NCBI GenBank assembly: GCA_030065275.1
Contig: JASJCV010000013.1
Span: 1 to 35,031 of the forward strand
Reading direction: 5' to 3'
Length of the DNA: 35,031 nucleotides
Origin: Desulfobacterales bacterium
Lineage (GTDB): Bacteria > Desulfobacterota > Desulfobacteria > Desulfobacterales > UBA5852
Below are positions 1 through 35,031 of the stretch, in pieces (positions within the stretch are counted from its first letter, which is position 1; each line of letters starts with the position of its first letter). Below the pieces are notes generated by a model. The model saw only the letters and a program-made list of their open reading frames with translations. It made no database searches and was not told the DNA's origin. Position numbers and translations under genes: made by a program.

Positions 1-2
1 TA

Positions 3-572
3 AGCATCCTGGATATCGGTGGCGGTTTCCCCATTGCCTACGGCGGGGCGGAAGTCGATATAAATGCCTACTGCGCCCCCCTGCGCGATGCCCTGGCGCC
101 TTTGCCGGCCCACGTGAAGGTCATCGCCGAGCCGGGCCGGTTCATTTCCGGGCCGGCCATGACCAGCATTACCACCGTGATCGGCAAAGCGCGCCGTCAA
201 GGGCTGAACTGGTATTACTTGGACGACGGTGTCTACGGCGCCTTCAGCGGACAGATCTACGACCGCATGCGCTATCCCCTGGAAGTCTTCTCCGATGCGC
301 TTCAAACCCATGCGAGTGTGTTGGCCGGCCCCACCTGCGACAGCATCGATATCATCGCCGAGAATGTCGATCTACCTGCGATGCAGATCGGCGATATCGT
401 GGTCGGGCACACGATGGGTGCCTACACGGCCGCTTCGGCGTCCGATTTCAACCTGCTCAAAAAGGCCAAGATCGTTTTACTGAGCGACAGCGCATTTATA
501 AGTGCTGTCACCGCACCCGCCGCTGACGTCTTTACTCCCCCAAACCGCGATAAACTGCCGGTCAGCCATTGA
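3..572 (+). CDS. Ornithine/lysine/diaminopimelate-type PLP decarboxylase, C-terminal part (5' truncated by window edge)
   Basis: The reading frame is open from the first bases and the protein begins upstream of the window, so the listed ATG at 102 is internal. The visible part carries LDIGGGFP (the glycine-rich phosphate-binding loop of fold-III PLP decarboxylases), then EPGRF, the dimer-interface segment YYLDDGVYGAF and GPTCDSID, which contains the active-site cysteine and aspartate supplied by the neighbouring subunit. These motifs are typical of eukaryotic-type ornithine decarboxylases and of bacterial lysine/ornithine or carboxynorspermidine relatives. They suggest a cytoplasmic enzyme that decarboxylates a basic amino acid for polyamine synthesis. 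The exact substrate cannot be decided from this fragment. The family is clear. Confidence 0.9.
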   Translation, partial: SILDIGGGFPIAYGGAEVDINAYCAPLRDALAPLPAHVKVIAEPGRFISGPAMTSITTVIGKARRQGLNWYYLDDGVYGAFSGQIYDRMRYPLEVFSDALQTHASVLAGPTCDSIDIIAENVDLPAMQIGDIVVGHTMGAYTAASASDFNLLKKAKIVLLSDSAFISAVTAPAADVFTPPNRDKLPVSH

Positions 573-1349
573 GATCGCAGCCCTATCTTTTCACGTTACC
601 GATTGTCTACGTGCATAGCGGAGTAGCGCCCAAAGGCGCTGAATGGCATCGTCGACCGGGTACGGTTTCGGGGATGGACTATCCCCAAGACCACTGCCGG
701 GGCACGCTTGCAGTTCCCCTGCCGTTTAACACGGGCGCGTGCGCTTCAGGGTAAGGGCGGACGCGTACTTAGAGCGATCGTGCGGAAACCAGCTGGATCT
801 GTTTCCAGGAATCGGCCTGACTTGAGATCCGGCCGGCAACAAAAGGCCGCTTCCGCGCGGATTATTCCCAGGAGGGCACATGCGAATGTCCGCGATCCGG
901 CCGTTGCCGTCAACCCGGCCATGGCCGTATCCATCTTAAAATAGGCCGTAAGCTGAACGCCTGGGCCTCCATGCCCGTGTGGAATAGCTCCGCGAACCGG
1001 CGTCGCTTCCGCGCGGCAGGGATCAGGAAAGCGACTTTGCTGTTGAATGTGGTCTTGACCCTCTTGCAGGCGGTGGTGGCAACCACTTAGGTCGAGCATC
1101 CCGGGGGTCGCGGTGGCTCATAGATTCATCAACACATGGTCGTCTCTTAAGCTGTCGACCACCAGCGCCGCCTCGCGCACCAGCCCAAGCGAACGCTGGG
1201 TGGACGTATCCCCGCTTGCTTTCAAGCCAAACCATGCCTCCGGACGGCCATGGACGGCCGTCTTGACCCCCGGCGCGTAATTGTCTATGTTCGCCCCTTA
1301 TCAGGAACCTTTTTTCCCCCACCGTCCCCACCAACCAGAGACGAGATGC
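573..1349. other. Long intergenic stretch without a convincing gene
   Basis: About 780 bases between the decarboxylase and the transglycosylase. The ORFs in the track here (for example 746-1099 minus and 708-944 plus) have no recognisable motif, overlap each other on opposite strands, and look like GC-rich shadow frames. A 13-base direct repeat, CGCTTCCGCGCGG, occurs at 848-860 and 1004-1016. I see no tRNA, no clear riboswitch and no insertion-sequence ends. It may be decayed coding DNA or a large 5' leader. Confidence 0.4.
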
Positions 1350-2798
1350 ATGCGGCCTATAATCCTGATTCTGGCACTGACATCAGTACTGGCCGCAGGT
1401 GACCGCGCCGCGGCCGCCGACAGCCTCGCGACGACCACCATCGTTAGCAGCACCAAACCCTGGACGGAGGATCTGGACGGCATGCGGGAACGCCGCACCA
1501 TCCGGGCCCTGGTGACTTACAGCAAGACGTTCTACTTCCTGGACGGACCGCGGCAGCGGGGGATATCCTATGAACTGCTCAAGCAGTTCGAGACTTTCGT
1601 CAACCGCAAATTCAACACCGGCAATCTCAAAATCAACGTGATCATCATTCCGGTGGCACACAACGAGCTTCTGCCGGCCCTGGTCAAGGGGCGCGGTGAC
1701 ATCGCCGTCGCCAATCTGACCGTAACGCCCCAGCGACGCCGGCAGGTCGATTTTTCGGCGCCGTTTATCACCGACGTCAAGGAACTCGTGGTTACGAAGT
1801 CCGGGGTCGCACCCCTGACCCGGCTCGAGGACTTCGCCGGCCTGACCATCGAGGTGCGCCGATCCAGCAGCTATTACGAAAGCCTGAACGCGCTCAACCG
1901 GAAGCTCAGATCCCGGGGTCTTGCCCCCGTGCGGATCGAACCGGCCGACGAAATACTGGAAGACGAAGACCTGCTTGAAATGGTCAACGCCGGCCTGCTG
2001 CCCGCCATCGTGATGGACAGCCACAAGGCGCATTTCTGGAAGCAGATCTTCCCGGACATCCGGCTGCACGAAGATTTCCCGCTGCGCACCGGCGGCGAGA
2101 TCGCCTGGGCCTTCCGCTCCGGCAGCCCCCGGTTGAAAAAACTGGTCGATGAATTCGCGCGGGCGCATAAAAAGGGTACGATGATGGGCAACATTCTTTT
2201 CAAGCGCTACCTGCAGAACACGCACTGGGTCCGTAACGCCCTCTCGGCGGAGAGTCTGGCCCGCTTCCGTGACCTGGCCGCGCTTTTTAAGAAATACGCC
2301 GCGCGCTACGATTTCGACCATCTGATGATCATTGCCCAGGCCTACCAGGAATCCGGCCTTGACCACTCCAAGGTCAGTCCGGCCGGAGCCGTTGGGATCA
2401 TGCAACTGCTGCCCACCACGGCTGCCGCTGAGCCGGTGGGCATCAAGAATATCAAGCGCCTGGAAGACAACGTCCATGCCGGGGTCAAATACCTGCGCCA
2501 CATTCAAGACGTCTATCTGGCCGATGATGCCCTTGACCCTCTTAACCGCACGCTTTTCGCCTTTGCGTCCTACAACGCCGGCCCCAGCCGGATCAATGCC
2601 CTCCGCGAGGAAGCGGCCCGCCGCGGGCTGGATGCCAACCGCTGGTTTCACAACGTGGAAAACGTCGTCGCCCGGAAAATCGGCCGGGAAACGGTACAGT
2701 ACGTCAGCAACATCTTTAAATATTACATCGCCTACAGGCTGGCCGGCGAGAAGCTCGAACGCAAGCAGAACGCCGTGAAAGAAAAGGCCGCCAGCTGA
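1350..2798 (+). CDS. MltF-like membrane-bound lytic murein transglycosylase (solute-binding domain plus SLT domain)
   Basis: A protein of 482 residues. I chose the ATG at 1350 rather than 1281 because it gives a proper signal peptide (MRPIILILALTSVLAAG...). Residues about 45-270 form a family-3 periplasmic solute-binding fold, with the typical phrase RGDIAVANLTVTPQRR. Residues about 310-430 form a soluble-lytic-transglycosylase domain. Its AYQESGLD holds the likely catalytic glutamate (about E334), followed by GAVGIMQLLPTTA and FASYNAGPSRI, the usual SLT signatures. E. coli MltF has the same order of domains. In that family the SLT domain cleaves peptidoglycan to 1,6-anhydromuropeptides and the binding domain regulates it. 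It is expected in the periplasm, possibly membrane-attached. The next gene also carries a family-3 binding domain. Confidence 0.9.
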   Translation: MRPIILILALTSVLAAGDRAAAADSLATTTIVSSTKPWTEDLDGMRERRTIRALVTYSKTFYFLDGPRQRGISYELLKQFETFVNRKFNTGNLKINVIIIPVAHNELLPALVKGRGDIAVANLTVTPQRRRQVDFSAPFITDVKELVVTKSGVAPLTRLEDFAGLTIEVRRSSSYYESLNALNRKLRSRGLAPVRIEPADEILEDEDLLEMVNAGLLPAIVMDSHKAHFWKQIFPDIRLHEDFPLRTGGEIAWAFRSGSPRLKKLVDEFARAHKKGTMMGNILFKRYLQNTHWVRNALSAESLARFRDLAALFKKYAARYDFDHLMIIAQAYQESGLDHSKVSPAGAVGIMQLLPTTAAAEPVGIKNIKRLEDNVHAGVKYLRHIQDVYLADDALDPLNRTLFAFASYNAGPSRINALREEAARRGLDANRWFHNVENVVARKIGRETVQYVSNIFKYYIAYRLAGEKLERKQNAVKEKAAS

Positions 2799-2985
2799 GA
2801 ATGCCGCAAGGTATCGGCTTGGACGGTGTCGTCCCGACGGGTCCGGCGGCAGTCTGACGCCGGGCGGTCCCGGCCTTGACGTGGCGATCCGGCCAATCCC
2901 TGCCATCCCAGCGAACAAGCTGCCCCGGCACGGTTAACCGCTACCGCTGGTGTGGTGGTGTGGCCCGCTCCGGAGGTGAACTCGC

Positions 2986-5166
2986 ATGATGACAACCGCT
3001 CGACGTCGAGACCCATTGAGTCTCTCCAGCTGGATTCTGATCGGCATGGCCGCCGGGATCCTGTGCGGCATTTTTTTTGGGGAATACTGCGCCTTTCTGC
3101 AGATCTTCGGCGACGCGTTCATCAAGCTGCTGCAGATCACGATCCTGCCCTATATCTTCGTCTCCCTCATGCAGGGGCTGGGCGGCCTGAGCTACAATCA
3201 GGCCCGGCAGCTGGCGATCAAGGCCGGGATCCTATTGCTGCTCTTCTGGCTGATCGTCTTTGCCGTGATTGTCCTCATGGCCCTTTCGTTTCCCCACTCG
3301 GTTTCGGCCTCTTTCTTCAGTACGGCCCTGGTCGATATCCCCCCCCCGGTGGATTTTCTTCAGCTCTACATTCCCTCCAACCCCTTCGCCTCGCTGGCCG
3401 ACAACATGGTGCCCGCGGTCGTGCTCTTCAGCATCCTGGTCGGCGTGGCCCTGATCGGGATCGAGGAAAAGGAGACCCTCATCAGCGGTCTGAGTGCGAC
3501 GGCCAGCGCCCTTATCCGGGTCACGAATCTGGTCGTGAAGCTGACCCCCTTCGGTGTCTTCGCCATCGCGGCCGCCGCGGCCGGCACCATGACCATCGAG
3601 GAGTTCGGGCGCCTGCAGGTCTACCTGGTGACCTTCAACGCGGCCGTACTGCTTCTGACCTTCTGGGTGCTGCCCATGATGCTGGCGCCGGTCACGCCCT
3701 TCAAATACCGTGACGTGGTTCTGCTCTCACGCGACGCGCTGGTGACGGCCTTCACCACGGGCAACCTCTTCGTGGTGCTCACCGTGCTGACCGAAAACTG
3801 CAAGTCTTTGTTTGAGAAGTACAATCTCAAGCGGGACAAGACCGAGGCCTACATTGACGTGATCATTCCGGTCTCGTTCAACTTTCCCAACATGGGCAAG
3901 CTGATCATGCTGCTCTTCATCTTGTTTGCCGCCTGGTTCACGGGCACAACTTTAGGGGTGGAGGACTACGCCACTTTCGTCTTCTCGGGGCTCTTGAGCT
4001 TCTTCGGGGGGGTGGACGTGGCCCTGCCTTTCATGCTCGATCTCATGCGCCTGCCCGCGGACATGTATCAGCTCTATGTGGTCACCGGTATCCTCAACGG
4101 GCGTTTCGCCACCCTGCTGGCGGCCATGAACCTGATCGTCTTCACCCTCCTGGCGACAGCCTCGCTGACCGGGGTCATGGCCGTCAACACGAAGAAAATA
4201 CTGGTTTACGCGGCCACGTCGCTCCTGATTACGGCCGGTGTGATCGGCGCCACCCGCGTCTATCTGGGATTCGCCGTTACCAACCAGTACGAGAAGGACA
4301 AGTTATTGGCCGGCATGCAGACCTTGGTGGGCGCCACGGCCAAGGTGGTGCACCGCAAGATGCCGGAGGATCCGCCGCCGGCCGACGACCGGAAGGTGCT
4401 CGAACGTATCAGCCAGACCGGCATCCTGCGGGTGGGCTATCACCCGGACAACCTGCCTTTTTCCTTTTTCAACATCAACGACCAGCTGGTGGGGTTCGAC
4501 GTGGACATGGCCCTCCTGCTCGGTCTTGATCTGGGGGTCCGGGTGGAGTTTTATCCGATTACGTTTCGCACCATGGCCGCGGCCCTGAACGAGCACCGGG
4601 TCGACATCGTCATGGCCGGGGTCCACACGACCGCGGACCGCCTGCGGCAGATGCATTTTTCAGAGTCCTATCTGGATGCCACGGCGGCTTTCGTGGTGCG
4701 GGACCACCGTCGGGGCGCATTCACACACCCGGATGAGATCCGTAAGGTCAAGAACCTCAAAATCGGTATTCCGCGCACGATGGGGATCCATGAAGGTGAT
4801 TTCCAGCTCTATCTGCCCGATGCCAAGACGACGACCATCGAGTCCCCCCGTGATTTTTTCAGCAACATGCATCCGAATATGGATGCCATCGTGCTGACGG
4901 CCGAAGCCGGCTCGGCCTGGACCTTGATTTATCCCAACTTCCAGGTGGCGGTACCCAAACCGGATATCGTCAAGATCCCGCTGGCCTATCCCGTGGCCGG
5001 TCGCGACGATGAAATGGCCGATTTCGTCAGCCGCTGGATCGAGCTTACCCACAAGCAGCACCTGGACTTTCAAAGGATCTACGACCACTGGATTCTGGGG
5101 GCCGAGGCGGAAGAAAAGAAGCCGCGTTGGTCCGTGATCCGCGATGTGCTGGGGTGGGTGAAATGA
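2986..5166 (+). CDS. Sodium/proton:dicarboxylate-amino acid symporter fold fused to a family-3 solute-binding domain
   Basis: A 726-residue protein. Residues 1-430 are a multi-spanning membrane domain resembling the SDF/DAACS glutamate-aspartate transporters: an N-terminal hydrophobic helix, LLQITILPYIFVSLMQGLGGL, LTPFGVFAIAAAAAGT, and two re-entrant-like regions. Residues about 470-715 are a family-3 periplasmic binding protein (LRVGYHPDNLPFSFFN, VGFDVDMALLL, VDIVMAGVHTTADR). The key transport motifs are eroded. The serine-rich hairpin is replaced by LSRDALVTAFTTGN, the NMDGT-like element reads FNFPNMGKL, and the substrate-binding region reads ILNGRFATLLAAMN. The fold call is firm. Whether it still transports, or acts as a ligand sensor, is open. 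It follows the MltF-like gene after a 187-base gap on the same strand. Confidence 0.8.
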   Translation: MMTTARRRDPLSLSSWILIGMAAGILCGIFFGEYCAFLQIFGDAFIKLLQITILPYIFVSLMQGLGGLSYNQARQLAIKAGILLLLFWLIVFAVIVLMALSFPHSVSASFFSTALVDIPPPVDFLQLYIPSNPFASLADNMVPAVVLFSILVGVALIGIEEKETLISGLSATASALIRVTNLVVKLTPFGVFAIAAAAAGTMTIEEFGRLQVYLVTFNAAVLLLTFWVLPMMLAPVTPFKYRDVVLLSRDALVTAFTTGNLFVVLTVLTENCKSLFEKYNLKRDKTEAYIDVIIPVSFNFPNMGKLIMLLFILFAAWFTGTTLGVEDYATFVFSGLLSFFGGVDVALPFMLDLMRLPADMYQLYVVTGILNGRFATLLAAMNLIVFTLLATASLTGVMAVNTKKILVYAATSLLITAGVIGATRVYLGFAVTNQYEKDKLLAGMQTLVGATAKVVHRKMPEDPPPADDRKVLERISQTGILRVGYHPDNLPFSFFNINDQLVGFDVDMALLLGLDLGVRVEFYPITFRTMAAALNEHRVDIVMAGVHTTADRLRQMHFSESYLDATAAFVVRDHRRGAFTHPDEIRKVKNLKIGIPRTMGIHEGDFQLYLPDAKTTTIESPRDFFSNMHPNMDAIVLTAEAGSAWTLIYPNFQVAVPKPDIVKIPLAYPVAGRDDEMADFVSRWIELTHKQHLDFQRIYDHWILGAEAEEKKPRWSVIRDVLGWVK

Positions 5167-5273
5167 GATCGGCCCAACAGGCCGGCGCCGCCCTGCGATT
5201 GGCTCGGCCGCCGCTTGTCAATCAATAAGCTTTTGGCTATGATCATCCAGACCCGCGACGGCCAAGGATTCAG

Positions 5274-5882
5274 ATGACGCACACACACCTCATTGCCTGC
5301 CATGAATGCGATCTGGTGCACCAGCTCGGTGCGATCCCGACGGGCGGTGCCGCCCGCTGTTCGCGCTGTGGGGCCACCCTCTACCGCCCCAAAGCCGACA
5401 GCCTCAATCGCACCCTGGCCCTGGCTCTGACCGGTGTAATCCTTTACATCATCGCCAACACGCATCCCTTCCTGGGCTTTCAGATCGGCGCCCAGATCCG
5501 TGAAACCACCCTGGCCACGGGCATTTTTCAGCTTTACCAGCAGGAAATGCGAACCATTGCCACCCTCGTGCTGATCACTGTGGTGATCGTCCCGGCAATC
5601 CATTTGGTCAGCATGCTTTATATTCTCCTGCCATTGAACTTGAAGGTGGTGCCGCATCATCTGGCCGGTGTGCTGCGTTTGGTGATTTTTCTCAAGCCTT
5701 GGGGCATGATGGAGGTCTTCCTGCTGGGCATCCTGGTATCCGTGGTCAAGCTCGTCAAGATGGCCACCATCATTCCCGGAGTGGCGCTGTATGCTTTTCT
5801 GGCCTTGATCTTCGTTCTGGCCGCCATGATGGTGACCCTGGACGAGCATGAAGTCTGGGAACGCGTGGAGCATGCACCATGA
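5274..5882 (+). CDS. pqiA: PqiA family membrane protein, first half-protein
   Basis: A protein of 202 residues starting with a small zinc-ribbon-like motif (CHECD...CSRCG), followed by four hydrophobic segments (LALALTGVILYIIANTHPFLGF; ATLVLITVVIVPAIHLVSML; a third after LVIFLKPWGMMEVFLLGILVS; and ALYAFLALIFVLAAMMV). The phrases NTHPF and KPWGMMEVFLLGILVSVVKL are typical of the PqiA/YebS family. E. coli PqiA contains two such units in one chain of about 417 residues; here each unit is its own gene. The stop overlaps the start of the next gene as ATGA. It is the inner-membrane component of the Pqi MCE system. Confidence in the family is high. Confidence 0.9.
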   Translation: MTHTHLIACHECDLVHQLGAIPTGGAARCSRCGATLYRPKADSLNRTLALALTGVILYIIANTHPFLGFQIGAQIRETTLATGIFQLYQQEMRTIATLVLITVVIVPAIHLVSMLYILLPLNLKVVPHHLAGVLRLVIFLKPWGMMEVFLLGILVSVVKLVKMATIIPGVALYAFLALIFVLAAMMVTLDEHEVWERVEHAP

Positions 5883-6514
5883 GAAACCAACCGCCAACGG
5901 CGCGCCGTCTGGGCCTGGTGGCCTGTCGCAGTTGCCACTTGCTGAACCAGCGGCTGGAAACGGCCGTCGACTGCCCCCGGTGCGGGGCCCCGCTTCACAG
6001 CCGCAAACCCAACAGCATCGCCAGGGCCTGGGCGCTGGTATTGGCGGCCGCGGTGTTCTACATCCCGGCCAATGTACTGCCCATCACCCACACCACCTCG
6101 CTGGGGGCGGTGCAGTCCGATACGATCATGAGCGGCGTGATCTATTTCATTCATTCGGGCAGCTGGCCGGTGGCCCTGGTCATTTTCGTGGCCAGCGTCT
6201 TTGTGCCCCTGCTCAAACTTCTGATCCTGGCGTTTCTGCTGCTGTCGGTACAGCGGCGCTGGCAATGGCGCCCTGTCGACCGCACGCGTCTTTACAGGCT
6301 TACCGAGGTCATCGGGCGCTGGTCCATGCTCGATATCTATGTGGTGACCATCCTGGTGGCGCTGGTCCACTTGGGAGCGCTGGCCACCATCGAAGCCGGT
6401 CCGGGTGCCGTCTTCTTCGCCGCCGTCGTGGTGGTCACCATGTTGGCGGCCGAGGCCTTCGACCCTCGTCTCATCTGGGACAATATGGAGAAAAGCCATG
6501 AGCGTGCCGACTGA
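5879..6514 (+). CDS. pqiA: PqiA family membrane protein, second half-protein
   Basis: A protein of 211 residues with the same plan as the preceding gene: a cysteine pair motif (CRSCH...CPRCGAPL), then hydrophobic segments and the family phrases LVLAAAVFYIPANVLPI and GRWSMLDIYVVTILVALVHLG. It corresponds to the second PqiA unit of the enterobacterial two-unit protein. The start overlaps the upstream stop by four bases (ATGA), and the downstream pqiB start lies inside its 3' end, so the whole operon appears translationally coupled. It is an inner-membrane partner of the MCE protein that follows. Confidence 0.9.
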   Translation: MRNQPPTARRLGLVACRSCHLLNQRLETAVDCPRCGAPLHSRKPNSIARAWALVLAAAVFYIPANVLPITHTTSLGAVQSDTIMSGVIYFIHSGSWPVALVIFVASVFVPLLKLLILAFLLLSVQRRWQWRPVDRTRLYRLTEVIGRWSMLDIYVVTILVALVHLGALATIEAGPGAVFFAAVVVVTMLAAEAFDPRLIWDNMEKSHERAD

Positions 6515-8168
6515 CGACGCTGCTATGCCGACCAATGCCCCCCAGCCGGACATCAGGAAAAAACGCTCGATTTCCATCGTCTGGATCGTTCCCGTAGTGG
6601 CCATCCTGATCGGGGGGTGGCTGGTGTTCAAGGCCGTCACTGAAAAAGGACCCACGATCTTCATCACGTTCCGCACCGCCGAAGGCTTGGTGGCCGGCAA
6701 GACCAAGGTCCGGTTCAAAGACGTCGAGGTCGGGACGGTACAATCCATCGTCATCACGGACGACCTCTCGCATGTCCGCCTGACCGTGGAAATGGTCAAG
6801 GGCGCCAGGCCCTTTCTGAAGCAGGGCGCCAAGTTCTGGGTGGTGCGGGCGCGGGTGGCGGCCGGCCATGTATCGGGTTTGGGAACCCTTTTCTCCGGCG
6901 CCTATATCGGCATGGAACCCAGCACCGAGGGTGAGCCGCAGCGCGAGTTCGAGGGCCTGGAAGCGCCGCCGGTGGTGATGGCCGACCAGGACGGCTACCA
7001 GTTCAGCCTCACCGCCGACCGGCTGGGGTCGCTCAATTTCGGATCCCCGGTTTACTACCGCCAGATCCAGGCCGGCCAGGTGATGGGCTATTCCCTCGAT
7101 CCGACCGGCAATAGCGTGACCATCAAGATTTTCATCAACGCCCCTTACCACAATCACGTGCGCACCAATACGCGCTTTTGGGAGACCAGCGGCGTCCAGG
7201 TGAACCTGAGTGCCAGCGGCGTCCAGGTAGATACCGAATCCTTCGTTTCCATGATGATCGGCGGGATTGCCTTTGGGGTTCCCTCCCACGAGCCGTCCGC
7301 GGCCAAGGCGCCCGAAAACACCCGCTTCATCCTCTTCGATGATTTCGTCACTGCGGCCCAGCGGCAGTATACAGTCAAAAGCCGCGGCATCATGTTCTTC
7401 AGCGACTCGGTAAGGGGTCTTGAAGTGGGTGCGCCGGTCGAGTTTCAGGGCATCAAGATCGGCGAGGTCATCGATATCGATCTGCAGTTCGACCCGGAAA
7501 AGGTCGAGTTCCGGATCCCGGTGACAGTCGAGATCGAGCCGGAACGGATCGGGATGGGGTACTTGGAGCAGAGCCAAACCGAGGACCTGACCATGGACCA
7601 GAAACTGCTCGACAAGGGGTTGCGGGCCCAACTCAAGACCGGCAACCTCTTGACAGGCAGGCTTTTTATTGACCTGGATTTCCATCCGGACGCCGAACCG
7701 GCTGTCCTGCGCTCCATCGACGGCCAGGCCGTCATTCCCACCATCCCCACCACCATCGAGGCCATCACCGCCAGCCTGAACCGCTTTATGAAGCGTCTCG
7801 ACAAGATGCCCCTGGAGAGCATCGCCCGGGACCTTCAGCAGGCGGTGGCCGGGGTGGACCGCATCGTCAATTCGCCTGAACTGATGGAAAGCCTCGATTC
7901 GCTGAAACAGATCCTGGCCGATGTCCGGCAGCTGACCACCAGCGCCAATGCGGAAACCATGCCCCGGATCAATTCGGTGCTTGACCGGCTTGACCGCACC
8001 ATGCTCGAACTCAACGGGGTCATCAACGCGGACGCTCCCTTGCGGCACGATCTGCGCGCGACCCTGAATGAGCTTGCCGGCACCGCCCGCGCGTTGCGTG
8101 AGCTGGCCGAATTTCTGGACCGGCATCCCGAATCCCTGATTCGAGGGAAAGGAACCGAATCCCCATGA
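6498..8168 (+). CDS. pqiB: PqiB, MCE-domain intermembrane transport protein
   Basis: A protein of 556 residues from the ATG at 6498, which has GGAG upstream and overlaps the previous gene by 17 bases; the longer ORF from 6405 is a shadow of pqiA. A cytoplasmic N-terminus is followed by one membrane anchor (SIVWIVPVVAILIGGWLVF). Three MCE/MlaD domains come next, at about residues 50-145, 165-230 and 290-390, recognisable by repeated GxxVxFxxxxVGxV-type phrases (KTKVRFKDVEVGTV; SPVYYRQIQAGQVMG; APVEFQGIKIGEV). The C-terminal 140 residues are helical and coiled-coil-like (MKRLDKMPLESIARDLQQAV). In E. coli, PqiB forms stacked rings and a tube that bridges the periplasm for lipid movement, and this architecture matches. 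Confidence 0.94.
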   Translation: MSVPTDDAAMPTNAPQPDIRKKRSISIVWIVPVVAILIGGWLVFKAVTEKGPTIFITFRTAEGLVAGKTKVRFKDVEVGTVQSIVITDDLSHVRLTVEMVKGARPFLKQGAKFWVVRARVAAGHVSGLGTLFSGAYIGMEPSTEGEPQREFEGLEAPPVVMADQDGYQFSLTADRLGSLNFGSPVYYRQIQAGQVMGYSLDPTGNSVTIKIFINAPYHNHVRTNTRFWETSGVQVNLSASGVQVDTESFVSMMIGGIAFGVPSHEPSAAKAPENTRFILFDDFVTAAQRQYTVKSRGIMFFSDSVRGLEVGAPVEFQGIKIGEVIDIDLQFDPEKVEFRIPVTVEIEPERIGMGYLEQSQTEDLTMDQKLLDKGLRAQLKTGNLLTGRLFIDLDFHPDAEPAVLRSIDGQAVIPTIPTTIEAITASLNRFMKRLDKMPLESIARDLQQAVAGVDRIVNSPELMESLDSLKQILADVRQLTTSANAETMPRINSVLDRLDRTMLELNGVINADAPLRHDLRATLNELAGTARALRELAEFLDRHPESLIRGKGTESP

Positions 8169-8785
8169 GACGATTTGCGTTTCCAAGCCTTCTGACCGTT
8201 GTTTTTGCTTCCAGCCTGCTCTTCTTCGGGTGCGGTGGCAAGAGTGGCCCCACCACCTTTTATACGCTCAGTCCGATCGAGGCTGACCCGGCCGCATCCG
8301 CTGCTGGTTCAGCCGCCCCGGTCAATATCGGGATCGGGCCGGTAACCTTTCCGGACGAGCTCGACCGTCAGCGGATCGTCACCCGCAGCGGCCGCAACCA
8401 GCTTGAGATCAATGAATTTCATCGCTGGGGCGGATCGCTTGAAAACAACTTCGTGCGCGTGCTGGTCGAGAACCTGACGCTGCTGATGGGCAGCGAGCGC
8501 ATCATGGCCCAGCCCTGGGAGCGCTATTTTTCGCCGGATTTTCGGGTCGTCATGGACATCCGCCGATTCGATGGGCGTCTGGGGGAATTTGCCAGCCTGA
8601 ACGCCACCTGGATGCTTGTAAAGGCCGGCAGCGTCGAACCGCTGGTGGTCCGCCAGACGATTATCCAGGAGGCGGCCTCCGGCAAAGGCTATGATGCCCT
8701 GGTCGCCGCCCAGAGTGCGGCGGCGGCCACCCTCAGCCGGGAAATCGCCGCCGTGCTCAAGGAACAGGTCGCTGCCAAGCCCTGA
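8165..8785 (+). CDS. pqiC: PqiC-type outer-membrane lipoprotein (ABC transporter auxiliary component family)
   Basis: A protein of 206 residues whose start overlaps the pqiB stop (ATGA). The signal peptide ends in the lipobox LLFFGC, so the mature protein should be lipidated. After it come FYTLSPI and IGIGPVTFPDELDRQRIVTRSGRNQLEI, phrases typical of the PqiC/YmbA (ABC_trans_aux) family. In E. coli, PqiC sits in the outer membrane and contacts the far end of the PqiB tube. This gene closes the pqi operon; no strong terminator follows. Confidence 0.9.
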   Translation: MRRFAFPSLLTVVFASSLLFFGCGGKSGPTTFYTLSPIEADPAASAAGSAAPVNIGIGPVTFPDELDRQRIVTRSGRNQLEINEFHRWGGSLENNFVRVLVENLTLLMGSERIMAQPWERYFSPDFRVVMDIRRFDGRLGEFASLNATWMLVKAGSVEPLVVRQTIIQEAASGKGYDALVAAQSAAAATLSREIAAVLKEQVAAKP

Positions 8786-9135
8786 AGGGGCAGCGCCCAC
8801 CGCACAACGTCAGGCCCACACCCAAGGGACGCCGCCGTTGGGCACCCCTTCCGATCTTCTGCCCGCATCGCATTCTCACCGAGGATGATCCCCGTTTCGA
8901 TCCAACGGGAGAAGCCTCCGTCGAAGCCGTTCTGATAATTCAATTATGTAAAAATTTAATTGCCATAAGACAGTTATGTAATACATTATTTTTTAAATCT
9001 ATAGGGGTATATTGTAAAAATATAGATATAATAGGTGGTTATGTTTATTTCTCTGGTTTATAGAGCATGGTATGTTGTTTGCAGTCTGCATCAGGCTTAT
9101 CGGTATCCGTATCCGGAACTGCAAAGGTCTCAACC
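8786..9135 (+). promoter_or_regulatory. AT-rich leader upstream of nifA with candidate control elements
   Basis: The part from about 8935 to 9060 is sharply AT-rich against a GC-rich background. It holds two copies of TTATGTAA (8944-8951 and 8974-8981), spaced exactly 30 bases apart, about three helical turns. It also holds a TATAAT at 9027-9032, without a convincing -35 at 16-18 bases. No sigma-54 -24/-12 pair is visible. This is the most likely location of the nifA promoter and of any nitrogen- or redox-responsive operator. The function is inference. Confidence 0.45.
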
Positions 9136-10680
9136 ATGGTCGCAATGCAAATGGGTATGCGCAAAAATCAAGAGCTTCACGCCATTCTGGATGTCAGCCG
9201 GGTCCTGACGGCCTCTTTCGATCTGCGCGACAATCTGCACGAAGCCATGCAGATCCTGTCCTCACGGCTTGAAATGCAGCGGGGCTGCGTGTTCCTGCTG
9301 GACTCCGCCTCACAGGCGCTCAACATCGTGGCTGCGCATGGGTTAAGCCGGGAGGAAATCAAGCGCGGACGCTATTTCAGCGGGGAGGGCATCGTCGGCC
9401 AAGTGCTTGAAAACCGCGCCCCCATGTTCATCCCCAATATCGGCGACGAACCCAAGTTTCTGAACAAAACCGCTTCGCGCCCGGATAAATCCGGCATCTC
9501 CTTTTTTTGCATTCCCATCATGCTGGAGGACAACGCCCTGGGCGTCATCAGTGCCGATCGCATCTACTCCGAGGCCCATGGCAGTGTGGATGACGATCTG
9601 CGGGTGCTGCAGATCGTGGCCTCGCTCATTGCCCAGTTCGTCAAGTTGTATGAACATTTCAAACGCAAGGAAGATGAACTGGGGCAGTTGCGCCAGCAGT
9701 TGACCGAGCGCTTCAATCTGCCCAATATCATCGGAGAGTCGCGTGAACTGCAGCGTGTTCTCAAAAGCATCAAGAAGGTCGCCGCCACGGACACGACCGT
9801 ACTGCTGTTGGGAGAGAGCGGCACCGGCAAAGAGCTCATCGCCCAAACGCTGCACTACCAGAGCGCCCGTGCGGTCAATTCTTTTGTGGCCGTGAATCTG
9901 GCGGCGCTGCCTGAAAACCTGATCGAGGCCGAACTCTTCGGCGTCGAACGGGGGGCGTATACCGGTGCCACGGCGCGCCGGGTGGGACGTTTCGAGTCGG
10001 CCCACAAGGGGACGCTATTTCTGGATGAGATCGGTGAACTGCCCCTGGCCAGCCAGGTAAAGCTTCTGCGCGTTCTTCAGGAGCGCTCGTTCGAGCGCAT
10101 CGGCTCGTCCCGATCCCAGTCCGTCGACGTCCGTGTGGTGGCCGCCACCAACCGGGATCTGGAAGGTGAGGTGCGTCGCGGCAACTTCCGCGAAGATCTC
10201 TATTGGCGGCTGAATGTCGTTCCGGTCGTCCTGCCGCCGCTCAGGGAGCGTCGGGAGGATATCCCGCTGCTGACAGCGTATTACCTCCAGAAGTTCAACC
10301 GCGTTTACGGGCAGTCGGTACGGCTGGACGAAAAGGCGCTGGCAGCGCTGATTCAGTACCGCTGGCCCGGCAACGTGCGCGAACTGGCCAATACGATCGA
10401 GCGCTTCGTCATCATGGCGGACAAGGATGTGGTCGGGCTGGACGATTTACCGTCGAACCTGGCGGTCGAACGGATGATTACCGCTCCGGGAATGGACATA
10501 TCCCGCAGCCGCAATGACGACCTGGGCCTGGAGGTGCAGAACCTTGAGAAGAAACGGATCATCAAGGCGCTGCAGGACAACAATTTCGTCCAGAACCGGG
10601 CATCGCTGGCTCTGGGCATCACGCCGCGGCAGTTGGGCTACCGCATCAAAAAATACCAGATCGACCTGCGCAAGATCTAG
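9136..10680 (+). CDS. nifA: NifA-type sigma-54-dependent transcriptional activator
   Basis: A protein of 514 residues from the ATG at 9136, which is preceded by AAAGG; 9067 is an alternative start with no supporting homology. Residues about 15-170 form a GAF domain ([22 protein letters not shown]). Residues about 200-430 form the AAA+ domain, with Walker A GESGTGKE, the sigma-54 contact loop GAYTGA (Phe replaced by Tyr), Walker [10 protein letters not shown] and RWPGNVREL. The C-terminus is a Fis-type helix-turn-helix ([20 protein letters not shown]). It should activate the nifH promoter downstream, where a TGT-N10-ACA site is present. The linker after the AAA+ domain has no cysteine pair, so the oxygen-sensing cysteine motif of rhizobial NifA is absent. 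No nifL is adjacent. Confidence 0.93.
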
Positions 10681-10685
10681 AGGGG

Positions 10686-10767
10686 GTTCCAGGTTCGGGG
10701 CGCTCGGTTCGAGGTTGAGAGGTTTCTGGCTTTAAACGTCGGCATCCGACCAACCGGAACCTGGAAC
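10686..10767. repeat. Inverted repeat GTTCCAGGTTC in the nifA/lipoprotein convergent gap
   Basis: GTTCCAGGTTC at 10686-10696 is perfectly matched by GAACCTGGAAC at 10757-10767. The space between holds more copies of related GGTT-rich words (GGTTCGAGGTTGAGAGG). The element fills the gap between two convergent genes, so it may act as a bidirectional terminator or be a degenerate short tandem repeat. A T-run sits at 10786-10793, but partly inside the stop end of the minus-strand gene. Confidence 0.5.
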
Positions 10768-10784
10768 GGAGAAACCAGAACCGT

Positions 10785-11249
10785 TTATTTTTTTGCCGGC
10801 TGGAAGGGATTGCGGCTTTCGGCGATTTCCGAGATGACGGCGCCGGTCTTTTCATTCTCCACCCACAACTTGTAGAACCCGGTCCTCTCGTTGCTGCCGG
10901 GGTAGAACTGGCTGCGGACCTTATAGCGTTTGCCAGCCTCCACCTCGACGGCCAGCCGCGTAAAGGTTTTGATGGTCGTGATTCCTTGGGGAATCAAGGT
11001 GAGGGTGTAGCGTCCCGCACCCACGTGCAGGCGGGTGTGCGCCACATACAGACCCCTGGGCGATCCCGGTCTCACATTGACGACCTTTTCGTCCAGGGCG
11101 TGGATGCGGACACCTTGGTCCGGGGTGATGACGGCAATCTCAGATTCGGGCCGCGGCGGACCGGGATATTGCTGGTATGCCTTGGTGCAGCCGAACACGA
11201 GCAGTAAAACCACCAACCCCGCCAAACGTATTCTGTTCCCTGTTCCCAT
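10785..11249 (-). CDS. Small lipoprotein of unknown function
   Basis: A protein of 154 residues on the minus strand between nifA and nifH. The N-terminus is a lipoprotein signal (LAGLVVLLLVFGC, cysteine at about residue 21), followed by a proline-rich linker (YPGPPRPESE). The rest is predicted beta-rich, with alternating hydrophobic residues (RYTLTLIPQGI, RLAVEVEAGKRYKVRSQF), as in small immunoglobulin-like or PEGA-like envelope domains. I do not recognise a named family. It is transcribed divergently from nifH and convergently with nifA, so it is probably an unrelated envelope gene caught inside the nif island. Confidence 0.75.
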   Translation of the reverse strand: MGTGNRIRLAGLVVLLLVFGCTKAYQQYPGPPRPESEIAVITPDQGVRIHALDEKVVNVRPGSPRGLYVAHTRLHVGAGRYTLTLIPQGITTIKTFTRLAVEVEAGKRYKVRSQFYPGSNERTGFYKLWVENEKTGAVISEIAESRNPFQPAKK

Positions 11250-11369
11250 CTGCTAGTCCCTCGAGCGTTCTTCCTGAGGGCTTTGAACCCCGTTTAAATC
11301 GGACCGATCCGGCCGTGTGTATCTCGCCTGCGCGTTATAGCCGCCGAGACGCATTTTTGTCTACACTTT

Positions 11370-11385
11370 TGTGCCCGGCGACACA
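11370..11385 (+). promoter_or_regulatory. NifA upstream activator site TGT-N10-ACA
   Basis: The sequence is TGT, exactly ten bases, then ACA, which fits the NifA enhancer consensus perfectly. It lies about 120 bases upstream of the -24 element of the nifH promoter, inside the usual range for NifA sites. A second half-site-like TGT at 11388 lacks its partner. The role is inferred from consensus and position. Confidence 0.75.
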
Positions 11386-11504
11386 ATTGTTCCCCACAAC
11401 GGATGCCATCAGGCCGGCACAGGCCGTTCCCCCCAACGCTCAAAAAAAAATAAGCCCCGGATCAGCGGCGTTTTAAGCGATTCACCCCCTCCATGAGTCA
11501 GTTG

Positions 11505-11520
11505 TGGCACGCTCCTTGAT
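11505..11520 (+). promoter_or_regulatory. Sigma-54 (-24/-12) promoter of nifH
   Basis: TGGCAC-N6-TTGAT matches the sigma-54 consensus TGGCAC-N5-TTGCA/T in the -24 part and in spacing (12 bases from GG to the second conserved pair). The -12 GC reads GA. Transcription would start near 11531, leaving a leader of about 43 bases before nifH. Together with the TGT-N10-ACA site upstream and nifA next door, this supports NifA-driven transcription of the operon. Confidence 0.8.
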
Positions 11521-11558
11521 AGATAGGCTTTCAACTGAAAAGAAGTAAACTCAATTGA

Positions 11559-12397
<839 letters not shown>

Positions 12398-12398
<1 letters not shown>

Positions 12399-12421
12399 GG
12401 GCCGGCAAGGCCCGGAACCCC
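12398..12421 (+). other. Hairpin directly after nifH
   Basis: GGGGCCGG pairs with CCGG-AA-CCCC across a six-base loop (CAAGGC), with a two-base bulge. It begins on the last base of the nifH stop codon and is not followed by a T-run. It is therefore more likely an mRNA-stabilising or partial-attenuation hairpin, which would keep nifH transcripts more abundant than downstream genes, than a full terminator. Structure seen; role inferred. Confidence 0.55.
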
Positions 12422-12462
12422 ATTTACTACCAACGCAGAAGCATACGAGGAGAATCGTACCC

Positions 12463-12819
12463 ATGATTATGATCCGATCCATCGTTCGTCCCGAAAAGGT
12501 CGATGACGTCTTAGCCGCATTGATGGAGGCCGGCTTTCCCGGCGTTACCAAGATGTCCGTTGTGGGGCGCGGGAAGCAGCGGGGGATAAAAATCGGCGAG
12601 ATTACCTACGACGAGATCCCCAAGGAAATGTTGCTCACCGTGGTCAAGGACAACGACAAGGAGTTCGCCATCCGCACGATTATCAAGGCGGCGCGAACGG
12701 GAGACAAGGGGGCCTTCGGCGACGGGCGCATATTCGTGGTGCCGGTCGAGGAAGCCTACACCATCAGTTCGGGCATCAAAGAAACCGCCGAGGGCCAGAC
12801 GGAAGAGGTGGCGATATGA
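12463..12819 (+). CDS. nifI1: NifI1, PII-like nitrogenase regulator
   Basis: A protein of 118 residues from the ATG at 12463 behind GAGGAG; the longer ORF from 12388 lacks homology. It is a PII/GlnK-type trimeric fold: MIMIRSIVRPEKVDDVLAAL at the start, the T-loop region VVGRGKQRGIKIGEITYDEIPKEM, and GDGRIFVVPVEEAYTI near the end. In methanogens, NifI1 with NifI2 binds NifDK and blocks its activity under ammonium, and 2-oxoglutarate relieves the block. Its place between nifH and nifD is characteristic of this system. No uridylylation tyrosine of the GlnB type is evident in the T-loop. Confidence 0.94.
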   Translation: MIMIRSIVRPEKVDDVLAALMEAGFPGVTKMSVVGRGKQRGIKIGEITYDEIPKEMLLTVVKDNDKEFAIRTIIKAARTGDKGAFGDGRIFVVPVEEAYTISSGIKETAEGQTEEVAI

Positions 12820-13196
12820 AAGAAGTGGTCGCAATCGTGCGCATGAACATGATGAACAAGACCAAACAGGCTCTGGCCGAAGCCGGGCTGGGGTCAATCA
12901 CGGCCCGCAATGCCCTGGGGCGCGGCAAGGGGATCGTCGATATGCAGCTGCTTCAGGGGGCGGAACACGGCTACGAAGAGGCCATCGCCCAACTGGGCCA
13001 GAGTCAGCGCCTGATTCCCAAACGGGCGATCCTGATGGTGGTCAACGACGATCTCGTCGAAAAGGCCGTCAACACCATCATTACGACCAATCATACCGGC
13101 AAATCGGGCGACGGGGTGATCTACGTCATGCCCTGCACCGAAGCCGTTCGCGTTCGCACCGGTGAGCGCGGTGAAGACACGTTGGACGATGGGTGA
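12816..13196 (+). CDS. nifI2: NifI2, PII-like nitrogenase regulator
   Basis: A protein of 126 residues whose start overlaps the nifI1 stop by four bases (ATGA), so equal production of the two partners is likely. The fold is PII-like: KEVVAIVRMNMMNKTKQALAEAG, a longer T-loop (NALGRGKGIVDMQLLQGAEHGYEEAI) and SGDGVIYVMPCTEAVRVRTGE at the end. The longer T-loop is what separates NifI2 from NifI1. With NifI1 it should form the post-translational switch acting on NifDK, removing the need for the DraT/DraG system, which is not in the window. Confidence 0.94.
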   Translation: MKEVVAIVRMNMMNKTKQALAEAGLGSITARNALGRGKGIVDMQLLQGAEHGYEEAIAQLGQSQRLIPKRAILMVVNDDLVEKAVNTIITTNHTGKSGDGVIYVMPCTEAVRVRTGERGEDTLDDG

Positions 13197-13255
13197 GCGC
13201 GCGGTCGTGCGAACCCTTTCATGTATCCCTGTATTCCATAAGAGGAGAATTTCCC

Positions 13256-14920
13256 ATGGCAATGGGCGCAAAGAATAACAAACCGACCAAAACGGTCCGG
13301 CCGGACCCCAAGGATCCTGCAACCATCAAAGACCGACTGCTGGCCAAGTATCCCCCCAAGGTGGCCCGCAAGCGTGCCAAGCAGATCGTCGTCAACAAGG
13401 TCAAACCGGGCGGTGATGTGCCGGTGATCAGTTCCAACGTGCGGACCGTACCCGGACTGATCGGACAGCGCGGCTGCTGCTATGCCGGCTGCAAAGGCGT
13501 CGTTCTGGGGCCCACGCGGGACATCATCAACATCACCCACGGCCCGATCGGCTGCGGTTTTTACAGCTGGCTGACCCGCCGCAACCAGACCGATCCGGAC
13601 AGCGGCGACGGCCAGAACTACATGCCCTATTGTTTTTCCACCGACATGCAGGACGAGGAAATTATTTTCGGCGGCGAGAAGAAGCTCAAACAGGCCATCC
13701 AGGAAGCCTACGACAACTTTAAGCCCAAGGCGATCGCCGTTTTCGCGACTTGCCCGGTGGGGCTGATCGGCGACGACGTCCATGCCGTCTGCCGCGAGAT
13801 GAAAGCCAAGCTGGGAATCAACGTCTTCGGGTTTTCGTGCGAAGGCTATAAAGGCGTCAGCCAGAGCGCGGGGCACCATATCGCCAACAACGGCATTTTC
13901 AAGCATGTGGTCGGTCTGGACGACACCGTCAAGGAAGGCAACTACCGCATCAACCTCCTGGGCGAGTACAACATCGGCGGGGACGCCTTCGAGATCGAGC
14001 GCCTTTTCGAAAAATGCGGGATAACGCTTGTGTCCAGCTACAGCGGTAACTCCAGCATCGATCAGTTCGCCAACTCGCACACGGCCGACTTGAACCTGAT
14101 CATGTGCCATCGCTCGATCAACTATGTGGCCGAGATGATGGAAACCAAGTTCGGGGTGCCCTGGATCAAGGTCAACTTCATCGGTGCGGCCGCCACGGCC
14201 AAGTCCCTGCGCAAGATCGCGCAATATTTCGACGAACCGGAGCTGACCGCGGTGGTCGAGAAGGTGATCGCCGAGGAAATGCCCGCCGTTGAGGCGGCCT
14301 GTGCCGATGTGCGCTCGCGGACCGAGGGCAAACGGGCCATGCTTTTTGTGGGCGGTTCGCGCGCCCATCACTACCAGGAGCTTTTCAACGAACTGGGCAT
14401 GAAGACGCTTTCGGCGGGCTACGAATTCGGGCACCGCGACGACTACGAGGGGCGCCGCGTGCTGCCGGACATCAAGGTGGACGCCGACAGCCGCAACATC
14501 GAGGAGTTGGCGATCGAGCCCGACCCGGAACGGTTCAATCCCCGGATCAGCGAGGAGAAAAAAGCGGATCTGGAGGCCGCGGGTCTGAAATTCGCCGAAT
14601 ACGAGGGCATGATGCCTGAAATGGAAGACGGCTCCCTGGTGATCGACGATCCCAGCCAGCACGAGACCGACGAGCTGATCAAACAGTTCAAGCCGGATAT
14701 CTTCTGCGCCGGCATCAAGGAAAAGTACGCCGTTCAGAAGCACGGCATCCCCTTGAAACAGCTGCACAGCTACGATTACGGCGGACCATACGCCGGATTC
14801 AAAGGGGCCGTCAATTTTTACAAGGAAATCGACCGCATGGTCAACAGCAAGGTGTGGCAGTACATGCGTGCGCCCTGGGAGGAGCACCCCGAGCTGTCCG
14901 CCACCTATGCCTGGGAATAA
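13256..14920 (+). CDS. nifD: Nitrogenase molybdenum-iron protein alpha chain
   Basis: A protein of 554 residues from the ATG at 13256, with AGGAG nine bases upstream. P-cluster cysteines are visible in GQRGCCYAG, HGPIGCGFY and ATCPVGLIGDD. FeMo-cofactor surroundings are conserved: QSAGHHIAN (Gln and His near the cofactor), the ligand cysteine in LIMCHRS, and the homocitrate-side histidine in LHSYDYGGPY. The chain is about 60 residues longer than Azotobacter NifD because of an insertion around residues 400-460 (YEGRRVLPDIKVDADSRN onward). Clostridium pasteurianum-type NifD has a comparable insertion. The C-terminal GPYAGFKG also matches that type. All ligand residues are present, so it should be active. 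Confidence 0.97.
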   Translation: MAMGAKNNKPTKTVRPDPKDPATIKDRLLAKYPPKVARKRAKQIVVNKVKPGGDVPVISSNVRTVPGLIGQRGCCYAGCKGVVLGPTRDIINITHGPIGCGFYSWLTRRNQTDPDSGDGQNYMPYCFSTDMQDEEIIFGGEKKLKQAIQEAYDNFKPKAIAVFATCPVGLIGDDVHAVCREMKAKLGINVFGFSCEGYKGVSQSAGHHIANNGIFKHVVGLDDTVKEGNYRINLLGEYNIGGDAFEIERLFEKCGITLVSSYSGNSSIDQFANSHTADLNLIMCHRSINYVAEMMETKFGVPWIKVNFIGAAATAKSLRKIAQYFDEPELTAVVEKVIAEEMPAVEAACADVRSRTEGKRAMLFVGGSRAHHYQELFNELGMKTLSAGYEFGHRDDYEGRRVLPDIKVDADSRNIEELAIEPDPERFNPRISEEKKADLEAAGLKFAEYEGMMPEMEDGSLVIDDPSQHETDELIKQFKPDIFCAGIKEKYAVQKHGIPLKQLHSYDYGGPYAGFKGAVNFYKEIDRMVNSKVWQYMRAPWEEHPELSATYAWE

Positions 14921-14976
14921 TTCAAACGCCGACCGGCGTGGTTCTGACCAACGACGCCCTTAGGAGATTGCAGATC

Positions 14977-16356
14977 ATGTTGCTGAGACATACACCGACT
15001 GAAATCAAAGAACGCAGCGCTTTGACCGTCAATCCGGCCAAAACCTGTCAGCCGATTGGGGCCATGTATGCCGCTCTGGGCATCCACGGCTGCCTGCCCC
15101 ACAGCCACGGCTCCCAGGGATGCTACGCCTATCACCGCAGCGCCCTGACCCGGCATTATAAGGAGCCGGTCGTCGCCGCCACCAGTGCCTTCACCGAGGG
15201 GGCTTCGGTCTTTGGTGGCCAGGCCAATCTGGTGCAGGCCATCGACAACATTTTTACGGTCTACAACCCCGACGTGATTGCGGTGCATACCACCTGCCTT
15301 TCGGAGACCATCGGCGACGACGTGCCGCAAATCTTCGCCAAGGCCAAGGCCGACGGCAAGGTTCCGGAGGGCAAGTACGTCCTCCATGCCAGCACGCCGA
15401 GCTATGTCGGCTCCCACGTCACGGGGTTCGCCAATATGACCAAGGCCATGGTGGACTATTTCGCCGAGTCCAATGGCCGCCGCGCGAAGACCGTCAACCT
15501 GATTCCGGGCTACGTGGAGCCCTCGGACATGACCGAGATCCGGCGGATCGCCGAGCTTATGGGCGTACCCACGATCATGTTTCCGGATACCGCCAAAGTC
15601 CTTAACGGGCCGCTCACGGGTAAGTACAGAATGTTTCCCGAAGGCGGCGTGACGATCGAGGAACTCAAAAAGAGCGGCAGCAGCGTCGGCACCATAGCCA
15701 TGGGACGCACCGCGTCCATGCCCGCGGCCCGGGCGCTGGATGCCAAGTGCAAGGTCCCCTGCGAGATCCTGGGCCTCCCCCTGGGGCTGCACGGTACGGA
15801 CGCGTTCGTGGACACCCTGCGCCGGATGGCCGGTGTCAGCGTGCCGGCGGCTCTGAATCTGGAGCGCGGCCAGCTGGTGGACAGCATCTCCGACTGGCAC
15901 CAGTACCTCTACGGCAAACGCGTGGCTCTTGTGGGCGATCCCGATCAGGTCTTGGCGCTGACCCGCTTTCTGGTCGCGCTCGACATGCAGCCCGTGCACA
16001 TCATTACCGGTACTCCGGCCGGGAAGAAATACGAAAAGTCCCTGCGTGAGGCCGTGGCCGGGGTGCCCGCCGATGTGAACATCAAAGTTCCCGGCGACAT
16101 GCTGCTCTTCCACCAGTGGATTAAAAACGCGCCGGTGGACCTGATCATCGGCAACACCTACGCCAAGTATATCGCCAAGGACGAGGACACACCGCTGATC
16201 CGCTACGGGTTCCCGATTTACGACCGCCTGGGGCACAGCTACTTCGCCACCATGGGCTACCGCGGCGCGCTGCGCCTCCTGGAGAAGCTGCTGGATGCCA
16301 TCCTGGACCGCAAGGATCGTGACGCGGATGACATCGACATGGAACTGGTCATGTAA
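14977..16356 (+). CDS. nifK: Nitrogenase molybdenum-iron protein beta chain
   Basis: A protein of 459 residues from the ATG at 14977, with AGGAG at 14962; the longer ORF from 14854 overlaps nifD and should be ignored. P-cluster ligand cysteines appear in AKTCQPIG, GSQGCYAYHR and TTCLSETIGDD, and the nearby serine in TPSYVGSHVTGF. The N-terminus lacks the roughly 50-residue extension of Azotobacter NifK. This short form pairs with the long NifD insertion in clostridial-type enzymes, consistent with the preceding gene. It forms the alpha2-beta2 MoFe protein with NifD. Confidence 0.97.
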   Translation: MLLRHTPTEIKERSALTVNPAKTCQPIGAMYAALGIHGCLPHSHGSQGCYAYHRSALTRHYKEPVVAATSAFTEGASVFGGQANLVQAIDNIFTVYNPDVIAVHTTCLSETIGDDVPQIFAKAKADGKVPEGKYVLHASTPSYVGSHVTGFANMTKAMVDYFAESNGRRAKTVNLIPGYVEPSDMTEIRRIAELMGVPTIMFPDTAKVLNGPLTGKYRMFPEGGVTIEELKKSGSSVGTIAMGRTASMPAARALDAKCKVPCEILGLPLGLHGTDAFVDTLRRMAGVSVPAALNLERGQLVDSISDWHQYLYGKRVALVGDPDQVLALTRFLVALDMQPVHIITGTPAGKKYEKSLREAVAGVPADVNIKVPGDMLLFHQWIKNAPVDLIIGNTYAKYIAKDEDTPLIRYGFPIYDRLGHSYFATMGYRGALRLLEKLLDAILDRKDRDADDIDMELVM

Positions 16357-16498
16357 AGCGCGTCGAATAGCGGCGCCTCAGGCGGTCATGCGGCGTTGGC
16401 GAACTCCGGTAAATGCTCACAACCAGAAGGTTGCTGCGCTTTCCCGATCGTCCGCCGCCTTGCCTGACAGCCTGATGCTTGCTCTTCGACGCGCTTTA
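16354..16498. repeat. 145-bp palindromic element in the nifK-nifE gap
   Basis: The outer arms TAAAGCGCGTCGAA (16354-16367) and TTCGACGCGCTTTA (16485-16498) are a perfect 14-base inverted repeat. At the exact midpoint is a hairpin, CAACC-AGAA-GGTTG (16420-16433). Between them are further imperfect complementary words (CTCAGGCGG against CCGCCTTGCCTGA). The left arm overlaps the nifK stop codon. The design looks like a non-autonomous palindromic mobile repeat or a long structured RNA within the transcript. Its occurrence elsewhere in the genome cannot be tested here. Confidence 0.75.
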
Positions 16499-16550
16499 TC
16501 CAACCGTTCCTCACAAGGTTATTAGCAATTTCTTTATTCAGGAGAAGATC

Positions 16551-17927
16551 ATGGCATCCATCCCGATATTGGAAGAACGCCAGGCCCAGATTCACCAGAA
16601 GGGCAGCCAGCCTTTCGAGATGGACTGCGGCAAGCACAGCCTGGCAGGCTCGGTCAGTCAGCGGGCCTGCGTCTTCTGCGGTTCGCGGGTGGTGCTCTAC
16701 CCGATCGCCGACGCGCTGCACCTGATCCACGGCCCCATCGGCTGCGCGGCCTATACCTGGGACATCCGCGGGGCCCTGTCTTCCGGACCCGAACTGCACC
16801 GCATGAGTTTTTCCACCGACCTGCGCGAAAGGGACGTCATCTTCGGCGGGGAGAAGAAGCTGGCCGCCGCGCTGGACGAACTGATCGACCAGTACAAACC
16901 CAAAGCCGCCTTCGTCTACTCCACCTGCATCGTCGGGATCATCGGTGACGACGTGGCCGCCGTCTGCCGGCAGGTCGAGAAGGCGAAGGGCATCCCGGTG
17001 CTGCCGGTCCACTCCGAAGGGTTCAAGGGGACCAAGAAGGATGGCTATAAGGCGGCCTGCGACGCGATGGCCAAACTCGTGGGCACCGGTGCCACAGACA
17101 AGATCGCCCCCGTGAGCATCAATATCCTGGGCGAATTCAACATCGGCGGGGAAGCCTGGTTGATCAAGAAGTACTACGAGGAGATGGGGGTCGAGGTGGT
17201 TTCGATCATGACCGGCGACGGCCGGGTGGACGAGATCCGCCGCAGCCATGGGGCCGCGCTCAACGTGGTGCAATGCTCCGGGGCGCTCACCTTCCTGGCC
17301 GAGATGATGGAGGAAACTTACGGGATTCCGTATATCCGCGCGTCCTACTTCGGCATCGAGGACATGGCCACGGCCCTCTATGACGTGGCCGCGCATTTCA
17401 ATGATCACGCGGAGGTCATGGCACGCACGCGAGCCATCGTGCGCCGCGAGGTCGGGGCCATCATGCCTGAACTGGAGCGAATCCGAAAGGATCTGGACGG
17501 CAAGCGGGCTGCGGTATACGTGGGTGGCGCCTTCAAGGCCTTCTCTCTGATCAAGGCCCTGCGCCACCTCGGCATGCGGGTGGTGCTCGTGGGCTCGCAG
17601 ACCGGCAATGCCAGCGATTACGCCACCCTGCAAGACATGTGCGAGGACGGCACTGTGATCCTGGACGACGCCAACCCCCTGGAGCTCTCCAAATACATCA
17701 TCGAGAAGCGCGCCGACCTGTTCATCGGCGGCGTCAAGGAGCGCCCCATCGCTTTCAAGATGGGCATCGGCTTCTGCGACCACAACCACGAGCGCAAAAT
17801 GCCGTTGGCCGGGTTCGCCGGCATGCTGCAGTTCGCTCGCGAGGTGCATACCTCGGTGACCAGCCCGGTGTGGCAGTTCGTTCCGGCCCGGGCGGCCGCG
17901 ATGGCGGCCGGAGAGGAGACCCCATGA
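16551..17927 (+). CDS. nifE: Nitrogenase cofactor scaffold protein NifE
   Basis: A protein of 458 residues from the ATG at 16551, right behind AGGAG. It is a NifD paralogue: cluster-binding cysteines in RACVFCGSRV, HGPIGCAAYTW and STCIVGIIGDD are kept, and GEFNIGGEAW and FIGGVKERPIAFKMG are typical. It lacks the NifD insertion. With NifN it forms the scaffold on which the NifB product is matured to the FeMo-cofactor by adding molybdenum and homocitrate. Its stop overlaps the nifN start (ATGA), pointing to coupled synthesis of the scaffold pair. Confidence 0.95.
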   Translation: MASIPILEERQAQIHQKGSQPFEMDCGKHSLAGSVSQRACVFCGSRVVLYPIADALHLIHGPIGCAAYTWDIRGALSSGPELHRMSFSTDLRERDVIFGGEKKLAAALDELIDQYKPKAAFVYSTCIVGIIGDDVAAVCRQVEKAKGIPVLPVHSEGFKGTKKDGYKAACDAMAKLVGTGATDKIAPVSINILGEFNIGGEAWLIKKYYEEMGVEVVSIMTGDGRVDEIRRSHGAALNVVQCSGALTFLAEMMEETYGIPYIRASYFGIEDMATALYDVAAHFNDHAEVMARTRAIVRREVGAIMPELERIRKDLDGKRAAVYVGGAFKAFSLIKALRHLGMRVVLVGSQTGNASDYATLQDMCEDGTVILDDANPLELSKYIIEKRADLFIGGVKERPIAFKMGIGFCDHNHERKMPLAGFAGMLQFAREVHTSVTSPVWQFVPARAAAMAAGEETP

Positions 17928-19297
17928 CATCCGCCCTGTCGACCGAGCACTTCACCGCCACCCAGAACGCCTGCAAGCTTTGTGCGCCCCTGGGCGCGGC
18001 CCTGGTTTTCAAAGGCATTGCCAACACTGTTCCGCTGCTCCACGGCTCCCAGGGCTGCTCAACCTACATCCGGCGTTATATGATCAGCCACTTCAAGGAG
18101 CCGCTGGATATCGCCTGTTCCAATTTCGGCGAGGATACGGCCATCTTCGGGGGCGGGGCCAACATCAAGCTGGCCATCGACAATATCCGCCGCCAGTATG
18201 ATCCGGACCTGATCGGCGTGGCCACCACCTGCCTGTCCGAAACCATCGGCGATGACGTCCCCATGTTCATCCGGACCTACCAGGCGGACCACCGCGACGA
18301 GGATCTGCCGGCCCTGGTCCACGTGGCCACGCCCAGTTACCAAGGCACCCACATGCAGGGCTTTCACGGGGCGGTACGGGCGCTGGTCTCCGCGCTTGCC
18401 GAACCGGAACCCGCCCGGGAGCCCACGCGTGTCAATCTGTTTGCAGGCATGGTGTCGCCCGCCGACCTGCGCGCGCTCAGGACCATCATCGCTTCCTTTG
18501 GCCTGACACCCGTTCTGGTGCCCGATTACAGCGATACCCTCAACGGTCCGCTATGGACCGAGTATCAGCGTATTCCCGAGGGCGGTACACCGGTTGCGGC
18601 CCTGCGCCAATCAGGCGCTGCAGCGGCCAGCATCGAGTGCGGCCTGGTGCTCGCCGGTGCCGGGGAGACGGCCGGTACCTGGCTCCACGAAAATCGCAAT
18701 GTGCCCCTCCATCGGCTGGGCCTGCCGATCGGTATCCGCCAGACCGATCGTTTCTTCGACTGCCTGGCGGCTCTCAGCGGGCGCCCGGTGCCGGAGAAGT
18801 ACACGGCTCAGCGCGGTCGCCTGCTGGATGCCCTGGTGGACGGCCACAAGCACTTGAACGGTGTGCGGGCCGCTATTTTCGGCGAAGAAGACCTGGTGGC
18901 CGGACTGGCCGGCTACTGCGGCGAATTGGGCATCGTTCCCGTGCTGTGCGCCACCGGCGGCGGCGACGGGCGGTTTGCGAGAACCATCAGGCGTGTGGTG
19001 CCGGCGGCCCAGCACGACCGGATGCAGATTCTTGAAGATGTCGACTTTGTCGACATCGAGAAGGCACTTGCGGACATGGACGTGGACCTGCTTATCGGCC
19101 ACAGCAAGGGCTATACCATGGCGCGGCGGCTTAAAAAGCCGTTGGTGCGGGTGGGGTTTCCAGTCCACGATCGCGTGGACGGCAGCCGTCTGGCGCATCT
19201 GGGTTACCGCGGCGCCCAGCAGCTTTTCGACCGTCTGGCCAACACATTGATCGAAGAGAAGCAGAAGAGCAATGCGGTGGGGTACACATATTATTAG
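17924..19297 (+). CDS. nifN: Nitrogenase cofactor scaffold protein NifN
   Basis: A protein of 457 residues from the ATG at 17924; the ORF from 17639 adds residues read out of frame from nifE. It is a NifK paralogue: NACKLCAPLGAALVFKGI, HGSQGCSTYIRR and TTCLSETIGDDVP, then TPSYQGTHMQGF. The last cysteine-rich motif and the glycine-rich GHSKGYTMARRL near the end are usual for the family. It works with NifE as the alpha2-beta2 scaffold. There is no NifB or NifX fusion at the C-terminus. The chain is intact. Confidence 0.94.
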   Translation: MTSALSTEHFTATQNACKLCAPLGAALVFKGIANTVPLLHGSQGCSTYIRRYMISHFKEPLDIACSNFGEDTAIFGGGANIKLAIDNIRRQYDPDLIGVATTCLSETIGDDVPMFIRTYQADHRDEDLPALVHVATPSYQGTHMQGFHGAVRALVSALAEPEPAREPTRVNLFAGMVSPADLRALRTIIASFGLTPVLVPDYSDTLNGPLWTEYQRIPEGGTPVAALRQSGAAAASIECGLVLAGAGETAGTWLHENRNVPLHRLGLPIGIRQTDRFFDCLAALSGRPVPEKYTAQRGRLLDALVDGHKHLNGVRAAIFGEEDLVAGLAGYCGELGIVPVLCATGGGDGRFARTIRRVVPAAQHDRMQILEDVDFVDIEKALADMDVDLLIGHSKGYTMARRLKKPLVRVGFPVHDRVDGSRLAHLGYRGAQQLFDRLANTLIEEKQKSNAVGYTYY

Positions 19298-19646
19298 GCC
19301 GCGTGTGAATATCTACTCATGTTGAGGGTTATGTGAATATGTCAAATCAGCCCGTTACAGGCGTTATGTTCATTTTCTTGCGCGCGCAAGAAAACGAACC
19401 AAAAGAAAGCGCCCGCGTCCCGTGGTCCCTTCGGGACTTCCCTGCGCGTCGCCGCTACGGACGGCGCCCGCGGAAACGCGCTGCGCTCAGACAGGTCCGC
19501 GGGCTTTTCCCGTCCGCATCGTCGATGCTCGGCACGGAACAATGGGGATATCTCTCGCAACGCGTGAGCACGATGACCAGCGGGCGGCGATGGGCTGCGC
19601 TTAATGGGTATCATTGCTGTGGTAACCGTATGGAAAGGGTTTTGCC
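19298..19646. repeat. Structured non-coding spacer between nifN and nifB
   Basis: This 349-base gap has no believable gene. It holds a perfect 22-base palindrome centred on CTTGCGCGCGCAAG (19373-19394), then AACGAACCAAAAGAAAGCGC, a GTCCC-TTC-GGGAC hairpin (19425-19437) and a terminator-like stem (19466-19508). The combination resembles intergenic repeats I have seen in many proteobacterial genomes, where their ORFs are often wrongly annotated. That recollection cannot be verified here. No sigma-54 consensus is visible upstream of nifB. Confidence 0.6.
19466..19508 (+). terminator. Terminator-like stem-loop upstream of nifB
   Basis: GCCCGCGGA (19466-19474) pairs perfectly with TCCGCGGGC (19496-19504). 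The 21-base loop contains a smaller GCGCTGCGC fold, and TTTT follows directly. The stem is strong but the T-run is short. If active, it would reduce read-through from nifHDKEN into nifB, or end transcripts that start within the spacer. Confidence 0.5.
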
Positions 19647-20921
19647 ATGAATCTCGACAACCATCCCTGTTTCAATCCCGATGCCTGTAAATCCTACGGA
19701 CGGGTGCACCTGCCGGTGGCCCCCCGCTGCAATATTCAGTGCAAGTTCTGCAACCGCCAGTTCGACTGCGTCAACGAAACGCGTCCCGGCGTGACCAGTG
19801 CCGTGCTTTCACCCAGTCAGGCCATGGTCTACCTGGAGGAGGTCTTCGAACGCAAAGGCAACATTGCCGTGGTGGGGATCGCCGGCCCGGGCGACCCGTT
19901 TGCCAACCCCCGTGAGACCCTGGAGACGCTGGCCCGCGTGCGCGCCCGCTTTCCGGACGTCATGCTGTGTGTCGCCACCAACGGCCTCAACCTGAGTCCC
20001 TATCTTGACGAACTTAAGCGGCTGGCCGTCAGCCACGTCACCGTGACGGTCAACGCGGTAGATCCGGCCATCGGCGCCAAAGTCTATTCCTGGATGCGCA
20101 CCGGCAAGAAAGTTGTGCGCGCCGCAGAAGGCGCCGCCCTGCTGCTGGAGCGGCAGATTGAGGCCATCGCGGGCCTCAAGGCCCGCGGCATCATGGTCAA
20201 GGTCAACAGCATCATCCTCCCGGGGATCAATGAAGATCACATACCGGTCGTGGCGCGCCGCATGGCCGGCCTGGGCGTGGATCTGTTCAACGCCATGCCC
20301 TACTACCCCAACGCCGGATCGGATTTCGAACATCTGCCCGAACCGGACAAGGCGACCGTCCGCGCGATCCGCGCGCAAGCCGCCGAGCACGTCAAACAGA
20401 TGCGGCATTGCACCCGCTGCCGCGCCGATGCCGTCGGCCTTATCGGGGAAGCCCCGGATGCGGAACTCACAGCCACCCTCAACGCCTGCCGGCGATTGGA
20501 AGTGAACACGCCCCGCGCCGGCCGTATATCACCGCGCCCCTGCGTGGCCGTGGCCAGCATGGAAGGGGTGCTGGTCAACCAGCACCTGGGAGAAGCTTCC
20601 AAGCTTCTGATCTACGGCCAGAAGGACGACCGGATCCAATTGCTGGAGGCGCGCGCAACACCCCCCCGCGGCGGCGGAACGCAGCGCTGGGAAGCGCTGG
20701 CCGGGTCCCTGGCGGACTGCAGCACGCTGCTCGTGAGCGGGGTGGGGGAGAGCCCCCGCAAGACGCTTGCGGCCGCCGGCGTCGAAGTGCTCGAGATTGA
20801 AGGACTCATCGACGAGGCCGTGCGGGCCCTCTTTGCCGGCGAGGGACTGAACCACATGGTCAAGCGCACACCGACGGCGTGCGGGAGTGCTTGCAGCGGT
20901 ACAGCCACGGGCTGCGGCTGA
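19647..20921 (+). CDS. nifB: Nitrogenase cofactor biosynthesis radical SAM protein NifB
   Basis: A protein of 424 residues with GGAAAGGG upstream of its ATG. The radical-SAM cysteine motif is CNIQCKFCNRQ, preceded by the NifB-specific HPCFNPDAC and followed by VGIAGPGDPFANP, VKVNSIILPGIN and NAMPYYPN. Residues about 290-400 form a NifX-like domain (VAVASMEGVLVNQHLGEASKLLIY). The tail is rich in cysteine and glycine (ACGSACSG). It fuses two [4Fe-4S] clusters and inserts carbide to make NifB-co, the first committed step to FeMo-co. It is a full two-domain form. Confidence 0.96.
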   Translation: MNLDNHPCFNPDACKSYGRVHLPVAPRCNIQCKFCNRQFDCVNETRPGVTSAVLSPSQAMVYLEEVFERKGNIAVVGIAGPGDPFANPRETLETLARVRARFPDVMLCVATNGLNLSPYLDELKRLAVSHVTVTVNAVDPAIGAKVYSWMRTGKKVVRAAEGAALLLERQIEAIAGLKARGIMVKVNSIILPGINEDHIPVVARRMAGLGVDLFNAMPYYPNAGSDFEHLPEPDKATVRAIRAQAAEHVKQMRHCTRCRADAVGLIGEAPDAELTATLNACRRLEVNTPRAGRISPRPCVAVASMEGVLVNQHLGEASKLLIYGQKDDRIQLLEARATPPRGGGTQRWEALAGSLADCSTLLVSGVGESPRKTLAAAGVEVLEIEGLIDEAVRALFAGEGLNHMVKRTPTACGSACSGTATGCG

Positions 20922-21068
20922 TGGGGTGCTTCAGGGCCGGCATTCTGCGGCCCCGGGCGGTGTTTTCGGCGTTCCGCTGTCCTCGACGTAGCTTGGGCTA
21001 CGCCTGCGGCATCGGAAAGCCTGCGGCCTTGCCCGGAACCACAGCCTACCGGCCCTGAAACACCCCAT
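20921..21068. repeat. 148-bp palindromic element directly after nifB
   Basis: The 20-base left arm (20921-20940, ATGGGGTG...GGGCCGG) matches the reverse complement of the right arm (21049-21068) at 19 of 20 positions. The exact midpoint carries the hairpin CGTAGC-TTGG-GCTACG (20987-21002), and the interior words are also partly complementary (CTGCGGCCCCGGGC against GCCCGGAACCACAG). The left arm begins on the last base of the nifB stop codon. The whole could fold into one long imperfect hairpin. It has the same plan and nearly the same size as the nifK-nifE element, but a different sequence. Confidence 0.75.
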
Positions 21069-21131
21069 AAAAGGTTTAAGATGATAACTTTGCTACCGGA
21101 CGTTTTACGAAACCGTCCCAAAGGAGGAATA

Positions 21132-21437
21132 ATGGAGAAGCCTGAACATCATTTGTTTGTATGCGCCAGTTTCCGTGCCGATGGGGATCCCAAAGGGGTC
21201 TGCCACAAAAAGGGGTCGGTGCCCCTGCTGCCCTATATCGAGAACGAGATTATCGATCGCGGTCTCGACGCCCAGATCACCAGCACCGGCTGCATGAAGG
21301 CCTGCGACCACGGGCCGGTAATGGTGATTCAGCCGCAGGGACTGTGGTACGGCAACGTGGACGGTGAAGACGCCGTGGACGCCATCCTGGACGCGCTCGA
21401 GGACGGCGAAGTCGCCGAAGATCTGCGGATCGCCTGA
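21132..21437 (+). CDS. Thioredoxin-like [2Fe-2S] ferredoxin
   Basis: A protein of 101 residues from the ATG at 21132, which follows a near-perfect ribosome-binding site (AAGGAGG); the ORF from 21081 is too long. The cysteines are arranged as C-X12-C (FVCASFRADGDPKGVC) and C-X3-C (GCMKAC). This is the pattern of thioredoxin-fold [2Fe-2S] ferredoxins such as that of Clostridium pasteurianum and Azotobacter FdI-2Fe types, which have been linked to nitrogenase. It probably carries electrons to NifH or protects nitrogenase. It lies between nifB and the molybdate genes. Confidence 0.9.
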   Translation: MEKPEHHLFVCASFRADGDPKGVCHKKGSVPLLPYIENEIIDRGLDAQITSTGCMKACDHGPVMVIQPQGLWYGNVDGEDAVDAILDALEDGEVAEDLRIA

Positions 21438-21454
21438 GGATATCGGCCGGTTGT

Positions 21455-21477
21455 CCCGGCGGCCGGTTCCCGCCGGG
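21455..21477 (+). other. GC-rich hairpin after the ferredoxin gene
   Basis: CCCGGCGG and CCGCCGGG form a perfect 8-base stem around a 7-base loop in the gap between the ferredoxin gene and the next small gene. No T-run follows. It may be an mRNA-processing or stability element that separates the abundant ferredoxin message from the rest. Confidence 0.45.
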
Positions 21478-21501
21478 TGATCCGATGTTGAGAGGAGTGA
21501 C

Positions 21502-21924
21502 ATGCGGCTTGAACCCATCACCGACTGGCACGATCACATTGAAGCCGGACGAAAGTATTTGCGGACGGCCGTCAACGGCCGATCCCGGAACGCCGTGTTC
21601 AACAACGAGCTGGTTTTTCAACTGGCGGCCATGGCCGTGGAACGACTCATGGCGGGCCTGATGCAGTACTACCAACAGATGCCGGTTGACCACACCCTGT
21701 CGGGGCTGGCGGCCGAACTGGCCGAAGTCTGCCCGTTGGATGCGACTCTGGCGGCGCGCATCCGCGCGATCGAGACCGCCGACGACATGTGTTCGCTGAC
21801 GGTCAAGCACCGCGAACCGCCGGTGAATGGTGTTATTGACGAGGTCCTGGCGGTCGGTCGAGAAATCGAGCGCTTTGTGGACGGCCACCTGCCCGATGGG
21901 CGCGGTCTGCCGGCGACCGCCTGA
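21502..21924 (+). CDS. Conserved-looking helical protein of unknown function in the nif/mod island
   Basis: A protein of 140 residues with GAGAGGAG-like Shine-Dalgarno sequence before its start. It looks all-helical, with a pattern (YLRTAV...FNNELVFQLAAMAVERLMAGLM...HTLSGLAAEL) that recalls HEPN-type four-helix bundles. The RX4-6H RNase motif of toxic HEPN proteins is not evident. I do not recognise a named family. It sits between the ferredoxin gene and the molybdate transporter on the same strand, so it is probably expressed with nitrogen-fixation genes. It could be a chaperone-like or regulatory protein for cofactor or molybdenum handling, which is speculation. Confidence 0.75.
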   Translation: MRLEPITDWHDHIEAGRKYLRTAVNGRSRNAVFNNELVFQLAAMAVERLMAGLMQYYQQMPVDHTLSGLAAELAEVCPLDATLAARIRAIETADDMCSLTVKHREPPVNGVIDEVLAVGREIERFVDGHLPDGRGLPATA

Positions 21925-22003
21925 GAAGCGTCCGCCTCGCCTGCCCTTGCCGGCGGTTCCGGTAAAGGACGCAATTAAATTGTCTGCCGAAAGGAAATCA
22001 GAA

Positions 22004-22255
22004 ATGAAAGCCACCTGGGAGAAAATATTCGAATATGCCTCCATGCCGCTGCACGGCACCATGTCGCGCAAGCTGCGCAAGGGCATGCGCCTGCAAATCA
22101 ACGAGGGCAAGGTCTATGAAGCCGCCGTCTTGTTTCTCAACGAGAAGTTCGTGCGGCTGACCGAGGCTGAGGCCGACGGCACGGCCGTCAACACCTACTA
22201 CGATCTGGAACGAATCGTGTCGATTCGCACCCTGAGCCCGGGCGAGAAGCAATGA
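22004..22255 (+). CDS. Small protein of unknown function coupled to modB
   Basis: A protein of 83 residues from the ATG at 22004 with AAAGGA upstream; the longer ORF from 21827 overlaps the previous gene. It starts with a helix (MKATWEKIFEYASMPL), followed by a basic stretch (SRKLRKGMRLQ) and a beta-rich half (VYEAAVLFLNEKFVRLTEAE; DLERIVSIRTL). The end overlaps the modB start by four bases (ATGA), so it is translated together with the molybdate permease. It is not ModE and has no Mop/TOBE motif that I can see. The tight coupling suggests a role in molybdenum sensing, storage or delivery (inference only). Confidence 0.75.
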   Translation: MKATWEKIFEYASMPLHGTMSRKLRKGMRLQINEGKVYEAAVLFLNEKFVRLTEAEADGTAVNTYYDLERIVSIRTLSPGEKQ

Positions 22256-22923
22256 CCACCGGGTTCCCCCTCTGGGCGCCGCTGGGGCTGACCCTCAAGG
22301 TGGCCACGCTGGCCACGCTTGCCGCCCTGGTCGCCGGTATGGCGGCGGCATACGCCCTTAAGCGGTGGCGGTTCCCGGGGCGTGAACTGGTGGATGCCGT
22401 TTGTACCCTGCCACTGGTGATGCCGCCCACGGTATTGGGCTACTACCTTCTTGTCCTCATCGGCCGCCGCGGCGTTATCGGTCAATGGCTGCAGGAGACA
22501 TTCGGCATCACCTTGATGTTCACCTGGCAGGGAGCGGTGCTGGCCGCTGCCGTGGTGGCGTTTCCCATGGTGTTCAAATCCGCTCGGGCGGCCCTGGAAG
22601 AGGTGGGGCCGGCCTATGAAGACGCGGCGCGAACACTGGGCCACGGCGAATGGCATGTATTCTGGCGCGTATCGCTGCCTCTGGCGTTGCGGGGCGTTCT
22701 CGCCGGCACCATGCTGGCCTTTGCCCGGGCCATGGGTGAATTCGGCGCCACCCTCATGGTGGCCGGCAATCTTCCGGGTCGGACGCAAACCCTCTCCCTG
22801 GCCGTCTATTCCGCGGTGCAGGCCGGAGAGGACGGCCGGGCCGATGCCTTGGTGTGGATCATCAGCGGATTCTGCATGGCGATCCTCATCGGGATGAACC
22901 GGGTCGTGCGGGTGAAATGCTGA
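22252..22923 (+). CDS. modB: Molybdate ABC transporter permease
   Basis: A protein of 223 residues with about five membrane segments. The segment from LPLVMPPTVLGYYLL is characteristic of ModB/CysTW-type permeases, and the EAA loop is clear (EVGPAYEDAARTLGHGEWHVFWRVSLPLALRG). GEFGATLMVAGNLPGRTQTL near the end is typical of ModB. It forms the channel of the molybdate importer with ModC and ModA, supplying the metal for FeMo-co. Its start overlaps the upstream small gene by four bases. Confidence 0.94.
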   Translation: MTTGFPLWAPLGLTLKVATLATLAALVAGMAAAYALKRWRFPGRELVDAVCTLPLVMPPTVLGYYLLVLIGRRGVIGQWLQETFGITLMFTWQGAVLAAAVVAFPMVFKSARAALEEVGPAYEDAARTLGHGEWHVFWRVSLPLALRGVLAGTMLAFARAMGEFGATLMVAGNLPGRTQTLSLAVYSAVQAGEDGRADALVWIISGFCMAILIGMNRVVRVKC

Positions 22924-22945
22924 GCCGCCCGAAGGAGGAAACCCG

Positions 22946-23713
22946 GTGAAAGCGGGCCTCTGTTTTTATCTGGTACTCTCTGCGCTGTGCATGGTCGTTG
23001 CCGTGCCCGCGATTCCAGCCGAAGAACTGGTGGTATCGGCCGCGGTCAGCCTTACCGATGTATTCCGCGACATCGCTCCGGCGTTCGAGGCGGCCCATCC
23101 AGGGGTGAACGTGGTGATGAACTTCGCGTCCTCGGGGGCGCTCTACCGCCAGATTACCCAAGGAGCACCTGTGGACGTCTATGCTTCGGCCAACCCCAAA
23201 TGGATGGCCAAGGCGGTTCAGGAGGCCTTCACCACCGAGACGGCTGTAAAGGTTTTGGCGCAAAACGCCCTGGTACTGGCCGTTCCAGCCGGCAACCCCG
23301 CCGGGGTTGATACCGTCAGCGATCTGAGCAGAGACACCGTTCAGCGGATCGGCATCGGTTCACCCGCCACCGTGGCGGCCGGACAGTATGCCCACACCGC
23401 CCTGGTGTCTCGGGGCATGTACGTGGCGCTGGAGTCCAAATTCATCTTGTGCGAGCACGTGCGGCAGGTGTTGGACTATCTCGTGCGAGGTGAGGTGGAC
23501 GCTGGATTCGTCTACCGCACCGATGCCGTGAAAGCGGGCCACGGTGTGGTGATCGTCACGGACGTCCCTTTGCCGAAGCCCGTGACCTATCCCATCGCGC
23601 CGCTCACGGGCAGCAAGGCCATTGAACGGTCCCGGGAATTCGTGGCATTTGTCACCGGGCCGCAGGGAGGGGGTTTCCTTGAAGCGCGGGGCTTCGAGCG
23701 CCCTCGGAAATAA
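22946..23713 (+). CDS. modA: Molybdate-binding periplasmic protein
   Basis: A protein of 255 residues starting with GTG at 22946 behind a strong AAGGAGGAA. It has a signal peptide (LVLSALCMVVAVPAIPAEE). The mature protein starts with LVVSAAVSLTDVFRDIAPAFE, the ModA ligand-binding segment, then FASSGALYRQITQGAPVDVYASAN, whose serines and backbone hold the oxyanion. VRGEVDAGFVYRTDA is also typical of the family. It captures molybdate, and perhaps tungstate, in the periplasm and delivers it to ModB. The order modB-modA-modC differs from the common modABC. Confidence 0.95.
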   Translation: MKAGLCFYLVLSALCMVVAVPAIPAEELVVSAAVSLTDVFRDIAPAFEAAHPGVNVVMNFASSGALYRQITQGAPVDVYASANPKWMAKAVQEAFTTETAVKVLAQNALVLAVPAGNPAGVDTVSDLSRDTVQRIGIGSPATVAAGQYAHTALVSRGMYVALESKFILCEHVRQVLDYLVRGEVDAGFVYRTDAVKAGHGVVIVTDVPLPKPVTYPIAPLTGSKAIERSREFVAFVTGPQGGGFLEARGFERPRK

Positions 23714-23717
23714 CGGG

Positions 23718-24548
23718 ATGACGATCGAGATCAATATCACCAAACGCCTGCAGGGAAACGAGGGGGCGTTCACGCTGCGCGCGCGTTTCACGGCGGTGGA
23801 CCGTGCCGTGGTGCTCTTCGGGCCTTCCGGGTCGGGAAAGACGCTGACCCTGCAGACGGTCGCCGGCTTGCTCACACCCGATGCGGGCGTCATCCGCTTC
23901 GACGGCGAAGTGCTATTCGATGCGGCCGCGCGGGTCAACCGGCCGGCGCGTCATCGCGGCATCGGGTATGTCTTCCAGGATTATGCGCTCTTTCCGCACT
24001 GCACCGTATGGGACAACGTCGCCTTCGGCCTGAAGTCGCTGTGGGGGCGAATGGGGCGCGCTCAGGTCCGGCGCGTGGAGGCGCTTCTCGACCGTTTCGG
24101 TCTGCGTCATCTGGCCCGGCAGCGTCCAGCGGCGCTATCGGGAGGGCAAAAGCAGCGCACGGCCCTGGCGCGTGCGCTGGCCCCGGCGCCGCGCCTCCTC
24201 CTTTTGGATGAACCTTTCAGCGCACTGGATCCGCCGTTGCGCGCGCGCATGCGCACCGAACTCGTTAGCGCGCTGGAGACGTTCAGCACCCCCATGATCA
24301 TGGTGACCCACGATGCCGAGGACATCGCCGCACTGGCCGAAACACTGGTGACCTGCCGCAACGGTGAGGCCGGGGAGACCCGGCGGTTCGAACGCGGGGA
24401 CACGGCGGCCAAACAGCGCTGGGTCGACGATTACAACCGCCGATTCGATAGGGGACCGCATGGATCCGAAGACGTTGTGCATCCGTCCGGCCGGAAGAGA
24501 CGATCTGGATGCCATGGTTTCGCTGCTGCTGGCGCTGTTTGCGATTGA
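23718..24548 (+). CDS. modC: Molybdate ABC transporter ATP-binding protein, short form
   Basis: A protein of 276 residues from the ATG at 23718, five bases after modA; the longer ORF overlaps modA. Motifs are Walker A GPSGSGKT, Q-loop VFQDYALFPH, signature LSGGQKQR, Walker B LLLLDEPFSALD and the switch histidine in MVTHDAED. Most ModC proteins are about 350 residues and end with a Mop/TOBE molybdate-binding domain; this one has none. Its last 30 residues (after RRFDR) look unstructured and are read in a different frame from the next gene, which begins inside modC at 24460. The core ATPase is intact. Confidence 0.92.
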   Translation: MTIEINITKRLQGNEGAFTLRARFTAVDRAVVLFGPSGSGKTLTLQTVAGLLTPDAGVIRFDGEVLFDAAARVNRPARHRGIGYVFQDYALFPHCTVWDNVAFGLKSLWGRMGRAQVRRVEALLDRFGLRHLARQRPAALSGGQKQRTALARALAPAPRLLLLDEPFSALDPPLRARMRTELVSALETFSTPMIMVTHDAEDIAALAETLVTCRNGEAGETRRFERGDTAAKQRWVDDYNRRFDRGPHGSEDVVHPSGRKRRSGCHGFAAAGAVCD

Positions 24549-24930
24549 GGACGATTTCTCGCCCGATCCGGAGTGCCAGCGGCGGGGGCTGGCTTTTTTT
24601 CTCGACGGCTGCGGCAAGCACCGTGGTATCCTGGTGGCCGAAACGGACGTTGGGGTGATCGCCATGGCCACGGTCCAGATCCTTGTCTCCACGGCCCAGG
24701 GCGGACCCGTCGGCCTCGTGGAAGACGTGGTCGTACGCGCCGACTGCCGCGGCCGCGGCGTGGGCCGCCGGCTCATGGCGGCGGTGAGCGCATGGGCCGT
24801 CGAGCGCGGCCTGACCCGCCTGCAGCTCCTGGCCGACCGCGACAACCAACCGGCCCTGGACTTCTATCGGCGCATCGGTTGGCAGGGCACCCAGCTGGTG
24901 TGCCTGCGTTATCTGCCGCCAGGTGACTGA
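24460..24930 (+). CDS. GNAT family N-acetyltransferase
   Basis: A protein of 156 residues from the ATG at 24460, overlapping the modC end by 89 bases in another frame. The fold is GNAT: IRPAGRDDLDAMVSLL at the start, ILVAETDVGVIAMATVQILVS, then LVEDVVVRADCRGRGVGRRLM, which includes the acetyl-CoA pyrophosphate-binding R/Q-x-x-G-x-G/A motif, and NQPALDFYRRIGW near the end. The substrate is unknown. The long overlap implies translational coupling to modC or a recent rearrangement that trimmed the transporter ATPase. It may simply be a passenger gene. Confidence 0.88.
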   Translation: MDPKTLCIRPAGRDDLDAMVSLLLALFAIEDDFSPDPECQRRGLAFFLDGCGKHRGILVAETDVGVIAMATVQILVSTAQGGPVGLVEDVVVRADCRGRGVGRRLMAAVSAWAVERGLTRLQLLADRDNQPALDFYRRIGWQGTQLVCLRYLPPGD

Positions 24931-25077
24931 GCGCCCGATTCCATCGTCTTTTCCCGCCATCCCGACCGCTTGCCTCAACGTCCGTCGCGAAGGTTTACGG
25001 ACCGGCATGCCTCCCGCCCCCTGCCTTTCCGGCTGTCCTTCAAACGATCGTCGTCGGTCGGCGTCAATACGAGGTTG

Positions 25078-25112
25078 CATTACTAAAAAGAATGAATTAC
25101 ATATTAGTAATG
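25078..25112. promoter_or_regulatory. Perfect inverted repeat CATTACTAA / TTAGTAATG
   Basis: Two perfect 9-base half-sites (25078-25086 and 25104-25112) lie in a local AT-rich patch, 26 bases centre to centre, about 38 bases upstream of the next start codon. The position is that of a promoter operator. The gene behind it encodes a protein with two ribbon-helix-helix-like segments, which makes autoregulation a reasonable guess. Confidence 0.6.
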
Positions 25113-25149
25113 ATATTCGTTGAACCCGACACATTGGGAAGGCGAGACC

Positions 25150-25746
25150 ATGAAAAAGAAGAACATGCTCGATGAACTGGACGCGTTTTTCCTGCCCCGT
25201 CCCTCCTCGCGCGACCTGCGCGGCAAACAGTCGGTGCGCGCCACCTTCCGCCTGACCGCCCGGGCCATTGATGCCATCAGCGTGGTGGCTTTTCACCTCG
25301 GGATCAAGCAGAAATCGCTGTTCGAACATCTGATCGAGGACGATCGGACCCTCTCGCAGATTGCCCGGCAGGTTCAGGAGCAGGCTTATCGCCCCGAAAA
25401 CCGGGTCCAGAAAACGTTTGTCCTCAGCCGCCGGACGCTCGGGCTTCTGCAGAAAGCCTGTGAGCGGTTCGACGCCCCCCGCGACGCTTTGGTGGAGTAC
25501 TCCATCCTGCGGCTCATGCCCGTGATCGAGGAAGAACGCAAAAAACACCACCTCCGCAAAGAAATCCTCAAAGACATTTCGAGCCACGTGCGCAAAGGGG
25601 AGGTCCTGTTGAAAGAGGTTCGCCAGACTCTGGGAGAGGACGACCCGGTCTACCAGAGTCTATGGCAGGCGATCCACAGCGGCCGCGAATCCGAGGCGGC
25701 CATCGCGGCTTACGTCGAGAAAGGCAAGATCATCGAAGAATTCTGA
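25150..25746 (+). CDS. Protein with two ribbon-helix-helix-like segments, unknown function
   Basis: A protein of 198 residues from the ATG at 25150, with GGGAAGGCGAG upstream; 25120 is a possible GTG/TTG-type alternative in the track. Residues about 27-64 (VRATFRLTARAIDAISVVAFHLGIKQ onward) look like a beta strand followed by two helices, the ribbon-helix-helix plan. A second similar segment follows at about 87-125 (VQKTFVLSRRTLGLLQKACERFD onward). The C-terminus is charged and helical. Two such units in one chain would form a DNA-binding pseudo-dimer. I do not recognise the family. A perfect inverted repeat lies just upstream. Regulation of DNA is inferred, not shown. Confidence 0.7.
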   Translation: MKKKNMLDELDAFFLPRPSSRDLRGKQSVRATFRLTARAIDAISVVAFHLGIKQKSLFEHLIEDDRTLSQIARQVQEQAYRPENRVQKTFVLSRRTLGLLQKACERFDAPRDALVEYSILRLMPVIEEERKKHHLRKEILKDISSHVRKGEVLLKEVRQTLGEDDPVYQSLWQAIHSGRESEAAIAAYVEKGKIIEEF

Positions 25747-26319
25747 CGGTTTCGCAAGAAGCCTGATCGCTGCGTTTCGCGTGCCCCCCGTCATTGCGGC
25801 CCACGGATGTACCCTCATTCCTCGGGTCCTGCAAGCCTTACGCACAAACTTATGGCAAAACCGTCTGCGAGTCCTTTCAGCCCTGTGTCTATCGCAACCC
25901 CCCGGTGCGCGACGCCGTGCCGCGGCGGGTCGCCGGAGAGGTGGTGGAGAATCCGCCCGTCGTCATGGGGAATCTGGCGGAGCGCCCCATATCGCGCGTT
26001 TCGCCGCGTCTTTAAACGACGGGCGGCGGCCTATGAAAAGCACATGCAGAGGATCAGTCCGGACTTGGAGGGCCTCGCTCGCCTCGAAAGGGCGGTCGCA
26101 CGGCTCGGGGAGCTGTTTGCCACGGCATTGGCGCCGCCTGCGGGCTGCAGGCGTTGTCCCCACCTGGACGGCTTTTAGCCCTGGACGAAACGCCGGCGGC
26201 GACGTTGCCCGCCGCCCTCATCGCGCGAATGCGATCATTGCAAGGCGCGGGCCCTGCCACCAAGGCGGCATGGGATCGTGAAACGGCTAAGGGCTGCTGG
26301 AAGGCCGTCCGGTGGCTCT
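25747..26319. other. Non-coding or decayed stretch with fragmentary frames
   Basis: No intact convincing gene. Two overlapping + frames contain protein-like pieces: 25794-26015 has CKPYAQTYGKTVCESFQPC and GEVVENPPVVMGNLAERP, while a second frame, 26010-26178, has YEKHMQRISPDLEGL, LERAVARLGELFATAL and CRRCPHLDGF. Read one after the other with a frame change near 26010 they would give a single cysteine-containing protein of about 125 residues. This may be a frameshifted gene or chance. Nothing else is recognised. Confidence 0.35.
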
Positions 26320-26568
26320 TCAGGGGGCGAAACGCTGGATATACGCCTCCCATTCCCCGGGGGCAACATCGCCGTCCTTGTTTTTATCCGCCTCCAGATA
26401 AGATTTGGGCGAGGCTTCGGGATAGGTCTCCTTGAATTCGCGCCATTCGATCGTGCCGCTGTCATCCTGATCCACCGCGTCGAAGGTCGCATGGTGGACG
26501 GGGTGTTGGGCACAGGCCAGCATTGCCAGCAGGGGCAGGCATCGGAACAGTTTGGTGGGTCGGCGCAT
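26320..26568 (-). CDS. Small EF-hand calcium-binding protein, probably a lipoprotein
   Basis: A protein of 82 residues on the minus strand from the ATG at 26568, behind a GGGGGAAG sequence; the longer ORF start at 26640 adds a segment without a signal. The N-terminus is a signal (LFRCLPLLAMLAC) with a cysteine in lipobox position. Two EF-hand loops follow: DAVDQDDSGTIEWREF and EADKNKDGDVAPGEW, both with acidic residues at the calcium-coordinating positions. It is likely an envelope calcium-binding protein. It is the only minus-strand gene in this block. Confidence 0.8.
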   Translation of the reverse strand: MRRPTKLFRCLPLLAMLACAQHPVHHATFDAVDQDDSGTIEWREFKETYPEASPKSYLEADKNKDGDVAPGEWEAYIQRFAP

Positions 26569-26804
26569 GTCTTCCCCCGTCGGTTGGTGGCCCGTTTGCA
26601 GTTGCGGCGCCACCATACCCGATTCAGGCCGGGACGACAACCGTTGCCGCCGCCCGGGTGCGGGTGCCCGGATTCCGGGCCCCGGCGGTTGAAGTTAGAC
26701 GGCAGTTGGGGTAAGGGTAGGGTCGCTGTCGATTCTACCCGCAAGCGCCTCACAACGCCATACGGGGGTGCTGCGGACCAAAATCGTGAACAAGGAGCGC
26801 GCAG

Positions 26805-27203
26805 ATGATCTTTATCGGTAAGTTTTACTATCTCACCAACCAGCAGGAAATCGAGGAAAACGAACGCCGGCACGGCGAGTTCGACCTGATTATTGAAGCC
26901 CCGAACGGTGATGTGGCCTTCCGCCAATTCAAGGCACGCATCGAGGAGTTGCGTGCCAAGGGCGATTTTTTCGAAGGTCATTCCAGCATTTTCTTCATTC
27001 AGCTCCTCGAGTTCGACCGCTTTCCGCGAACCCAGGCCCTGATGTTAAATCTCAAATCCACGGCGGGCGATCCGCTCATGCCGTTTATCGGCTGCTCGAT
27101 TCCGTCCGACCAGAACAACGCCTGCCGGATTTACGACTGGAAGAACAATGAGCCCGAGATCGACGGCGCCAACGAAAAGCTTTTCATGGAATTCAGGGAC
27201 TGA
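26805..27203 (+). CDS. Hypothetical protein, 132 residues
   Basis: A good ribosome-binding site (AAGGAG at 26792) precedes the ATG. The protein has no signal peptide or membrane segment. It starts IFIGKFYYLTNQQEIEENERRHG and is of mixed alpha/beta composition, with FDLIIEA, FFEGHSSIFFIQLLEFDRFP and a C-terminal acidic region. It is probably cytoplasmic. I do not recognise the family. The even amino-acid composition and clear start argue that it is real. Confidence 0.7.
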   Translation: MIFIGKFYYLTNQQEIEENERRHGEFDLIIEAPNGDVAFRQFKARIEELRAKGDFFEGHSSIFFIQLLEFDRFPRTQALMLNLKSTAGDPLMPFIGCSIPSDQNNACRIYDWKNNEPEIDGANEKLFMEFRD

Positions 27204-27254
27204 TTCCAACGCCACCCACGGCCCTGCCGGTGGGGGGGTGAGCGGGTTCTTTCC

Positions 27255-27878
27255 ATGTCCGGCCTGAAACCGCTTCGTCTCTTCCTCTCGCTTACCTTGG
27301 GCGTCTGCCTGAGCGGGTGCCCGGCCACGGAAACAGACGACGCGGCGTCGTCCCGGCACGGGGCCCCAGTCGGCCATGTCGAGCTTCTGACCTTCAGACC
27401 GGATGAAGACCACTTCTTGACCACAGGACGTCGTTTCCCGGTCGAACCGGGCGCTTCCCTGCAAGATGCCCTTCAATCCCTCGCCGATCAACTGACCCGG
27501 AGCTACTTCAATGACGGTCCTGAACCGGCCCCGGGCATCGACATCGAAGTCATCGGTGTTCACACCATCGAACTGCCCCAGCGAACGCTGCGGGTGGTGG
27601 CCGTCGACCTGCGGGACCTCCGGCAGGTGGCCGGGCGCATTTTTTTTCAGGGTTCCAGCGGAGGTCAGACCACTTACTACCTGCTGGCCGCCACCCTGAT
27701 GCAGCCCCAGTTGAGTCCGCCATTGGCGGACGGGCTGGTTGTGCTTTATAATGGAAAGAAATTTCCCGAGCTCGACCACATCCGCTTCAGCGGCCTGGTG
27801 TCGGCCGAATCGGTGCGGCCCGTCGTCGTCCGGGCAATCCAGCGCCGCCCGCCCCGGCCCGCCGAGGTTTCCGATTGA
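27255..27878 (+). CDS. Lipoprotein of unknown function, possibly GerMN-like
   Basis: A protein of 207 residues with a lipoprotein signal ending in GVCLSGC, so lipidated at about residue 22. The mature part alternates strands and helices: HVELLTFRPDEDHFLTTGRRFPVEPGASLQDALQSLADQL, then LRVVAVDLRDL, GGQTTYYLLAATLMQP and a final VLYNGKKFPELDHI. The pattern of a strand, a helix with DALQSLADQL and a GG-containing strand-helix reminds me of GerMN domains, but the match is loose. It may belong with the envelope lipid genes downstream. Confidence 0.75.
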   Translation: MSGLKPLRLFLSLTLGVCLSGCPATETDDAASSRHGAPVGHVELLTFRPDEDHFLTTGRRFPVEPGASLQDALQSLADQLTRSYFNDGPEPAPGIDIEVIGVHTIELPQRTLRVVAVDLRDLRQVAGRIFFQGSSGGQTTYYLLAATLMQPQLSPPLADGLVVLYNGKKFPELDHIRFSGLVSAESVRPVVVRAIQRRPPRPAEVSD

Positions 27879-27951
27879 CGTCCGGTCCCGTGGGCGGGCC
27901 ATGAAGCCCGGGATTCCTGTCACCTGCTGCGAAGGGGGATGCTGGAACCAC

Positions 27952-29421
27952 ATGCTTGCCGATATTTCTCTACCGTGGTGGCTCGTTGTGCTCATGACCG
28001 GTCTGGCCGGTCTGGCCCTGCTCGACCGGCTCTTCATTCCCAGTGTTCGCTGGTTCTGGCGCCGGCGGATCAACCGGGTGGTGGATGAGATCGGCCAGCG
28101 GCTGGCGATCGAGATCCGTCCCTTTCAATTGACCAAGCGCCAGGTCCTGATCGACCGCCTGACCTATGACCCTCGCGTGCTCGCGGCCGCTCAAAAGCGA
28201 TCCCACGAAGAGAAAGAACCCCTCGAGCTGGTTCAGGCCCGGGTTGCGAAATATGCCCGTGAAATCGTTCCGGCTTTCAACGCCTACCTGTATTTCCGCA
28301 TTGGATACTGGATTGCCAAGCGCGTGGCCCATCTGCTCTATCACGTGCGGATCGCGCTGCCGTCCAATGAAGAACTTGCGGCCATCCCCCGGGACGCCAC
28401 CGTGGTCTTCGTGATGAACCACCGCAGCAACATGGACTATATCCTGGTGGCCTTCCTGGCTGCCGAGCGCACCACGCTGTCCTACGCGGTGGGTGAATGG
28501 GCCCGGATCTGGCCGCTTCAGACCTTGATACGGGCCATGGGCGCTTTTTTCGTGCGCCGCCAATCAGGCAACCCCCTTTACCGTCTGGTGCTCGAGCGCT
28601 ACGTGCACATGGCCACCCACGAGGGCGTTTGTCAGGCCGTATTCCTCGAGGGCGGTCTCAGCCGCGACGGCCGCCTGCGGGCTCCCAAACTGGGTTTTCT
28701 GGATTACATGCTGCGCAGTTTCGACCGGGCCAAAGACCGGGATGTGGTTTTTATCCCGGTGGGCATCAATTACGACCGCGTGATCGAGGACCGCAGCATG
28801 CTCTACAGCCTCGATCCCGAAGCCGCCAAGCGCAGCCCCTGGTTCGTCTTCCGCACCACGGCGGGGTTCATCCTCAAGAGCATCCGCTTGATGATCGTCA
28901 GCCGCTGGGAGCGCTTCGGTTATGCCTGCGTGAGTTTTGGCTCACCGGTATCGGTCCGGGCCTATTGTGAAAACCATGACATCGATTTCAAGAAACTATC
29001 TCGGCCGGAGCGTTTTCCGGTGGTGGCGCAACTGGGCCGCATGTTGATGGACCGGATCCGGCGCGAGGTGCCGGTTCTGCCGGTACCGGTGCTGGCGGCC
29101 GTATTCAAAACCCACGCCGGGGAATGGCTGACGGCGACCGAGATCGAGCGCAAGGCCAGTACGCTGCTTGAAAAAATCGAGCGCGACGGGGTCAGAATTT
29201 ACCGACCCGGCCGTAACCGGATGCCGCATTACGTGGCCGGTGCGCTCAGCCTCATGCGCACGCGTCATTTCATCGCGGAGGAAGGCGGCCGCTACCGGAT
29301 GAATACCGAGGTGGCCGACGTGATCGCTTATTATGCCAATTCAGTCTGGCCCGAGCCGCCCGGGCATGCCATCCCTGCGGCGGAGAAAACCGAACGGAGG
29401 CAAACCGATATTGCCCGCTAG
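27952..29421 (+). CDS. PlsB-like 1-acyl-glycerol-3-phosphate acyltransferase family protein
   Basis: A protein of 489 residues from the ATG at 27952, following GAAGGGGG; ATG 27901 is an in-frame alternative. A short N-terminal membrane helix (LVVLMTGLAGLALLDRLF) precedes the acyltransferase domain at about residues 130-350. Block I is NHRSNMDY (the HX4D catalytic pair), block II is in the AMGAFFVRRQSGN segment, block III is EGGLSRDGRL and block IV is VFIPVGINYDR. These resemble PlsB more than PlsC. The C-terminal 130 residues are variable and may be regulatory. It should acylate glycerol-3-phosphate or a related lipid precursor at the inner membrane. The next gene starts inside its end. Confidence 0.88.
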   Translation: MLADISLPWWLVVLMTGLAGLALLDRLFIPSVRWFWRRRINRVVDEIGQRLAIEIRPFQLTKRQVLIDRLTYDPRVLAAAQKRSHEEKEPLELVQARVAKYAREIVPAFNAYLYFRIGYWIAKRVAHLLYHVRIALPSNEELAAIPRDATVVFVMNHRSNMDYILVAFLAAERTTLSYAVGEWARIWPLQTLIRAMGAFFVRRQSGNPLYRLVLERYVHMATHEGVCQAVFLEGGLSRDGRLRAPKLGFLDYMLRSFDRAKDRDVVFIPVGINYDRVIEDRSMLYSLDPEAAKRSPWFVFRTTAGFILKSIRLMIVSRWERFGYACVSFGSPVSVRAYCENHDIDFKKLSRPERFPVVAQLGRMLMDRIRREVPVLPVPVLAAVFKTHAGEWLTATEIERKASTLLEKIERDGVRIYRPGRNRMPHYVAGALSLMRTRHFIAEEGGRYRMNTEVADVIAYYANSVWPEPPGHAIPAAEKTERRQTDIAR

Positions 29422-30121
29422 GCAACCATTCGATCGCCGCTTGACGGTGTTGATCCGGTCAAACGCGCTGCGGCTGACGTTGGCCCTGGTGGCCCTTGTC
29501 TGTTTGCCGGTCCTGGAAGGGGCGGCCGCGGAATTCTACCGCTACACCGACGCCGACGGACAGGTTCACTACGTTGATGACCCCCGGCATATCCCCGACG
29601 CCCGGCTTGACACCGTCAAGGTCTACGAGGACCCGCATGCACAAGGCGACCCAGACGATTCGCGGCGGGAAGAAGATTCGACGGCGGCCGTGGTCGATGA
29701 CGAGACGGACGCGTTGTCAACGCCCGGGCCCGATGTCCGGGAGTCGCCGGTCATCGTCCGGGGCAACCGCGTGCTCGTGCCGGTGGAGATCGGCCATTTC
29801 GGACGCCGGATTCAAACCAATCTGCTTTTCGATACGGGCGCCAGCTTCACCATTCTCCACCAGCGAGCCGCCCGGCAGATCATGCTGTCCGGCACCGAAA
29901 CCCGTGAAGCGGTCGTGGTCGGCGGCAGCCGTATCCCCGTCCGCATGGCCGAGGTGGACTATATTCAGATCGGCCCTTACAGAATCCCCAATGCCGAATT
30001 GGCCATCATCCGCTCCCAGGGCCCGGACCTGGGCCACCAGGGGCTGCTGGGTATGAACATCCTGCGCAACCTGGACTATACCCTGGACGTCAACCGCGGT
30101 GTGATCGTATGGAACCGGTGA
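29411..30121 (+). CDS. Retropepsin-like aspartic protease with N-terminal DUF4124 domain
   Basis: A protein of about 236 residues. I prefer a TTG start at 29411 because GGAGG ends ten bases before it and it is followed by a signal peptide (LRLTLALVALVCLPVLEGAAA); the ATG at 29333 lies deep in the previous gene. After the signal comes a DUF4124 motif (FYRYTDADGQVHYVDDPRHIP), an acidic linker, then a single aspartic-protease half with LLFDTGASFTIL, the catalytic DTGAS. HQGLLGMNILRNLDY at the end is the usual second conserved block. Such proteins work as dimers and should be periplasmic. It overlaps the acyltransferase by 11 bases. Confidence 0.85.
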   Translation: MPARQPFDRRLTVLIRSNALRLTLALVALVCLPVLEGAAAEFYRYTDADGQVHYVDDPRHIPDARLDTVKVYEDPHAQGDPDDSRREEDSTAAVVDDETDALSTPGPDVRESPVIVRGNRVLVPVEIGHFGRRIQTNLLFDTGASFTILHQRAARQIMLSGTETREAVVVGGSRIPVRMAEVDYIQIGPYRIPNAELAIIRSQGPDLGHQGLLGMNILRNLDYTLDVNRGVIVWNR

Positions 30122-30170
30122 AAGCGGCATCGTGCGCTGGGGGGCGGCGTTGTGCCTGCCTTCTGGCGTC

Positions 30171-30563
30171 ATGATCTGTCGTCTGATGGCCGATGCGACC
30201 CTGGTCGTGCACCTGTTGTTCATCGTCTTTGCCGTGGCCGGGGCTTTCGCCGCCCTGCGCTGGCGCTTCCTGATCGGGTTGCACCTACCCTGCGCCCTGT
30301 GGGCCGTGGCCATCGAATGGGGCGGCTGGGTCTGTCCGCTGACACCCCTGGAGGCCTTCTTTCGCCGATGCGCCGGCCAGGCGGGCTACGCGGGCGGTTT
30401 CATCCAGCACTATCTCCTTCCCGTCATCTATCCTCACAACCTGACCCGCGGTGTCCAGATCGCTCTGGGCGCCTTGGTCCTGATCATCAATCTGGTGGCC
30501 TATACCCTGGTGGTGCGCCGCTGCAGGGCACAACGCGGCCGTCGGCTTCGAAGGCGACCATGA
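30171..30563 (+). CDS. DUF2784 family membrane protein
   Basis: A protein of about 130 residues from the ATG at 30171; the track start at 30132 is a GTG. It begins MICRLMADATLVVHLLFIVFAVAGAF, the normal start of the DUF2784 family, and carries VAIEWGGWVCPLTPLEAFFR and FIQHYLLPVIYP, its signature phrases, in three or four membrane segments. The function of the family is unknown. It lies 49 bases after the protease gene on the same strand, so the two may share a transcript. Confidence 0.85.
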   Translation: MICRLMADATLVVHLLFIVFAVAGAFAALRWRFLIGLHLPCALWAVAIEWGGWVCPLTPLEAFFRRCAGQAGYAGGFIQHYLLPVIYPHNLTRGVQIALGALVLIINLVAYTLVVRRCRAQRGRRLRRRP

Positions 30564-30873
30564 GAAGTTACTAACGGCACGGCTCCTCGAGACGGCAAAC
30601 GCATGCAGCGATATCGGGTTCCAAGGCCGCATACCGATCCGAGAGCCCCCGCAGGAGCGAAGGGAAGAAAAATGGGAAAGACCCGCTGCATCCCCGGGTA
30701 TCAGGGAGTCCCTGTCGCCACGAAGAGAATATGGCTGCGCGCAATGCATCAGATCGGATCCAACGGTGATTTGCGTATAACCCTCCGGAAATTCTTGGGC
30801 TTGAATGCCAGTGCGCCGGGTCCCCGACACGCCCGGCTTGTTTCGGCTTCCGAACCACGAGTCGACGACCCGC
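30564..30873. other. Intergenic stretch between DUF2784 gene and MBL-fold remnant
   Basis: About 310 bases between convergent units. ORFs here (30603-30917 plus and 30571-30858 minus) show no motif. It may include the lost 3' part of the decayed metallo-beta-lactamase gene described next, but no zinc-binding HxHxDH motif could be found in any frame. Confidence 0.4.
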
Positions 30874-31247
30874 CTAAAACGATACCGCCCTGGGGATATT
30901 CAAATCATGGGCGCTGATCATTAGTCGGGATAGATTCGCCATGAGAAGGTCGTCGTACCGGCCGGTGTCGAACAAGTATTCTTGTCCAAGCCTTTGACCA
31001 GGCAGGCAAAGCGCCAGTCCGTTCGCACACCTTTACGGCAGGCAATCTTATCATATACGACCGTCAGCCTGATAGGCTCGACCGCCGCCCTGCGGGCACC
31101 CTGGGTCAAAGCGAAGGCTTTTTCCTGATCCACCGCGCCCTGTGAGCAGCCGAGACCGATTACCGGGAACGCGGCACAGGCCGCCGTGGTGCCCAATAAA
31201 TACAGACCGCCTTGTTTGAGGGCTTCACGACGCGTATTCACTTTCAT
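30874..31247 (-). pseudogene. Frameshifted and truncated metallo-beta-lactamase-fold hydrolase with Tat-type signal
   Basis: The minus-strand frame from the ATG at 31247 (GGAGG upstream) starts with a twin-arginine signal (NTRREALKQGGLYLLG) and a cysteine that could be lipidated (IGLGCSQG). It then runs LTVVYDK...TDWRFACLVKGLDK, the entry strand of a family of metal-dependent hydrolases that normally continues with a strand ending in FDTG. The listed ORF leaves this pattern at about 30984 and reads NTCSTPAG. A shift of one base gives EYLFDTGRYDDLLMANLSRLM, the expected continuation, until a stop at 30874-30876. A single-base loss and an early stop explain the loss of the zinc-binding region. 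The protein is probably non-functional. Confidence 0.75.
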
Positions 31248-31276
31248 CGACGCCCTCCCGGGTGGTGCGGTTTTCA

Positions 31277-32101
31277 TCACCTATCGGTCTGACGGTCGTC
31301 ATGGCCGAGCAACGCGATTAATGCCGACACCCACTTTTCACGGCGGTCGAAGGGGGACAGATGGGAGCCGGTCGTTGGGAGCAAGTATTTGGGGTTCGCG
31401 GCGGCACCGAACAGCCGGACAGCCTGGCGAAACGGGATATAGTCATCTTGCGTGCTGTGGATGACGATCACCGGTGCGGTAACGTTTTTCAGTTTGCGGC
31501 CGTTAGCGAAATGGAAGTTCAACAGCCGGCTTGTGGGCAGGAACCAGAACTGCCGCCCGGCGACTTCATCCAGGGAAAAAAAAGTCGATTCCAGTACCAG
31601 TGCGGCGATGTTCCTGGACTGGGCGATTTCCGCGGCGACGCCGCCGCCGAGCGAGCGCCCCCATATGATGATATTGCGTGGGGCGATCCCCATGTCCGTT
31701 GTCAGGAAATGCCAGGCGGTCAGACCGTCGGTGTAGATGTGGGCTTCCTTTTTAATCCGCCCGGTGCTTTGGCCGTAGCCGCGGTAGTCGATCATCAGCG
31801 CATTGAGCCCCATATCCCTAAAGGTTTTCAATCGCGATTGTCGATAGCTGACGTTGGCGCCGTTGGCCTGGAAATAGAGGACCGTTTTTTCAGCATCGGG
31901 AGTCTGCAGCCACCAGGAATAAAGAAGCTCGCCGTCCGGTGTCGGCAAAAACCGCTCGACGATAGCGAGGTGTTTCGGCGGCGCCTGCGACACCCCCTGG
32001 GATTGAAAGATCACATAGGCTTGCGTGCCGTAGGCGCAAAAGACAAGCAATGGGTAGGCGACCAGGGCAAAAATCAGCAGGACGACACCATCCCTTTTCA
32101 T
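31277..32101 (-). CDS. Alpha/beta hydrolase with N-terminal membrane anchor
   Basis: A protein of 274 residues on the minus strand. One N-terminal hydrophobic segment (GVVLLIFALVAYPLLVFCAYG) should anchor it in the membrane. The hydrolase fold is clear: YFQANGANVSYRQ, the oxyanion-loop region, MIDYRGYGQSTG, the nucleophile elbow WGRSLGGG (catalytic serine), a likely acid in STQDDYIP and the histidine in GSHLSPF. It resembles BEM46/YqkD-like hydrolases. The substrate is unknown. Its start overlaps the upstream permease stop (ATGA), so the two are coupled. Confidence 0.87.
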   Translation of the reverse strand: MKRDGVVLLIFALVAYPLLVFCAYGTQAYVIFQSQGVSQAPPKHLAIVERFLPTPDGELLYSWWLQTPDAEKTVLYFQANGANVSYRQSRLKTFRDMGLNALMIDYRGYGQSTGRIKKEAHIYTDGLTAWHFLTTDMGIAPRNIIIWGRSLGGGVAAEIAQSRNIAALVLESTFFSLDEVAGRQFWFLPTSRLLNFHFANGRKLKNVTAPVIVIHSTQDDYIPFRQAVRLFGAAANPKYLLPTTGSHLSPFDRREKWVSALIALLGHDDRQTDR

Positions 32102-33018
32102 TGGTAGATCTTCCGATCGTTTAATTCACGCAGACGATCGCCCAGCAGGTTGAAGGACAGCACGGTCAAGAACATGACCGTGGCCGGAATGAGACTCACA
32201 TGAGGCGCATCGGACAGCACCTCCTTACCCTCGGCAATCATGCCGCCCCAACTGGGTGACGGGGGGGGCACGCTCAGCCCCAGAAAGCTGAGCGCACCCT
32301 CCGCAATGATGACCACGGCGACGGTTAAAAGCCCATAGGCCACAATCGAAGGAAGGAGATTGGGAACGATGTGGCAAAACAGAATCCTGGCATCGCTGGC
32401 GCCGATGGCGCGGGCGGCCAGGACGAACTCGCGCCGGGCCCAGGAAAGCGTTCCCGCCCGCACCACACGGCAGAAGGACGGCACGCTCAACAGGGCCAGG
32501 GCGGGAATCAGGACGTAAAGCTCCGATCCCCAGAACACGGCCACGGCCAGAAGAAGGACGAGGGCGGGGAAAGCCAGGATGGCGTCCATCAGGGCCATCA
32601 CCAGGGTATCCAGTCGGCCGCGGTAATAGCCTGACAGCAGTCCCAGCACGCCCCCCAGAACAAATCCGATGGTCGGTGACAGGATGCCCACCAGGAGGGA
32701 GACACGCGCACCGAACACAAGCCGGGCGGCGATGTCACGTCCGAACGTGTCGGTTCCCAACCAGTAGTTATCGAGGGGCGACGCATCCGCGTCGTGGTTG
32801 CCGGTTGGGGCCGAAGCACCCCGCGTGCCCGGCGGGGCCGATGGGTGGTTCCAATCAATCCGGTCATGCGCCGGTAAGGGCCAGTAGGGGGCTGCTGCGG
32901 CCAGAAGCATTACCAGGGCAATCCAGACGGAAGGCAACCAGAAGCACAGACCGAGCGCTAACCGCCTGGGGGCCGTGTTCGGGGGCAGGGCCGGTGATGG
33001 GCAATGGGCTTCAGCCAT
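32098..33018 (-). CDS. DppC/OppC-type ABC transporter permease
   Basis: A protein of 306 residues from the ATG at 33018, inside the end of the preceding permease gene. It has six membrane segments: an N-terminal one (LALGLCFWLPSVWIALVMLLAAAAP), then the segment LGTDTFGRDIAARLVFGARVSLLVGI, a hallmark of DppC/OppC proteins, and the EAA loop (EFVLAARAIGASDARILFCHIVPNLLP). The end, SPSWGGMIAEGKEVL, is also typical. It is half of a peptide, nickel or oligopeptide importer. No binding protein or ATPase gene is in the window. Confidence 0.92.
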   Translation of the reverse strand: MAEAHCPSPALPPNTAPRRLALGLCFWLPSVWIALVMLLAAAAPYWPLPAHDRIDWNHPSAPPGTRGASAPTGNHDADASPLDNYWLGTDTFGRDIAARLVFGARVSLLVGILSPTIGFVLGGVLGLLSGYYRGRLDTLVMALMDAILAFPALVLLLAVAVFWGSELYVLIPALALLSVPSFCRVVRAGTLSWARREFVLAARAIGASDARILFCHIVPNLLPSIVAYGLLTVAVVIIAEGALSFLGLSVPPPSPSWGGMIAEGKEVLSDAPHVSLIPATVMFLTVLSFNLLGDRLRELNDRKIYQ

Positions 33019-33964
33019 GCTGCGACTCCCTGCTGATCCGGGGGTCAAGAACGGTGTAGCCGATATCGACCACGGCGTTGACGACGACATAGACCACCGT
33101 AATGATCAATACACAGCCCTGGACCAGAGCATAGTCCCGCGAAAAAATGCCTGCGATCAGCAGGCTGCCGATACCCGGCAGGGCAAAGATGGATTCAACG
33201 ACAACAGCGGCGCCGATCCAGTGGCCGAACTGCAGCCCCAGAATGGTCGCCAGAGAAAGGGCGGACGGCTTGAGGGCATCGCGCAGGAGGATGCGCCAGG
33301 TCGGCATTCCTTTGGCCCGGGCCATGAGGATAAAATCTGCTTTGAGCGTCTGAATCATGTCCGCACGCAGGACACGCATCAGCGGAACCCATTCGACCAG
33401 GGCGATGCTGAAGGCCGGCAGAAGGATGCTGCGGAGGTTTTGGCCCAGGCCTTCGGAAAGCGGCACAAATCCTGTGGCGGGAAGCCAGTCGAGCTCCAGG
33501 GCGAAAAAAAAGACCAGCAGAAGGGCCATAATGAAGCTCGGGATGGACAGGGTGGCAAAAGCGGTGGCCGTGATGCCGCGGTCGAGCAGGGAGCGATTGG
33601 TGTGGGCGCAGACAATGCCCGCCGGAAGGGCCAGCAGCAGGGCCATGAACTGGGAGACGACAATCAGCTCGACGGTTACCGGCAGCCGCTGCCGGATGGC
33701 AACGGCCACGGGTTCGTAGTTGATGTAGGAAGTCCCCAGATCCCCAGTGACGACACGACCCAGCCAGCGAAGATAGCGTTCCCCCATGGAGCGGTCGAGC
33801 CCGAGTTCGCGGCGGATGGCCTGGATATCTTCCTGCGCCGCCGCCTCACCACCCAGGACGTGGGCCAGATCCCCGGGAAGCGTGTCGAGCATCGCAAAGG
33901 TGATGGCCGACACCGTGAAAACGACCACCAGCAGGCGGGCCAATTTGCGTGTCATCAACGCCAT
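33011..33964 (-). CDS. DppB/OppB-type ABC transporter permease
   Basis: A protein of 317 residues. It has the DppB start (KLARLLVVVFTVSAITFAML), the periplasmic region with LDRSMGERYLRWLGRVVTGDLGTSY and RQRLPVTVELIV, and the EAA loop (LKADFILMARAKGMPTWRILLRDALKPS) followed by VVVESIFALPGIGSLL. This is a complete partner for the DppC-type gene downstream, whose start overlaps its end. The substrate may be peptides, nickel or similar solutes; the sequence does not decide. Confidence 0.93.
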   Translation of the reverse strand: MALMTRKLARLLVVVFTVSAITFAMLDTLPGDLAHVLGGEAAAQEDIQAIRRELGLDRSMGERYLRWLGRVVTGDLGTSYINYEPVAVAIRQRLPVTVELIVVSQFMALLLALPAGIVCAHTNRSLLDRGITATAFATLSIPSFIMALLLVFFFALELDWLPATGFVPLSEGLGQNLRSILLPAFSIALVEWVPLMRVLRADMIQTLKADFILMARAKGMPTWRILLRDALKPSALSLATILGLQFGHWIGAAVVVESIFALPGIGSLLIAGIFSRDYALVQGCVLIITVVYVVVNAVVDIGYTVLDPRISRESQHG

Positions 33965-33990
33965 GCGCGCTCCGGGCTTTCTTCACGTGG

Positions 33991-35031
33991 TCAGATGCAA
34001 ACGTCAGACGGCGGGCGAACGGCGATATCGCCGGCGGCGTTTTTCCAGGCTTCGTAGCCGGCGCTTTCCAGCGTGTTAATTGCGCCATCCAAAAATCCCT
34101 CTGACACGAGTTGCTGCCACATGGCCGCCATCCGGTCCCGGATCGCGCTGCGGGGTATTTCCTCCGGCGGCGGCAGCAGGAACCCATCCGCATCGCGCCG
34201 GCCGATACGCTTCTGCGCCAGCAGCGTGTCGACGCGCTTGCTGAATGCAGGCCAGAAGGAAGGCGCGGCGCGGATCACTCCCATCAGATCGGCCAGCAGG
34301 GTTGCCTCGCGATCCCCGGCGTGAATCGTGAAATAGGGCATGATGCCCAGGGACCGCAGGTTTTCGAAACTGAAGGCAAATTCACAGGGAATCAAGGCGC
34401 CGTCCGTCGCGCGGTAGACGGTGTAGCGCGAGTCGATGCCGAAACCGCTTGTACCGGCAATCAGCAGACCGTTTTCTCCGAGGAGCGCCGCTGTCTTCCG
34501 CAGCATCTCTCTTTGCGCCGGGAGCTGGAAGTAAACGAGAACATTCATGCAGCGAACCGCCTGCACCGGCGGTAGTTTGAGCGTTTCGATAGCGGTTTCC
34601 ATGAAAGTGAGGTTGGTCGATTCGAATTCGCGAATCGGATTGTGGATCAGGCGATGGCCGTCCCAGGCCGCGGTTCCGACCGCACCGCTCCCCGGATTTG
34701 CAAGTCGAGGGGCAAGTGTTTCGAAGAGGGTCTCGAAATGCTTCCGGGTTGCCTGGGGATCGGTATACATCATCAGTCCGCTACGGGTCATCATGGGTTG
34801 GAAATACTGATACATGCCTTCAGCGTCAAAACAGGCATAATGCCCTTCGCTGTCATAGGCGACATAGGTGGCGAAAAAGCGATCCACGCCGAAAATACGC
34901 CAATGCGGCAATGCGCGTGCCGTGTCGACCGTCGTCACGGGCGGGAAACCGCAGCCCAGATCGGCAAACACAGGGGGTGACGTCATCCGGGACCAATCCT
35001 GAGCGGCGACGTAGACATCGAGCTTCCGGTG
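33991..35031 (-). CDS. SAM-dependent methyltransferase-like protein, 5' end outside window
   Basis: The minus-strand frame is open to the right edge: 15 further codons (HRKLDVYVAAQDWSR) precede the listed start at 34986, so the gene begins outside. The visible part has FADLGCGFPP, a glycine-rich S-adenosylmethionine-binding loop, HWRIFGVDRFFATYVAYD at the second strand, and AVRCMNVLVYF at motif IV. The C-terminal half (ENGLLIAGTSGFGIDSRYTVYR, then helices) is not recognised. It lies 26 bases upstream of the dppB-type gene in the same operon. The type of substrate is unknown, and the call rests on the N-terminal fold. Confidence 0.72.
   Translation of the reverse strand, partial: HRKLDVYVAAQDWSRMTSPPVFADLGCGFPPVTTVDTARALPHWRIFGVDRFFATYVAYDSEGHYACFDAEGMYQYFQPMMTRSGLMMYTDPQATRKHFETLFETLAPRLANPGSGAVGTAAWDGHRLIHNPIREFESTNLTFMETAIETLKLPPVQAVRCMNVLVYFQLPAQREMLRKTAALLGENGLLIAGTSGFGIDSRYTVYRATDGALIPCEFAFSFENLRSLGIMPYFTIHAGDREATLLADLMGVIRAAPSFWPAFSKRVDTLLAQKRIGRRDADGFLLPPPEEIPRSAIRDRMAAMWQQLVSEGFLDGAINTLESAGYEAWKNAAGDIAVRPPSDVCI

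Follow-up and report, generated by a model that had tools for sequence, protein, structure and literature searches.

The DNA analysed here, referred to as the window, is a stretch of 35,031 nucleotides from a member of the Desulfobacterales. Near its start lies a fusion gene (P0001; 2986..5166, plus strand), embedded in the gene order MltF-like, fusion, PqiA-PqiA-PqiB(MCE)-PqiC (1281-8785), which is kept in the nearest relatives and the genus only. The upstream ORF (1281-2798) encodes an MltF-like transglycosylase with matches to SLT (E 2e-17) and SBP_bac_3 (E 2e-12). The two PqiA genes of the window are separate; locus L021 has, at this place, a single ORF of 402 amino acids that matches PqiA. 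Further downstream, at 9067-24548, reading of the translations alone suggests a nitrogenase-type cluster (nifH, nifDK-/nifEN-like, nifB-like radical SAM) and, after it, an ABC transporter of the molybdate type. This cluster could have its NifA-type regulator in the sigma-54 activator encoded at 9067-10680, in which Pfam finds GAF, AAA and HTH_8 domains.

The fusion ORF starts from ATG and is open throughout its 726 codons, with neither a stop nor a frameshift between the two halves. It encodes an SDF domain, an extra transmembrane helix (TM9), a family-3 solute-binding domain and a C-terminal tail, and this domain order is kept in 52 distinct full-length homologues. The SDF domain (residues 13-389; 3022..4152, plus strand) is matched by PF00375 over the whole profile (positions 1-383 of 387; E 9e-49; 166.9 bits against a cut-off of 27.9) and is also seen in an SDF-only AF2 model. 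The binding domain (residues 471-704; 4396..5097, plus strand) is matched by SBP_bac_3 (PF00497) over residues 481-703 (profile 1-130 of 132; E 4e-23; 82.3 bits against a cut-off of 26.4). Both matches are well over the curated cut-offs, the Pfam scan of the protein gives no other family, and both profiles are also hit by each of the 26 proteins in the first homologue alignment. Because the 52 full-length homologues come from many genomes, a chance or assembly fusion is ruled out. The fusion in one chain is real, just as the preliminary description of this DNA had proposed in joining an SDF-type symporter to a family-3 binding domain. It is the only PF00375 gene found in the genome assembly of the window, which is 81% complete.

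That description recognized both domains and overlooked two other elements, TM9 and the conserved tail. TM9 (residues 402-430; 4189..4275, plus strand) follows a positively charged loop and is a helix in both AF2 models. It is hydrophobic in 52 of 52 homologues, with a maximal 19-residue hydropathy of 1.71-3.01, and the loop ahead of it has a mean net charge of +3.1 over the same 52. In canonical SDF proteins such as GltPh, the C-terminus is cytoplasmic after TM8. The additional helix, together with the positive loop before it, would therefore bring the binding domain to the periplasm, as predicted from these sequence features. The tail (residues 705-726, GAEAEEKKPRWSVIRDVLGWVK; 5098..5163, plus strand) was delimited in the homologue alignment; its residue W715 has a weighted frequency of 0.84 over the 52 members, the rest being gap.

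The transport core and its replacement

The membrane domain was compared with GltPh in a multiple alignment with canonical SDF proteins and in a profile-profile alignment (probability 99.9%, E 1e-35), which agree on all substitutions given below for N310, M311, D312, T314, T92, S93 and S277-S279. HP1 (residues 249-278; 3730..3819, plus strand) is placed by the alignment to GltPh and by model helices 249-258 and 261-278. Its tip reads AFTTGN where the canonical sequence is the serine-rich RSSS (AFxTRSSS), and S277-S278-S279 of GltPh correspond to N260-L261-F262. TM7 (residues 286-319; 3841..3942, plus strand), placed by the profile-profile alignment, is broken at FNFPNMGK (residues 298-305, window 3877-3900; model break at 299-302), which occupies the place of NMDGT in GltPh. 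The NMD motif itself (N310-M311-D312) is absent, with P301-N302-M303 in its place in the alignment of 52 members to GltPh: N310 has become P301 in 49 of the 52, M311 is N302, D312 is M303 and T314 is K305.

A shortened HP2 (residues 325-353, with FFGGVDV; 3958..4044, plus strand) is seen in the alignments and the model. It has D344 and lacks the tip sequence GVPGAG of GltPh, being shorter there by 6-7 residues. About six tip residues are gone in all members except a clade of three (L075), where the tip is shortened as well. TM8 (residues 359-395, with GRFATLLAAMN; 4060..4170, plus strand) was identified by direct reading and the alignments; it has no acidic residue past D359, and D390, D394 and D405 of GltPh are therefore without counterpart. 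None of the Na3/Na1 ligands T92, S93 and D405 is kept: T92 corresponds to F87 and S93 to W88 (48 of 52 members), and no acidic residue of TM8 follows D359. In sum, no residue of the canonical Na+/substrate site is retained, except possibly R373. This arginine, kept in most members of the clade of the window, aligns to R397 of GltPh in the multiple alignment; in the global profile alignment it is displaced from R397 by two positions, and the equivalence is therefore uncertain.

With respect to published coupling signatures (PMC12668577), neither the Na+-coupled nor the H+-coupled set is present. Of the latter, only the change of T92 to a hydrophobic residue is found (F87); M311L, D405N and S279E are absent, with N302 at 311, no N at 405 and F262 at 279.

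The preliminary description had called the transport motifs eroded. The canonical Na+ ligands, NMDGT and the HP2 tip are indeed gone, but erosion is not what the comparison of homologues points to: as judged from the alignments, the canonical motifs are exchanged for another conserved set and are not decaying. In the clade of the window, N260, N299, P301, N302, G304, K305, D344 and R373 are near-invariant (D344 mostly), and other clades carry other core sets (TSSGTAR, LPQGNTY, SVAYKSY). The SDF half has a dN/dS of 0.09-0.16, indicating strong purifying selection; in most pairs, the binding half (0.15-0.29) is under weaker constraint.

Column entropies were taken from a 24-member, clade-like set comprising the window and members from Verrucomicrobiota, Kiritimatiellota and Cyanobacteriota. 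At the former membrane pocket, the mean is 0.52 bits against 1.15 for the whole SDF domain, and about 0.6 bits without the four positions used to select the set. The pocket residues of the binding domain, which were our own choice, have 1.96 bits against 1.83 for the entire binding domain; here R552 and the 597-602 loop are variable and E640 is fixed.

R552 and E640 are located in the ligand region of the binding domain. Its closest solved relative is AncCDT-1 (5t0w), both in sequence (E 3e-27) and in fold (TMt 0.86-0.88). Fold and sequence are thus like those of family-3 amino-acid binding proteins (AncCDT-1, ArgBP, HisJ). These have an arginine that binds the alpha-carboxylate of the ligand and an aspartate for the alpha-amino group, whereas in the fusions the arginine, R552 in the window, occurs in only 31 of 52 members, and the aspartate is replaced by A639/E640, the almost universal E640 lying one or two residues from the usual position.

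Distribution, origin and genomic context

The preliminary description presented the fusion as unusual. It is no one-off: homologue searches and the trees of both halves point to an old family of single origin in several phyla, here called SDF-SBP3. At least 52 distinct full-length homologues were gathered, in a sampling outside the Pseudomonadota. Among 291 genomes of the same class, 15 besides that of the window have relatives, in one case as a fragment only. The fusion also occurs elsewhere in the same phylum. Within the cyanobacterial phylum, 3 of the 194 genomes searched carry it, and in the phylum to which the Kiritimatiellota locus belongs the figure is 7 of 195. Taxa in the contig scan are Desulfobacterales, Desulfobulbaceae, Xenococcus, Cyanothece, Pontiella, Kiritimatiellaeota, Opitutales and Verrucomicrobia, and named cyanobacterial carriers include Xenococcus PCC 7305 and Cyanothece BG0011. 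Some genomes carry many copies. One of about 3.1 Mb (G926; loci L104, L106-L109, L120, L141-L147) has nine, among them a tandem pair (L120 5780-10351), and Xenococcus MO_188.B8 has five long frames that are SDF-positive. Broken copies, with pieces in several frames or with stops, were seen at L017, L074 and L078 (G092, G510 and G575).

The fused sequences are monophyletic in the SDF-half tree and in the binding-half tree, with 100% SH-aLRT each, both being quick trees in which long branches are flagged. The simplest account of the sequences would be one old fusion with joint descent and some lateral spread.

No recurrent neighbour of any kind was found across about 60 fusion loci. An RND pump, SpoIIE/STAS proteins, a RimK-like ATP-grasp protein, ribonucleotide reductase, phosphoglucose isomerase and others are each present at one or a few loci. 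As there is no consistent partner gene, the fusion probably acts alone. The MltF-like neighbour is common to the genus of the window and one other genome only, and MltF as a general partner is thereby ruled out. The preliminary description had remarked that this enzyme carries the same kind of binding domain. The domain is there; a pairing so confined is no evidence of a common function.

Several neighbourhoods may be recorded in their own right. At L121 (3560-8889), the fusion adjoins genes for a STAS protein and for a SpoIIE-type phosphatase that bears a dCache sensor; a distant genome has sequences related to both in the vicinity of its tandem fusions (L120 5780-16002). A RimK-like ATP-grasp ligase is encoded near the fusion in four related genomes (L119 5162-6145; L153 9774-10754; L154 6390-7370; L177 2174-3211). 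Efflux pump genes stand beside it in two distant genomes (L142 3043-13069, AcrB family confirmed; L156 1808-9541, outer-membrane efflux protein).

Separate genes for an SDF symporter and a family-3 binding protein also occur together. In the genus of the window (G293/G042), a family-3 binding-protein gene is followed after 48 bases by an intact SDF symporter gene and, close behind that, by an asparaginase gene, and in five further Desulfobacterales genomes (L123, L124, L125, L129, L131) an SDF gene adjoins a family-3 gene. The same-strand, adjacent intact pairs of these six genomes are found at L122 460-3798 (the same stretch as L114 6583-9921), L123 517-2817, L124 415-2820, L125 1495-3610, L129 539-4287 and L131 2-3757. 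Genes for asparaginase, an aspartase/fumarase-family lyase or malic enzyme lie beside some of them. It is likely that these pairs represent a two-gene, binding-protein-linked SDF system. In the binding-half tree, the neighbour-encoded proteins form a clade of their own and are not sisters of the fused domains; theirs is therefore a separate association and not the parent of the fusion. On this evidence, SDF transporters and family-3 binding proteins came together on at least two occasions, in the one case as neighbours, with the transport residues intact, and in the other as the fusion with its rebuilt core. Two independent associations raise the prior for a binding-protein-fed SDF system.

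Predicted structure and related systems

In the predicted structure, the elevator fold is of the GltPh type: both hairpins are there, and TM7 is broken. The SDF-only AF2 model (pLDDT 82.5, pTM 0.81) fits best to inward-facing apo GltPh (6x12; TM 0.72 by query, 0.78 by target) and poorly to outward-facing GltPh forms. In the full-length model (pLDDT 78, pTM 0.65), which also gave the fold match of the binding half to AncCDT-1, the SDF half fits 9bgz with TMt 0.81. The two predictions differ in elevator position. This hints at a mobile fold, yet it is no proof of mobility, because different alignments were used for them.

With the SDF/DAACS/SLC1 proteins (GltPh, GltTk, DctA, GltP), the fusions have in common the full SDF profile, HP1 and HP2, the broken TM7 and the inward-facing, GltPh-like model. 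They differ from them in lacking the NMD motif, the Na+ ligands and the HP2 tip and in adding a ninth helix and a binding domain predicted to be periplasmic, and they form a clade apart from every canonical member sampled. The top SDF match, both of the full-length sequence profile and, by fold, of the full-length model (TMt 0.75-0.81), is AncInt, a reconstructed Na+-uncoupled aspartate transporter (PDB 9bgy, 9bgz, 9bh0). In AncInt, unlike in the fusion, the NMD motif and the ion and substrate sites are unaltered (PMC12668577).

TAXI-GltS (BP0403/BP0402 and fusions in Lachnospiraceae) likewise links a binding protein, in the fusions within one chain, to an elevator transporter of the glutamate type that does not belong to TRAP/TTT (PMC12344293). 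Both of its parts, the TAXI binding domain (N-terminal in the fusions) and the GltS transporter (modelled as VcINDY-like), are, however, unrelated to those of SDF-SBP3, loss of coupling sites is not reported for it (PMC12344293), and neither domain appears in the Pfam scan of the fusion and its homologues. TRAP transporters resemble SDF-SBP3 in the concept of a binding-protein-dependent elevator; they have another membrane fold and a DctP or TAXI binding protein, and the fusion gives no Pfam match to DctM, DctQ, DctP or TAXI, only to PF00375 and PF00497. Ionotropic glutamate receptors have a ligand domain that is related to family-3 domains. No receptor-like pore domain was matched in the fusion, and its ligand domain is uninterrupted over residues 471-704.

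Transport or ligand control

Since the one-piece design recurs in several bacterial phyla, SDF-SBP3 is probably an undescribed class, either of capture-domain-dependent transporters or of ligand-controlled membrane proteins. The full fold of the SDF half and the purifying selection on it imply that the membrane part has a job.

The reading we prefer, tentatively and at slightly less than an even chance, is an elevator transporter that is complete in itself, is fed by its binding domain and dispenses with the classical coupling to Na+. The protein would be a trimer, as are other SDF proteins, and its periplasmic binding domain would capture a small amino-acid-like or carboxylate solute. Once closed, this domain might dock over the shortened HP2 and assume the role of the outer gate in place of the missing tip. 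The solute would then be handed to the rebuilt pocket and carried inward by the transport domain; going by the alignment, K305 and R373 are candidates for gripping a carboxylate in that pocket, and D344 for binding an amino group. The drive would not be the classical three Na+: either other residues would couple transport to protons, or there would be no coupling and the binding domain would provide the affinity. The architecture kept over several phyla, the joint inheritance of both halves, the retained fold under selection, TM9 with its positive loop, the lack of a partner gene and the separate gene pairs of Desulfobacterales count for this reading, and so does the precedent of TRAP, TT and the proposed TAXI-GltS, all elevator-type transporters using a binding protein (PMC12344293). 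The loss of every canonical Na+ and substrate residue, save perhaps R373, counts against it, as does the fixed membrane core beside a variable binding pocket, since a solute shared by both sites might be expected to vary both.

SDF-fold members are also able to conduct anions, between the scaffold and the transport domain. The chief rival, which we hold to be somewhat unlikely, is a receptor or ligand-gated conductance whose SDF part has given up solute transport and forms a ligand-controlled ion pathway or membrane sensor, while the family-3 domain binds the ligand. It would account for the joint loss of substrate sites, Na+ sites and HP2 tip, and for an invariant core below a variable ligand site, as if different ligands drive one common output. 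The large paralogue sets, up to the nine copies of G926 and the five frames of Xenococcus MO_188.B8, are as in receptor families, and the SpoIIE phosphatase with dCache and the STAS protein adjoin the fusion in one genome and have relatives near it in a second, distant one. On the other hand, the N-terminus is short and there is no cytoplasmic signalling domain, no recognized pore domain and no recurrent signalling partner, SpoIIE/STAS being present at 2 of about 60 loci. The further proposal that the elevator fold has been converted to a binding-domain-gated ion pathway or receptor, the fixed polar core replacing the old sites and the family-3 domain giving the signal, we regard as unlikely.

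It is quite improbable that the fusion is an ordinary SDF symporter, working by the usual mechanism with ligands re-placed beyond sequence recognition and with a binding domain that merely raises the local concentration. The full fold with its hairpins and TM7 break, R373 in most of the window clade and the T92-to-hydrophobic change, which also occurs in H+-coupled relatives (PMC12668577), are in keeping with such a symporter; the replacement of N310 (49 of 52), S93 (48 of 52), D312 and D405, the deleted HP2 tip and the missing D405N, M311L and S279E of H+-coupled proteins speak against it. A sensor of envelope stress, for peptidoglycan or lipid, acting with the adjacent MltF-like transglycosylase and PqiABC, is suggested by the gene order in the window and near relatives and by the family-3 domain which the MltF-like protein likewise bears. 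We consider it very improbable, in view of gaps of about 190 and 110 bases, which speak against tight coupling, and of the absence of the arrangement outside the genus, bar an MltF-like neighbour in one other genome. Finally, a non-functional transporter in decay, to which the lost motifs and the few broken copies might point, is hardly credible given a dN/dS of about 0.1-0.15 and a new motif set conserved across phyla.

Entries with the SDF and family-3 architecture are presumably present in domain databases; in open-access full text, no description of such a fusion, and no SDF-fold version of a binding-protein system with lost coupling sites, was found. The concept of a binding protein serving a secondary transporter is already known, the only systems put forward so far being TRAP, TT and, since 2025, TAXI-GltS (PMC12344293). 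The authors of the last-named work call for more classes, by which it could be seen if the elevator mechanism is the requirement (PMC12344293). If the transporter reading is true, SDF-SBP3 would be such a further class, built on the best-studied elevator fold, that of the human glutamate transporters. Having had its ion sites and outer gate exchanged in the course of evolution, the family also provides a natural test of which elements of this fold movement, coupling and gating each depend on.
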